Assembly: GCF_001866005.1 (NCBI RefSeq)
Contig: NZ_MLQR01000027.1
Coordinates: 124,001 to 188,000 of the forward strand
Reading direction: 5' to 3'
DNA from: Anaerobacillus alkalilacustris
GTDB lineage: Bacteria; Bacillota; Bacilli; Bacillales; Anaerobacillaceae
Length of the DNA stretch: 64,000 nucleotides
Translations under genes and position numbers: made by a program
Shown here: positions 1 through 64,000 of the stretch, in pieces
Position numbering within the stretch: position 1 is the stretch's first letter
Layout: every line of letters starts with the position of its first letter
The notes under the pieces: model-generated
Database searches by the model: none
Told to the model about the DNA's origin: nothing
Seen by the model: only the letters and a program-made list of their open reading frames with translations

Positions 1-603
1 ACCAGCTAAAGCAAAAACAGCATCAATGTCTAATTCCTCTTTTTGCTCGTCAATCGTTTGTACAGCTGTTTTTAAATCTTCATATGTGAGGATTTCATCA
101 GGTTTAACCCCTGCTTCTTCAAAAACACGTTTATTATAAATAAGTCCGTATCCTTCTAAATTAAACGGAAGGCCATAAACACCATTTTCATCTGATATAC
201 CTTCTAATGTTCCTTCTAAAGCTAAAGAAGCTGCTTGTGTATCAGAAACATCTGCTAGATATTGTTTGTAATCGACAAGTTCCGAAGGACCTGCAAGACT
301 AAAAATCTCTGGTTCATCACCTGAAGAAAACTTAGACCGTAATGATGTAAAATAGTCAGTCCCACCACCTACTGCCGCGAAATTAATTTTGACATTCGGA
401 TTTTCTTCTTCATACTGTTTTGCTAATTCCATAAATTGATCTCTAAACTCTACCTTTCCTTGAAATATATTGATGGTGATTTGTTCTCTGGCATCTACAT
501 TCGCATTTTCTGTATTTTCATTTTTGGGATTATTGCCACACCCTACTAACAAAACACTTAATATTAACGCACTAAACCAAAATAATAGTTTTTGTTTACT
601 CAT
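1..603 (-). CDS. ABC sugar-binding lipoprotein (5' part, gene runs off the left edge)
   Basis: The first 201 codons of a solute-binding protein are visible and stay open to the window edge. The N-terminus is a lipoprotein signal: charged MSKQK, a hydrophobic stretch and the lipobox LLVGC at residues 18-22, so it should be tethered outside the membrane. Following residues (for example EENPNVKINF and LPFNLEGYGLIYNK) match the family 1 extracellular solute-binding proteins of carbohydrate ABC importers. The start has a good ribosome site (AAAAGGAGACTG). Three LacI-type operators upstream match two in front of the GH13 gene at 11.4 kb, so it is probably induced by the same sugar. Permease genes would lie to the left, outside the window. 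The substrate cannot be read from sequence. Confidence 0.85.
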   Translation of the reverse strand, partial: MSKQKLLFWFSALILSVLLVGCGNNPKNENTENANVDAREQITINIFQGKVEFRDQFMELAKQYEEENPNVKINFAAVGGGTDYFTSLRSKFSSGDEPEIFSLAGPSELVDYKQYLADVSDTQAASLALEGTLEGISDENGVYGLPFNLEGYGLIYNKRVFEEAGVKPDEILTYEDLKTAVQTIDEQKEELDIDAVFALAG

Positions 604-661
604 AACAACAGTCTCCTTTTTTAATGTATTTTGAGTATTTAAGTAACTAACTGACCCTTCA

Positions 662-675
662 TGGTACCGGTTTCA
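662..675. promoter_or_regulatory. LacI-type operator, site 1
   Basis: TGGTACCGGTTTCA, 59 bp upstream of the binding-protein start. It has the central CG and half-site pattern of LacI/GalR operators. It shares the pattern TGGTAnCGnTnyCA with four other sites in the window. Confidence 0.6.
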
Positions 676-752
676 AACCATCAGATACTAACCCCTCCTC
701 TAAAAGCTAATAAAGTAGTAAAAAATCAAAATTTTCAACACACCAAACCGAC

Positions 753-766
753 TGGTATCGTTACCA
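753..766. promoter_or_regulatory. LacI-type operator, site 2
   Basis: TGGTATCGTTACCA is a near-perfect palindrome around CG, 150 bp upstream of the binding-protein gene. It is the most symmetrical of the five sites. Confidence 0.65.
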
Positions 767-852
767 CATTTATTTAAAAAAATAACAATACCATAATGTC
801 CTAAAGTTTAATACACCAACGTTGATCGACTTATTCATATTATAAAGGAATA

Positions 853-866
853 TGGTAACGGTTTCA
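853..866. promoter_or_regulatory. LacI-type operator, site 3
   Basis: TGGTAACGGTTTCA. Twelve of 14 positions also fit the catabolite-responsive element for CcpA, so either a local LacI-family repressor or CcpA could bind. Recurrence of the exact pattern only beside sugar genes favours the local repressor. Confidence 0.6.
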
Positions 867-988
867 ATAGTTTATTCAAAATTTTTTTAGCTCACGACAC
901 ACATAATCAGTTTCACTTGTACGAATTTTACATACGAAAAACTTAATTTAAACTTTTGTCTACGTCAAATATTTACTCTATTAGCACT

Positions 989-1353
989 AAGAAAAGCGCA
1001 AGCACCTTGGTCACGAGCAGCTGCTCCTGTGCCACTCCGTTTGCTCAAGAGCAAAGCTGCTTCGTAGTAATCCAAGTAGTAGCCTCACTAGGGCGACCTT
1101 TGACTGAAGCCGCTCTTTGGCTTCTTACGTTTACGTGCTTCTGCGTCTTCAAGTACTGCTTCGTAGTAAGCTTCCTCGAAGCAGTGTTTTGTGCGACGAG
1201 TAACCGCAGGAGCAATTGTTTTCCGTGCGACGAGTAACCGCAGGAGCAAAGCTGCATGAAGTTAACCAACGAAGGATTTCAAGAGGTAATTGAAGTCAGT
1301 TGCTTGATTGAAGTGAACGAATTCGTAGGAGCTGAAGTTAGACAGTTTCCAAA
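989..1353. repeat. dispersed palindromic repeat, copy A (long form)
   Basis: The left terminus (989-1018) and right terminus (1324-1352) match the two ends of the 127-bp element at 18899-19025 almost base for base. The core stem-loop GAAGCC-GCTCTTT-GGCTTC (1106-1124) is also conserved, including the loop. Copy A is about 365 bp because of extra internal material, including a 25-bp direct repeat at 1191-1215 and 1225-1249. Short open frames across it carry no recognisable protein and are rejected. I recall similar AGAAAAGCGCAAGCG-type elements in intergenic regions of other Bacillaceae, but have no name for the family. Confidence 0.75.
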
Positions 1354-1477
1354 CAAGAAATTTTATACTTTTTAACATATAAAAAAGGTACCTCAAGTGA
1401 TTGTAACGGGTTCCGTTTGCTATCGCAAAACCATAAATGGCAAAAGAAAGTGCAGCTAAAAACGTATAACTAATTGC

Positions 1478-1500
1478 ACCGCATTTGCGGTGCTTTTTTG
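1478..1500 (+). terminator. rho-independent-type hairpin
   Basis: GCACCGC-attt-GCGGTGC followed by TTTTTT. No plus-strand gene lies just upstream, so it may belong to a vanished gene or to the surrounding repeat. Confidence 0.55.
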
Positions 1501-1860
1501 TATCGTAATATAAAAAAAAATAGATCAATCATCAATTCGATTGAACATTCCATATTTTTGGGGCTGTTTTCGTATACCTTGTTGTAGGTACTTTTCCTCT
1601 TTTTCCCGCAGGAGTCAAGTGCTGCCTTCCGCTCCATTCCACTATAGTCCTGGAAATCCAATCACAACAACACTTGTGAAAACAGCCTAGTTTGAATATC
1701 TGATTGAATTATCGCCGCATTAGTCAGTGCAATCCTTCAGCAACTTTATGAAGGACACTTAGCACTCGTTTCAGCCTAGTTTTGGCCTTCAGCAGCTCTG
1801 GCTAGTGTCTATGGACAATTTTTGTATAAAATAATTAGCAAATCCTTTTATATCAACAAA

Positions 1861-1899
1861 AATTGACCGTCAAATTAGCATAAAATTTGACGGTCAATT
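1861..1899 (-). terminator. terminator of the aldolase-like gene
   Basis: AATTGACCGTCAAATT (1861-1876) pairs perfectly with 1884-1899 across a 7-nt loop. Read on the minus strand the hairpin is followed by TTTTTG, 75-110 nt beyond the stop of the gene ending at 1973. Confidence 0.6.
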
Positions 1900-1972
1900 A
1901 ATAATACATTTTTAATGTTTGCGATAGGTAACGGAACCCGTTAAAGTGATTGGGTACCTTTTTCAATTTCAG

Positions 1973-2929
1973 CTATTTTGATGCAGGACTTATAGAAGCT
2001 TCTGGTGATGTTACCTTGTCATAGAAATTAACGAATTGATCCCGTTCGTCACTAGCACGGTAAGCCATTGCAACTCGCGGATGTTCATTTAGTGTACCTG
2101 AAACCATGTAGGGAATGATATAACCCCACTCCCATTTCTGACGCATCTCTAACATGTGCTTTTCAATAACACCAAGTACTGGTTTAAGCTCATAGCTAGA
2201 TTTTTTTATATGGCTAACGAGAAGCTCTGTATTACAGTTACCTGCTGCACGTCCCATTCCATAAACGGAAGAATCTACAAACGTAACTCCATTGCGTAGA
2301 GCAGTTAATGTGTTGGCGAATGCTAACTGCATATTATTATGTGTATGAATTCCGAGCTGTTTATTAGGTAGCATTGCTTTGAACTTTTTCACTTGGTGTT
2401 CAATATCTGCCGGATCTAAACTTCCAAAAGAATCAACGATATAAACAACATCTACAGGGCTTTCTTTTACCAATTCAAACGCTTCAATAATTTGGTGTTC
2501 AGGTACACTTGATAAAGCCATAATGTTAAGTGATGTTTCATATCCCATATCATGAAACATTTGTACAAGCTCTAAACCTTTATCTACTTCACGGATGTAG
2601 CATGCTACTCGGATCATATCTAACACACTTTGTTCACGAGGCAAAACATCATTTGGATCTACACGTCCAATATCTACAAGAGCAGATAACTTCGTGAACT
2701 TTTTCTCAGGGATAATTTCTTTAAGGAAATTATCGTCAAGGAATCTCCATGGATTAGGCTCAGTCGCATTAAGTAATTTAGCCGAATTTTTGTAGCCGAT
2801 CTCCATATATTCCACACCAGCAGCACTAAGGCCATTATATAAATCTTGGACAAATTCTACGCTAAAATCCCAATTATTAATTAAACCCCCATCACGAATG
2901 GTACAATCTAAAATCTTGCAATTTTTCAT
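1973..2929 (-). CDS. DRE-TIM metallolyase-like aldolase domain protein
   Basis: A 318-residue protein of the HMGL-like / pyruvate carboxyltransferase superfamily. The N-terminal LDCTIRDGG (residues 8-16) is the DRE-type metal and catalytic motif. GIHTHNN near residue 200 supplies the HxH metal ligands of the TIM barrel. Relatives include 4-hydroxy-2-oxovalerate aldolase and isopropylmalate/homocitrate synthases. It lacks the C-terminal regulatory domain of the synthases, so an aldolase or lyase acting on a 2-oxo acid is more likely. The gene stands alone: no dehydrogenase or hydratase partner is adjacent, and the substrate is unknown. An 8-bp unit (CTTTTATG) is repeated three times about 60 bp upstream of its start. 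Confidence 0.75.
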   Translation of the reverse strand: MKNCKILDCTIRDGGLINNWDFSVEFVQDLYNGLSAAGVEYMEIGYKNSAKLLNATEPNPWRFLDDNFLKEIIPEKKFTKLSALVDIGRVDPNDVLPREQSVLDMIRVACYIREVDKGLELVQMFHDMGYETSLNIMALSSVPEHQIIEAFELVKESPVDVVYIVDSFGSLDPADIEHQVKKFKAMLPNKQLGIHTHNNMQLAFANTLTALRNGVTFVDSSVYGMGRAAGNCNTELLVSHIKKSSYELKPVLGVIEKHMLEMRQKWEWGYIIPYMVSGTLNEHPRVAMAYRASDERDQFVNFYDKVTSPEASISPASK

Positions 2930-3560
2930 GGTAAGACACCCTCCAACAATTCTTTTATTAGTTTATATCAAATCCTAAAACTTTAACACTTTTATGCTTT
3001 TATGCTTTTATGCATTAAATTAAAATACGTTATAATGTTTGTACCATGATTTATGGGTAACTGTCAATCTATTTTCCGAAAATTCCACTAATTAATTGTA
3101 AAATTATGTTTGCTAAACAATTAATTTTAAAGGAGGCCATCAGCACCTTTTAATGTACCTTACACCAAGAATTTCACCTAGTCAACACCATGGAACCTTT
3201 CACTCACAAAGAATTGTTTTTACGTGTTTTTTCACTTTCTAGTCATCAAAATAAATGAACATGTAAACTCATTTCTTATATTTGTGAGTTCCATAATTTC
3301 AGAAAATATAAAAAGGAAAACAGATATAGAAGGAATATTGTATCTCCTCCTGTACTGTTTCCCCTTTTCGTCAAACTACTTATTGATTCGTATTATTAAA
3401 TGGTTCCATTTACCCAAAATATCTCCAGCTGGTCCATAGGAACTTAGATTTTTGTCGCTCCTGCATAAACCATACATATTATTATAGACTAATTCTCCGC
3501 CATTGTTCAAACGTTACGATATCTTTCATAGAAGTTAACATGTTAGCCTCTTCTTTTTTT
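2930..3560. other. intergenic region, 631 bp, no convincing gene
   Basis: Contains the triple 8-bp repeat CTTTTATG around 2989-3012 and a GGAGG-like sequence at 3131 with no ATG at suitable distance. On the minus strand a 19-codon frame (3482-3541) starts just past the hydrolase stop behind a purine-rich AAGAAGAGGC. It may be the 5' stub of a lost gene of the purine-catabolism locus. The plus-strand frame at 3224-3439 has no ribosome site or recognisable content. Confidence 0.5.
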
Positions 3561-3929
3561 CTAGCTTCCGCGATACGTACTGTAGCCACCTGGAGCAATA
3601 AGCAACGGAACATGGTAATGCCCTTTAGCCGCAACTCCAAAACGGATAGGGACCGTACCTAAAAACAATAGCTCTTCTTGATTCCTTCCATTGTTTTTAA
3701 AATAGTTACCTACATGAAATACCAACTCATATGTTCCGATTTTCATATTTTCAGTTTCTAATAACGGCTTATCAACTCTTCCATTCTCATTCGTTGTAAA
3801 TGTACCAATTAATGTTCGGGTATTTGTAGAATATAATTGCCATAGCTCTATTAAAATATTAGCTGCTGGTTTGCCGCAACTTACATCAAGAACATGTGTA
3901 GTTAAGCTTATTTTAGTCTCCTTTTTCAA
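3561..3929 (-). CDS. pucM: 5-hydroxyisourate hydrolase (transthyretin-like)
   Basis: Hydrolyses 5-hydroxyisourate, the product of urate oxidation, to OHCU in the purine ring-opening pathway. The protein (about 115-122 residues, usual family length) has the N-terminal motif LTTHVLD with the catalytic His, the GKPAA turn and the C-terminal signature YRGS. The longest frame starts with TTG at 3929, but no ribosome site precedes it. A good AAGGAG lies inside the frame (3918-3923) and is six bases from an ATA codon at 3911, just where homologues usually begin. The true start may therefore be AUA, or the ATG may have been lost. It follows the broken uraD with an 8-bp gap. Confidence 0.85.
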   Translation of the reverse strand: MKKETKISLTTHVLDVSCGKPAANILIELWQLYSTNTRTLIGTFTTNENGRVDKPLLETENMKIGTYELVFHVGNYFKNNGRNQEELLFLGTVPIRFGVAAKGHYHVPLLIAPGGYSTYRGS

Positions 3930-3936
3930 ATTTTTT

Positions 3937-4451
3937 TCAGTTTACATCGTATGTTGAAATCAAGTCATCCAAACGAAATTTGGCAATTTTATAAACATGT
4001 ATAAGTGCCGCTTCGATTTCTTCCTCATAGGAAAAATTTATCCTTTCCTTCATACAGGCCTTAATTGTTTCTTTATCTTTCCCTTTAACAGCCATAATAA
4101 AAGGAAACCCAAACTTTTCAATATACTTCTTATTTAATGAAGAAAACTCTATATACTCTTCTTCTGATAATCCACTTAGCCCAGCATTTATTTGTTCTTT
4201 ATTAGAATCTTTCGTTAATTGAATTCTTGTTCCTAGCCTAGATCTGGATGCGCGTTTAGAAGTGCCAATTTCTTTTCATGACTGGCTTCAGTAACTCCCA
4301 CTACCATTTTTCCAAACATATCTTCTAAATGAACGAAAGGACGTAAATTGATTAGATTTTCTGCAACCCATGGAGAATGTTCAAAGACCGAACCTATTAT
4401 CCGCATGAATTCAACCTGACTCATATTATTTACTTCTCGAATCGAAAACAT
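3937..4451 (-). pseudogene. uraD: OHCU decarboxylase, frameshifted
   Basis: The first 72 codons (4451-4236) encode a normal start of 2-oxo-4-hydroxy-4-carboxy-5-ureidoimidazoline decarboxylase, ending NAHPDLG, and then hit TAG. The rest of the family pattern resumes at once in another frame: LGTRIQLTKD, then EKFGFPFIMAVKG and YKIAKFRLDDL, to TGA at 3937. The break coincides with a 5-bp tandem duplication (CCTAG twice, plus strand 4232-4241). Removing one copy restores an intact protein of about 168 residues, the usual length. The ribosome site AAAGGAG upstream of 4451 is intact. This looks like a recent loss, though a sequencing error cannot be excluded. The uricase half found fused to it in B. 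subtilis PucL is not present. Confidence 0.85.
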
Positions 4452-4921
4452 ATCGTTTCTCCTTTCGTGTTAAAGAAAATGTTAACTTAATTTGATTTTA
4501 TTAGAGCTAATCAGTTTTTATTTTCTTCCTTACTTTTATTTTGTACTATATAATTCATTTCTTCGTAAAATCGGATAGAAAATATAACACATAAGTTATG
4601 TAAAATATGAAAATTGTGTACATTTAAAACACCTATACAGATTCGAATTGAAAAATCCTAGGAAAAATTCCGGTTAAGAATCTCTGAGATTGTCATTCAC
4701 TGTAAGGAAATTAGGAAGGGAAAAATTTCATTTCCACTAAATGTTTTTCAATCTTATTATTGAATTTCATTACTCTCGTTATATCAAGTTACACTGAACC
4801 GTTCGAAACTAGGTATAGAAAGGTATATGTGGGTCGGTTTTGGTCATTAAGTAATTCACTCCATTGAAAATGAATTTTATCCAACGTTACGAAATGGACA
4901 AAGTTGAAAGGGATGAATGAA
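4452..4921. other. divergent intergenic region, 470 bp
   Basis: Lies between the divergently read uraD remnant and the flavoprotein gene and should hold both promoters. It is AT-rich with no open frame of note. I found no riboswitch fold or clear operator. Confidence 0.4.
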
Positions 4922-6349
4922 ATGAACATAGAAACCTTAAAGCAGCAAGTAAAAAGAGATCTTTCCTACCTTGCCTACGGAGGTAAAGACTGGCTTCAGC
5001 CATTCACACGCGATGAAGGGCATGTTTATGATGTTGTGATTATTGGTGGGGGACAAAGTGGGTTGGCTACAGCCTTTGGGCTTTTACGCGAGAGAATTTC
5101 AAACATCATCGTAGTCGATGAGAACCCTGAAGGATTTGAAGGTCCCTGGGAGACTTATGCACGGATGGAAACATTACGTACACCAAAACAATTAACTTCC
5201 ATTGATTTTGGTATTCCTTCATTAACTTACCGCTCATGGTGGAAAGCTCAATTTGGACCAAAAGGTTGGGATTCAATCGATAAAATCCCACGTAGCGACT
5301 GGATGAACTATTTGCGTTGGTACAGAAAAGTACTAAACTTACCGGTAATGAATGAGGTGAAAGTAGAACTACTCGAACCAACAGGAGAGGATATTCACCG
5401 GCTTCATATTTCAGGAAACAAAGCCCCAACAACCACCCTACTTACCCGTAAAGTAATCTTGGCTACTGGTATTCAAGGCGGTGGTGAATGGCATGTGCCA
5501 GCTTTTATTTCTAAAAAATTACCACGATTTCTCTATGCTCACACTTCAGAAGATATTGATTTTGTAGCACTCAAGAACAAGAAGGTTGCCATTTTAGGTG
5601 GGGGAGCGTCTGCCTTTGAAAATGCAAATTTCGCACTAACTAAAGGCGTTTCTGAGGCTCACATATTTGTCCGCCGTAAAGAATTACCACGGGTCAATCC
5701 AATACGCCAGCTCGAAGGTTCCGGTATTATCGAACGCTATCACACTCTTACAGATGCAGAAAAATATGCTACGATCGCTCATTTCTTCCATTACAACCAA
5801 CCGCCAACAAATGATACTTTTCAGCGCTCCTCTTCTTGGCCGGGATTCCATTTACACTTAGGTGCTCCATGGCTGAATGTTGAAGCTACAAATGAAGGTG
5901 CATTGGTAACTACTCCACAAGGACATTTCACCTTCGATTTCTTAATCATCAGTACCGGTCTATTGACTGATCCAGCATTACGACCAGAGTTAAGCCTTAT
6001 TGAAAAACATATCACTAGGTGGCGCGATCGCTATAAGGCACCAAAAGAAATAGCCAACCCTTTAGTTGACACTCACCCTTACCTTAGTCCTGGCTTTGCC
6101 TTTACAAGTCGTGATAATGTCGGTGAAAAATTATTACATGGTATTTTTAATTTTAATTATTCTGCTTTAGTTAGTTGTGGGATTTCAGCATCTGCACTTT
6201 CCGGTTTAAAGTATGGTTTACCTCGACTCATATCAGCGGTAGCCGATCAGCTTTTCTTAGACGATCGAAACGAAATATTAAGAAACTACTTCGATTATAA
6301 GGAACCAGAGTTTATAGGCGAATGGCCAAAATCAAAACTTAAACTTTAG
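4922..6349 (+). CDS. FAD-dependent NAD(P)-binding oxidoreductase (flavin monooxygenase-like)
   Basis: About 475 residues with two Rossmann dinucleotide motifs: VVIIGGGQSG (residues 38-47), typical for FAD, and VAILGGGASA near residue 220, typical for NAD(P)H. The C-terminal half carries FDFLIISTGL, the ATG-like motif of two-dinucleotide-binding flavoproteins. This architecture fits single-component flavin monooxygenases and related oxidoreductases. ATG at 4922 is preferred because AAAGGG lies nine bases upstream; ATG 4913 abuts it and TTG 4904 precedes it. Being divergent from the urate genes suggests a link to purine or other N-heterocycle catabolism, for instance as a flavoprotein alternative to uricase, but the sequence alone does not show this. 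Confidence 0.75.
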   Translation: MNIETLKQQVKRDLSYLAYGGKDWLQPFTRDEGHVYDVVIIGGGQSGLATAFGLLRERISNIIVVDENPEGFEGPWETYARMETLRTPKQLTSIDFGIPSLTYRSWWKAQFGPKGWDSIDKIPRSDWMNYLRWYRKVLNLPVMNEVKVELLEPTGEDIHRLHISGNKAPTTTLLTRKVILATGIQGGGEWHVPAFISKKLPRFLYAHTSEDIDFVALKNKKVAILGGGASAFENANFALTKGVSEAHIFVRRKELPRVNPIRQLEGSGIIERYHTLTDAEKYATIAHFFHYNQPPTNDTFQRSSSWPGFHLHLGAPWLNVEATNEGALVTTPQGHFTFDFLIISTGLLTDPALRPELSLIEKHITRWRDRYKAPKEIANPLVDTHPYLSPGFAFTSRDNVGEKLLHGIFNFNYSALVSCGISASALSGLKYGLPRLISAVADQLFLDDRNEILRNYFDYKEPEFIGEWPKSKLKL

Positions 6350-6417
6350 CTTATGCAGATTATCAATCTCTCACTTGGGTTCAATAGTTAATCTGGATTT
6401 AATTTTTAGAGGAAAAG

Positions 6418-6640
6418 CCCCTCTTGTCAACGACCCACCACTTAACGACCTTGCGGTCTGTTTGAAGTGGGGGCTTGCGTCTGTCAGAGTTTTACATTGC
6501 TTCTTATCCTCGCAGAGAACAACTACGCTTATTCCTCCCCAGTAGTGCGAACGAGCCATGCTCTCCTACCTTAGCGTGGTGGAACATAAGGACGGTTGAC
6601 TTCGCCCCTACCGCAAGAGTTATACTCCTGTGGTAACTAC
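6418..6640 (-). ncRNA. probable omega RNA (reRNA) of TnpB
   Basis: In studied TnpB systems the guide RNA derives from the 3' end of tnpB through the right end of the element. The corresponding stretch here contains a strong stem (AAGTGGGGG side 6462-6470 with 6426-6434) and a smaller GACC/GGTC stem inside it. The guide would be the flank to the left of about 6418. Boundaries are inferred. Confidence 0.4.
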
Positions 6641-7735
6641 ACCAATATGTTCAATTCCCTTACGGTGTAGATTCATTGCACCAATACGATCATCATTTGA
6701 TTGATATTGGCAATTTTTACATTTGAATGTGTGTAGTTTTTTATTGCGATTTGCTTTTTCAACGTGTCCACATTTAGGGCAAGTTTGAGAAGTGTATTTT
6801 GGGGCTACTACAATTACCTTCTGTCCATTCAATTCAGCTTTATACTCAAGCATTTGACGGAACTGATAGAAAGCCCAAGACACCGAAACATAGCGATTTT
6901 TCAATCGTACTTTTTCTGTTGCAGAACGAACACCTGTTAAGTCTTCTAAAACAAACATCGTACCTCTAGGGTGTTTATCAACGAGTGCCTTTGTAATTTG
7001 ATGGTTTACATCAGTTACATAACGGTTTTCTCTTGAACCGATTTGTTTTAGTTTCTTACGAGCAGATGGCTTTTGTCGCATTTGTAACTGTTTGCGAGTA
7101 GCTTTAAATGCACCACGCTTATGCTTAACAACATTTCCGTTGTAGAAAGTAGTTTTACCTTGACTATCATAAGTAGTCGCAAGAAAGTTAATGCCTAAAT
7201 CAACACCAACGATATTGTTTACATTTGCAAAATCTAGCGCTTGATACTCTTTTGTCATGGGGATGTGTAAGAACCACTTCTTGTACTTATGCACTAATTT
7301 AGCAGTACCGAATTTCCAAGTGCCATTGAAGTATTTCTTCATAGCCTTTCGCTCATAATTTAGCTTTAAACGAGCATCAAGTGTATTCACGCTAAATTGA
7401 TTTTGGGTTAGTGAGTAATCACGATTCCACACAAGGTCATATTCTGGAAGTTTAAATTCGATCAAAGACCATTCATGTCCATTCGATTTAGCCGACTTGT
7501 AGCAAGCTATTACAGTTTTCATCACAGATTGAGCCATTTGACTTTTTAGATCAAATAGATTGCGTAGTTGTTTATAGTACAAATCGTTAAGTTTTACTTG
7601 ATTTAGATTTTTCGTTTCGAATATGTGTTTCGATAACCAGTTACAAGCCTTACGATAAGCATTAGTTGTTATTTTTAGACTTTCAGTTTGATTGTCAGAA
7701 ACATAGATTTGTATTTTTGCAGTAATTGTAGACAT
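6620..7735 (-). CDS. tnpB: TnpB RNA-guided endonuclease
   Basis: About 371 residues, the usual size of IS200/IS605 TnpB. The RuvC-like nuclease triad is recognisable: Asp in VGVDLGINFLATT, Glu in FVLEDLTG, and the last Asp in NDDRIGAMNLHRK. A CxxC...CxxC zinc ribbon (CPKCG and CKNCQY) lies between the second and third motifs. The start at 7735 (MSTITAKIQ) sits eight bases from AAAGGTGGTG; an in-frame GTG at 7747 overlaps this ribosome site. No frameshift or missing catalytic residue is seen, so the enzyme may be active. Known relatives cut target DNA guided by omega RNA and help retain the element. Confidence 0.9.
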   Translation of the reverse strand: MSTITAKIQIYVSDNQTESLKITTNAYRKACNWLSKHIFETKNLNQVKLNDLYYKQLRNLFDLKSQMAQSVMKTVIACYKSAKSNGHEWSLIEFKLPEYDLVWNRDYSLTQNQFSVNTLDARLKLNYERKAMKKYFNGTWKFGTAKLVHKYKKWFLHIPMTKEYQALDFANVNNIVGVDLGINFLATTYDSQGKTTFYNGNVVKHKRGAFKATRKQLQMRQKPSARKKLKQIGSRENRYVTDVNHQITKALVDKHPRGTMFVLEDLTGVRSATEKVRLKNRYVSVSWAFYQFRQMLEYKAELNGQKVIVVAPKYTSQTCPKCGHVEKANRNKKLHTFKCKNCQYQSNDDRIGAMNLHRKGIEHIGVVTTGV

Positions 7736-8030
7736 TATCTTCACCACCTTTCACTAACTAAATTATACCAAAACTTTAGTGAAAGTTAAATAACTGAAAT
7801 AGAGAAAGGAGTAACAAGGTGGAAGTTTCAGATACTTAATATGGTACAAAATCTTACGATTTTAACGTACCATACCGTATCTGACGGCAATTTCTCCCCC
7901 ACTTATCGTTGGGCTATGCCCTTCACACGATTGAAGTGGGGGTATCCTTGCCGATTTTAGATGAATGGAATAGTTTTTATAGATGAGGACGCATGTGAAT
8001 GAATTAATGGGTTTAAATATAAAATTACGT

Positions 8031-8124
8031 AGTGAACTCGTTTAAGCAAGCTGAAACATCGGAAAATCCCACCTTCGCTACGCTTAGAGGTGGGGGTCTT
8101 TTACCCTAAAAAAAATTCAGATAA
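8031..8124. repeat. palindrome-associated repeat, copy 1
   Basis: About 94 bp, nearly identical (roughly seven differences by eye) to 50498-50592. It has two hairpins: GTTTAAGC-AA-GCTGAAAC and CCCACCT...AGGTGGG, ending in a common CTAAAAAAAATTCAGATAAA tail. Small palindromic units of this kind derive from IS200/IS605 ends. It lies just outside the upstream end of the TnpB element. Confidence 0.7.
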
Positions 8125-8131
8125 AAAAGGA

Positions 8132-8168
8132 AACGCAAAGAACTAGTAATGTTCTTTGCGTTTTTTCT
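8132..8168. terminator. bidirectional terminator downstream of the PTS gene
   Basis: AACGCAAAGAAC (8132-8143) pairs perfectly with GTTCTTTGCGTT (8151-8162), with a T-run on the plus side and a T-rich tail on the minus side. It can end the minus-strand sugar operon. Confidence 0.75.
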
Positions 8169-8279
8169 ATCCTAATAGAGTAAGTGATGGCTATTTATGT
8201 TATCCTTCCAACTACTTTTCTTCTTCAATGAGAACATTGAAACAAATCCATCATTACACACTTAATTGTTTACTTTCTG

Positions 8280-9701
8280 TTATTGATCCTCTACCATGAC
8301 TTCTTTAGGAACAGCAAAGAAATAGGTAATGATTAAGGCAGCAACAAATATAATGACGGACACCACTAGATAAGCAAAGAGTTGACTCCAATCATAAATA
8401 TACATTAATGGAGAAAGAACTACAGCTAATCCATATGAATTCGCTTGAACATTTAATAAAGAGAGAATAGCTCCACCAACAGCCGAACAAGAAATCATAA
8501 CATAAAGCGGTTTCATACTATACCTCATAACAACACCAAACAAGGCCGGTTCACTAACACCAAGTAATTGGGTAGCAGTTGCACTCGCTCCTGTAACCTT
8601 TACCGTACTCTTTTTCGCTTTTATTGTTATTCCCAAACAAGTACCAGCATTGGCGAATCCGTACATTGCACATAGCGTAATAAGTGGATTAAACCCAGTA
8701 TTTGCTAGCAACGTTGTTTCAATCATGATAAATAAATGATGCATCCCCGTCATAACTGCTAATGGATAGATAAAACCAATTAACAGTCCGCCAATACCAA
8801 GAGGGAAATCAATTAATTGAGTTACAACCGTAACCAATCCCATTTCCACAAAATGTAACAAAGGTCCTAAAATAAGTAATCCAGTAATCATCATAGTTAA
8901 TAAAACAAAGAATGGCGTAAAGATTAAATCTAATGCATTTGGCATAACCGCACGCAACTTCTTCTCTAGTCTCGCTCCAAGGATACCAACAATAAGAGCC
9001 GTTAATACACTTCCTTGATAGCCAACAACCGGGATAAAACCGAAAGCCATAATCGGATCTACTCCACTATTAATATCTGCGACTGCATACGCATTAGGTA
9101 AGGCAGGAGAAACAAGCATTAACCCAAGTACAAAACCAATAATCGGCATACCGCCAAAATTTCTAAAAGCAGACCAACATATTAAGGCTGGTAAGAAAGC
9201 AAAAGCCGTGTCTGTCAAAACTGAGATAAGTGTCTGAAGATAATCAGGAATATCGTTATTACTCATGCCCATTAACCCTAAGAACGCATCACTGAACAAA
9301 ACACCTTTCAAACCAAGGAATAGACCTGTCGCAGCAATAATCGGGATAATCGGAATAAAGATATCCGCTAACGTTCGTACCGCTTTTCTAATTCCTTTTT
9401 CCTTATTAGAGGAGGAAGAATCCTTTTTCACAGGATCATCCTCTTGATCAGGTTGTCCTCCTCTTAAAGCTGTGTAAACCTTATTAACTATACCAGCACC
9501 TAAAATGACTTGATACTGGCCAGCATTATAAAATACACCTTTAACTTCATCAATTTTTTCAATTGCCTCATCATCAATCTTTTCGCGATCTTTAACAGAG
9601 AACCGCAACCTTGTCGCACAATGAACATACGATTCAATATTATCTTCACCAATGACTTGAACAATTTCTTTTCCTATACGTTCGTATTTATTCTCACTCA
9701 T
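8280..9701 (-). CDS. PTS system EIIBC, glucose/alpha-glucoside (sucrose-trehalose) type
   Basis: Membrane permease of 473 residues that imports and phosphorylates a sugar. An N-terminal EIIB domain (about 1-80) has the phosphorylated Cys28 in the motif HCATRLRF. A linker rich in charged residues is followed by an EIIC domain with about ten membrane segments and the conserved GVSEPALFG near residue 385. There is no EIIA domain, so it must borrow one, as sucrose and trehalose permeases of this family do. The start overlaps the GH13 stop by 8 bp and uses GGAGCG inside that gene, so the two are co-translated. The exact disaccharide (trehalose, sucrose isomer or other alpha-glucoside) is not resolved. 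Confidence 0.9.
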   Translation of the reverse strand: MSENKYERIGKEIVQVIGEDNIESYVHCATRLRFSVKDREKIDDEAIEKIDEVKGVFYNAGQYQVILGAGIVNKVYTALRGGQPDQEDDPVKKDSSSSNKEKGIRKAVRTLADIFIPIIPIIAATGLFLGLKGVLFSDAFLGLMGMSNNDIPDYLQTLISVLTDTAFAFLPALICWSAFRNFGGMPIIGFVLGLMLVSPALPNAYAVADINSGVDPIMAFGFIPVVGYQGSVLTALIVGILGARLEKKLRAVMPNALDLIFTPFFVLLTMMITGLLILGPLLHFVEMGLVTVVTQLIDFPLGIGGLLIGFIYPLAVMTGMHHLFIMIETTLLANTGFNPLITLCAMYGFANAGTCLGITIKAKKSTVKVTGASATATQLLGVSEPALFGVVMRYSMKPLYVMISCSAVGGAILSLLNVQANSYGLAVVLSPLMYIYDWSQLFAYLVVSVIIFVAALIITYFFAVPKEVMVEDQ

Positions 9702-11388
9702 GATAACTCGCTCCTTTCTTTTTAAGAATTAATGCTTGATAAGGTTTTAATAAACACTCCTTATCTAATATTGTTTCTTTTTCTTCATTGTAATTGTTTA
9801 ATAAAACATCATAATGATTATGATCTAATTCAACTTTTTGACCCTCGGCTGAAAAATTGAAATAGCAAACGACTTCATCGTCATTCAACCTTCTTTTATA
9901 AGCAATAACCGTTGGATGGTCCTCTAAAATTGGCTCAATCTCTCCATAAATTAAGCATTCACTTGCTTGTCTAACTTGAATAATTTTTTTATAAAAATTT
10001 AAGATAGAATTCGGATCCTGCTCTTGTTGTTCCACATTGATCGTATCGTAATTTTCATTCATCCCCAACCAAGGTTTCACTTCAGAAAAACCACCATATT
10101 CCTTATCATTCCAATGAAATGGCGTTCTTGAATTATCACGACTTCGTAAGTTGATAAAATGAAGTGCTTCTTCTGCACTATAACCTTCATCCATAGATCG
10201 ATAGTATTGATCAATACTCGAAATATCATCAAACTCATCTATACTTTTACGTTCAAAGTTCGTCATGCCAATTTCCTGCCCTTGGTAAATAAAAGGTGTC
10301 CCTCTAAGATAAAAAAACATTGCTCCAAGCATTGTTGCAGAATAAAAGTTTCGCTTCTCTTCTTCTTTTATATATTTACTTATTGACCGGTTCTGATCAT
10401 GATTTTCTAAAAAGTTCGCTCCCCAGCCTGCTTTTTGAATTTCTTTTTGACTAGTAAAGATTAATTTCTTTAAATCTAATACATTCCAGTCAATTCGCTT
10501 AAACCACTCACTTCCAGAAGCCACATCAAGATCAGCATATCTAAAATCAAAGATCATTGAAAAATAGCCATTGTCCCCAATGTAATCGCCGTATTGTTCA
10601 TAAGGTACTCCAGGCGCTTCACCAATCGTCACACAATCATATTTCGAAAATGTTTCATCTTTAAGTTCATGTAGGAATTTTTCAATCCCCGGTTGATTAC
10701 GAGCTTTCTTTGTACATTTTACAAGTCCATCGACTCCATCTGCTGGGAGATTTTCATAGCTTTGATCTTTCTTAATAAACGTTATTGCATCTACTCGAAA
10801 TCCAGCAATTCCTTTATCCAACCAGTAATTCACCATTTTATATAACTCTTCTCGGACTTCTCTGTTTTCCCAATTTAAATCAGGTTGTTTAATATCAAAA
10901 GAGTGGAAATAGTACTCATCTGTATTTTTCAGAGGTTCCCAAACGCTACCACCGAAAACAGAGCGCCAATTTGTAGGTGGTTCGCCATTGTTACCAGATT
11001 TCAAAATATAGTACTCTCTATACTTGCTAGTCTTAGGATTTTTCAATAAATCTTGGAACCATGGGTGTTCATCTGATGTATGGTTTATCACTAGATCAAG
11101 GACAATCTTAATCCCTTTTTCTTTTGCTCGAGCGATTAATTCGTCGAGATCTTTCATATCTCCAAACTCAGGGTTTAATTGATAATAATCTGAGATATCG
11201 TATCCATTATCAGCCATTGGAGATTGATAAATAGGACAAATCCACACCATCGTAATTCCTAAAGACTGTAAATAATCGAGCTTTTCTGTAATTCCCCTTA
11301 TATCTCCTACCCCATCATTGTTCGAGTCATAAAAACTTTTCGGGTAAATTTGATAAATCACTTCTTTTTGCCACCAGTTCTTCTCCAT
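9694..11388 (-). CDS. GH13 alpha-glucosidase / phospho-alpha-glucosidase
   Basis: 564-residue cytoplasmic enzyme of the oligo-1,6-glucosidase / trehalose-6-phosphate hydrolase group. It shows the GH13 regions in order: DLVINHTSDEHPWF, GFRVDAITF (nucleophile Asp near 200), TIGEAPG (acid Glu) and FLENHDQNR (third Asp). The next gene is a PTS permease, so the natural substrate is probably a 6-phosphorylated alpha-glucoside taken up by it. Between the nucleophile and the acid/base the sequence differs from both classic TreA and MalL, which makes me reluctant to name the sugar. It has a GGAGGG ribosome site, and two LacI-type operators lie in its promoter region. Confidence 0.9.
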   Translation of the reverse strand: MEKNWWQKEVIYQIYPKSFYDSNNDGVGDIRGITEKLDYLQSLGITMVWICPIYQSPMADNGYDISDYYQLNPEFGDMKDLDELIARAKEKGIKIVLDLVINHTSDEHPWFQDLLKNPKTSKYREYYILKSGNNGEPPTNWRSVFGGSVWEPLKNTDEYYFHSFDIKQPDLNWENREVREELYKMVNYWLDKGIAGFRVDAITFIKKDQSYENLPADGVDGLVKCTKKARNQPGIEKFLHELKDETFSKYDCVTIGEAPGVPYEQYGDYIGDNGYFSMIFDFRYADLDVASGSEWFKRIDWNVLDLKKLIFTSQKEIQKAGWGANFLENHDQNRSISKYIKEEEKRNFYSATMLGAMFFYLRGTPFIYQGQEIGMTNFERKSIDEFDDISSIDQYYRSMDEGYSAEEALHFINLRSRDNSRTPFHWNDKEYGGFSEVKPWLGMNENYDTINVEQQEQDPNSILNFYKKIIQVRQASECLIYGEIEPILEDHPTVIAYKRRLNDDEVVCYFNFSAEGQKVELDHNHYDVLLNNYNEEKETILDKECLLKPYQALILKKKGASYHE

Positions 11389-11459
11389 GCTATTCCCTCC
11401 ATTAGTTAATAAACTATATTTAAGATCATTTCATAAATAATATCTCCTGTGTTACTTTA

Positions 11460-11473
11460 TGGTATCGTTCCCA
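11460..11473. promoter_or_regulatory. LacI-type operator, site 4
   Basis: TGGTATCGTTCCCA, 72 bp upstream of the GH13 start; same pattern as sites 1-3 at the left edge of the window. Confidence 0.65.
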
Positions 11474-11573
11474 TAATTGTTTAAAAAAAAGTAAAAAGAT
11501 ACGTTCATTTACCAGTAAAGAAAAGAAACGTTTTTTCCTTGAATACCATACAAAACAATCATCAACAATAACG

Positions 11574-11587
11574 TGGTATCGGTTCCA
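11574..11587. promoter_or_regulatory. LacI-type operator, site 5
   Basis: TGGTATCGGTTCCA, 114 bp from site 4 (about 11 helical turns), a spacing that would allow looping by a tetrameric or paired repressor. The regulator gene lies immediately upstream. Confidence 0.65.
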
Positions 11588-11721
11588 CATTACGTGAAAA
11601 ATATGTCGAAATCGTTATAAGTTTATTATATTTTCATTTTTGTTTCCTGTCAACGCTTTCTTTATATTTTTTTATCTACACTATATAGTATAACGAAATG
11701 AAATATCATACTATAACATGA

Positions 11722-11771
11722 AAAAAAACTAAGCTTTTCGTTAAATTATTAGAAACAAAAGCCTAGTTTTC
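11722..11771 (-). terminator. terminator of the lacI-type gene
   Basis: AAAACTAGGCTTTT pairs with AAAAGCTTAGTTTT on the minus strand, followed by a run of T, about 50 nt after the stop at 11820. Confidence 0.7.
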
Positions 11772-11819
11772 AACATAAAAACAATCAGATTTCCTTGTCT
11801 TCACATAATAACTTCATAA

Positions 11820-12812
11820 CTAAGTAGATTGGCGAACAATTAATTCTATCGGCAATTCATAACTTTTTATTTCCGTTTCTGGATTGTCTAGTATATTAAG
11901 CATTACTTGTATTGACTTTTCCCCCATCTGATCGACTGGTTGGCGAATCGTCGTTAATTTAGGATCTAGTATCTCTGCAATTGGTTGGTCATCGAAACCA
12001 ACAACTGCTAAATCTTGAGGTATCGCTAATCCCTGCTCTTTTGCTTCAATGATTATTCCACCAGCTACTTCATCGCTTCCGGTAAAAATAGCCGTTGGAC
12101 GATCATCCATTTCTAGTATTTGTTTCATAACTTGCTTACCATCTGCAATTGTATGCTGATCTACAAAAATCCATTTCGGATTGATCTTAATTCTAGCTTC
12201 ATGTAATGCTTTTTGAAAACCATGATTGCGGTCTTTACCTTTACCCTCCTCATCGAACAATCCACCTGTACAATAAGCAATTTTTTGGTGACCTTTATCA
12301 ATTAAATGTTTACCCCCTAAATAGGCCCCTTTCGATTGATCTAAACGAATCATAGGAGCAACCGTCTGGTTTACGTAATCATTACATAACAAAATAGGCC
12401 CATATTCTTTATATGACTCAATCATCTTCCAATCATTTTCAATTGAAGTCATAATAACTCCATCTACTTGCTTTGTTTTTAACAAGTTTAAAAATGCTAT
12501 TTCTTTTTCCTTATCTTCATAACTTTGGAAAATTAATACTTGGTATCCCTTTTTATAAGCAGCCTGTTCTATAGAATTAACTAAATGCGAAAAAAATGGA
12601 TTTACAATTCTAGGTACAATGACTCCTATAGTTGTCGTTAACTGGCCTCTTAGCCTTCTAGCAGAAGGGTTCGGTGTATATCCAAGCTCTTTCATTGCCT
12701 TCAATACTTGTTTTTTCTTCTCTTCGGAAACATACGGATGATTATTTATCACACGTGAAACAGTCGTTTTCGATAACCCCGATAATCTTGCAACATCTAA
12801 TATAGTAGCCAC
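11820..12812 (-). CDS. LacI/GalR-family transcriptional repressor
   Basis: 330 residues: an N-terminal helix-turn-helix (ATILDVARLSGLSKTTVSRV, residues 2-21), the hinge NPSARRLR, and a periplasmic-binding-like effector domain (TIGVIVPRI through VVGFDDQPIAE). It is read in the same direction as the GH13-PTS pair, but a terminator and two operators lie between them. By family and position it should repress that pair, and probably the sugar-binding lipoprotein gene at the left edge, releasing DNA when the sugar or sugar phosphate binds. B. subtilis trehalose genes use a GntR-type TreR instead, so this is either a different sugar system or a swapped regulator. Confidence 0.9.
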   Translation of the reverse strand: MATILDVARLSGLSKTTVSRVINNHPYVSEEKKKQVLKAMKELGYTPNPSARRLRGQLTTTIGVIVPRIVNPFFSHLVNSIEQAAYKKGYQVLIFQSYEDKEKEIAFLNLLKTKQVDGVIMTSIENDWKMIESYKEYGPILLCNDYVNQTVAPMIRLDQSKGAYLGGKHLIDKGHQKIAYCTGGLFDEEGKGKDRNHGFQKALHEARIKINPKWIFVDQHTIADGKQVMKQILEMDDRPTAIFTGSDEVAGGIIIEAKEQGLAIPQDLAVVGFDDQPIAEILDPKLTTIRQPVDQMGEKSIQVMLNILDNPETEIKSYELPIELIVRQST

Positions 12813-13095
12813 TTGTCAATCACTCCAATGTTAATATAAACATGAAATCAGTTTCATATTTATTTTACTTTAGTAAGGAGACATATTGCAATGGCGGATA
12901 GTTTATTATGTTTAATAACTTTAACTTTGTACCGCCTATACCAAAAAGTTCACAAATCAATTCATTGATTTCCAATTTACAACAAATCAACATAATAAGT
13001 TGTAATTTTATAAAAATTCACTTATATTGAATACGTCAGACTTGTAATAATTAAAAGCAGATAAAGAATTAGTTTAAATAAGGAGAGGATATTCC

Positions 13096-13515
13096 TTGAA
13101 CTTCATAGAGAAAGACACCCAAACGGTTGCACTGGTAGAAGATGAACCGTCACATGCACTATTAATTAGCTATAACCTTGAATTAAGGGGAATAAAAGTT
13201 TCACTATTTGAAAGTGGAGAACAATTTCTGAATAGTAAACAAGATCCCTTTGATTTAATCATCACTAATGTAAACCATTTTGATGTGGGTGGACTTCAGT
13301 TATATTCGGAAATTAGGAATAAAGGAATAGAAACTCCAATTTTATTTGTTACGACAAACCCTTCAATAAACAATTATTTATGTTCAGATAAAGCACTTGA
13401 ACTTTTAATAAAACCATTCTCAATTAAAGAACTAGTTGTTAAGGTAGAGCACCTATTAAATAAAGACTTAAAAAAAACTGAGAGTGAAAGATTATTTAAC
13501 GAGCAAAAAGCATAG
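13096..13515 (+). CDS. stand-alone receiver-domain protein lacking the phospho-acceptor Asp
   Basis: 139 residues forming one CheY-like fold: acidic pair E15-D16 (LVEDEPSH), Thr in LFVTTNP near 87 and the conserved Lys106 in LIKPF. The position that should be the phosphorylated Asp (DLIIxD) reads DLIITN, so it is Asn58. There is no output domain, only a short charged tail. The TTG start is supported by AAGGAGAGG eight bases upstream. No histidine kinase is adjacent. It may act as a phosphorylation-independent pseudo-receiver that binds a partner, or be the leftover of a longer response regulator. Confidence 0.75.
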   Translation: MNFIEKDTQTVALVEDEPSHALLISYNLELRGIKVSLFESGEQFLNSKQDPFDLIITNVNHFDVGGLQLYSEIRNKGIETPILFVTTNPSINNYLCSDKALELLIKPFSIKELVVKVEHLLNKDLKKTESERLFNEQKA

Positions 13516-14389
13516 GGACAATGACAGAGAAATTCCTTGTCCCGTTACAAAAAGTAATAAAATGAAATTGTGAAGTGCTTATCCACAGTACTTTCGAAGT
13601 TTTTTGCTACAGGAAAGTGGTTTATCATTTTATTAACAGTTACTGATGTTGAAATAACGTTTTTAAATGTAATATTATGAACCATAAAAGCAATCCCCGA
13701 AAACAACATGGACCGAAAATTGGATGTTACTTTTTCTGATTTGAAGAAGGCTCATAAATTAAATGAAAGAGGAAATAAATAACGAAAAAGTTCATAGAAC
13801 ATATTGATATAGTTGAAAAAGAATTATATCGAAATAAGAAAAACAGATGGTATTTTATTACCAAATTCTGCGGACAAATTTGTGGCGTAAGATAGTTGTT
13901 TTTGAAAAATCACACTTCGATTGTCATGATACTAAGATAAACGCTAATACCTGATAATGTGGATAAAACAGCTAAGAACATTATTTTTTCTTAGTTATCC
14001 TCTCAAATTCTTTCTTCAAAACACATATACCAATATCCTAAGCCTCCTTCCTTACAAAAGACTTGCCTCACTTCATTTACCGTATTTATTCCAAATTGAT
14101 ATGCCGATACCTCCTCAATTTCAATCCGTATCAAAATAACGATATACCATTAGAACATTCGATTTTTGAATTTATTCTTTAGTGTCACCGAATTTTAAGG
14201 TATAGCTTTGTCACAATAATTTATGAAATCAAGGAATATTCTTGATGGGTGTTGCCTAATATTCCTTCTCATTTGTTATGATGGGGATTGTATTGCAACT
14301 CAAAAAATTTTATTGTCAACAAGATTTTTTAAGTTGAAATAATTCTTCTTAACCTAAAGACTTAAATGTATGATTCTTACAGTCTTTTA
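13516..14389. other. intergenic region, about 870 bp, without a convincing gene
   Basis: A GGGACAA/TTGTCCC hairpin (13515-13543) follows the receiver gene but lacks a T-run. Short plus-strand frames around 13710-13895 give lysine-rich peptides with no ribosome site and look like decayed coding DNA; no family recognised. Near 14295-14335 an AT-rich inverted repeat (CAACTcAAAAAAT / ATTTTTTaAGTTG) lies upstream of katG. Confidence 0.4.
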
Positions 14390-16712
<2,323 letters not shown>

Positions 16713-16723
16713 ATGTAATAGAT

Positions 16724-16756
16724 AACCGCCGTCAGTTTTTCAACGGCGGTTTTTTA
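16724..16756 (+). terminator. katG terminator
   Basis: AACCGCCGT pairs with ACGGCGGTT across a 10-nt loop, followed by TTTTTT, starting 12 nt after the stop codon. Confidence 0.9.
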
Positions 16757-16978
16757 TGGAAGAAACACAACAATAATAACAAAATACTTTTAACACGGAT
16801 ATTAGCATAGAATTATTATTTCTTTGGAAAGCACTCAAGTCAATCGTCAGTAATTTACCTAATTTAGGGGCGAATTAGTATGACAATATTACTAGTAAAA
16901 GTGTGTATTTTTGAATTCCAAATTCAACTCTATCAACGCGACCGTCTTAACGTGCATCTCTTATATTTTTACTATTTA

Positions 16979-17208
16979 TCATTCTTTTCCTTCTACTTTT
17001 TTAAACTTGTTTACATGATTATTCAATTCATTGACTATTTCTTGATTTTGATTAACTTCCCCTGCTATACTTGTCATCGACTCTAGTAAATTATTAGTGT
17101 TTTCACTAGAATTAATTACAACATTCACACTTTCCTCTACCGATGGATTCCACCAAAGATCATAAAGAATAACCGTATCCGCCACAGTTTAAGTCCTGTA
17201 TTTCCTGC
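16979..17208 (-). pseudogene. chimeric remnant: SNF2 helicase fragment joined to a chemoreceptor C-terminus
   Basis: On the minus strand, residues ADTVILYDLWWNPSVEE match the motif V-VI region of SNF2-family helicases. In another frame just upstream AGNTGLKL continues the same helicase block, so that part is also frameshifted. Immediately after it the reading changes to SVNVVINSSENTNNLLESM and ends NNHVNKFKK, which resembles the C-terminal tail of methyl-accepting chemotaxis proteins. The 68-codon frame that spans the joint has no ribosome site. A deletion fusing two genes and subsequent decay explain it best. The rest of neither gene is in the window. Confidence 0.6.
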
Positions 17209-17366
17209 TCCATTCCGATCATCGTCCCTTTATTAAATTATAAGGAATTAAGTTGTTTTTTCTATTTTTCTTTTTAAGTTTCACTACTGGACATTATCCG
17301 TCCCTTGCGTAATATAAGTGTTATTCCTCAATCTTTCCTGTTTGCTGAACAATTGCAAACAAAAGA

Positions 17367-17399
17367 ACAGACCATTAAATTTTAATTAAATGGTCTGTT
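17367..17399 (-). terminator. terminator of rlmCD
   Basis: ACAGACCATT pairs with AATGGTCTGT around an AT-rich loop about 12 nt after the stop; the tail on the minus strand is T-rich (TTCTTTTG). Confidence 0.6.
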
Positions 17400-17411
17400 G
17401 AAGATCAACGA

Positions 17412-18797
17412 TTATTCCTCATTATTTAATTCAATCCTAGCAACCGCCTCACAATGTGTCGTATGTGGAAACATATCCACCGGCTGCACTTCGACCGTCT
17501 TATAACCACCATCTTCTAACACTCGTAAATCTCTCGCTAATGTTGCCGGATTACATGATACATAGACCACTCGCTTTGGTTTCATTTTGATAATCGTATC
17601 AAGTAAAGCTTCATCACAGCCTTTTCGTGGTGGATCAACAACGATGGTATCGGCTCTAATTCCTTGGGTGTACCACCATGGGATAACTTTTTCTGCTCCG
17701 CCAACGGCAAAATCGACGTTCGTCATTCCGTTTAATTTCGCGTTTCGTTTTGCATCATCAATTGCTTCTGGAACTATTTCTACACCGTAAACATGACGAG
17801 CTTTTTGTGCTAAAAATAATGAGATTGTTCCGATTCCGCAATAAGCATCAATCACCGTTTCACTACCATTTAGCTTGGCATATTCTAATGCTTTATCATA
17901 AAGGACCTTTGTTTGTCCTGGGTTTACTTGATAAAACGAACGGGCCGAGATGGCAAATTTCACATCACCAATCGTGTCATAGATATATTCTTCTCCCCAT
18001 AATACATCAGTTTGATCTCCAAAAATGACGTTTGTGCGTTTTGTATTAATATTTTGAACAATTGAAGTTACGTTTGGAAGCTGTTCTCTAATACCTTCTA
18101 TTAATTTCGTTTTATTTGGCAGTTCTTTTGATCTTGTCACTAATACAACCATTAATTGGCCTGTGTTTACTCCATAACGAGCAACAACATGGCGTAATGT
18201 GCCTTTATGTTTTTTTTCATCATAGCCACGAACACCAAATTTACTTGCAACTTCTTTTACTGCTTGGACGACTTTATCGTTTTCTTCGTGTTGGATTAAA
18301 CAAGCGTTCATATCAATAATTTCATGGCTTCTTTCTTGATAAAACCCTGCAATTAAACCTCCTTCACGCTCTGCGAACGGAACTTGCGCTTTGTTTCGAT
18401 AACGCCAAGGATCGCTCATTCCCAATGTCGGATGAACGGTCACATCTGTAATTTTTCCGATCCGCTCTAAAACATCTCGGACTTGTTTTTGTTTTTGCTT
18501 CAATTGTCCTTCATAGCTTAAATGCTGCAGTTGACAACCGCCACAGTTTTGAAAAATAGGGCAAGGAATATCATCAATCCGCTCATCGCTTTTTTCTAAT
18601 ACTTCGACGAGCTTTCCAAATCCATAACCTTTATTTACTTTAATGACCTTTACCCTCGCTCGTTCACCAGGAAGTGCTTTTGGAATAAAAAGCGCATACC
18701 CATCAATTTTGGCAACTCCTGCTCCTTCATGGGTTAAATCTTCTATTGTAACTTCTACTATTTCATTTTTAGTAACTGGTGCAATTCCTTTTGTCAT
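17412..18797 (-). CDS. rlmCD: 23S rRNA (uracil-5-)-methyltransferase, RlmCD/RumA family
   Basis: SAM-dependent enzyme that forms 5-methyluridine in 23S rRNA. An N-terminal TRAM domain (about 10-68) is followed by Fe-S cluster cysteines 79, 85 and 88 in [10 protein letters not shown]. The methyltransferase domain has [12 protein letters not shown] (SAM loop), [10 protein letters not shown] and the catalytic Cys in [13 protein letters not shown]. Length (461) is typical. In B. subtilis the orthologue (YefA) methylates both U747 and U1939 and lies beside dagK, as here, although an ECF sigma operon is inserted between them in this genome. Confidence 0.93.
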
Positions 18798-18898
18798 TTT
18801 TCATTTCGACTTCCTTTACGTTCTATTTATACTAGTGTTGATTTTATCATAAAAAAAACAAGAAATGCCAACTGAGTAAATTTCAAAATTTAGTAGCC

Positions 18899-19025
18899 AA
18901 GAAAAGCGCAAGCGCCTTGGTCACGAGCGATAGGCACTGGAAGGCCTTTTCGGAAGCCGCTCTTTGGCTTCCGAAAAGGACTGAAGTGACCGAGCTCGTA
19001 GGCGCTGAAGCTAGACAGTTTCCAA
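18899..19025. repeat. dispersed palindromic repeat, copy B (short form)
   Basis: 127 bp whose ends pair with each other (AGCGCCTTGGTCAC with GTGACCGAG and GGCGCT). The centre is a perfect 14-bp stem, 18945-18958 with 18966-18979, around the loop GCTCTTT. Termini and loop are shared with copy A at 989-1353. It lies between rlmCD and the terminator of the anti-sigma gene. Open frames crossing it are incidental. Confidence 0.8.
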
Positions 19026-19055
19026 GTTAGAAATTTATAAATTCTGATTATGGAA

Positions 19056-19088
19056 CAAAAAAGAGTAGAAATATTTCTACTCTTTTTT
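19056..19088. terminator. bidirectional terminator of the sigma/anti-sigma operon
   Basis: AAAAAAGAGTAGAAA pairs with TTTCTACTCTTTTTT, a perfect palindrome 13 nt past the stop at 19101. Confidence 0.85.
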
Positions 19089-19100
19089 GTTAGTTTGTTA

Positions 19101-19901
19101 TTATTCGACCACTTCAACAATTTTAAATTCATTTAGCATATGATCAAATCTCATACCATGGCCTTCAGCTGCTTCAAGGAAGAATTTTTGTTCGATAATA
19201 AAGCTACCTTCTTTTTCGTTTGAAACAATGTACACTTGAGTTACTGGACTATTCCATTCGTACCCATCAATCGCATGAATGAATAGGCCATCAACCGGCT
19301 CAGTGACGTTAGTAATTTCATCAACAGTAGCAAACGATTTTTTTAACTCAGAATGAATTTCATCTGCTAGTTGTTGTGGCGTCTTATCTTCTACTTGTCT
19401 GATTGACATTGATACTTCCGGATATCTTTCGTCTAATTCCTCTTTAAAGACAATTGTATCTACACCATTTTCTTTGACCATTTCATATCTTTCGGCATCT
19501 ATATAAATGATGTATCCAGTTTCCCCTTCTTCTAACACTACTTCTTTTTCTTCTGGCATACCTTCCATTTCTTCGACTACTTGTTTTTGTGGTGCAAAAT
19601 ATTCTCTAATATTATTAACAAAAGCCTGACCTGTATCTGTAGATGTTGCAAAAATCCCCAGTAACAACGCAGCCGCAACCGTACCTGTTACCCAACCTTT
19701 TGACTTCCTATTCTTTCTTACATTTTGTTCAGTTTTCATGTTGTTCTCCTCCATGTTAGTTATTTTATTTCTATTATTCTCTTCACTAAAATCGAGTTTC
19801 TTCTCAATGTTTTTCCAAATCTCAGCTTTCTGCTGAAGAGATTCATCTGTATTTTTTAGTAAGCTTTCTTTTATTTTTTTATCGACGTTTTTATCTTTCA
19901 T
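19101..19901 (-). CDS. probable membrane anti-sigma factor
   Basis: 266 residues: a hydrophilic, basic N-terminus (1-68), one membrane helix (about GWVTGTVAAALLLGIFA, residues 69-85) and a large extracytoplasmic domain rich in Glu. It starts directly after the stop of the ECF sigma gene, the standard arrangement for a cognate anti-sigma factor. The N-terminal part would hold the sigma factor at the membrane and the outer part would sense a signal. No zinc-binding HxxxCxxC motif is present, so it is not of the ZAS type. I do not recognise a specific named family, and the stress sensed is unknown. Confidence 0.7.
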   Translation of the reverse strand: MKDKNVDKKIKESLLKNTDESLQQKAEIWKNIEKKLDFSEENNRNKITNMEENNMKTEQNVRKNRKSKGWVTGTVAAALLLGIFATSTDTGQAFVNNIREYFAPQKQVVEEMEGMPEEKEVVLEEGETGYIIYIDAERYEMVKENGVDTIVFKEELDERYPEVSMSIRQVEDKTPQQLADEIHSELKKSFATVDEITNVTEPVDGLFIHAIDGYEWNSPVTQVYIVSNEKEGSFIIEQKFFLEAAEGHGMRFDHMLNEFKIVEVVE

Positions 19902-20429
19902 TTAGTTCGCCTCCTTCTTGGCTTCTAAAAACTGTTTCAGTTTTTGTCTTCCTTTAAACAATCTTGATTTAATTGTGTTCACGTTTTCCTCTAATATATT
20001 TGCGATTTCTTGTTCTTTAAATCCATTTAAATACTTTAAAACAATCGGTATTCGGTTGTGTGGTTCAAGTCCTTTAATGGCATCGTATAAATCTTCGTAT
20101 TCAACGAAGTCATGATCTGTTTGCGTTTGTTCACGTTCAATAATTTCAGCTACACTAACTACCTTTGAGTTCTTTTTCAAAATTCGATTACATTCATTTA
20201 TTAAAATTTTATAAAACCATGGTTTAAACGGTCGGTCTCCCTCATATAAGTGGATATTTTGATAAACACGGATAAAGGTTTCTTGGACTGCATCACCAGC
20301 GTAGGTTGCTTGACGGTTCATGACGATCGTTGCTACGCGAATCGCATAATCGAAATATTTGTCATATAAATCTTTAAAGGCAGTTTGGTTGCCACTTTGT
20401 ATTTCTTTAATCAATTCTTGTTCACTCAT
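19902..20429 (-). CDS. ECF-type RNA polymerase sigma factor
   Basis: 175 residues, the size of extracytoplasmic-function sigma factors. Region 2 includes YDKYFDYAIRVA, the -10 recognition segment around QETFIRVYQNI, and PWFYKILINECNRIL. Region 4 has the helix-turn-helix GFKEQEIANILEENVNTIKSRL for the -35 element. It is the first gene of a two-gene unit with the downstream membrane protein; stop and start are adjacent. Such units are usually autoregulated, but I could not identify a convincing ECF promoter in the 230 bp upstream. It is not clearly SigW, SigX or SigM by sequence. Confidence 0.9.
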   Translation of the reverse strand: MSEQELIKEIQSGNQTAFKDLYDKYFDYAIRVATIVMNRQATYAGDAVQETFIRVYQNIHLYEGDRPFKPWFYKILINECNRILKKNSKVVSVAEIIEREQTQTDHDFVEYEDLYDAIKGLEPHNRIPIVLKYLNGFKEQEIANILEENVNTIKSRLFKGRQKLKQFLEAKKEAN

Positions 20430-20631
20430 TCTTTCGACTCCTTTCTGTATTTTGTTTTAACCAACACTTATAAAACTTTCTGAGACGGACAGCATAGGTA
20501 AGTCTTGACTGTACTTAAATCATCAATCATGTTAACTTTGTTCTTTCACTTTATATACCCACACATTTATAGAAAAGTTTTTAAAAACCAAAAATAATTT
20601 TATCCAAAATTACCCTCTTAAAGTTTCTCAA

Positions 20632-20668
20632 AATAAAAAGGACTATTACATTTTTTGTAATTAGTCCT
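20632..20668 (-). terminator. terminator overlapping the dagK stop codon
   Basis: On the minus strand AGGACTAATTACA pairs with TGTAATAGTCCT and is followed by TTTTTATTTT. The stem begins inside the last codons of dagK and includes its TAA. Confidence 0.8.
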
Positions 20669-21581
20669 CAAGTTCTTCGTATTTTCGAAAGCGTTTTTCT
20701 GGTACGAAAAGTTGAAAGTGATGCCTTAAGTTAACAAACTCTCCTGGTAGTGTGCCACCATATTCTCCATCTAAATTTAGATGAACTACTTCTTCTGCCA
20801 CATAAACTTTAATTCTATTTGCTTGTACATAGACGACGGATGGGTCATTAATGTGTTCACCACGAACAGCATTACTCACCAATCGAACGAAGTCTGCTAA
20901 AGTTGTTTTTTTCAAAATGATTAAGTCAAACATCCCATCATTTAATGATGCTTTAGGTGCAAGCTTTTCGAAACCACCTACTGAGTTTGTATTGGAAACG
21001 AGAAACAACATAATCTCGTCCTCAAAAAGTTTACCATCGTACTCAATTCGAGCTTTAACCGGATGAATTTTCGGAAGCTTTTCAATTCCTTTTGCATAAT
21101 ACGCAAGTTGACCAATCATCGTCTTTAGCTTACTAGGTACTTCATACGTTAATTCGGTTAGTGTACCACCGCCAGCGATGTTAATAAAATAATGGTCACC
21201 TACTTTACCAATATCAATCGGCATTTCAAAACCTTCGCAAATCACATCACACGCTGCTTCTATCGATTTCGGTACTTCAATCGCTCTAGCAAAATCATTC
21301 GTTGTTCCTGCAGGAATAATTCCTAACTTAGGTCGGTACGACAATTCAGCTAAACCGTTAATCACTTCATTAAGTGTGCCATCTCCACCTGCTGCAATAA
21401 CTAGATCAAATTTTCGCTCAGCAGCCAATTTCGCAGCTTTTGTTGCACAACCAGGACCCGTAGTAGCATGAGCCGACGCTTCATAACCTACTTTTTCAAG
21501 TCTCTCTAATATATACGGCAATTGTCGTTTTACTTGTTCTCTACCTGCAGACGGATTATAAATTAAACGTGCCCGTTTCAT
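20661..21581 (-). CDS. dagK: diacylglycerol kinase
   Basis: Soluble DagK-family lipid kinase that phosphorylates diacylglycerol released by lipoteichoic acid synthesis, returning it to the phospholipid pool. About 306 residues. The nucleotide motif AAGGDGTLNEV is near residue 60-70, with IPAGTTNDFARA after it, then NIAGGGTLTEL. The C-terminal beta domain ends with LNLDGEYGG. The start is placed at 21581 (MKRARLIYNPSAG), behind AAAGGGGACTG; the frame is open 14 codons further, without a ribosome site. The neighbour rlmCD is also its neighbour in B. subtilis. Confidence 0.93.
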   Translation of the reverse strand: MKRARLIYNPSAGREQVKRQLPYILERLEKVGYEASAHATTGPGCATKAAKLAAERKFDLVIAAGGDGTLNEVINGLAELSYRPKLGIIPAGTTNDFARAIEVPKSIEAACDVICEGFEMPIDIGKVGDHYFINIAGGGTLTELTYEVPSKLKTMIGQLAYYAKGIEKLPKIHPVKARIEYDGKLFEDEIMLFLVSNTNSVGGFEKLAPKASLNDGMFDLIILKKTTLADFVRLVSNAVRGEHINDPSVVYVQANRIKVYVAEEVVHLNLDGEYGGTLPGEFVNLRHHFQLFVPEKRFRKYEELED

Positions 21582-21730
21582 AAACAGTCCCCTTTTATTT
21601 ATATCAAATAGTAAATCCATCATTTAACATTACGATTTCATTTTAACCTATATACGTAAATATTAAAAGCGACAGTATAGAACTACTTGAGTTACTTTCC
21701 TATTAACTTAAATCCCCATTTGTAATTACG

Positions 21731-21825
21731 CAAAAAAACTATCCCACTAACTGTACCATTACCTCAAACCGCAAATGAAACTGCAGTTAAAGTAATACGT
21801 ACTTGATAGTTCGGGATAGTCTCTT
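21731..21825 (-). terminator. long-hairpin terminator of the ectoine operon
   Basis: ACTATCCC and GGGATAGT close a long imperfect stem whose inner arms also pair (GTAC with GTAC, GTATTAC with GTAATG). On the minus strand it is followed by TTTTTTT, 30-120 nt beyond the ehuA stop. Confidence 0.5.
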
Positions 21826-21853
21826 CTATAGGATACGAAAATACTACGTGACA

Positions 21854-22708
21854 TTAATGATCACTAGTTTGACATGTACATTGGGAATGGAAACGACTAA
21901 GAAAATCTTTTGTGCGTTGCTCTTTTGGCTTTTTGAACAGTTGTTTCGGTGGTCCTTGTTCAACAATGCGTCCGTCTGCCATGAACACTACACGGTCTGC
22001 AATATCACGGGCAAAATCCATTTCATGTGTAATTAGTAACATTGCCATTTCCCCTTCATTGGCAATATCACGAATGACTTGTAACACTTCTCCAACTAAT
22101 TCTGGGTCTAATGCTGAAGTTACTTCGTCAAATAACATAATTTTTGGTTTCATAACGAGTGCCCTTGCAATAGCAACCCGTTGCTGCTGCCCACCTGACA
22201 ATTGTAGCGGATAAGCATCTAATTTTGAATCTAAACCAACTTTTGTTAGCATTTCAATCGCATTTGCTTTCGCTTCTTCTTTAGGAATTTTTAACACATG
22301 TACTTGAGCTTCCATAACATTACGTAAAATCGTCATGTGTGGAAACAAATTATATTGTTGAAAAACCATACCAATTTTCCCGCGAACCTTTTGGAAGTGC
22401 TTTTCATCTGCTGGAACTAGCTTTCCTTTTACTTCTTTATGCCATAATTGTTCACCTTCTACCTCGATTGTACCTGCTGAGGGATTTTCAAGTGTCATCA
22501 ACATTCTTGCTAGGGTCGTTTTACCAGATCCACTAGGACCAATAATCGCAACCTTCTCCCCAGGATAGATATTAAAATCAATATTTTTTAAGATTTCAAC
22601 ATCACCAAACGATTTACAAATATCCCGATATTTAACAATCGGTGTTCCTAATAACGGCTCTTCTACACCTGTTTCTTCAAAATGACGAATGGATAATAGT
22701 TGACTCAT
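21854..22708 (-). CDS. ehuA: ectoine/hydroxyectoine ABC transporter, ATP-binding protein
   Basis: Cytoplasmic ATPase of a polar-amino-acid-type importer. Walker A is GPSGSGKTT, the signature is LSGGQQQRVAIARAL and Walker B is IMLFDEVTSALDPE, followed by the switch His in LLITHEMDFA. The start at 22708 (MSQLLSIRH) has AAAGGGG in front; the longer frame from 22789 would run into the preceding gene. About 284 residues. It is the last gene of the operon. The ectoine assignment rests on its binding protein and the catabolic genes rather than on the ATPase itself. Confidence 0.88.
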   Translation of the reverse strand: MSQLLSIRHFEETGVEEPLLGTPIVKYRDICKSFGDVEILKNIDFNIYPGEKVAIIGPSGSGKTTLARMLMTLENPSAGTIEVEGEQLWHKEVKGKLVPADEKHFQKVRGKIGMVFQQYNLFPHMTILRNVMEAQVHVLKIPKEEAKANAIEMLTKVGLDSKLDAYPLQLSGGQQQRVAIARALVMKPKIMLFDEVTSALDPELVGEVLQVIRDIANEGEMAMLLITHEMDFARDIADRVVFMADGRIVEQGPPKQLFKKPKEQRTKDFLSRFHSQCTCQTSDH

Positions 22709-22745
22709 ATATATATCGACCCCTTTACTTATTTTTTGAAAAAAC

Positions 22746-23417
22746 TTATGAAATGACTCGCCCAAATCGTTGATTCGTTTTTTTCTCAAGATACCGAATA
22801 GCTAAAGAAGCAGGGTAACTTAGTAATAAAAACAAAATACCGACAATTGTAAATGCTTCTAAATATCGAAATGAACTAGAACCTATCATTTTAGCCATTT
22901 GCATCATTTCAACTAACGTAATTGCTGATAATAAAGGTGTTTCTTTAAACATGACAATAAAGTAATTTCCTAGCATCGGAATGATTGGGGGAACAGCTTG
23001 AGGTAAAATAATTCTAGTAAACATTTTAACCTTTGAAAAATTTAAAGCTGCACTTGCTTCCCATTGACCTTTAGGAATGGCATCTAATCCCGAGCGATAA
23101 ACCTCGGCTAAGTACGTACTATAATGCAAACCTAACCCTAAAACACCGGCACTAAAAGGTGATAACGCAATACCAACACTAGGTAATACGTAAAAGATAA
23201 AAAATAACTGAACTAACAATGGTGTACTGCGAACAAATTCGACGATACAAGTAACAACGATTACGAGCGGTTTAAATGATGATCTTTTAGCGATCGCCCA
23301 AACTAAACCTAGAATTGCCGCGATAAAAAACCCGACTATCGTTGCTGCAATTGTAATTCCCATTGCCTTAAGTAATTGCGGCATAATTGATACAGCAAAT
23401 TCCCAATCCCACATCAT
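22746..23417 (-). CDS. ehuD: ectoine/hydroxyectoine ABC transporter, permease
   Basis: 223 residues with about five membrane helices and the HisM-type permease family features: VEFVRSTPLLVQLFFIFY early, and the ATPase-contact EAA-like loop EASAALNFSKVKMFTRIILPQA in the middle. It starts on the base after the ehuC stop, with GGGAGGG inside ehuC, so the two permeases are translationally coupled. It pairs with ehuC to form the membrane channel. Confidence 0.87.
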   Translation of the reverse strand: MMWDWEFAVSIMPQLLKAMGITIAATIVGFFIAAILGLVWAIAKRSSFKPLVIVVTCIVEFVRSTPLLVQLFFIFYVLPSVGIALSPFSAGVLGLGLHYSTYLAEVYRSGLDAIPKGQWEASAALNFSKVKMFTRIILPQAVPPIIPMLGNYFIVMFKETPLLSAITLVEMMQMAKMIGSSSFRYLEAFTIVGILFLLLSYPASLAIRYLEKKTNQRFGRVIS

Positions 23418-24065
23418 CTAGACCCTCCCTACTGATATTTTTTTCTCAAACCAACGAACTCCTAAAGTAATTGGATAAGCAATGATAAAGTAGAACACGA
23501 GTAACATCGTGAAAATCTCAATTGTTTGCATCGTTGCAGTTCGTAAGGCCATCGCTTGGAACGTTAAATCTGATAAAGTAACGAGTGATACTAAAGCTGT
23601 TCCTTTTAATAATTCAATTAATAAATTTCCAAAGGTTGGAACCATTAAGAGCAAAGCTTGAGGTAAAATTACATATCTCATTCGTTGAAAAGGGGTCATA
23701 TTAAGAGCAATTGTTGCTTCCGTTTGTCCTTTTGAAACAGATAAAATTGAGCTTCTTACAACTTCTGCACCATAAGCACCGTAATTAAGTCCAAGCGCTA
23801 AAACCCCTGCTGTCATCGCAGCTAAACTAATTCCCAATACCGGTAATGCAAAATATAGCCAAAATAATTGTATGAGTAATGAAGTTCCTCTGAAAAACTC
23901 GATATATACACTTGCAAAAAATCGTACAATTTTAGATTTCGATAATTTCATAAAGCCGAACAAAAACGATAGAATAAACGCTAGAATAGTAGAATAAAAC
24001 ATCACTTGTAACGTTACACTAGCACCACTTAAAAGTGGTTTAATAAAATCTGTCATAGAGTACAT
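23418..24065 (-). CDS. ehuC: ectoine/hydroxyectoine ABC transporter, permease
   Basis: About 215 residues, five membrane helices, same family as its neighbour: IEFFRGTSLLIQLFWLYFAL and the contact loop EATIALNMTPFQRMRYVILP. The start at 24065 (MYSMTDFIKP) is preferred because GAGGGAT lies seven bases upstream; a GTG at 24080 overlaps that site. A 127-bp gap with a hairpin separates it from the binding-protein gene upstream, which may keep permease expression below that of the binding protein. Confidence 0.87.
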   Translation of the reverse strand: MYSMTDFIKPLLSGASVTLQVMFYSTILAFILSFLFGFMKLSKSKIVRFFASVYIEFFRGTSLLIQLFWLYFALPVLGISLAAMTAGVLALGLNYGAYGAEVVRSSILSVSKGQTEATIALNMTPFQRMRYVILPQALLLMVPTFGNLLIELLKGTALVSLVTLSDLTFQAMALRTATMQTIEIFTMLLVFYFIIAYPITLGVRWFEKKISVGRV

Positions 24066-24146
24066 AGTTTGATCCCTCACTTTCTTTCATTTCAAAGGTA
24101 ACAGTGTTAAACCTTTATACTTTATTCTACTTTTCTATATAGGTCA

Positions 24147-24162
24147 GGTGATGCCTGTCACC
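24147..24162 (-). other. hairpin between ehuB and ehuC
   Basis: GGTGA-TGCCTG-TCACC without a U-tract. Such intergenic hairpins often stabilise the upstream transcript or lower downstream expression, which would suit the excess of binding protein over permease. Confidence 0.4.
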
Positions 24163-24192
24163 ACCCGACGATTAATAGATTTTATCGAAAAT

Positions 24193-25062
24193 TTATTTTG
24201 TTAAAGAATCTACAGTAGCATCACCTGGAAGTTCTTGCTCGGTAAAGCCGAATTGTTCTAAAATTTCTAGTAGTTCTCCTGATTCTTTAAGTTTCTCAAG
24301 CTCTGCATTAAAGACGTCAACAAAATCTGTTTCACCTTTACGGAATGCTGTTGCACCGTATCCACGAACATTTACTCCATCGATGACAGGTTGAACAAAA
24401 TCCATCACTCGTTCAACTCGATCATTATTCGCTGCATCCAAAACAGCTTGTAATGATGGCCCTGTCATAGCTATGACATCAACTCGACCAGCGATAAGTG
24501 CGTCTAGGGCACTTGGATTATCAGGAACGATATGAATTTGACTTTCTTTCACACCTACACTAGTTAAATAATTAAATTGAATGGCACCACCCATAACAGC
24601 AACTTTAACGTCACTATTATTTACGATATCCTCGTAGCTTTTTATATTTATTGGGTTTCCTGCTACAACAGCAATTCCTTCACCAATGCTATACTCAGGG
24701 TTAGCAAAGTCAACTTCCTTGGCACGATCAGCAGTAATGTACATACCAGCGGTAATCATGTCAAAACGGTTAGCCTTTAAACCTGGAATAAGAGAACCAA
24801 ACTCTGTGAGGACTCCGTTCATTTCTTCAATCCCTAATCTTTGTAAGATTACTCGGGCAATTTCCACTGCTTCACCCGTTAACTTTCCATCTGGTGTCGC
24901 ATACGCGTACGGTGCTTCATTTGCAAAACCTACCGTGACAAAGCCTTCTCTTTTTACTTTTTCAAAGGTTGTTTCTTGTGTCGCTGCTTCTTCTGAAGAT
25001 CCACATCCTAGTAAACTTACAAGTGAGATTGCTACTACTATCGACAGTAACCATTTCTTCAT
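24193..25062 (-). CDS. ehuB: ectoine/hydroxyectoine-binding lipoprotein
   Basis: 289 residues with a lipoprotein signal (lipobox SLLGC, Cys20) and a family 3 solute-binding domain. The segments GFANEAPYAYATPDGKLTGE, LTEFGSLIPGLKANRFDMI and AGMYITADRAKEVDF correspond closely to what I recall of EhuB from Sinorhizobium, the ectoine/hydroxyectoine receptor. This is the main transport-side reason for calling the cluster an ectoine system. It has a strong AAAGGGG ribosome site and lies 24 bp after the aldehyde dehydrogenase gene. Confidence 0.88.
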   Translation of the reverse strand: MKKWLLSIVVAISLVSLLGCGSSEEAATQETTFEKVKREGFVTVGFANEAPYAYATPDGKLTGEAVEIARVILQRLGIEEMNGVLTEFGSLIPGLKANRFDMITAGMYITADRAKEVDFANPEYSIGEGIAVVAGNPINIKSYEDIVNNSDVKVAVMGGAIQFNYLTSVGVKESQIHIVPDNPSALDALIAGRVDVIAMTGPSLQAVLDAANNDRVERVMDFVQPVIDGVNVRGYGATAFRKGETDFVDVFNAELEKLKESGELLEILEQFGFTEQELPGDATVDSLTK

Positions 25063-25086
25063 TTTTCATTTCCCCTTTACATCTTG

Positions 25087-26532
25087 TTATGAATATTTCG
25101 AAAGTTTAAAGCAGACAACCTTTGGTTCCGTCATTTCATGGACAGAAAATTGCACTCCTTCTCGACCAAGTCCTGACTGCTTTACCCCTCCAAAAGGCAT
25201 CGCATCAATGCGGTAATCACTACTATCATTAATCATAATGCCGCCAACATCCATCGACTTGATGGCACGAAATGCTTGATTTATATCATTCGTAAAAATT
25301 CCTGCTTGCAGACCATATTGAACGGCGTTTGATTTTTCAATCGCTTCATCTAATTCTTTGACACAGTCTAAAAGAACAACTGGTCCAAAAATTTCTTCGC
25401 GTGTGATTTCACTTTCTGCTGGAACATTTGTCAAAACAGTTGGCATATAATAAGCACTAAACCTCTCTCCACCACATAAGCACGTTGCACCAAGTTTTCG
25501 TGCATCATTTACTAGCCTTTCAACTCGTATCGCTTCTTTTTCAGTAATGAGAGGCCCCATATCCGTTTCTTCCAAAAGTTTATCTCCGACTCGGTATTGT
25601 TTCGTACGAGCAACAAGCTGATTTGTAAATGTTTCATATATCCCTTCTTGTATATAGACACGCTGAACACCTAAACAGTTTTGGCCAGCTGCCCAAAACG
25701 AACCAGACGTAATCGCTTCAACCGCATCTTCCAAATTTGCATCTTCAAGAACGATACAAGGTGAATTAGAGCCGAGTTCCATACCCAGTTTCTTTAATCC
25801 TGCTTTTTTGGCGATCGCCTCACCTGCGTTTACTCCACCTGTAAAAGAAATCATCCGAACAGCCGGGTGGGTGACAAGTTCGTCACCGATTTCTGAAGCA
25901 TTACCAGTAATTACCGACAGTACTTTCTTTGGAAGTCCCGCTTCCATAAACGCTTCGGCTAACAGAAAAGCACTTAACGGTGTCACTGTCGCTGGTTTAA
26001 CGATCACCGCATTCCCACCAGCAATTGCTGGCCCTATTTTATGAGCAACTAGATTTAGGGGGTCGTTGAATGGCGTGATTGCAACAATTAAGCCAATTGG
26101 AAATCGGTAATAATAGCCAACTCGATCTTCACTGCCTGGCATTTGATCAAATGAAATTGTTTCTCCGTGAAGTCGTCTTGCTTCTTCTGCACTTAAACGA
26201 ATCGTTTGAATGCAACGCGATACTTCTTTTCTTGCTTCACGAATCGTTTTGCTTCCTTCTTTAGCAATCGTATCAGCAAAAAGGTCATGCCTTTTTTCAA
26301 TCCAATTAGCAGCTTTTGTTAAAATTGAGATTCTTTCATGTGTCGATAAACTGGCAGCTATTTTTGTACCTTCTATCCCAATTTCAATCGCCCTTTTCAC
26401 ATCTTCTACACTTGCAGCCGGTACTTTCGCAATCACCTCAGCGTTTTTTGGATCGATTACGTCAATCGTTCTCTCACTTGTCACCCATTCCCCGCCAAGA
26501 AGCATACTTTGCATGACCATTGTACTTGTCAT
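25087..26532 (-). CDS. doeC: NAD(P)-dependent aldehyde dehydrogenase, probable aspartate-semialdehyde dehydrogenase of ectoine catabolism (DoeC-like)
   Basis: 481-residue aldehyde dehydrogenase with catalytic Cys286 in AAGQNCLGVQ, general-base Glu252 in LGMELGSNSP, and the cofactor motif ISFTGGVNAGE. In known ectoine degradation the last step oxidises L-aspartate 4-semialdehyde to L-aspartate by an enzyme of this family (DoeC). Its place between the transporter and the other catabolic genes fits that role. The family also includes succinate- and other semialdehyde dehydrogenases, so the exact substrate is inferred from context. Confidence 0.8.
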   Translation of the reverse strand: MTSTMVMQSMLLGGEWVTSERTIDVIDPKNAEVIAKVPAASVEDVKRAIEIGIEGTKIAASLSTHERISILTKAANWIEKRHDLFADTIAKEGSKTIREARKEVSRCIQTIRLSAEEARRLHGETISFDQMPGSEDRVGYYYRFPIGLIVAITPFNDPLNLVAHKIGPAIAGGNAVIVKPATVTPLSAFLLAEAFMEAGLPKKVLSVITGNASEIGDELVTHPAVRMISFTGGVNAGEAIAKKAGLKKLGMELGSNSPCIVLEDANLEDAVEAITSGSFWAAGQNCLGVQRVYIQEGIYETFTNQLVARTKQYRVGDKLLEETDMGPLITEKEAIRVERLVNDARKLGATCLCGGERFSAYYMPTVLTNVPAESEITREEIFGPVVLLDCVKELDEAIEKSNAVQYGLQAGIFTNDINQAFRAIKSMDVGGIMINDSSDYRIDAMPFGGVKQSGLGREGVQFSVHEMTEPKVVCFKLSKYS

Positions 26533-26555
26533 AATCGCCCACCTTTCTTTCCTTA

Positions 26556-27602
26556 TTAAACTTTTTGATAGACTTGTTCAACGTTAAGTAAATCGATTAA
26601 TATCGAAAAAGCTGTTTCTACTTTTCCAGCACCAGCGCCTTGAAGAGTAACTGGTCCTATCAAATCACACTCATAAGTAATTGCGTTCGTTGCACCACTT
26701 ACGCCTGCAAGGGAATCTTTTAAAGAAATCATTTCAGGACCTACCGAAGCATAGCATTTTCCACCTTCTTGCTTAACTTGAGCAATTAACTTCCAGCGCT
26801 TCCCTTCTACATTTGCAAGTTCTATGTCAGCTTCCGTGAGATGAGATATTCCTCTTCTTTTAACTTCTTCTGTTTTTAATGGGTAACCCATAATCACATT
26901 CGCCAAAATGACAATTTTGTATAATGCATCAAAACCTTCGACGTCACTTGTCGGATCGGCTTCAGCATATCCTAACTGTTGTGCTTCTTTTAATGATTCA
27001 TCATAAGAAAGACCTTCTTCCATGCGAGTGAGCATATAATTGGTCGTTCCATTTAAAATCCCTTTGATTGCTGATATTTCATTTCCAGCTAAAGATGTCA
27101 TCGGCATTCGTAACGCTGGTGTTCCACTCATCACTGAACCTTCAAAACCCCAGAAAACACCTTGTTTTTTCGCTAATATTTGTAATTCTTCGTAGGCTAG
27201 AGCTACTGGTCCTTTGTTACTCATTATGACATTTTTTTGATTTTCAAAAGCAAATTTACAATGATCAATCGCCGGCTGCCCCGTCAAAACATCTGTAAAA
27301 GTCACTTCGATAATCGTATCGGCATTTGTCTTTTCAATCGTTTCAAAGCTATTCAAACCCCGGATTAATCCAGGTTGTTCGGGATAAGCATGTAACGAGC
27401 CTGTTTCATTGATAACTTTGACTACGTCCTCAATTGACAGTCCATCTGGATGATAAAGAGCTCCTTTGAATAAATCACTAATCGCAACAATCGAAATGTC
27501 TTTGCCATACTTTTCTTGTAATAGGTCTTTTTTTTGTAAAATAACTTCTGCAAATCCTTGGCCAACAACACCAAATCCAAGTATTGCTACACGATGTGTC
27601 AA
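26556..27602 (-). CDS. homoserine dehydrogenase-like oxidoreductase
   Basis: About 348 residues. An N-terminal Rossmann fold (VAILGFGVVGQGF) is followed by the homoserine dehydrogenase catalytic segment (GILNGTTNYMLTRM and EADPTSDVEGFDALYKI). It lacks the C-terminal ACT domain of the biosynthetic enzyme, so it should not be threonine-inhibited. The reaction interconverts aspartate semialdehyde and homoserine, so it touches the same intermediate as the aldehyde dehydrogenase. The TTG start at 27602 is supported by AAAGGTAGGGG; the longer frame overlaps the preceding gene. I know of no homoserine dehydrogenase in the classical proteobacterial ectoine clusters. Confidence 0.85.
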   Translation of the reverse strand: MTHRVAILGFGVVGQGFAEVILQKKDLLQEKYGKDISIVAISDLFKGALYHPDGLSIEDVVKVINETGSLHAYPEQPGLIRGLNSFETIEKTNADTIIEVTFTDVLTGQPAIDHCKFAFENQKNVIMSNKGPVALAYEELQILAKKQGVFWGFEGSVMSGTPALRMPMTSLAGNEISAIKGILNGTTNYMLTRMEEGLSYDESLKEAQQLGYAEADPTSDVEGFDALYKIVILANVIMGYPLKTEEVKRRGISHLTEADIELANVEGKRWKLIAQVKQEGGKCYASVGPEMISLKDSLAGVSGATNAITYECDLIGPVTLQGAGAGKVETAFSILIDLLNVEQVYQKV

Positions 27603-27624
27603 CGTACAATCCCCTACCTTTCTA

Positions 27625-28860
27625 CTATTCACTCATTATGAAATGCTCTTTATTCGGTAAATCATAGACTCCTTCAAGAAATTTCAATACGGTATACGCT
27701 ACAATCGAAGCCCCAATCGGTAAGCATCGTTCATCAATATCAAAAATTGGTGTATGTAACTCTTTTTTCTTGCCATCTTGAGTTGAACACCCTAAGAAAA
27801 ACATCGCACCCGGAACTTCATTTGTCATATGTGAGAAGTCCTCTCCACCTAAACCAAATGGAATCTCATATTTTTTTATCTCTGGAAATAATTGTTTTAC
27901 CGTTTCTCGAAATGCTTGATTTACTTCTGGATTGTTATACAAAGCTGGTTCTCCTTTGTTGACAGTGAAATCATAGTTTCCACCAAACGTTTCAACCACT
28001 GAAATTGCCCTTTCTAATTTTGTTATTAACTCTTCTCTAACATGGGGAGAATAACTTCTTAATGTCCCTTGTAAAAATACGTCACTAGGTATTATGTTAC
28101 TTGCAGATCCGCCTTTTAATTCACCAATACTGATAACAGCAGCGTCAAGCGGTGAAATATTTCTTGCTACAATTCCATGGATGGCTTGTAAGACCGGTCC
28201 TAACATCCAGATAGGGTCTGTTCCAAGATGAGGATAGGCCCCGTGCCCACCCGTCCCTTGAATCGTTACCTGAAAAACATCGACATTTGCCATACTATAA
28301 CCGTCATGAATAAGAACTTCTCCAACCGCATGCTCTGGACTTACATGTAATGCGAGGATACAATCTACATCTGATAACACACCCGCTTCAACTAAGTACT
28401 GAGCACCTGTTTTTCCTGTTTCATTTGTCGCTTCTTCCGCTGGTTGAAAAATAAATTTCACCGTTCCTGGAAGTTGGTTTTGAACAGATGCTTCACTTAA
28501 AATTGTCGCTACAGCTAAAGCGATCGCAGTATGCGCATCATGACCACACGCATGCATGACTCCTTCTCTTTCAGATTGATAGTTATGAGTCGCTTCTTCA
28601 ACAATCGGTAAGGCATCGATATCCGCTCTTACGGCAATCGTCGGGCCACTACCACCAGAAATTGTCGCAATGACTGCAGTTTCCCAGCCTACACCTGTTT
28701 CAATATGAACGTTCGGAAGACATGCAAACTTCTTTTTTATAAATAGTGCTGTATCATATTCCTGAAAGCTTAGTTCAGGATTCTTATGAAGATGACGGCG
28801 CCACTGTATCATCTCTTCTTTTAACTGATGAGCACGTGCTAGGATCCAGTTCTCACTCAC
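27625..28860 (-). CDS. M20 family amidohydrolase, probable N-acetyl-diaminobutyrate deacetylase
   Basis: 411-residue metallo-amidohydrolase of the M20D type. Metal ligands are Cys105 and His107 in MHACGHDAHT, Glu in FQPAEEA, His in ALHVSPE, and a C-terminal GGEDFS. Family members remove acyl groups from amino acids. In ectoine breakdown the hydrolase product N-alpha-acetyl-L-2,4-diaminobutyrate must be deacetylated, a step done in Halomonas and Ruegeria by DoeB, from the unrelated AstE/aspartoacylase family. No DoeB-like gene is in the window, so this enzyme is the best candidate for that step by non-orthologous replacement. The role is inferred. Confidence 0.85.
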   Translation of the reverse strand: MSENWILARAHQLKEEMIQWRRHLHKNPELSFQEYDTALFIKKKFACLPNVHIETGVGWETAVIATISGGSGPTIAVRADIDALPIVEEATHNYQSEREGVMHACGHDAHTAIALAVATILSEASVQNQLPGTVKFIFQPAEEATNETGKTGAQYLVEAGVLSDVDCILALHVSPEHAVGEVLIHDGYSMANVDVFQVTIQGTGGHGAYPHLGTDPIWMLGPVLQAIHGIVARNISPLDAAVISIGELKGGSASNIIPSDVFLQGTLRSYSPHVREELITKLERAISVVETFGGNYDFTVNKGEPALYNNPEVNQAFRETVKQLFPEIKKYEIPFGLGGEDFSHMTNEVPGAMFFLGCSTQDGKKKELHTPIFDIDERCLPIGASIVAYTVLKFLEGVYDLPNKEHFIMSE

Positions 28861-28876
28861 GATAAATCACCTTCTT

Positions 28877-30085
28877 TTATAAACTCAGTGAAACTTGCTT
28901 CTTTTTTAATGCTTCAAAAGCTTGCTCTAAATCTTGAATTAAATCTTCAGTATCTTCAATTCCAACAGAGATTCGAACAAGACCTTCAGGAATTCCCATT
29001 GCTGCTCTTTCTTCAGGGGTACACTCAACATGACTTGTTGTTCTTGCTGGACCATACGTTGTTTCAACTGCTCCTAGGTTAGCGGCACGATTAGCATATT
29101 GTAATTTTGGTAGCAAAACTTTTACTGCATCCATGCCACCTTTTAACGAGAAGCTAAGCATTCCACCGAAACCTTTCATTTGCTCTTTAGCAATCTCATG
29201 GTTTGTATGTGTTTCTAAGCCAGGATAAAACACCGACTCAACACTTTCTTGAGTTTGTAAATATTTCGCAATTTCCATTGCGCTTTTTGCTTGTTGCAAG
29301 ACTCGTAATTTTAATGTTTTCATTCCACGCAATAATAGATATGCTGCCCACGGATCAAGTGTAGCTCCATTAATTTCGCGATAGTGATAAATTGAGTGAA
29401 TTAGATCCTTAGGTCCACAAATGACACCACCTAGCGCATCCGCATGTCCACCTAAAAACTTAGTCGCACTATGAAGGACTAAATCAGCCCCTAGCTCCAA
29501 AGGATTTTGATTAATCGGTGTTGCAAACGTATTGTCAACTACGACAATTGCTCCTACCGCTTTCCCTGCTTGTGCCACTCGACGGATATCTGTAATTTTT
29601 ACTGTCGGGTTTGTTGGCGTTTCTAAATACAAGATTTTACAACCTTTTGCAACTTCTTTTTCAATTGCATCATGGTCCCCTGTGTTACAAAGCGCAACTT
29701 CCACATTGATATTCGGTAAAAATTCGGTGAAAATTTTATTCGTTCCACCATACGTATCTTTAATAGAAACAATTCGATCTCCAGGCTTTAAAAATGTATA
29801 TAACGTATTACTAATTGCAGCCATACCTGTTGAAAAACTCGTAGCTGCTTCGGCCCCTTCTAAAATTCGAACTTTTTCTTCAAAAGCTTGCACTGTCGGA
29901 TTCGTATTTCTTCCATATATATGACCTTGTTTTTTCCCGACAGCTACATCGTACCAATCATCCATATCATCGTAGTTATAAGCAACACTAACTACTACTG
30001 GTACTTGCGTCGCACCGTGTACAAGAACCTCTTTTTCTCCTGCCCAGACTGTTTTTGTTCCTACTTGCGCTTCTGTGTTTTTCAT
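28877..30085 (-). CDS. cystathionine gamma-synthase/lyase-family PLP enzyme
   Basis: 402 residues, fold type I of the Cys/Met metabolism family. PLP Lys209 is in SATKFLGGHADALGG, Asp184 in VVDNT, and the phosphate-binding YGR (57-59) replaces the usual YSR. The C-terminal motif TYGPARTTSH differs from the common SHPASMTH pattern. Family enzymes carry out gamma-replacement or gamma-elimination on homoserine esters, cystathionine or methionine. Here it sits between the ornithine cyclodeaminase-like and deacetylase genes, where a diaminobutyrate-transforming enzyme is expected and DoeD-type transaminase is missing. It could eliminate the gamma-amino group of diaminobutyrate or process a homoserine derivative; neither is proven. 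Confidence 0.85.
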   Translation of the reverse strand: MKNTEAQVGTKTVWAGEKEVLVHGATQVPVVVSVAYNYDDMDDWYDVAVGKKQGHIYGRNTNPTVQAFEEKVRILEGAEAATSFSTGMAAISNTLYTFLKPGDRIVSIKDTYGGTNKIFTEFLPNINVEVALCNTGDHDAIEKEVAKGCKILYLETPTNPTVKITDIRRVAQAGKAVGAIVVVDNTFATPINQNPLELGADLVLHSATKFLGGHADALGGVICGPKDLIHSIYHYREINGATLDPWAAYLLLRGMKTLKLRVLQQAKSAMEIAKYLQTQESVESVFYPGLETHTNHEIAKEQMKGFGGMLSFSLKGGMDAVKVLLPKLQYANRAANLGAVETTYGPARTTSHVECTPEERAAMGIPEGLVRISVGIEDTEDLIQDLEQAFEALKKKQVSLSL

Positions 30086-30106
30086 AATAATTCCTCCTGC
30101 TTCAGT

Positions 30107-31075
30107 TTATTTTTTACTTTTTATTAATTGGTCGTAAGCAAATCTAGCAATCACTGTATCTTGGACGCCAGTTCCCGTTAAATCACAAACGGTAATTTGC
30201 TTTTCGTGTTCTCTACCTATTGTTTTTAAAGAAGTTAGCTCTCCTAACTCTATGATTGATGAATCTTCATTTAATAGAATGCCTTGTTCTTGAGCATAGT
30301 GTAATTCTCCTAGTCGAAAACATTGTGACTTTACATCACAAGCAACGACGTCAGCTTTTTTAAAAATTAACGGATCTAACTCTTGCTTATGTTCGGCATC
30401 TGATCCCATCGCTGTAATATGAAGCCCCGGATGTAACCACTCTGCTTTAATTAGTGGTTCAGTAGAAGGTGTCGTTGTTACAACAAGCTCACTTTCTTTT
30501 ACGACATGTTCCGGGGTTGAAGCGATTTTGACATGTACACCAAGAGATTTTTCCATATCTTTTGCGTACAATTTAGCAGCTTCCTCAGAACGTCCATACA
30601 CGGTTATCGTTTGAAATGGACGAACACAATAAAGTGCCTCCATTTGATACCTCGCTTGCGTACCTGTACCAATCACTCCTACGTAATCAATTTTTGGTTT
30701 TGCTAAGTGCTTTGCACTAATCGCGCCAGCAGCCGCTGTTCTAACATCCGTTAAATAACCGTTATCTAGTAATATTGCTTCTGTAAGACCGGTTTTTGTT
30801 TGAAATAAAATCATCATTCCACTTAAGCTTGGTAAGCCTAACGATTTGTTGTTAAAAAAGCCGGATGATATTTTAATTGCAAACGTATCTAACCCTTTAA
30901 TATGAGCGGTCTTTACATCGACTTCTCCTTGATGCTCTGGTATATCGATTCTCATGATTGGCGGAAGTGTTACATTTCCTTTTGCTAGTTCCGAGAAGCC
31001 TGCCTCAACCATTTCTATGGCAGTCAAATTCACTTGTACTTGTTTGCGAATCTCTTTTTCTTGAAAAACAAACAT
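30107..31075 (-). CDS. eutC: EutC, ornithine cyclodeaminase/mu-crystallin family
   Basis: 322 residues with the family Rossmann motif GVIGTGTQARYQMEAL (about 130-145) and KISSGFFNNKSLGLPS, where ornithine cyclodeaminases have the substrate-binding Lys. EutC accompanies ectoine hydrolase and EutB in many ectoine/hydroxyectoine clusters and is thought to act on the hydroxylated branch. Only 3 bp separate it from the doeA stop, and its ribosome site GAAGGGG lies in the end of doeA. An alternative in isolation would be an alanine or ornithine dehydrogenase-like enzyme, but context supports EutC. Confidence 0.82.
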   Translation of the reverse strand: MFVFQEKEIRKQVQVNLTAIEMVEAGFSELAKGNVTLPPIMRIDIPEHQGEVDVKTAHIKGLDTFAIKISSGFFNNKSLGLPSLSGMMILFQTKTGLTEAILLDNGYLTDVRTAAAGAISAKHLAKPKIDYVGVIGTGTQARYQMEALYCVRPFQTITVYGRSEEAAKLYAKDMEKSLGVHVKIASTPEHVVKESELVVTTTPSTEPLIKAEWLHPGLHITAMGSDAEHKQELDPLIFKKADVVACDVKSQCFRLGELHYAQEQGILLNEDSSIIELGELTSLKTIGREHEKQITVCDLTGTGVQDTVIARFAYDQLIKSKK

Positions 31076-31078
31076 GAT

Positions 31079-32272
31079 TTAAGCCCCTTCTAACAAATTT
31101 GTTTCTTTAATAATTAATTGTCTTGGAAAATCCGCAAACACTTCACAGCCTGTTTCTGTTACTCGTAACGATTCACTAACCTCAACTCCGTAATGATCAA
31201 GCCAAATTCCCGGAATTAAGTGAAACGTCATATTTGGTTGTAAAATCGTTTTGTCCCCTTGACGGAAACTTGCTGTATGTTCGCCCCAATCTGGTGGGTA
31301 ATTAAGCCCCATCGCGTATCCAATACGTGATTCTTTCACGAATCCACTTTTAGCAATCGTTTTTCTCCATACACTTTCTACTTCCTCACACGTTACCCCA
31401 GGTTTGACCGCATCCAAGGTAGCATTTAACCCTTCGACAACAACATCCGCTAAATATTTAACCTTAGGATCTGGTTCACCGATAAACACCGTGCGTGCTA
31501 ACGGTGAATGGTAACGTTTATAACAACCAGCTAGTTCTAAAATGACAGGATCACCAGCTTTATACTGTTCATCCGTCCATGTTAAATGTGGAGTCGATGT
31601 TCTTTCACCAGAAGGTAACAGAGGAACAATCGCAGGATAATCTCCGCCAAACCATTCTGTTCCACTAATTTGAGCGTGATAGATATTTGCGACTACATCA
31701 CACTCACGAACTCCCTCCTGAATAGAGTTAACACCTTCCCACATCGCTTTTTCTACGATTCTTGCAGCATTTCTCATATATTCAATTTCCTGATTAGACT
31801 TTATAATCCGGACATAGTTAACAAGGTTTGTAGCATCTTTAAACTTTGCACCAGGAAGGCCTTTTTGCAGCTGTGTAAAACATTTCGCCGTAAAATAGTA
31901 CGTATCCATTTCTACCCCAATCGTTAAATGCGTTTGTCCCATTTCCTTTAAAATGTTACATACAAAGTCCATTGGGTGCTTCACTGTTGATTGAACATAG
32001 TCATCTGTATAAGGAATGATATGATTCTCATCTAACCATGTTGTTACTTTTGCACCATTGGCATCTTGACCTCGCCCAATCCAAAATGGTTGTTCTTCAT
32101 CAATGAAAACCATTACTAATTGATGTACGTAAAAGGACCACCCATCGTACCCTGACAAATAATTCATATTTGCAGGATCTGTTAAAAGAAGAACATCAAT
32201 CCCTTCCTTTTCCATTCTTTGTTTCGTTTTTGTAATGCGTTGTTGAAATTCTGTAATCTCAAATGACAACAT
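31079..32272 (-). CDS. doeA: ectoine hydrolase (M24-like)
   Basis: 397-residue member of the M24/creatinase fold that opens the ectoine ring to N-acetyl-diaminobutyrate; also called EutD. Compared from memory with the Halomonas elongata enzyme, several blocks coincide: GYDGWSFYVHQ, the GR-x2-DANGA segment, GGDYPAIVPLLPSG followed by PHLTW, RYHSPLARTVFIG, and LNYPPDWGE. These blocks are characteristic of ectoine hydrolases rather than of Xaa-Pro peptidases, whose five metal ligands are not all present. It is the first gene of the ten-gene operon and has a strong GGGAGG ribosome site. Confidence 0.92.
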   Translation of the reverse strand: MLSFEITEFQQRITKTKQRMEKEGIDVLLLTDPANMNYLSGYDGWSFYVHQLVMVFIDEEQPFWIGRGQDANGAKVTTWLDENHIIPYTDDYVQSTVKHPMDFVCNILKEMGQTHLTIGVEMDTYYFTAKCFTQLQKGLPGAKFKDATNLVNYVRIIKSNQEIEYMRNAARIVEKAMWEGVNSIQEGVRECDVVANIYHAQISGTEWFGGDYPAIVPLLPSGERTSTPHLTWTDEQYKAGDPVILELAGCYKRYHSPLARTVFIGEPDPKVKYLADVVVEGLNATLDAVKPGVTCEEVESVWRKTIAKSGFVKESRIGYAMGLNYPPDWGEHTASFRQGDKTILQPNMTFHLIPGIWLDHYGVEVSESLRVTETGCEVFADFPRQLIIKETNLLEGA

Positions 32273-32643
32273 GTTTACTTGACCTCCCTTTTTACGTAAC
32301 GTTAGTTAACATTTCGTTGGACTCATTGTAATCTCTTGAGGATTAAAAAAACTATTACACAAAGTGTAAGAAATTTATTTGCTTTTTTCTGACAAATTTA
32401 ACAATAGTCCACACAGAAGCCTGGCAAACATACTGATTTTACTGACTTTTTTACATAGTTGTTAAAGAATATCTAGGATATGAACACTCATTTCGTGTAA
32501 GGATATCTACCAAAGAAATTAGTATCAATTTCAAAAATGGTATTATACACAAAAATAAACATTTTTAGTTCGTTGATGTTGCGAGGTAATCTAACATACA
32601 AAAGCAATATTTATATTCAGAATGTAACGGAGGAGTTTTTATA
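32273..32643. promoter_or_regulatory. divergent control region of the ectoine cluster
   Basis: 371 bp between doeA (leftward) and eutB (rightward). It contains a perfect 15-bp palindrome TTACACAAAGTGTAA at 32355-32369, 83 bp upstream of the doeA start, the most likely operator in the region. A repeated AGGATAT (around 32475 and 32500) flanks an ACAC...GTGT pair. Several weak sigma-A-like hexamers occur, but none has clear spacing, suggesting an activator-dependent promoter. Confidence 0.5.
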
Positions 32644-33636
32644 ATGAAAACAAAAAAGAAAATAAACCAATCTTTAACCACCCAAGATATTTGGAAAGCA
32701 AGGAAAGCGATTCAACCTTATATAAAAAAAACACCTTTAGTATACTCACCTGTACTTTCTAAACAGTACAATGCAAATATATATCTGAAATACGAACACC
32801 TTCACGAAAGTGGCGCCTTTAAGATGCGCGGGGCCATGAACGCCATTGCTAGTTTAACAGATGAAGAAAAACGTTATGGGGTTGCCACTTTTTCTACTGG
32901 TAATCATGGATTTGCAGTAGCACTTGCAGCAAAAAAATTAGGCATAAACGCTACGGTATGTGTATCAAAACGAGTGCCTGAAGTAAAAATCGAAGCAATT
33001 AAAAACTTAGGCGTAAACTTAGAAATATATGGCGAAGGACAAGATGATGCCGAAAAACGTTGTTATGAACTAGAGGAACAACAAGGCTTGACCGTTATTC
33101 CACCATTTGATGATTTTAACGTAATTGCTGGTCAAGGTACGATTGCTCTTGAAATTTTAGAAGACTTACCACAAGTGGATTGTGTTGTTGGTGGATTATC
33201 TGGTGGTGGACTTCTTTCTGGGATTAGCCTTGTTATGAAAGCTACGAATCCTGCAATTAACGTTGTTGGACTATCAATGGAAAATGGGGCTGCTATGTAC
33301 GAAAGCTTAAAAGCCAGCCACCCTGTTTTAGTTTCAGAGTCTCCTACTTTAGCAGATAGTTTACTAGGTGGGATTGGACTAGAAAATCAATATACATTTG
33401 ATATCATCCGGAAAAATATCGATCAGGCCATCTTAATACCAGAAGAAACGATTGCAAAAGGAATGGCGTATCTATATAAACAACATCGAATTGTCATAGA
33501 GGGCGCAGGTGCAATTGCGGCTGGGGCTTTGCTAGATGAGATGATCCCGACTAAATTTTCTACTCTTGTAATAATAATTAGCGGTTGTAACGTTGATTAC
33601 CATTCACATGCAAATGCTATTCAACCATATTTATAG
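32644..33636 (+). CDS. eutB: hydroxyectoine utilisation dehydratase EutB
   Basis: 330-residue fold type II PLP enzyme of the serine/threonine dehydratase family. PLP Lys60 is in SGAFKMRGAMNA and the phosphate-binding loop is GGLSGGGLLSG near 185-195. Biosynthetic threonine deaminase would add C-terminal ACT domains, absent here. EutB is a standard partner of EutC in clusters that handle 5-hydroxyectoine. The gene is divergent from the main operon and has GGAGGAG in front of its ATG. EutA, the third protein often found with them, is not in the window. Confidence 0.85.
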   Translation: MKTKKKINQSLTTQDIWKARKAIQPYIKKTPLVYSPVLSKQYNANIYLKYEHLHESGAFKMRGAMNAIASLTDEEKRYGVATFSTGNHGFAVALAAKKLGINATVCVSKRVPEVKIEAIKNLGVNLEIYGEGQDDAEKRCYELEEQQGLTVIPPFDDFNVIAGQGTIALEILEDLPQVDCVVGGLSGGGLLSGISLVMKATNPAINVVGLSMENGAAMYESLKASHPVLVSESPTLADSLLGGIGLENQYTFDIIRKNIDQAILIPEETIAKGMAYLYKQHRIVIEGAGAIAAGALLDEMIPTKFSTLVIIISGCNVDYHSHANAIQPYL

Positions 33637-33719
33637 CTATTGGACTCACGAAGTCACAATTGAATAGTAGTTACTTTCTTTACGAAATGACAAAGACTAC
33701 TATCTTGGAGGTAGGAAAC

Positions 33720-35330
33720 ATGCATTTTACTGTTAACCATTTATTAGAAAACCCAATTATGGAGCAAGCTTCTGTTTTAGCTGGGGATTCAGCTATATCA
33801 ACTTGTCAAATAGATTCTGTATCTGTCATTGAAATACCCGTAGAAGATTTTGTTAGGAAAAATGAGTTTGTTTTATCAACCGCCATTGGCTGCAATGCCA
33901 ATCCTTCTCTATTTTTATCATTTGTCCGAGATGTCCATGAATCAGGAGCGTCTGGATTAGCAATCGCCGTTGGTAGGCATGTTGAATCTATACCTAAAGA
34001 AGTTATAAACTATTCAATTGACCATAACTTCCCTTTAATCGAGCTTCCCTGGGAAATTCGATTTTCAGATATTACGAGAACAATTTTTGAAAAAGTTCAC
34101 GAATGGCAACAAAATTCCTTCCAAAAAACAGATCAAATTCAACGAGAACTTCTCCAGTTATTTTTGGACGGTGAAACACTAGATCGTGCATTACAAGTTT
34201 TATCAACTGCTTTTGGCACTAGAGTGTATATTTCACGGCCAGAAATGGAACCTATTTTTACTCCTTCCTTTGAAGAGACTAGTAACAATCCATTTCCCTA
34301 CCCAAATGAGCCTTCGATTATTTTAACTCAAGACGGAGCACGGCTTCAAATTACGCCAATTCAAATGTTTAACAGACAAATCGGAATACTTGTTTTAGAG
34401 TCAACCTTACCTTCAACACCACCTATCGCTTGGAATATTGTTGAGCAAACGATTACGACACTACATTTATGGTTTCAAAAAGAGCAATCCGTTATTGATA
34501 AAAAAAATAAAGAAAAAGAAAAATTTATTGAGATGTTAACCAATGGAGAATGGACATCGTGGGAAGATATAGAAAGACAAGGAAATTCTCTTGGGCTCGA
34601 CATTACCACTTCGTATGTATGTATCGTAGGAACTATTGAAAGTATTGAAGAAACTACGATGACAGAAATCACAAAAAATTCATTACGTGAACGGTTTGTT
34701 AAGAAAACTTTAGAACTGTCAGAAGTTTGCGCAGACTCCATTTTGAAAAAGATTATTTGTTCATTTCAACGTGACCATATTATTTTATTTTTAGAAGCTA
34801 CTAAAGATGAAGCACGTGCAACCACCTACCATTTTTTAGATATGATTGAACAACAATTAGAAGTACAAGGTGGAACTCCACACCTTATTTCTTGGGGCAT
34901 TGGTGAAAACCACGCCGGTTATCGATCTTTTCACCAAAGTTACAAAGATGCGCGAATCGCTTTAGAAATTGGTAGAAGTTATAATGGTCCCGGTTATCGT
35001 AGTACATACGCAAACACTGGTATATTTAGGCTTTTATCGACTTTAGCACAAGACACTTCTACAAACGAAATGGTTCAAACAACCATTGGCCAACTAGTTA
35101 ATTATAGTCGCAATCGTAATCTTGATTTACTGCAAACACTCACTACCTACTTACAATGTCAAGGAAATGTTAGTCAAACATCACGTGCACTAGCTCTACA
35201 CAGACAATCATTATTATATCGCCTTCGCAAAATCGAAACATTAACCGGAAGGTCACTTACAGACCCTGACGACCTTTTTTTACTACAACTATGCAGCAAG
35301 TTATGGAGCCTTCGCTTTAAAGGGGTCTGA
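33720..35330 (+). CDS. PucR-family transcriptional regulator
   Basis: About 536 residues: an N-terminal PucR sensory domain (VNHLLENPIMEQASVLAG onward, to about 130), a middle GGDEF-like/CdaR segment, and a C-terminal helix-turn-helix with the family's motif NVSQTSRALALHRQSLLYRL. Members of this family are substrate-sensing activators, such as PucR for purine catabolism. ATG 33720 has a near-ideal GGAGG; a TTG 20 codons earlier does not. It lies 83 bp after eutB, probably co-transcribed, and should control the ectoine operon. Proteobacterial ectoine clusters instead use EnuR, a MocR-type PLP-binding repressor. Confidence 0.87.
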   Translation: MHFTVNHLLENPIMEQASVLAGDSAISTCQIDSVSVIEIPVEDFVRKNEFVLSTAIGCNANPSLFLSFVRDVHESGASGLAIAVGRHVESIPKEVINYSIDHNFPLIELPWEIRFSDITRTIFEKVHEWQQNSFQKTDQIQRELLQLFLDGETLDRALQVLSTAFGTRVYISRPEMEPIFTPSFEETSNNPFPYPNEPSIILTQDGARLQITPIQMFNRQIGILVLESTLPSTPPIAWNIVEQTITTLHLWFQKEQSVIDKKNKEKEKFIEMLTNGEWTSWEDIERQGNSLGLDITTSYVCIVGTIESIEETTMTEITKNSLRERFVKKTLELSEVCADSILKKIICSFQRDHIILFLEATKDEARATTYHFLDMIEQQLEVQGGTPHLISWGIGENHAGYRSFHQSYKDARIALEIGRSYNGPGYRSTYANTGIFRLLSTLAQDTSTNEMVQTTIGQLVNYSRNRNLDLLQTLTTYLQCQGNVSQTSRALALHRQSLLYRLRKIETLTGRSLTDPDDLFLLQLCSKLWSLRFKGV

Positions 35331-35352
35331 CCCCCACTGATTTAAAGCGTTA

Positions 35353-35392
35353 AAAAGGGTCTGACATCCACATTTGGATGTCAGACCCTTAA
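35353..35392. terminator. bidirectional terminator between pucR-type gene and gatB
   Basis: AAGGGTCTGACATCC (35355-35369) pairs perfectly with 35376-35390. T-rich tails on both sides let it serve the convergent genes. A short GGGGTC-TGA-CCCC palindrome precedes it at 35323-35335; both contain GGGTCTGAC, a motif repeated in many Bacillus intergenic regions. Confidence 0.8.
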
Positions 35393-35396
35393 AATT

Positions 35397-36830
35397 TTAT
35401 CTTGTATTTATTTCTTCTAGTAATATTTTATTTACTAGTTGTGGGTTCGCTTTACCTTTTGAAGCTTTCATGACTTGTCCGACTAAGAAACCGATAGCCT
35501 TTTGTTTCCCTGCTTTATAGTCATCAATCGAAGGCTGATTTTGGTCTAAGATCCCAATAATCATTGATCGAATTTCACCTTCATCGGAAATTTGAACAAG
35601 ACCTTTTTCTTTAACGATTGCTTCTGGATCGCCACCGTTTTCGATTAACTCTTTGAAAACATCTTTAGCAATCTTAGAAGAAATTGTTCCTTTTTCGATT
35701 AAAGCGATCATTTTCGCTAGTGCCTCAGGTGTCAAAGGTACATTTTCAATCTCTTTATCGGCTGTTTTTAAATACGCATTTACTTCACCCATTAACCAGT
35801 TAGCAAGCTGTTTAGCTGGTGCCTCGAACGTAAGTCCTTTTTCAAAAAAGTCAGCCATCGCCTTAGACTGAGTTAATACCCCAGCATCATAACTAGATAA
35901 ACCTAACTCACTAATGTAACGTTCCATACGAGCATCTGGAAGTTCTGGAATTGTCGCACGTACTTTCTCTTTCCATTCATCATCAATATGGAAATCAACT
36001 AAGTCAGGATCTGGAAAATAACGATAATCCTCAGAACCTTCTTTTACACGCATTAAAATCGTTTTCTTGCCATTATCGTCCCAACGTCTCGTCTCTTGCT
36101 CAATTATGCCACCAGACGTAATTACCTCTTCTTGGCGAACCTCTTCATGAGCTAAACCGCTTCTCACGTGAGCAAATGAGTTTAAGTTTTTAATTTCTGC
36201 TTTTGTACCAAATTCCTTTTGCCCTACTGGTCGAATAGAAATATTAGCATCACAACGAAGTGAACCTTCCTCCATCTTACAATCAGACACTTCTGTGTAC
36301 TCAAGAATTGCTTTTAATTTTTCTAAATAAGCATACGCTTCTTCTGGAGTACGAATATCTGGCTCTGATACGATTTCAATTAACGGTGTTCCGACACGGT
36401 TAAAGTCGACTAATGAATAATCACCGTACTCAGAGTGAGTTAATTTCCCCGCATCTTCTTCTAGGTGGATACGAGTAATTCCAATCCGTTTCTTTTCACC
36501 GTTTACTTCAATATCAATCCATCCGTGCTCTCCAATTGGCTTATCAAACTGAGAAATTTGGTACGCTTTTGGGCTATCTGGATAAAAATAATTTTTACGA
36601 TCAAACTTAGTAATCGTAGCAATTTCACAATTAAGTGCCATTGCAGCTTTCATCCCATACTCTACTGCTTGTTTATTTAACACCGGTAAAACTCCAGGGT
36701 GTCCTAAACAAATTGGACATGTGTGGGTATTTGGTGGTGCACCAAACTCAGTGGAACAACCACAAAAGATTTTCGAATTTGTTTTTAATTCTACGTGGAC
36801 TTCTAATCCAATAACCGTCTCAAAGTTCAT
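35397..36830 (-). CDS. gatB: Asp-tRNA(Asn)/Glu-tRNA(Gln) amidotransferase subunit B
   Basis: 477 residues, standard length. GatB binds the mischarged tRNA and phosphorylates the Glu or Asp side chain in the GatCAB complex, which makes Gln-tRNA in bacteria lacking glutaminyl-tRNA synthetase. The N-terminal [15 protein letters not shown] and zinc site cysteines (FCGCS and [11 protein letters not shown]) are typical, as are the helical tail and C-terminal YqeY-like domain ending in [13 protein letters not shown]. Last gene of gatCAB, 15 bp after gatA. Confidence 0.97.
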
Positions 36831-36845
36831 GCGCTTGTCCCCCCT

Positions 36846-38303
36846 TTACAATTGTGGTTTAGCCTTATGATGTTCAGTTGCTTGCTCGTAAGCGTGGGCA
36901 ACACGATACACTGTAGACTCATCAAAGTGTTTACCGATTATTTGTAGACCAACTGGTAAGCCATTTGATAAACCACAAGGAACAGAAATGGCTGGAACTC
37001 CTGCTAAATTGACAGGAATAGTTAATATATCATTTGCATACATCGTTAATGGATCATCAACTTGCTCACCAATTTTAAAAGCAGTTGTTGGTGCAGTTGG
37101 TCCAATAATAACATCAAACTTTTCTAATACATCATCAAAATCTTTTTTAATTAATGTACGAACTTGCTGTGCTTTTTTGTAATAAGCATCGTAGTAACCA
37201 GAGCTTAATGCAAACGTACCAAGCATGATTCTGCGTTTTACTTCGTCACCAAAACCTGCACTACGGCTTTCTTTATACATTTCAATTAAATTAGCTCCGT
37301 TATCTGAACGAACACCATAGCGAACACCATCAAAACGTGCTAAGTTTGCAGATGCTTCTGAGGAAGCAAGTAAATAATACGTAGCTACTGCGTATTTCGA
37401 ATGTGGTAAAGAAACTTCTTCCCACGTAGCTCCTAATCCTTCTAACACCTTTAATGCATCTAAAATTTTATTTTTAACATCTTCATTAACGCCTTCAGCT
37501 AAATATTCTTTTGGAACAGCAACTTTTAAGCCTTGAATGTCACCTGTTAAACTAGATAAATAATCTGGAACGTCAACATTTGCACTTGTTGAATCCATAT
37601 GATCATAACCTGAAATAACTTGTAATAAATACGCATTATCTTCAACAGATCTTGTAATTGGTCCAATTTGATCAAGAGACGATGCAAAAGCTACAAGTCC
37701 GAAACGAGATACGCGGCCATATGTAGGCTTAAGTCCAACGACACCACAGTAAGAAGCAGGTTGACGAATGGAACCACCTGTATCAGAACCTAGTGAAAAC
37801 AATACTTCTCCTGCAGCAACACTTGCTGCGGACCCACCACTTGACCCACCTGGAACATGATCAAGATTCCATGGATTTCTCGTACGGAAAAAGCTAGAGT
37901 TTTCTGTAGAAGACCCCATAGCAAACTCATCCATGTTTAATTTTCCGATCATAATTGCTTCAGAAGAACGAATTTTCCCCATAGCAGTTGCATCGTGTAC
38001 AGGTTCAAAATTCCCAAGAATTTTACTAGCACATGTTGTTCTTAAACCTTTTGTAATGATATTATCTTTAATTCCAATTGGTAAGCCGTAAAGCAGACCT
38101 TTTTCTACTCTTTCTGGTAATGCTTCATCTAACTGTTTAGCATAATTACGAGCAGTTTCTTCATCAAGAGTAAGAAATGCCTTTACTTTATCGTCTACTT
38201 CTGCGATACGTTTATATGATGCATCAACTAAATCAGATACGGTAATTTCTTTATCACGTAATTGTTTATGTAAAGATGAAACATTTTGTTCTAGTAATGA
38301 CAA
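36846..38303 (-). CDS. gatA: Asp-tRNA(Asn)/Glu-tRNA(Gln) amidotransferase subunit A
   Basis: 485-residue amidase-signature protein that releases ammonia from glutamine for transfer by GatB. The Ser-cisSer-Lys triad is visible: Lys in GIKDNI (about 79), the first Ser in [16 protein letters not shown] and the nucleophile Ser in [11 protein letters not shown]. Start [11 protein letters not shown] has a good AGGAGG site. Lies 14 bp after gatC. Confidence 0.97.
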
Positions 38304-38317
38304 CCTAAAAACCTCCT

Positions 38318-38608
38318 TTACTCCATAATTGATGGTACTTTTACTTGTCCATCTTGTTCATCTGGTGCATTCTTTAATACTTCTTCATTTTTTAAAGATT
38401 CTTTGACAACATCTTCACGTAAAACATTTTTAATGTCTAACACATGTGTTGTCGGTTCAATTCCTTCTGTATTTAATTCATTCAATTGTTCTGCGAAGCT
38501 AATTATCTTGTCAAGCTGCTCTGTAAATTGCTCTACTTCCTCTTCAGTAACTGAAAGACGAGCTAAGTGAGCCACGTGCTTTACTTGATCTTTTGTAATT
38601 CGAGCCAT
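38318..38608 (-). CDS. gatC: Asp-tRNA(Asn)/Glu-tRNA(Gln) amidotransferase subunit C
   Basis: 96 residues starting [18 protein letters not shown], the typical GatC opening, and ending with the TLR/PDE-like segment [19 protein letters not shown]. GatC wraps around GatA and stabilises the complex. ATG 38608 follows GGAGGTGG closely; the frame is open another 15 codons but that part contains the ribosome site. First gene of the operon. Confidence 0.95.
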
Positions 38609-38819
38609 CATTCCACCTCCACAATTTATCCAATTAAAGTAATCCATTATCACAATATATAGATAATACCAAACAACCCCTCTTTATTCAATAAAGCCTA
38701 GATGTTTCGAGTAATTAAACGTTTAATTTTTAAATATAATAAAGCTTCCTTAATTGGAATCTAATCAACTGGGCAGAACTATTCCATTTAACCGAAAACT
38801 ATCTCAAATATACAAAGTA

Positions 38820-38848
38820 GAAAAACCAGCAATTTCTGCTGGCTTTCT
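38820..38848 (-). terminator. terminator of the floT operon
   Basis: On the minus strand GCCAGCAG-AAAT-TGCTGGTTTTTC, beginning a few bases after the floT stop at 38854. Confidence 0.75.
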
Positions 38849-38853
38849 ACTAA

Positions 38854-40386
38854 TTATTTTTCTTTTTTATTTTCTCTTATAGTATTTTTTGCTAGATCTG
38901 TTGATAACTGATCAATGCTTGCCTTAACATTCCCTTTTCCAGAGAAATTTTCAATTAATTCTTTTACGTCTATACCCGAAGAGGCTTTAAGTGATTCTTG
39001 CAATGTAGACATTAGATTTGTTGCATAGCCAGTAACTTTATTTGCTCCTCCATTTTCGCCACCTGAACCTGTATCAACAACTGTAATTTTATCGATATTT
39101 GATAATGGACTCGCAACTTCCTTCGCATAAGACGGAAGCATTTTTAGAATCATATCTAACGTTGCAGCTTGGCCGTACTTCTCAAATGCTTCAGCGATCT
39201 TTTCTTTCGCTTCTGCTTCAGCAAGACCTTTTAAGCGAATAACTTCTGCTTCTGATTCACCTTTTGCTCTTTGGGCTTCTGCTAAGGCAAGACCGTCAAT
39301 ACGTACTTTTTCAGCTTCTGCTTTTGCCATTGCTTCAATACTATATTTCTTAGCATCTGCTTCAGCAAGCTTTCTTCTTTTTTCAGCTTCCGCGGATTGT
39401 TCGACCGCATAACGATCAGCATCTGCTTTTTTCTTAACTTCAGAGTCGTACTGTTTCTCACGACGGGCAATCTCTTTTTCTTCTAATTCAATTTGCTTTT
39501 GACGCTCAATAATTTGAATTTGCATTTGTTGTTCCATAACTTCTTGTTTCGAACGCGCTTCTTCTAAGTGATACGCTTGGTCGGCTCTCGCCTTCATTAC
39601 ATCTTGCTCTCTACGAAACTCGGCAACTTTTAATTTATTAACCTTTTCTGCTTCTGCAATCTCTGTTGCTCTTTCTAATTCTGCACGTTTTGCTTCTTTA
39701 TCAGCTTCTGCTCTTCTAATTCTTGTTTCTTTATCTGCTTCTGCTGTCGCAATATCAGCATCACGCTTCACTTGAGCAATTCGCGGTTTCCCTAACGATT
39801 CTAAGTAACCATTTTTATCACGTACGTCTTTAATCGTAAATGAAACGATGACCAAACCCATTTTTGCTAAGTCTTGAGAGGCTACTCGTTGTACTTCTTG
39901 AGAGAATTTTTCACGATTTTTATAAATTTCCTCTACTGTTAAAGAACCTAAAATAGAACGTAAATGACCTTCTAATACTTCTTTCGCTTCGTTTTCACGA
40001 TCTGCTTTTGTTTTCCCTAAAAATTGTTCTGCAGCCGTGGCAATCTCACCGATCGAACCACCAATTTTTATAATAGCAGTTCCATCTGCCATTACAGGTA
40101 CGCCTTGCTCGGTATACACTTCAGGAGTAGATACATCAATTTTACTAGATAATAGACTTAAAGATTCTGCCTGTTGGAATACCGGTAATACAAATGTACC
40201 GCCACCACGAACGATTTTTATTCGGTTCCCCGCTTCATCAATGTTTACATTTTTGCCACCTAAATAACTTCCTGTGACGATCAAGGCTTCATCAGGGCCT
40301 GCAGTTCGATACTTCGAAACAAAAACACCAATAAGCGCAAGAGTTAAAACAGCTACAATACCTAAAACAATCCAAATAAGTTCCAT
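38854..40386 (-). CDS. floT: flotillin-like SPFH protein
   Basis: About 510 residues. A membrane helix at the extreme N-terminus (LIWIVLGIVAVLTLALIGVF) is followed by an SPFH/band 7 domain (about 30-190). A long Ala/Glu/Lys-rich coiled coil with repeated AEA units (about 190-400) leads to a C-terminal oligomerisation region. This is the architecture of B. subtilis FloT (YuaG), a scaffold for membrane microdomains that affects fluidity, signalling and cell-wall synthesis. ATG 40386 is preceded by GGAGG; a TTG 12 bases earlier overlaps it. The gene follows an NfeD protein, its usual partner. Confidence 0.95.
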   Translation of the reverse strand: MELIWIVLGIVAVLTLALIGVFVSKYRTAGPDEALIVTGSYLGGKNVNIDEAGNRIKIVRGGGTFVLPVFQQAESLSLLSSKIDVSTPEVYTEQGVPVMADGTAIIKIGGSIGEIATAAEQFLGKTKADRENEAKEVLEGHLRSILGSLTVEEIYKNREKFSQEVQRVASQDLAKMGLVIVSFTIKDVRDKNGYLESLGKPRIAQVKRDADIATAEADKETRIRRAEADKEAKRAELERATEIAEAEKVNKLKVAEFRREQDVMKARADQAYHLEEARSKQEVMEQQMQIQIIERQKQIELEEKEIARREKQYDSEVKKKADADRYAVEQSAEAEKRRKLAEADAKKYSIEAMAKAEAEKVRIDGLALAEAQRAKGESEAEVIRLKGLAEAEAKEKIAEAFEKYGQAATLDMILKMLPSYAKEVASPLSNIDKITVVDTGSGGENGGANKVTGYATNLMSTLQESLKASSGIDVKELIENFSGKGNVKASIDQLSTDLAKNTIRENKKEK

Positions 40387-40399
40387 AAAAACCTCCAAA

Positions 40400-40933
40400 T
40401 TAATCTAATTTCTCATGTGGGAGTACATGTAATACCCCATTTTTCACTTCAATTACCAATACATCCTCATCATACTGGATCGCTTTTTTCTCAAAGCTAA
40501 CCGCAGACTTCGAAATATTTCCACCCTTACCTTGAATAAGAACTTCTCCGAATCCATCCTCTGGGATTGAGATAATTACCTTTCCAACTCTTCCCCGCAA
40601 ATCTTCATCAGAGTAAGCTAGTGTCGCCTCCGCTTGTGATAATGGAATGAGAACAAACACATTTAATAATGTGACTAAAATAAGTGCCGTCACAAGTGAG
40701 ACAATAAATATAATAAGGCTATGAACGGTTGTAAACTTCTCCATTAAATAAGCCATCGAACTAAAAATAGTAATAAAAGATAAAATAAGTGTCGGGTTTA
40801 TAGGACCTTCTGAAAAGCTTTCGAAGATCCCTTCTACTAAATCACCAAATAAAATATAGAGTAAGGTTAAACTTCCACCAATAATAAACCCGAACAAATA
40901 AACCGTTTCTAAAGAATACCCGAAAAGCTCCAT
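40400..40933 (-). CDS. NfeD-family membrane protein (YuaF-like)
   Basis: 177 residues: about three to four membrane helices (10-110), then a soluble OB-fold domain (LRGRVGKVIISIPEDGFGEV onward) exposed on one face. It corresponds to B. subtilis YuaF, encoded upstream of floT and linked to FloT foci and membrane ordering. It lacks the N-terminal ClpP-like protease domain of long NfeD proteins. It lies 13 bp before floT and 9 bp after pspA, in one operon. Confidence 0.88.
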   Translation of the reverse strand: MELFGYSLETVYLFGFIIGGSLTLLYILFGDLVEGIFESFSEGPINPTLILSFITIFSSMAYLMEKFTTVHSLIIFIVSLVTALILVTLLNVFVLIPLSQAEATLAYSDEDLRGRVGKVIISIPEDGFGEVLIQGKGGNISKSAVSFEKKAIQYDEDVLVIEVKNGVLHVLPHEKLD

Positions 40934-40942
40934 CAGTTACCC

Positions 40943-41614
40943 TCATTCATCTTTTAATTTTTCTTTTAAACGTGCCAACTCTTTATCTATACTATTCTCT
41001 TGGTCGAGTGACTCAAGCTCTTGATCTAAGCTTTGGTTAGAGAGTCTCAAATCCTCACTAGCCTCAGCCTCTGCTTCTAATTGCATCACCTTTTTTTCCA
41101 TTCGTTCAAAACCTTGCTTGGAACCTTCGTTATTCATCGATGATAGTGATCGGTTCATTTGCCCTTTTGCCTTTGCTGCTCCAGCTTTACTTTTCAACGT
41201 ATCTCGCTTTAATTCCATTTCTCTAAATTCCGATTTCATTTGCTTCAATTTTTCTTTTAACTCTTCTGCCTGAAGCACAACATCTCGATGTAATGCTTCT
41301 AATTGTAAAAACTCTTTTGCTACTCTATTTTTATCCTCTAAGGCTCGTTTCGCTAAGTCTTCATTACCTGCCTTAAGTGCTTTTAACGCTTGTTGCTCAC
41401 GTTTCTCAACCTTCTCTTTAGCATCTTGGACTTTCTTACTAAATAATTTTTCTTCAGCAATCATTTTTGCCGTAGCCGCTTCTACCTCCTTAATTTCACT
41501 AGCCATTTCTCTTACATACTGATCTAACATCTTTTCTGGATCTTCTGCTTTTTCTAGCATGTTATAAAGCTCAGAGCTTACCACTGTTTTTACGCGCCTG
41601 AAAAATTCAAACAA
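40943..41614 (-). CDS. pspA: PspA/IM30 family membrane-stress protein
   Basis: 223 residues, almost wholly coiled coil, with the family start MFEFFRRVKTVVSSELYNML, an amphipathic helix that binds stressed membranes. PspA assembles into ESCRT-III-like scaffolds that seal or support the lipid bilayer. Here it leads a pspA-nfeD-floT operon. In B. subtilis pspA and yuaF-floT are separate transcription units, both under sigma-W. A sigma-W-like promoter lies upstream of this gene. Confidence 0.92.
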   Translation of the reverse strand: MFEFFRRVKTVVSSELYNMLEKAEDPEKMLDQYVREMASEIKEVEAATAKMIAEEKLFSKKVQDAKEKVEKREQQALKALKAGNEDLAKRALEDKNRVAKEFLQLEALHRDVVLQAEELKEKLKQMKSEFREMELKRDTLKSKAGAAKAKGQMNRSLSSMNNEGSKQGFERMEKKVMQLEAEAEASEDLRLSNQSLDQELESLDQENSIDKELARLKEKLKDE

Positions 41615-41687
41615 ATTTATCCCCCCTAAAATAGATGATATTAAAAAAATAGAAAAATAATGATTTTTTTCCTTATTCAGTAATTAT

Positions 41688-41715
41688 TTACGTGTTTTCT
41701 TTTTATTAAGTTTCA
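41688..41715 (-). promoter_or_regulatory. sigma-W-like ECF promoter of pspA-nfeD-floT
   Basis: On the minus strand TGAAAC (41710-41715), 17 bases, then CGTAA (41688-41692). The sigma-W consensus is TGAAAC-N16-CGTA, so the spacer is one base longer than ideal. It leaves a leader of about 70 nt. Known regulation of both pspA and floT orthologues by sigma-W makes the match credible. Confidence 0.6.
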
Positions 41716-41822
41716 CTGTTATTGTATTTTTTTAAAAATTTTCTACCAAAGATCTAAACGCATGTAATTGAATGTTAGACAGCTTACTACCTTCCAAAAA
41801 TTTCATATATGGTAACATAGTA

Positions 41823-41857
41823 AAAAAAATCAGTAGCTCATAGGCCACTGATTTTTT
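41823..41857. terminator. terminator downstream of the symporter gene
   Basis: AAAAAATCAGT pairs with ACTGATTTTTT around a loop that itself has a GC/GC pairing (AGC...GGC). T-runs on both strands. Confidence 0.75.
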
Positions 41858-41863
41858 CCTTAC

Positions 41864-43345
41864 TTAGATCTTACTTGTTTTTACACTATCAAACTCTTCT
41901 TGAATTTCTTTTGATGGCTCTTTATCGATGAAGCTCACTACCATAATCGCAATCCAACCGAAGAGGAAACCTGGGACGATTTCATAAACGTCAAATAAAC
42001 CACCTGAAAGTTCACTCCAAATAAAGACTGTCACCGCCCCCACAATCATACCAGAAAGGGCACCGTTACGAGTCATTCGCTTCCAGAATAGAGAAAGTAT
42101 AATAACTGGTCCAAAAGCTGCTCCAAAACCGGCCCAAGCGTAAGAAACTAGATCTAATACAGTACTTTCTGGATTATATGCTAATATAATCGCGATAACT
42201 GCAATAACAATAACACCAAGTCTACCTACCCAAACAAGCTCCGTTTGGCTTGCATTTTTTCTGAAAATTGATTTATAAAAATCTTCTGTAATCGCACTTG
42301 ATGATACGAGTAGTTGCGAATCAATGGTACTCATAATAGCCGCTAAAATCGCTGCTAGTAAAAATCCTGATACCCAAGGATTAAATAAAATTTGAGTAAA
42401 TAAAATAAAGACAGTTTCATGAGCCCCATCGGCTAACGGATCAACACCAGGACCAAACTCTGAGAAGTAGGCAATTCCTACAAATCCTGTGAAAATAGCG
42501 CCCATTAAAGCAAGTACCATCCAGGACATTCCGATTAATCTCGCTTTCGGAATTTCTTTTGAAGATTTAACTGCCATAAAGCGAGTAATAATATGAGGCT
42601 GACCAAAATAACCTAGCCCCCATGCCGCAAGCGAAATAATCCCAATTCCTGTCATTCCAGCAAAGACATCTAATTGTGAAGAATCAATATTTCCAACTGC
42701 ATTAACAGTTTTACTCCAGCCACCCATCTCAGAAATAGCTACAATTGGAACGATAATTAGAGCTAAAAACATTAAGATCCCTTGAAAGAAATCAGTCCAA
42801 CTTACTGCTAAAAATCCACCTAAAAACGTATATGAAATAATAACAATGGCGCCAATCCATAAAGCTTGTGTATACGATAATCCAAACGATGCTTCAAATA
42901 ATAGTGCACCACCAACAAGTCCTGATGAAGTATAAAAAGCAAAGAAAATTAAAATAACAAAAGCAGATATAACTCTTAATACCTTTGATTTATCGTGGAA
43001 ACGATTTTCTAAAAAGTCAGGGACCGTTATAGAATCACCAGCAATCTCGGTATATTTACGTAAACGCGTTGCTACGAACTGCCAGTTTAAATAGGCACCT
43101 ACAGCTAAACCAACAGAAATCCAGATAGCTTCCATACCAGCGACATACGCATATCCTGGTAAACCTAATAGTAACCAACTACTCATATCCGAAGCTCCAG
43201 CACTTAATGCAGCTACTCCTCCCCCTAATCTTCTTCCACCTAAAACATAATCTGATAAATTACTAGTAAGTCGGTAGGCTACTAAGCCGACCGCTAACAT
43301 CCCTATTAAATATACAATAAATGTAACTAACGTTGCAGGTTGCAA
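41864..43345 (-). CDS. sodium/proline symporter (PutP/OpuE family)
   Basis: 493 residues with about 13 membrane helices of the sodium:solute symporter family. SGASDMSSWLLLGLPGYAY near residue 50 is the conserved Na+/proline-binding stretch of PutP and OpuE. The start is TTG at 43345, two bases after the stop of the small upstream gene, whose end carries the ribosome site GAGGAGAG; translation is therefore coupled. In B. subtilis opuE, for osmoprotective proline uptake, occupies this position near gatCAB, so OpuE is slightly more likely than PutP. The two cannot be separated by sequence alone. Confidence 0.92.
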   Translation of the reverse strand: MQPATLVTFIVYLIGMLAVGLVAYRLTSNLSDYVLGGRRLGGGVAALSAGASDMSSWLLLGLPGYAYVAGMEAIWISVGLAVGAYLNWQFVATRLRKYTEIAGDSITVPDFLENRFHDKSKVLRVISAFVILIFFAFYTSSGLVGGALLFEASFGLSYTQALWIGAIVIISYTFLGGFLAVSWTDFFQGILMFLALIIVPIVAISEMGGWSKTVNAVGNIDSSQLDVFAGMTGIGIISLAAWGLGYFGQPHIITRFMAVKSSKEIPKARLIGMSWMVLALMGAIFTGFVGIAYFSEFGPGVDPLADGAHETVFILFTQILFNPWVSGFLLAAILAAIMSTIDSQLLVSSSAITEDFYKSIFRKNASQTELVWVGRLGVIVIAVIAIILAYNPESTVLDLVSYAWAGFGAAFGPVIILSLFWKRMTRNGALSGMIVGAVTVFIWSELSGGLFDVYEIVPGFLFGWIAIMVVSFIDKEPSKEIQEEFDSVKTSKI

Positions 43346-43347
43346 AT

Positions 43348-43452
43348 TTATTCTCTCCTCTCAGTAAAGTAAGTAATAACAGATAAAACAATCAATAGTG
43401 GCATCGGTACAAACAACCAAAACCAAGTAGCTGCTGTTAGTGTGTGTTCCAT
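43348..43452 (-). CDS. symporter small accessory membrane protein (34 residues)
   Basis: MEHTLTAATWFWLFVPMPLL, then a hydrophobic continuation and the tail YFTERRE: a single membrane-spanning segment with a charged cytoplasmic end. The ribosome site AAGGAAGGTGG stands in front of its ATG. The stop lies two bases before the symporter's TTG, the layout of small subunits that accompany sodium:solute symporters. It was too short for an ordinary gene call. Likely role: folding, stability or gating of the adjacent transporter. Confidence 0.7.
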   Translation of the reverse strand: MEHTLTAATWFWLFVPMPLLIVLSVITYFTERRE

Positions 43453-43845
43453 TTTCTTTACACCACCTTCCTTACATTTTCTCTAAGCTATTCGATCTTT
43501 CTAATATTCAACTTTATTCATTAGATTGAAAATTCAATCTACACTAAAAAATCCCTAAAACGAGCTAACACTTGATACTATAACACAAAATAATAAACCG
43601 AACATTCTAATTATTATTTAAATGAAGTTTACTTGAATTTTTATTCAACATCCCCGTATAATAAAGCGCTTTCTCTTATATATAGGAATATATATTCATG
43701 AAATATTATTTAAATTAATTTGAGCTTTTTTGAATTTTGTTATTTTCTTAGTAAATTCCTTAATAAAAACACATTAAATTTTAATTTTTTATATATATTC
43801 TTTAACGAAAAAGTTAGAAGTGCTAAACAATAATAATAGGTGCAA
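43453..43845. other. AT-rich intergenic region, 393 bp
   Basis: Upstream of the small protein-symporter pair, so it should contain their promoter. It has an ATATATAGGAATATATATTC palindrome-like stretch around 43677-43697. No coding content seen. Confidence 0.4.
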
Positions 43846-43871
43846 AAAGAACCCTTCAAAAAGGGTTCTTA
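43846..43871 (-). terminator. camS terminator overlapping its stop codon
   Basis: AAGAACCCTT pairs with AAGGGTTCTT over a 4-nt loop, followed on the minus strand by TTTTTG. The stem starts with the last bases of the camS TAA. Confidence 0.8.
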
Positions 43872-45062
43872 ACGATAAATATGAACAAATGGCTGTTCGT
43901 TAGGATGACTGACAATGATACTCTCGGCACCTTCCAATGAGGAAATATACGCTTGAACTGTTAAATCAGGTGGAAAATACTTATTCATTCGATCAGTTAC
44001 ATATTGTGTCATCGCAATTATTTCAGCTTTCCCATTTGTTTGTAAATTAATTTCTATTGTAAGTTCTTGAATTTGATCATTTTTGTACCTTGCTTTTCCA
44101 ACAACTCCAATATAATTATCAAAAAAACCATCTATATCTTGTTTAAAATTATCAAAACGGTTGGCGTCTTCGCGGTGCATAGAAGTTGCTCTACTAGAAG
44201 GGAAGAAAAAGTGAGCATCACTGATTTTTTCCCATTTATCAATTCTTTTGCCTGGCTCTACCACTGTCAAAGCGATAAAAGTTCCAGGTACGATAGATTG
44301 GCGTCGTTCTTCTTGATATAAAGCAATGATAATTGGTACATTGGCAAGATTATCTTGTTTTCTAACACGTTCAAGAACCTCTCCTGCTATTCTTTTACCC
44401 TCTTCAAAAACCTCATCATCATCAAGAGCCAAATCAAATACAGCCCCGTAGTCTTCAGTTCTATAATAGTATACCGAACTTAATGAAATACCTAACACTA
44501 ATCCCCCTAGTTCAATAGTGCCGTTATCCGCTTCTCGTAAATAATTATGTTCCATTATATGAGATAAATATGATGGCTGACTTTCATGACGGTTTCGTTC
44601 ATAACGTACTCGTTCCCAGTTTTCCATTTTATCTAAATCTTTTGTAATTTCTGGTAAAGGTGGGTTTAGCCCTTCCATATGATCTTTTCGATCTTCATCA
44701 TACCTTCGTAACCAGCCATTAATTACTGAGCTTTTTAAATACTGTCCTTCTTGAAAGAAGTATCCGTCTTGAGGAAATCTTGTGGATGCTAATTCCATTA
44801 AACCAATTTCTAATTGATTAATATCAATCCGATTATTAATTGCATGCGGTACTAAACCTCTAGCCTCACTATATCGATACCTACCATCAAGCAATACCGT
44901 TTGGTAATAGTTTTCAGGGGTGTTTAAGTTAGGACTAATAATTACGTGCTCATTTTCTTCCGGATCTTCAAAAACCATTACTTCTTCTTCTTTAACCAAG
45001 ACATTTAAACAGCCAGATAAAATAAAAATAAAGACCAGTAATAAACCGAATAATTTTTTCAT
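43869..45062 (-). CDS. camS: CamS family sex-pheromone lipoprotein (YerH-like)
   Basis: About 397 residues. Signal peptide MKKLFGLLLVFIFILSGC places the lipobox Cys at 18, so the mature protein is a membrane-anchored lipoprotein. The remainder matches the CamS family, whose signal peptide in staphylococci is the source of the enterococcal plasmid pheromone cAM373. The cellular role of the mature protein is not established. ATG 45062 has GAGGAGGG in front; the frame is open 22 codons further without support. Position after ligA is conserved in Bacillus. Confidence 0.93.
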   Translation of the reverse strand: MKKLFGLLLVFIFILSGCLNVLVKEEEVMVFEDPEENEHVIISPNLNTPENYYQTVLLDGRYRYSEARGLVPHAINNRIDINQLEIGLMELASTRFPQDGYFFQEGQYLKSSVINGWLRRYDEDRKDHMEGLNPPLPEITKDLDKMENWERVRYERNRHESQPSYLSHIMEHNYLREADNGTIELGGLVLGISLSSVYYYRTEDYGAVFDLALDDDEVFEEGKRIAGEVLERVRKQDNLANVPIIIALYQEERRQSIVPGTFIALTVVEPGKRIDKWEKISDAHFFFPSSRATSMHREDANRFDNFKQDIDGFFDNYIGVVGKARYKNDQIQELTIEINLQTNGKAEIIAMTQYVTDRMNKYFPPDLTVQAYISSLEGAESIIVSHPNEQPFVHIYR

Positions 45063-45189
45063 AAAAAACAACCCTCCTCTTGTAGAAAAGCATAGAAACT
45101 GCAGAGCTAAGCTAAAAAAGCGTACCATGCAAATTAAGATAGAAGAGTTACAAAAGGAGGCCCAATTACATGGACCGACACCCGTTTCG

Positions 45190-47205
<2,016 letters not shown>

Positions 47206-47250
47206 TTATCGAATGTAGATTGTTTTTTAACACCATTCTACATTTTTCAT

Positions 47251-49491
47251 TTATACTTTATTAATTGGGGCAAATTTGGCTACTAAGCGTTTAATTCCAA
47301 TCGGTTGTGGGAAGGCAATATCTAGCTCAACATTTTCCCCTGATCCTTTCATACTGACAACCGTTCCAATTCCCCATTTTTTATGTTCAGCTTTATCTCC
47401 GACTGACCAAGTAAATTGATCTCCACCTGTTGTTGTCATCTGCGGTTTTGAAACAGTAGACATCCTCTGCCTTTGCGGTGCTGTAAAACTACCGCCAATA
47501 GCAGAGCGAGAAGTGTTCATCCTCGTTGGCTCTTCTTTTTTCTCGTTTAGAGATTCTAATACTTCACTAGGAATCTCAGTAATAAATCGAGATTGTGGAT
47601 TGGTATTTGTACGGCCAAATAAAGTTCGCATTTTTGCACAAGAAAGATATAAACGCTGTTCAGCACGGGTAATTCCAACATATGCAAGTCTTCGTTCCTC
47701 TTCCATTTCTTCTTCTTCAAACAAGGAACGACTATGTGGGAAGACTCCTTCTTCCATACCAATTAAAAATACGACAGGAAACTCTAATCCTTTTGCCGAA
47801 TGAAGTGTCATTAGTAATACTCGATCTGAATCTTTTTGATCTTCCTCCTCTTCATCTACCTTATCGATATCAGCAATAAGAGCTAAATCTGTCAAAAAGG
47901 CTACTAACGACTTATCATCATTTCTTTTTTCAAATTCTGTTGTAACAGATAGAAATTCATCGATATTCTCGAGTCTGCTTTGGGCTTCAATTGTTTTTTC
48001 ATTTTTGAGCATTTCACGATAGCCTGTTTTTTCTAACAATTCTTCTACAAGTTCAGTAACAGATAAATATTCTTCTAATTCAACCCATCCTCGCATTTGG
48101 TCGATAAACAACGCGAGTTTATTTGTAGCGCCTTTGCTTAATCCTAGTTGTTCAACTTCATGTAACGCTTGAAAAATAGAGATTCCTTGAGAAGCTGCAA
48201 AATCAGCAATTTTATCAATTGTAGCAGCACCAATTCCTCGTTTTGGTACATTAATGATTCTTCGTAACGAAATATCGTCATCAGGATTTGCTACTACGCG
48301 TAAATACGCTAAAACATCTTTGATTTCTTTACGGTCATAGAACTTTGTCCCACCAACAATGTTATAGTTAATATTTGATTTTACTAAGAGTTCCTCAATG
48401 ACACGAGATTGGGCATTTGTACGATATAAAATAGCCATATCTGAAAGTTTATAACCGTGTTCGTTCATTAACTCTCTAATTTTCCCTACAATGAAATATG
48501 CTTCATCATGTTCAGTATTGCCAACAAAACAAGCGATATTTTCGCCTTGTTGATTCTCTGTCCATAACTTTTTCGGTTTGCGACTAGAGTTGTTGTTTAT
48601 CACTTCGTTAGCTGCTCTAAGAATCGTTTTCGAGGAGCGATAATTTTGCTCAAGCATAATTGTTGTCGAGTTAGGATAGTCATTTTCAAATGATAAAATG
48701 TTGGTAATATCAGCACCACGCCAACGGTAAATGGATTGGTCAGAATCCCCTACAACACAAATATTTTTAAAACGTTCAGCAATCATTCTCACTAACATAT
48801 ACTGAGCCCTGTTAGTGTCCTGGTACTCATCAACGTGAATGTATTGAAACTTTCTTTGGTAAAACTCTAATACTTCAGGAACCTGTTTAAATAACTGAAT
48901 GGTTGACATGATTAAGTCATCAAAGTCTAACGCATGGTTTTTACGTAATTCTTTTTGATATTCTTCGTATACATCTGCCACCGTTGATTCGTAGGGTCCA
49001 TTGGCAACCTTGACATAGTCTTTCACTGTTTTCAATTCGTTCTTTGCACTACTGATACTACCTAATAAACTTTTTGGCTCAAATTTCTTTGGATCAATAT
49101 TTTTTTTCTTTAATATTTGTTTAATAACTGATAACTGATCACCTGGATCTAAAATAGTAAAATTTCGTTTTATCCCGATGCGATCTATATCCCTTCTTAA
49201 AATACGGACACACATCGAGTGAAACGTCGATATCCAGATATCTTCCGCCATTGGTCCAATGATTTTTTTTACACGTTCTTTCATTTCTTTTGCGGCTTTG
49301 TTTGTAAATGTAATTGCTAATATTGACCAGGGCGCCACTTCCTTTTCGCCAATTAAATATGCAATTCGATTTGTTAATACTCTCGTTTTTCCTGATCCGG
49401 CACCTGCCATAATCAACAAAGCACCATCCGTATGCTTCACTGCTTGTCTTTGTTCATTATTCAATCCATCTAACATTGATTGTGCATTCAT
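47251..49491 (-). CDS. pcrA: ATP-dependent DNA helicase PcrA
   Basis: UvrD/Rep superfamily 1 helicase of about 746 residues. Walker A is [12 protein letters not shown], motif II is HVDEYQDTN, and [24 protein letters not shown] and [12 protein letters not shown]-type (here [16 protein letters not shown]) motifs follow. The C-terminal Tudor-like domain ([12 protein letters not shown]) contacts RNA polymerase. PcrA acts in replication of rolling-circle plasmids, repair and conflict removal. ATG 49491 follows GGTGGGTG; the six codons before it contain that site. Confidence 0.97.
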
Positions 49492-49584
49492 CTTTTCACC
49501 CACCACCAAAACGTATGTTCTCTTTTATTTTAATGCAATTTATAAGTAAGAGCAAACTCAATTCTAAATTAATTCGATAAACAA

Positions 49585-50292
49585 CTACTTGTATGCACCT
49601 TTTTTCATTCGATCTTTACAACGAACAGTCGAAAGAGCTTGTTTAATATCTTCGTAAATAATATTTCCCACAACAATTGTATTCGCATATTGCGCCATTT
49701 CTTTTGCCTGTTCCAACGTTGCTATTCCGCCTCCATAAAATAACTGTGTTTTCTCAAGTACATCACTTACTTCTTTTACAACCTCGACGTCACCATAAAT
49801 ACCGCTATATTCTAGATAAAATATTGGAAATTTATACATCTTTTCAGCCATTTCAGCATACGCTACAACGTCTTCTTCAGTCAATTTTGCTTTAGCTTCC
49901 GTCAATGTAGCAACCTTACTATTTGGATTTAAAACACAATAGCCTTCCATCACAATTTCATTCCAGTTCATAACCGCACTAAATTCTTTTACAGCTTTAT
50001 GATGAAGCCCTATGATCCATTCTGTCGAGCTACTATTTAAAATTGATGGAATAAAGTAATAATCAAAGCCTGGAGTCACAGTCTCAATTGAAGAAACCTC
50101 AAGTGCACACGGTACTGAGTACCTCCTTACTCGCATCAGCAAATCTAAGACGTTATCCTCAGTAACACCATCACTACCACCAATAATGATCGCATCGGTT
50201 CCTGACTCACATATACTTTCAAGATCTTTATCACTAATTTCCTTATTAGGGTCAAGTTTAAATACGTGCTTCCATTCCTGATATTCAAGCAT
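49585..50292 (-). CDS. pcrB: heptaprenylglyceryl phosphate synthase
   Basis: 235-residue TIM-barrel protein that joins heptaprenyl diphosphate to sn-glycerol-1-phosphate, an archaeal-type ether lipid step found in Bacillales. Family motifs include [15 protein letters not shown] near 35-50, [11 protein letters not shown], and the phosphate-binding [11 protein letters not shown] and [11 protein letters not shown] near the C-terminus. Upstream of pcrA as usual. Confidence 0.94.
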
Positions 50293-50497
50293 TTTTCGGG
50301 CTCCTTTTTTATACCTTCAGAGTTATCTTCAGTCAATCACATTTCCTCATTCGATTATTATAACAAAAAATACTTACACACTCATCATTCAAGAAATATT
50401 TTCAATTTAGGAATTTTCAAATAAAGAAATCACTTCATTTAAATATAGTAAAATTAATTTATCTTGTGAACTGTTCGTCACCTTAGTATGTATTTTT

Positions 50498-50592
50498 AGT
50501 GAACTTGTTTCAGCAAGCTGAAACATCGGAAAATCCCACCTACGCTACACATAGAGGTGGAGGTCTTTTACCCTAAAAAAAATTCAGATAAA
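50498..50592. repeat. palindrome-associated repeat, copy 2 (solo)
   Basis: Matches 8031-8124 with about seven differences. Here the first hairpin is perfect: GTTTCAGC-AA-GCTGAAAC (50507-50524). The second stem is CCCACCT/AGGTGG. No tnpA or tnpB is nearby, so it is a non-autonomous unit that may be mobilised by an IS200/IS605 transposase. It lies in the 490-bp gap between pcrB and the next gene, which otherwise shows nothing coding. Confidence 0.7.
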
Positions 50593-50728
50593 TTATCGTT
50601 AAATGAATTTTTTTCATAATATAGATTTCCCACGCTCAAAACTATACCTAGTCTTTAATTGCTTTATATCTTAAGTAAGTATTGTTTGATGGCAAAAACA
50701 AATGCGAAATTCACTCAGTTAAACAAAA

Positions 50729-50772
50729 GAAAAAAGGTGAGAGTTCAGCTGTTAGACCTAACTCCACCTTTT
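50729..50772 (-). terminator. terminator of the 92-residue protein gene
   Basis: AAAAGGTGGAGTTAGGTC pairs imperfectly with the GAACTCTCACCTTTTTT side on the minus strand, ending in a T-run 10 nt after the stop. Confidence 0.7.
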
Positions 50773-50781
50773 GTGGATGAT

Positions 50782-51060
50782 TTAAATCCAAAATAAAGCA
50801 GCACCTAAGGCAAAACCTCCAATTGCAGCTAGTGCAACAGGCCATACAGGATAATAAGGATAAGGGTAAGGGTATGGATAGTAACCGGGGTAACCATAAT
50901 AACCATAACCAAACCCTCTTACTCCTCTAGTCTCTGGCTGAATATACACGTATTGTTGATCTACATCAACAATTTTACCAACAAGAACCTTACCTGTTTT
51001 TTCATAAATCGTAACAACTTGACCTTTATTTTGACAGCATAGATCGTAATAACGACTCAT
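50782..51060 (-). CDS. small membrane protein with LSm-like head and Tyr/Gly/Pro repeat
   Basis: 92 residues in three parts. Residues 1-44 (GQVVTIYEKTGKVLVGKIV and YVYIQPE) look like a small beta-barrel of the Sm/LSm or SH3 type. Residues 48-72 are a low-complexity stretch made of GYGYYGYPGYYPYPYP-like units. Residues 73-92 form one membrane helix rich in Ala and Gly. The gene has its own ribosome site and terminator, so I consider it real. Function is unknown; the middle part resembles Tyr-rich segments of spore-coat and surface proteins. Confidence 0.75.
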   Translation of the reverse strand: MSRYYDLCCQNKGQVVTIYEKTGKVLVGKIVDVDQQYVYIQPETRGVRGFGYGYYGYPGYYPYPYPYPYYPVWPVALAAIGGFALGAALFWI

Positions 51061-51178
51061 TTACCCTCTCTCCTTTTTGTCCTACTTTATTATCATACTA
51101 TGTAGTTGAGGATACTTTTGACTATGCTTACACACAAAGTTATTATGCAGATCAAAATAGTTTTTTGTTAAAACATCA

Positions 51179-51221
51179 AAAAGTCCGGCATTCGTTGTTT
51201 ACAACAATACCGGACTTTTTC
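51179..51221 (-). terminator. yerC terminator
   Basis: AAAAAGTCCGG pairs with CCGGACTTTTT, with a further inner pairing (GTTGT with ACAAC), directly after the stop at 51222. Confidence 0.88.
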
Positions 51222-51539
51222 TTAATCATTATTCACTTGTTTTTTCATTTCGCTTTTAACTCTCTCTAGTGTCATTTCATAACCATCATTACCATAGTTT
51301 AGACAACGTTTTACTCTAGATATCGTTGCTGTACTTGCACCAGTTTCAGCTTCAATCTTTTGATATGTAAAGCCCTCACGAAGCATTCTAGCTACTTCTA
51401 AACGTTGAGCAAGTGATTGAATTTCATTAATTGTACAAAGGTCATCAAAAAATTGATAGCATTCCTCTAAGTCCTTAAGGCTTAGGATCGCTGAGAATAA
51501 TTGATCTAACTCTTTTCCTCTTAATTTATCAATTTGCAC
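51222..51539 (-). CDS. yerC: YerC/YecD family TrpR-like DNA-binding protein
   Basis: 105 residues. The centre has a TrpR-type helix-turn-helix: IQSLAQRLEVARMLREGFTY, then ETGASTATISRVKRC. The family is conserved in Bacilli beside yerB and pcrB; its target is not well defined. The start codon is GTG, preceded by GGGAGGG at the right distance. It lies 19 bp after yerB. Confidence 0.9.
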   Translation of the reverse strand: MQIDKLRGKELDQLFSAILSLKDLEECYQFFDDLCTINEIQSLAQRLEVARMLREGFTYQKIEAETGASTATISRVKRCLNYGNDGYEMTLERVKSEMKKQVNND

Positions 51540-51558
51540 TCTTCTTCACCCTCCCTAA

Positions 51559-52599
51559 TTAGTCTGTTATGCTTACATTTTCATCTAAACGAGGAACAAC
51601 ATTTATCCACGTTTTTCCTTGGACGAAACCTAAACTTTTTTCATTTTGAAACGGTAAAATTTGTCCACCTTCGTTTTTCCATTCAACAACTTGATATACA
51701 CCATTTTGAAGTAATAAGCCTTTTCCACCAGAGTAGATATCAATTTCTCTACGACCAACTTTATCAATTACTTTATGAGTCATCTCCACGATAAATAGAT
51801 TATCAATTAAGACCGGATTTTCAGTCTCAAGATCGAGGCTCTGCTCTCCACCAATGATACGAATGTATTTATTATTCTCTTCATCGTATTTATATACTAC
51901 ATTATTGGAACTACTACCGTAATTGATTGCAACTTCCGAAGCCTCTTCTCCTTCAACAGCTATACCCTCTTCTAAAAATGGTAATGAAGGTACTTCATCT
52001 ATCAAGGACCTATTTTTACGTTCTGCTGCTTTTATAAGGTCATCATAAGTTGTATACATGTTGTGTGGTGCTTTTCTAGCAGATGAACGATAAAAATAAC
52101 TACCATCAAATTCCAACCCACTGATATAGTCTACTTGTCCACGTTCAAACATAGCAAACGCCTGCGGGCTTCCACCCGCAGAAACGTAAATACCATTATA
52201 ACCATTGTTTAAGTTAATATAATAATCTCTCGCACTTCTAACCGGTCCAATAATTTCTGGTTTTTCACTATGATAGAATGCAAGTAAACGAGTTATTGTA
52301 GCTTCAGATAAAACTTCATACACCAAATCAGCTTGGTATAATCCCGATTGCGGTCTTGCAGCACGGGAATTTTCAATCATTACACCAAATACTCTATAAT
52401 CGATATCGTCATCTGTAGCTACCCCAGTTAACGGGAAAGTATTTTGAGGTTCTTCCTTAATAGGCTCTGGTTCTGGTATATCAACAGTTTCTTCCGGAAT
52501 AATTTCTGTTTCAACTGTACTTGAGTCTTCATCTTTATTACATCCGATTACAAATGCCATAATAACTAACAAAACCAATCCAAACATGAGCCTTTTCAT
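51559..52599 (-). CDS. yerB: DUF3048 lipoprotein YerB
   Basis: 346 residues with a lipoprotein signal (FVIGC, Cys at 20), an acidic linker rich in Pro and Glu (EPEPIKEEPQ), then the two DUF3048 domains (VFGVMIENSRAARPQSGL near 70-90). YerB is an extracytoplasmic lipoprotein of unknown activity; structural work on the family suggests a cell-surface enzyme or binding role. Conserved order yerA-yerB-yerC. Confidence 0.93.
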   Translation of the reverse strand: MKRLMFGLVLLVIMAFVIGCNKDEDSSTVETEIIPEETVDIPEPEPIKEEPQNTFPLTGVATDDDIDYRVFGVMIENSRAARPQSGLYQADLVYEVLSEATITRLLAFYHSEKPEIIGPVRSARDYYINLNNGYNGIYVSAGGSPQAFAMFERGQVDYISGLEFDGSYFYRSSARKAPHNMYTTYDDLIKAAERKNRSLIDEVPSLPFLEEGIAVEGEEASEVAINYGSSSNNVVYKYDEENNKYIRIIGGEQSLDLETENPVLIDNLFIVEMTHKVIDKVGRREIDIYSGGKGLLLQNGVYQVVEWKNEGGQILPFQNEKSLGFVQGKTWINVVPRLDENVSITD

Positions 52600-52639
52600 A
52601 CAAAAACCTTCCTTTTACTTTTTTCCTTACTTTTATAGT

Positions 52640-54382
52640 TTAACGCATAATCGAAGGAAAGAGTACAGTTTTCTTTTTCACATCGAAAATTCCCTTTTGT
52701 GTTACACGAATATAAGGTAAATGAGTTGAACTAAAAAATAAAAGACTATAAATCGGGTCATCAAAAAGATAACCTCTCTCTTTTAATGCATTCGTTAATT
52801 CTCTCTCTTCCTTTATTACTTCTTCCATTGGTTTAACGGACATTACTCCATATAAACCTAGTTCAACAGTATTAATAACTTCACCATTCTCAACTAAAAC
52901 GATCCCACCTTGCTGCTTTTTCAACTCCTGAAATGCTAGTAGCATATCTTTCTTGTTTTTTCCAATGATAAATATATCTCCAGTATTGGAAAATGAGCTG
53001 GCAAATCCAGATACATGATTAGCAAAACCTTTTATCACTGTATTGATTAGCCAATTTCCTTTTTTATCAACCATCATAAAATAACATTCATAGCTATCAT
53101 CAGGGATTTCCGTCTGGGTTACATCAGTAGCAATTTGATAAGGTTTTAGTATTACTGAATTCACCATTTCGATTCCTAGTGGCATAGAAAAATGCAAATT
53201 CTCTTCGGTTAATTCCCAATCTATTACTAGCGGATTAATATCATAGTCAGCCCACGAGAATTTTGTAACTGGATAACAATTAACTCCGTCCTTTTTCACC
53301 CATTGTCCTTTAGCCAGGACGGAAATAGGAAGAGGCTTATCCTTACTTTCCAATATATTTATATGTGCAATTCTCCCTGGGGCAATCATTCCTAAACTAT
53401 CATCTAAATTATAATGTCTTGCTGCGTTATAAGTAGCCATCGCATAAGCTTCTGTATCTGGAATTCCTTTTTCTAATGCAATCTTTATTAATAGATCCAT
53501 AACTCCTTGTTCATAAAAACTCGGTGTTGATCCATCAGTTGTCATTAAAACACGACTAAAGTCATCTAGACCAAGCTCTATTAATTCTTCAAGTAACTTT
53601 GGTAAGTCTGGACGTATTGATGAGTGACGTAACGAAGTCGTATACCCCATATCTAATCGCATTAATACTTCTTCACCAGTCATTGCTTCATGATCACTAT
53701 TAACTCCTAAAAGAGCCATCTGAGTCAACGTTTTTTCAGAAGCTCCTGGAAAATGTCCTTCTATTGGTTTAGAATGCTTTTTAGTTTCTTGCATCCAGTG
53801 TAGAATGCCATCATCGCCATGCAATACTTTTGGCCATGAAGTAAGTTCTCCCCCCTGAACAACAAGTGGATGTTCTAGCCATGCTTTCATATTTGAGTAG
53901 GAAAAAACATTATCTTCCTGCACAAATTCTGTTTGCGCATCATATCTACACCACCACAACATTGTAGTAGGAAGTTCGTCTAGTTTCTCTATAAGTGTAA
54001 GCGCTTTCTTTTTGTCTGAATTTAAAAGCAGCATCAAGTTATCATTTACTAGTGTTGTCGTTCCTCTTACAGATGCATATTCAGCAAATGATTGGGGATT
54101 ATATAACTGGAAGGGATGAGCATGATGTTCAATATATCCTGGAACAACAAAGCGATCACTACAGTCAATAATCTCAGTCTTATCTAATTTCACAGGCATT
54201 TCTTTACCCACATAAATAATACGATCTTCATACATCCAAATATTTGCATTTAACCATTTTTTTCTTGCATTATTTAAATACGTGGCATTTTTCAAAACAA
54301 TAGTCGGTGCAACCTCACCACGAATGATTTGAAGCTGCTTACGTATTTGTTTTTTGGACCAACGTTCTAGTCTGTAAGCCAT
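52640..54382 (-). CDS. yerA: adenine deaminase-like amidohydrolase YerA
   Basis: About 580 residues of the adenine deaminase family. The amidohydrolase metal motif appears as YIEHHAHPFQ near residue 95, where classical enzymes have GxIDxHxH. GHFPGA and DHEAMTGEE, and TTDGS, are further family metal/substrate motifs, and the adenine-deaminase C-terminal domain follows. Whether YerA itself deaminates adenine is uncertain; B. subtilis has a separate, better-characterised AdeC. ATG 54382 follows GGGTGAT; a TTG 15 bases upstream is less likely. Confidence 0.88.
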   Translation of the reverse strand: MAYRLERWSKKQIRKQLQIIRGEVAPTIVLKNATYLNNARKKWLNANIWMYEDRIIYVGKEMPVKLDKTEIIDCSDRFVVPGYIEHHAHPFQLYNPQSFAEYASVRGTTTLVNDNLMLLLNSDKKKALTLIEKLDELPTTMLWWCRYDAQTEFVQEDNVFSYSNMKAWLEHPLVVQGGELTSWPKVLHGDDGILHWMQETKKHSKPIEGHFPGASEKTLTQMALLGVNSDHEAMTGEEVLMRLDMGYTTSLRHSSIRPDLPKLLEELIELGLDDFSRVLMTTDGSTPSFYEQGVMDLLIKIALEKGIPDTEAYAMATYNAARHYNLDDSLGMIAPGRIAHINILESKDKPLPISVLAKGQWVKKDGVNCYPVTKFSWADYDINPLVIDWELTEENLHFSMPLGIEMVNSVILKPYQIATDVTQTEIPDDSYECYFMMVDKKGNWLINTVIKGFANHVSGFASSFSNTGDIFIIGKNKKDMLLAFQELKKQQGGIVLVENGEVINTVELGLYGVMSVKPMEEVIKEERELTNALKERGYLFDDPIYSLLFFSSTHLPYIRVTQKGIFDVKKKTVLFPSIMR

Positions 54383-54600
54383 TTTTGTATCACCCAATTC
54401 GTTATTGTCTTTTATTTGAACTATAGTAAAAACTATGTGAAACTTTTCACGGAAAAAGACTCTCTAGTTTTTCTTATGCTTGTTATTTTAACTTTTGATA
54501 AATTTTGTTTCTACTATCGTAACATATTTTTTATATTTAGCACATTAAAGTTTTTTTACAAAATAAATAAAATTTAACAAAAGAAGGAAGGTGACATTTC

Positions 54601-54873
54601 ATGAAAAAAGTTACACCTAACATTGGATTAATTAACGGATTGATACGAATTACTTGCGGATTTACAATGCTAGCTTGGGGAACATCAAAATTAGTAAAAC
54701 GTCCTTTTAGTAATACTCCATTATTGGTAATTATGATGGGGGCTTTAAAAGTTGCAGAAGGAATGACCCGTTTTTGTCCATTAACATATTTTTTTGAAGA
54801 AAGAATAGAAGAAATGACAAACGAGCATGAAAAAAACGACAAACAATACGACAACTTGATTAATCCTAGTTAA
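54601..54873 (+). CDS. DUF2892 family small membrane protein
   Basis: 90 residues. Two membrane helices (GLINGLIRITCGFTMLAWG and TPLLVIMMGALKVAEGMT) are joined by a short basic loop, with a hydrophilic acidic tail. The family's typical RI-x-G and EG-x-T-x-FCP features are present. DUF2892 proteins resemble the membrane part of YgaP rhodanese, but no rhodanese domain is here. It has a good AAGGAAGGTG ribosome site and is divergent from yerA. Confidence 0.85.
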   Translation: MKKVTPNIGLINGLIRITCGFTMLAWGTSKLVKRPFSNTPLLVIMMGALKVAEGMTRFCPLTYFFEERIEEMTNEHEKNDKQYDNLINPS

Positions 54874-54885
54874 AAGGAGGTTTTT

Positions 54886-54954
54886 GTGGACAGTGTTCTT
54901 AAACTCAGATTATCACTGTTTTTTACAGCTGATAGCGGAACTGTTGCCACTTAA
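54886..54954 (+). CDS. possible 22-residue small ORF
   Basis: A near-perfect AAAAGGAGG lies five bases before GTG at 54886, 12 bp after the DUF2892 stop, giving MDSVLKLRLSLFFTADSGTV plus two residues. The strength of the ribosome site is the only evidence. It may be a small protein, or the leftover start of a lost gene. Confidence 0.3.
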   Translation: MDSVLKLRLSLFFTADSGTVAT

Positions 54955-54965
54955 GCATACCAAAA

Positions 54966-55006
54966 CAAAAAATGCTGACTCATAAATCTCGAGTCAGCAT
55001 TTTTTG
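54966..55006. terminator. purine operon terminator
   Basis: AAAATGCTGACTC pairs with GAGTCAGCATTTT, followed on the minus strand by TTTTTTG, immediately after the purD stop. The other strand also has a T-run. Confidence 0.9.
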
Positions 55007-56332
<1,326 letters not shown>

Positions 56333-56341
56333 TTAAACATT

Positions 56342-57874
56342 CTAGTGTTTAAAGTGTCTTACTCCTGTAAATACCATAGCTATTCCTAATTCATCAGCTT
56401 TTTTAATCGAATCTTCATCACGAATCGAACCGCCTGGTTGGATAATCGCAGTTACACCAGCTAAACCTGCAGCTTCAACTGTATCATTCATTGGGAAGAA
56501 GGCATCAGATCCCATAACGGAACCACTTGCATTTTCTGCGGCTTGCTCAATCGCGATTTTTGCAGAACCTACACGGTTCATTTGCCCAGCTCCAACTCCT
56601 ACAGTCATATCGTCTTTAACTAAAACAATCGCGTTAGATTTCACATGTTTAACTACTTTCCATGCCATTTTTAATGCTGCCCATTCAGCTTCTGTTGGTT
56701 CACGCTTGGTAGGAACTGTTACATTTGCTTGTTCTAAACCGAATGTATCTTCATCTTGAACGAGAAGACCACCGTGAATTGACGTTAAACGCTTTTCCAC
56801 TTTTGCTTCAGTTGTAATAGGTAAAGTTAATAAACGTAAATTTTTCTTTGAAGTTAAAATTTCTAACGCTTCTTCGCTAAATGAAGGTGCAATAATAATT
56901 TCTAAGAAGATTTCTTTCATTTTTAGTGCTGTATTTGCATCCACTTCTCGGTTAAGAGCAACAATACCACCGAAAATTGAAACAGGATCAGCAGAATAAG
57001 CTTTATCATAAGCTTGTTCAATTGTATCACCTACACCAACACCACATGGATTCATGTGCTTTATTGCTACAACAGCTGGTTCAGTAAATTCTTTTACTAA
57101 TGCTAATGCTGCGTCTGCATCATTAATATTATTGTATGAAAGCTCTTTACCATGTAATTGAGTTGCCTTAGCGATTGAACTTTCTGCTCCTAATGGCTTT
57201 TTGTAAAAAGAAGCTTTTTGGTGTGGATTTTCTCCGTAACGTAAATCTTGTTTTTTCTCAAAAGTTACTGTTAAAGACTCTGGTGATTCTTCCTTAACTT
57301 CATTCGTTAAATATTCAGCAATCACAGCGTCATAAGAAGCGGTATGACGGAATACTTTCGCAGCAAGTCGGGCACGAGTTTCGTTATTTACTGAACCTTC
57401 TTCTTTTACTTGATTAATAACTGTTTCATAATCTGTAGGATCAACAACAACTGTAACGTGCTTATGATTTTTGGCAGCTGCACGAAGCATACTTGGACCA
57501 CCAATATCAATATTTTCAATGGCATCAGCAAATGTTACATCTGGCTTAGCAATCGTCGCTTGGAACGGGTATAGATTGACAACAACTAAATCAATTGGCT
57601 GAATGTTGTGCTTTTCTAATTGACTTAAGTGATCAGCACTTTCTCTCATCGCCAGTAAACCACCGTGAATATTTGGGTGTAACGTTTTAACACGACCATC
57701 TAAGATTTCTGGAAATCCAGTAACATCAGAAATACCAATAACAGGGATTCCAGCTTCTTGGATTGCCTTCTTTGTTCCACCTGTGGAAATAATCTCTACT
57801 CCAAGCTCGACTAATTGTTTAGCAAAAGGGACAATCCCTTCTTTATTTGACACACTAATTAGGGCACGTTTCAT
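56342..57874 (-). CDS. purH: bifunctional AICAR transformylase/IMP cyclohydrolase
   Basis: 510 residues, final two steps to IMP. The N-terminal IMP cyclohydrolase domain shows [14 protein letters not shown] and [13 protein letters not shown]. The transformylase domain has the catalytic KHMNPCGVG, and the C-terminus carries [10 protein letters not shown] and FTGVRHFKH. Six bp after purN. Confidence 0.98.
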
Positions 57875-57880
57875 TTGTTG

Positions 57881-58468
57881 TTAAACCTCTCTTTCGACTT
57901 TCTGTTTATTTAATACATTTTCCAATACTTCAGGGTAAAGCTTATGTTCAACTGTTTGAATTTTCGAACGAACTTCTTCAATAGAATCATTTTCTTCAAT
58001 GAAAACTGGTGCTTGAGCAATAATTGGACCTGTATCCATTCCTTCATCTACGAAATGAATTGTTACACCCGTTACTTTTACTTTGGCATCATAGGCTTGT
58101 CCAATCGCATCTTTTCCAGGAAAAGACGGAAGCAACGAAGGGTGGATATTAATAATTCTGCCTTCATAAGCTTTTAGTAACGTTGGACCGATTAGTCTCA
58201 TGTAACCAGCTAGAGCAATCCACTCAACATTTAAAGCTTGCAATTTATTTAAAATTTCATTTTCAAAGGCTTCTTTATTCTCATAGTTTTTCGGAAGAAA
58301 TTGAAAAACTTCAATATTATGCTTTTCTGCTCTTTCAATAGCTAACGCATTAGGTTTGTCACAGACGAGTAAAGCAATCTCTGCTTTCAAATGTCCACTT
58401 AAAGTAGCATCGATAATGGCTTGAAAATTCGTACCACTTCCTGATGCAAAAACAGCTATCTTTCTCAT
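57881..58468 (-). CDS. purN: phosphoribosylglycinamide formyltransferase
   Basis: 195 residues, uses 10-formyl-THF to formylate GAR. Signature [13 protein letters not shown] at the N-terminus, catalytic Asn-His region [13 protein letters not shown], and the Asp in [10 protein letters not shown]. Its ATG overlaps the purM TGA by four bases. Confidence 0.97.
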
Positions 58469-59505
58469 TCTGCTAATCCTCCAATGTGAACTCCCTCTTC
58501 CTTACAGACACGACCAATAATATATGCTTTTTCTCCTAGGTTCTCAAGCTCTTTAATAGCAGATACAGCTTCCTCTTCAGAGACAACCATAACCATTCCA
58601 ATTCCCATGTTAAAAGTTGAGAACATGTCTTTAAAAGTAATCTCGCCTTTTTCTTTCACTAGGTCAAAAATCGGTTGAATTGGCCATGACCCATAGTCAA
58701 TCTCTGCCCCTAAACCAGAAGGTAAGGTTCTAGGTATATTCTCATAAAAACCACCACCAGTAATATGAGAAAGACCTTTTAAATTAAACTTTTTAAGTAC
58801 TTCTAAAATTGGCTTCACATAAATTCGTGTTGGTGTTAACAGTTCTTCACCTAATGACTTTTCAAGGTTACCATATTGCTCTTGTAAATCTAAGTTACTT
58901 TCTTCTAAAAGTACTTTCCTCACTAAAGAAAAACCGTTACTATGTAGGCCATTAGAAGAAAGTCCTACAATAACGTCACCTTCGTTAATCTTTTCGCCTG
59001 TTAATAATTTTGATTTATCTACAATACCTACAGAAAAACCTGCAAGGTCATACTCATCATTACCGTAAAGACCTGGCATTTCAGCTGTTTCGCCACCAAT
59101 AAGAGCACACCCTGCTTGCTCACAACCATCTGCAATGCCTTTTACGATTGCTTCAATCTTTACTGGTTCAGCCTTCCCACAAGCAATATAATCTAGAAAG
59201 TAAAGTGGTTCAGCCCCTTGAACAACGATGTCATTCACGCACATTGCTACTGCATCGATTCCAATTGTGTCATGTTTGTCAAGCATAAATGCTAGCATTA
59301 ATTTCGTTCCTACACCGTCTGTACCAGATACTAAAACAGGTTCGTTTAAATGCTTAAAACTAGTAAGGTTAAACATCGCTCCAAAAGAACCTAAACCACC
59401 TAAAACTTCAGGACGGATTGTCTTTTTCACATGCTTTTTCATACGTTCCACAGCTTCATATCCTGCTTCAATATCTACTCCTGCTCGTTTATATGCACTA
59501 GACAT
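58465..59505 (-). CDS. purM: phosphoribosylformylglycinamidine cyclo-ligase
   Basis: About 346 residues, ATP-dependent ring closure to AIR. N-terminal [31 protein letters not shown] and [12 protein letters not shown] are diagnostic. ATG 59505 follows TTGGAGG; the frame is open 33 codons further through an intergenic hairpin and is not translated from there. Confidence 0.97.
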
Positions 59506-59533
59506 AGTTACCTCCAAGTTAAATGTAAATGGA

Positions 59534-59602
59534 GAATGTAGAATTGGGCTGAGAAGCGCATCAATACCTTTCTCAACCCTATTCATTCTAAACTCTACAT
59601 TC
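59534..59602. other. long hairpin between purF and purM
   Basis: GAATGTAGA (59534-59542) pairs with TCTACATTC (59594-59602), and GGGCTGAGAA pairs with TTCTCAACCC inside it. No T-run follows. It may set relative purF/purM expression or be a small inserted repeat; it lengthens a gap that is otherwise short in this operon. Confidence 0.5.
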
Positions 59603-59621
59603 AATAATCTATATTTTTAAA

Positions 59622-61043
59622 TTAGCATTTCACTAATTTTGTTTCTTCATTTTTGTTTCCACGATAGATCTCAGTAGGATACTTTCCTGTAAAGCAAGCG
59701 AGACACTGACCGTTGTTAACTTGATCAGTACTTCTACCTACTCCTTTCAATAAACCTTCTACACTTAAGAAAGCGAGGGTATCCGCACCAATTTCTTGTC
59801 TGATTTGTTCAATGCTGTGTGAAGATGCGATAAGTTCAGACGTTGTTGACGTATCAATTCCATAATAACAAGGATTTGTAATTGGTGGTGAACTAATACG
59901 AACATGAACTTCTGTTGCACCAGCTTCTCTTAACAAGGTAACGATCCTTCTACTTGTCGTACCACGTACTATAGAATCGTCAATCATTACCACACGTTTT
60001 CCTTCTACAACACCACGTACTGCAGAAAGCTTCATTTTCACACCTTGTTCACGAAGTTCCTGTGAAGGTTGAATGAACGTTCTACCTACGTAACGATTTT
60101 TAATTAAACCTAACTCATACGGAATACCTGACTTTTCAGCATAACCTATCGCTGCTGAAATACTTGAGTCAGGGACTCCAGTAACAACATCTGCTTCTAC
60201 AGGAAATTCTATAGCCAGTTGCTTACCTAGACTTTTCCTAGCACTATGAACATTAATTTCATCTACATTGCTATCAGGTCGAGCAAAATATACGTACTCC
60301 ATGCTGCAGATTGTGCGGTGAATCGGTTCTGCAAAGCGTTCCGAACGAAGACCTTCTTCATTTATAATGATTAATTCTCCTGGCTTTACTTCCCGTTCAA
60401 ATGTAGCTCCCACAACATCAAAAGCACATGTTTCTGACGCAAATACATAAGCTTCTCCTAAACGGCCGATGGAAAGTGGGCGCAGTCCATTCGGGTCGAG
60501 AGCAACCATTAATTGATTTTCAGTCATAACCATGAAAGCAAAAGCACCTTCAATTTGTTTTAGAGCATTTTTCATTCTCTCATCAAGCGGTAAATCACTG
60601 CTACGTCTAATTAAATGTGCTAGTACTTCTGTATCTGAAGTCGTTTGAAATATACTTCCTTGTTCTTCAAGTTGAAGTTTTAACTTATTTGCATTTACTA
60701 AATTTCCATTATGAGCTAATGCTAAACTGCCTGTTTGCGATTTAAATAATAAGGGTTGAGTATTAGCCAAGCCACCACCACCAGCAGTGGAGTAACGGAC
60801 ATGACCAATTGCACCCTTCCCATGTAACGTCTCAATTTCTCCTTTAGAGAACACTTCGGTTACTAGTCCAAGACCTTTATGGATATTTATAGTTTCACCA
60901 TCAGTAACAACGATTCCAGTTCCTTCTTGGCCACGATGTTGAAGGCTGTGCAATCCATAGTATGTTATTTGTGCAGCATCAGGATGTCCCCATACTCCAA
61001 AGACTCCACACTCTTCATTAAGACCTTTTATTTCAGCAAACAT
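59622..61043 (-). CDS. purF: amidophosphoribosyltransferase
   Basis: First committed step of purine synthesis: PRPP plus glutamine to phosphoribosylamine. With the start at 61043 ([16 protein letters not shown]) the protein has an 11-residue propeptide before the nucleophile Cys, as in the B. subtilis enzyme, which is processed and carries an Fe-S cluster. [13 protein letters not shown] and the PRPP loop [13 protein letters not shown] are clear, and cluster cysteines are near CYYGIDTST and [11 protein letters not shown]. The AAGGAG ribosome site lies inside purL, whose end overlaps by 16 bp. Confidence 0.98.
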
Positions 61044-63244
61044 GGAATAGCTCCTTTCCAAGCCTCTTGCAATTCTTTTGTTGCAGCTTGAATAACAGGT
61101 TCACCACTATCATTTACAATTGTAAGACCTGATTCAACTACTTCACCGATGCAAGTTGCATTTACTAAGCGTTCAAATTCTGCTTTTTTATCTTTTGAAA
61201 CAGAAACAACAAAACGACTTTGGCTCTCTGCAAATAGTGCTGTTACAGCCTCACCGCTAATTGAAACTTTAGCACCAACATTTCCGTCCATCATACATTC
61301 AGCAACTGCCACAGCAAGACCACCTTCAGCAACATCATGAGCTGATGCAACTACACCTGAACGAATGGCCGTTAATAACTGTTGTTGGCGTTCTTTTTCA
61401 ACGTCTAAATCAATACTTGGAGACTTACCAGAAATCTCACCTTCTAGTAGTTTTTGTAGCTCGCTTCCACCAAATTCAGGTTTCGTTTCACCAATTAAGT
61501 AAATAAGGTCTCCTACATTTTTAAAGCTTTGTGTTGTAATGTAATCTAAATGATCAATAAGACCTACCATACCAATAACTGGAGTTGGATAAACAGCTAC
61601 TCCACTTCTTTCATTATAAAGAGAAACATTTCCACCGATAACAGGTGTTTCAAGAACACGACATGCTTCACTTAATCCGTCAGTAGACTTTTCAAGTTGC
61701 CAGAAAATCTCAGGTTTTTCTGGATTACCATAATTTAAACAGTCTGTTACACCAAGAGGAGTTGCCCCAGAACAAACAAGGTTTCTAGCTGCCTCAGCGA
61801 TTGCAATTTTCCCACCCATTTCAGGATCTAGATATAAATAACGAGAATTACAATCAGTCGTCATTGCTAGTGCTTTATTTGTATCACGAATACGAAGTAC
61901 TGCCGCATCAGAACCTGGCGATACAACTGTATTAGTACGAACCATATAATCATATTGGTCATAAACCCATTCTTTACTAGCGATTGTCGGTTGAGCCAAT
62001 AAGCTTAATAACGTTTCTTTCACGTCATTTACTTTTGGTACAACCTCTTCTTGTTGTTGGAACTTTCGGAAATATTCAGGTTCACGTGATGGTTTATGAT
62101 ACACTGGTGCATCTTCTGCTAATGCATCTACTGGTACTTCAGCCGCGACCTCACCTTTAAAAATTAGACGAAGCTTTTTATCATCAGTTACTTTACCAAC
62201 AATTTTAGATAATAAGCCCCAGCGATCAAAAATTTCTTGAATTTCTGCTTCACGGCCTTTTTTTACAACAATTAACATACGCTCTTGGGATTCTGACAAC
62301 ATCATCTCATATGGAGTCATTCCTAATTCACGTTGTGGAACTTCATCTAAGTTTAATTCAATCCCAGATCCTGCCTTACTCGCCATTTCTGCTGAAGAAG
62401 AAGTAAGCCCAGCGGCCCCCATGTCTTGAATACCTACTAATGCATCTGACTTAATTAGGTCAAGGCAAGCCTCAAGAAGAAGTTTTTCCATAAAAGGATC
62501 TCCAACTTGAACTGCTGGACGCTTTGCATCTGAATCTTCATCTAATTCTTCAGAAGCAAACGTTGCACCATGAATACCATCACGACCAGTACTTGCGCCA
62601 ACGTACATAACTGAGTTTCCAACACCTTTTGCTTGACCCTTTTGAATATCTTTATGATCAATTAAACCAACACACATTGCATTTACTAGTGGATTTCCTT
62701 CATAACAAGGATCAAATTGAACTTCTCCACCAACAGTTGGGATACCGATACAGTTACCGTAGCCAGCAATTCCAGCTACTACTTCTTCAAACAAATACTT
62801 AACCTTCGGAGTTTTTAACTCACCGAAGCGAAGTGAATTTAATAAAGCAATTGGACGGGCACCCATTGAGAAAACGTCACGAATAATTCCCCCCACACCA
62901 GTTGCTGCACCTTGATATGGTTCAATCGCTGATGGATGGTTATGACTCTCAATTTTGAAAACTACGGCTTGATCATCGTTAATATCGATGATACCCGCTC
63001 CTTCTCCTGGCCCTTGAAGTACTCTCTCTCCAGTGATAGGGAATTTCTTTAGTAATACTTTTGAATTCTTATAAGAACAGTGTTCACTCCACATAACAGA
63101 AAACAATCCAGTTTCTGTCCAATTCGGAAGGCGACCAAGAATTTTTTCAACTAATTGAAACTCATCATCATTTAAGCCCATGTCGGCATAGAGACGTTTT
63201 TCTTTAATCATTTCTGCTGTTGGTTCTTTAAACGTTAAGGACAT
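61028..63244 (-). CDS. purL: phosphoribosylformylglycinamidine synthase, large subunit
   Basis: 738 residues, the small type of PurL that works with PurS and PurQ in Gram-positive bacteria. [28 protein letters not shown] and [15 protein letters not shown] (nucleotide and metal sites) are present. Overlaps purQ by 17 bp at its start and purF by 16 bp at its end, so the three are translationally coupled. Confidence 0.98.
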
Positions 63245-63911
63245 GTGCTTCCCTCCAGTTTCTTAAAATTGATTTAAATAAGTTCAGACCATCGGCGCTA
63301 CCAATTAATTGATCTACAGCGCGTTCAGGGTGAGGCATCATACCAAGAACATTACCTTTTTCGTTCGTAATTCCTGCAATGTCATTAATAGATCCATTAA
63401 AGTTGTTTTTATAACGGAATACAATTTGATTGTTAGCTTCTAAAGCTTTTAACGTTTCATCATCACAGTAATAATTCCCTTCACCATGAGCAACAGGAAT
63501 AACAATCTCTTGTTTATTTTCATATCCAGAAGTAAACATCGTTTCATTATTTTCAACAACAAGAGTAGCAGGACGACAGATAAACTTAAGGTTTTTATTA
63601 CGAATCAATGCACCAGGTAGTAAACCTGATTCGACAAGAACTTGAAATCCATTACAAACTCCTAGTACTGGCTTTCCTGCTTCAGCTGCTTTTTTCACTG
63701 ACTCCATTACGTTTGAAAAGTGAGCAATCGCTCCACAACGAAGATAATCTCCATATGAGAAACCACCAGGTAGAAGAATAGCATCAAATCGATCTAAATC
63801 CGTTTCAGAATGCCAAACATACTCTACTTCTTCTCCAAGTTCATCACGAATAGCATGGTACATATCTACATCACAGTTTGACCCTGGAAAAACGATACAT
63901 GCAAATCTCAT
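63228..63911 (-). CDS. purQ: phosphoribosylformylglycinamidine synthase, glutaminase subunit
   Basis: 227 residues, class I glutamine amidotransferase supplying ammonia to PurL. Nucleophile Cys in [11 protein letters not shown] (about 86), His and Glu in [10 protein letters not shown] near the C-terminus, and [15 protein letters not shown]. Its ATG overlaps the purS TGA (ATGA). Confidence 0.98.
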
Positions 63912-64000
63912 GAAGGAATAACCTCCTCAATTTCATAACGATAATCTTCAATAACTGTATTAGCTAATAGCTTCTCACACATTTCTTTAACACGAGCATC
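63908..64000 (-). CDS. purS: PurS subunit of FGAM synthase (3' part, gene runs off the right edge)
   Basis: The last 30 codons, [20 protein letters not shown] then IEEVIPS, match the C-terminus of PurS, the small bridging subunit between PurL and PurQ. Its end overlaps the purQ start by one codon boundary (ATGA), and the purQ ribosome site GAGGAGG lies within it. Confidence 0.93.

Follow-up and report, generated by a model that had tools for sequence, protein, structure and literature searches.

A conserved bipartite DNA element before ectoine breakdown operons of Bacillota as a candidate operator for a linked PucR-family regulator

Upstream of doeA in the ectoine catabolic cluster of Anaerobacillus alkalilacustris lies a bipartite DNA element that is conserved among ectoine loci in sequence and position, co-occurs with a linked gene for a PucR-family regulator and is specific genome-wide. 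Our best reading is that the operator before doeA is this longer two-part site and not the small palindrome, which it overlaps, first noticed in the region. We infer binding, activation and ligand from sequence comparison, and place at roughly 75% the probability that the linked PucR binds the bipartite operator (about -82 to -34) and activates doeA from a promoter without a -35 box. The window referred to throughout is the whole stretch of 64,000 nucleotides that was analysed.

The cluster in the window is organised around a 371-bp divergent region between doeA and eutB (32273-32643). The minus strand carries the doeA/eutD-like ectoine hydrolase gene as the first of its operon (31079..32272), followed by a eutC-like cyclodeaminase (30107..31075; PRK08291, 469 bits, over cut-off), a cystathionine gamma-synthase family PLP enzyme (28877..30085; PRK08249, 766 bits, over cut-off), a doeB-like M20 amidohydrolase (27625..28860; over cut-off for TIGR01891, with 255 bits against the DoeB2 model, whose cut-off of 550 is not reached), a homoserine dehydrogenase-like gene (26556..27632; PRK06270, 449 bits, over cut-off), an aldehyde dehydrogenase (25087..26532; PF00171) and the ehuBCDA ectoine/hydroxyectoine ABC transporter (21854..25062; EhuD assigned by position only). 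The plus strand carries eutB, the hydroxyectoine utilization dehydratase (32644..33636; PRK07476, 428 bits against a cut-off of 413), and then the PucR-family gene (33720..35330). Homologues of EhuA, EhuB, EhuC and EutB over their curated cut-offs mark this as an ectoine/hydroxyectoine catabolic cluster. DoeA itself scores 524 bits over its full length against TIGR02993, its best family by far, and falls below the cut-off of 613 bits, so that homology and context are the grounds for taking ectoine as the substrate. Bacillota clusters, including the window at 26556-30085, have cystathionine-gamma-synthase-family and homoserine-dehydrogenase-like enzymes where Proteobacteria use an aminotransferase, and the Bacillota route from diaminobutyrate may differ from that of Proteobacteria. 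Between pucR and gatB, an inverted repeat with perfect 15-bp arms (35355-35390; AAGGGTCTGACATCC / GGATGTCAGACCCTT), directly preceded by the related piece GGGTCTGACCCC, is probably a two-way terminator.

The initial annotation had placed a PucR-family protein without a PLP domain in the position that EnuR would occupy, and the domain content bears this out. A Pfam scan recovers the N-terminal PucR domain (PF07905, 101.9 bits against a cut-off of 33.5), a GGDEF-like domain (PF17853, 57.2 bits) and a C-terminal HTH_30 domain (PF13556, 73.5 bits), the latter two also over cut-off; it finds no aminotransferase/PLP domain, and the GntR helix-turn-helix and PLP-binding aminotransferase combination by which EnuR/MocR proteins are recognised is absent. 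The reading frame as called spans 33660-35330, and ATG 33720 (536 aa) is the more likely start compared with TTG 33660. A TTGGAGG sequence lies just upstream of the ATG, and relatives align from approximately residue 18-21. A protein scan of genome contigs with the window PucR as query matched no relative, and a search of the genome set took its place.

Of 397 genomes that represent the order in our sample, 118 have DoeA relatives (E<=1e-100). From approximately 140 match rows, 80 DoeA loci were chosen for score and spread, making 82 with the two clusters of the A. alkalilacustris genome (68 of them with pucR in the fetched stretch) and 90 with eight further loci from a class-wide search. Gene calls come from tblastn searches with the proteins of the window as queries, with start codons assigned by rule. 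Our own expectation-maximisation search, applied to the regions ahead of doeA (56) and of cgs as first gene of an operon (19), gave width-16 motifs with log-likelihoods of 348.9 against 68.4 for shuffled sequence and 166.5 against 51.5, respectively, and the core TTCATACA emerged independently from both sets. The conserved element spans 25 bp (AAAnTTCATACAnTTTnnnnAwTr) and is preceded at near-fixed spacing by a second, inverted and degenerate copy, AAnTTGwmTAA, which occupies columns -22 to -12 when 79 loci are aligned; columns -90 to -36 of the same alignment are flat, with a mean of 0.03 bits. Under leave-one-out scoring of 69 offsets, the distal copy ranks first in 72 of the 79 loci and within the top three in 78, at offsets of -24 (54 loci), -25 (21) and -23 (4). 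The one clear spacing exception is L216 (9460-9520), where, by eye, AAATTGTCTAA stands approximately 11 bp nearer, a shift of about one turn of the helix, as though the two halves had stayed in phase.

Downstream of the element, a -10-like hexamer follows 44-46 bp after the element start in 56 of 79 loci, and at the -35 place of these 56 a mean of only 1.9 of six positions match TTGACA. In the alignment of 54 sites the -10 has an invariant T, A and last T. Distal spacing of -25 goes with a -10 at +44 in 19 of 21 loci, and -24 with +45 in 34 of 54; what seems to stay constant is the separation of the distal half and the -10, with the middle shifting, a pattern that relatedness alone may account for. 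We trained a matrix on 69 regions, with L007, L068, L086, L087, L091 and L123 excluded; in a scan of 1.27 Mb of loci its matches of at least 13 bits are nearly all single, before the operon head and in its direction.

Within the window, the whole candidate operator lies at 32341..32404 on the minus strand, as delimited by a held-out profile of both halves (R3, below), with the dyad centre of its two cores at approximately 32380. The promoter-proximal element, AAATTTCTTACACTTTGTGTAATAG, runs toward doeA at 32352..32376 on the minus strand; it scores 13.9 bits with the held-out matrix, the best match of its 18-kb locus and a score that dinucleotide-shuffled versions of the region reach in 4 of 1000 cases. 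The distal half is the inverted copy at 32387..32400 on the plus strand (TTCTGACAAATTTA on that strand, AAATTTGTCAGAA on the doeA strand), again the leave-one-out best of 69 offsets, with conserved columns -22 to -12. The two halves read TTCTTACACTTTG and TTCTGACAAATTT in inverted order, with the pieces TTCTTACA (proximal) and TTCTGACA (distal). The -10 box of the doeA promoter, TACAAT, lies at 32325..32330 on the minus strand, 46 bp downstream of the proximal element's start, and no -35 match was found, the hexamer 17 bp before it being AGTTTT, unlike TTGACA. Transcription would start at approximately 32318, 7 bp after the -10, which would place the proximal element at about -58 to -34 and the distal half at about -82 to -69. 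Toward eutB the distal half scores 6.0 bits, reached by 1 of 200 shuffles, and we read this signal as the probable distal half of one operator; a separate eutB-directed operator was rejected because most other divergent loci score no better than shuffles in that direction, the exceptions, L216 and L217, having their signals at other places. By eye, a look-alike of what we take to be the consensus of the B. subtilis PucR box is present as TAACGTTAGTTAA at 32297-32309, between the doeA ribosome-binding site and the predicted transcription start; the B. subtilis box is non-palindromic.

The palindrome first proposed as operator, TTACAC-AAA-GTGTAA (TTACACAAAGTGTAA, 32355-32369), lies inside the proximal element. 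Its near edge is indeed 83 positions from the doeA start, as the initial annotation stated, but it is not the perfect 15-bp palindrome described there, having 6-bp arms around a non-palindromic AAA and a reverse complement that differs at three positions. Shuffled versions of the 371-bp region hold a mean of 0.88 such repeats (6-bp arms, loop of at most 3), with one or more in 54% of 300 shuffles, so a repeat of this size is expected by chance. A search upstream of orthologous clusters, which the same annotation had suggested as a check, finds TTACACNNNGTGTAA in one of 90 ectoine loci, the window's own: the palindrome is absent from related clusters while the longer element overlapping it is conserved, the outcome that had been named as telling against it. 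The nearest relatives read TTCTTACACTATTAATAATAG (L086, L087) or TTCATACA... at this place. That a dimer recognises the 6-bp arms of TTACACAAAGTGTAA itself could draw on its position 83 bp before doeA and on its exact degenerate form occurring at only one place in the genome, and is very improbable given its lack of conservation and its chance expectation; we rejected it as operator. The earlier proposal was right as to the place, within the divergent region, and wrong as to the conserved feature.

Possession of the bipartite element follows that of a linked regulator gene. With pucR in the fetched stretch, 76 of 76 loci have their best match of the whole locus before the operon head (doeA, cgs or doeB), scoring at least 13 bits in 72 and at least 9 bits in all; most of these loci contributed to the matrix, and the 14 held-out loci that did not (six excluded from training, eight from the class-wide search) are all among the 76. 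Three of the 14 loci without pucR in the fetched stretch also carry the element: for L077 pucR lies upstream (L224), for L112 it lies in L225, and L074 reaches a contig end, with eutB-pucR at the end of another contig of the same draft genome (L227). Counting these three, where the regulator gene is within the cluster, close to it or elsewhere in the draft genome, 79 of 79 loci have the element ahead of the operon's first gene; the 11 remaining loci, without a linked pucR, all lack it (Fisher 2.4e-14 with kinship ignored; the loci are related and the counts are thus not independent). Five of the 11 pucR-free and site-free doeA operons belong to genomes G050, G146, G220, G386 and G176, whose other cluster has both pucR and the site, which ties the association to linked operons and not to genomes. 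Operons of the eutB-eutC-doeA type lacking both pucR and element were observed at L095, L096, L097 and L105, in genomes with a second, pucR-linked cluster.

Three profiles address genome-wide specificity. With R1, which includes the genome's own sites, the two own ectoine promoters rank first and second; its best non-ectoine match, C50:274694, lies beside lonB/clpX-like genes (named from sequence) and was taken as noise. The held-out profiles are R2 (proximal half and -10, 48 sites) and R3 (both halves, 50 sites), the latter built without the own genome and the window's nearest relatives; profile E-values are rough. Across the whole 4.05-Mb genome R3 ranks the window site (32341-32404) first (E 4.0e-5, 25.7 bits) and the promoter of a second ectoine cluster on contig C3 second (E 3.3e-4). 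The third-best match, C16:5584-5656 (E 0.045), beside IS66-type transposase genes, was likewise set aside as noise. Over 32 sources R3 gives the window E 4.3e-6 and matches none of the 11 pucR-free loci at E<=1, and ehuB transporter operons next to pucR also carry the element (L224, E 2.2e-7; L068, 7.4e-4). R2 ranks C3 first in the own genome (E 0.007) and the window only fifth (E 0.405), and in a search of 199 genomes at E<=0.005 it returns 58 matches, none of them in the own genome. All 29 matches with E<1e-4 precede an ectoine operon head, as compared by eye; the other 29 comprise 14 before doeA, cgs or ehuB, 14 elsewhere (E 2.5e-4 to 0.004) and one (G186) approximately 5 kb before doeA, probably at cgs.

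We infer binding by PucR, and 14 weaker R2 matches in other genomes lie away from ectoine operon heads; both would suit an element bound by some other protein, such as a global nitrogen or carbon regulator, in place of the linked PucR. We consider this quite unlikely, since the 11 loci without pucR lack the element, strong matches are limited to the ectoine operon, the element follows whichever gene heads that operon, doeA or cgs, and a global regulator would show many sites.

The second cluster on C3 (L006, G000:C3:24001-43000, at 6507-14609) is a complete ectoine cluster with the same operator element, containing pucR, doeA, cgs, amidohydrolase, homoserine-dehydrogenase-like and aldehyde dehydrogenase genes without eutB, eutC or ehu. 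In a tree of 67 PucR proteins (two short rows dropped) its regulator belongs to a mainstream lineage of 61 rows, while the window PucR groups with L068, L086 and L087, with L091 beside them, as a small lineage apart; L123 stands alone, and L216 has the regulator nearest to that of the window (48% identity). In both ectoine-linked lineages the recognition part of the HTH, LHRQSLLYRLRKIE, hardly varies, and the two PucR proteins of the genome have the helix LHRQSLL(Y/H)RLR(K/N)IE in common, where two PucR-family structures found by sequence read HPNT; this pattern fits one shared operator code. The common helix, together with the fit of both operators to one profile, raises the question as to whether the window operator is served by the mainstream paralogue, instead of or together with its neighbour. 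Each cluster keeps its own pucR and the two proteins fall in separate lineages, which makes this doubtful. Somewhat more plausible, and still tentative, is that two anciently separated PucR lineages retain in one genome the same operator code and helix while their sensing domains have diverged, for example toward ectoine and hydroxyectoine, forming a cross-wired pair in which each could act on both clusters. As the window PucR belongs to the separate, diverged lineage, its site could also differ functionally.

In the model that we favour, the PucR-family protein encoded after eutB would be the local regulator of the operon from doeA and eutC to ehuBCDA. Its operator (32352-32400) would present two inverted TTC(A/T)TACAnTTT-type copies to two HTH dimers, or to a tetramer, on one DNA face, since the 8-bp cores are centred approximately 23 bp apart, roughly two helical turns. 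The proximal copy stops immediately ahead of where a -35 would lie, at a near-fixed distance to the -10, as expected of an activator touching RNA polymerase. The protein is presumably switched via its PucR or GGDEF-like domain by a compound of the pathway (ectoine, hydroxyectoine or N-alpha-acetyl-diaminobutyrate). Position, the missing -35 and family precedent in the available text of PMC7652997 and PMC11617747 make activation by two cooperating dimers likeliest. A PucR that binds the element and mainly represses, as EnuR does, has precedent in B. subtilis PucR, which can repress, and in EnuR itself (PMC7652997 and PMC5924519, as far as their available text goes), but is unlikely here: the element sits on the upstream side of the -10 and reaches no further than the missing -35, as is typical of activator sites.

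The linkage of PucR to ectoine genes in Bacillota and the contrast with EnuR are already published: the available text of PMC13188858 reports no EnuR homologue in Bacillota and a PucR regulator that clusters with ectoine genes in most species. That text gives no operator, second PucR lineage or promoter architecture, and in the accessible literature on ectoine with PucR or EnuR we found no operator described. Our results turn the published adjacency into a specific, testable switch with an exact candidate operator, a promoter geometry and a two-operon regulon in one genome. Since ectoine operons throughout the order, and in further families of the class, carry this element, a single footprint would account for EnuR-free control of ectoine breakdown in many Gram-positives. 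It also suggests a possible sensor part for ectoine-responsive expression.

Among the closest known systems are the pucR-eut clusters of Bacillota in PMC13188858, which have in the available text the same content (pucR, eutB, eutC, eutD, atf, abgB, thrA and adh), with PucR and not EnuR linked; that text describes them as transcribed in one direction, whereas eutB-pucR is divergent in the window. In its PucR/HTH architecture and its place as a local regulator beside a catabolic operon, the window protein resembles B. subtilis AdeR, PutR and PucR and C. glutamicum GabR, the last of which lacks the GGDEF-like domain present here. The known members compared in the accessible part of PMC7652997 are activators, except B. 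subtilis PucR, which is both; for C. glutamicum GabR the bound region, from -87 to -23, holds two inverted repeats. PMC11617747, from the text at hand, describes PucR-family dimers and tetramers. The window operator resembles those of the family's activators in placing inverted repeats upstream of the promoter (PMC7652997, same part) and differs in serving ectoine breakdown and in being formed as one operator from two single inverted copies, a TTCATACAnTTT pair that the same part of PMC7652997 does not give. EnuR of Proteobacteria, of the MocR/GabR type and, in the available text of PMC5924519, a repressor with a PLP-binding aminotransferase domain, differs from the window regulator in that domain and resembles it in being encoded by a linked gene and, under our model, in controlling orthologous ectoine catabolic genes.
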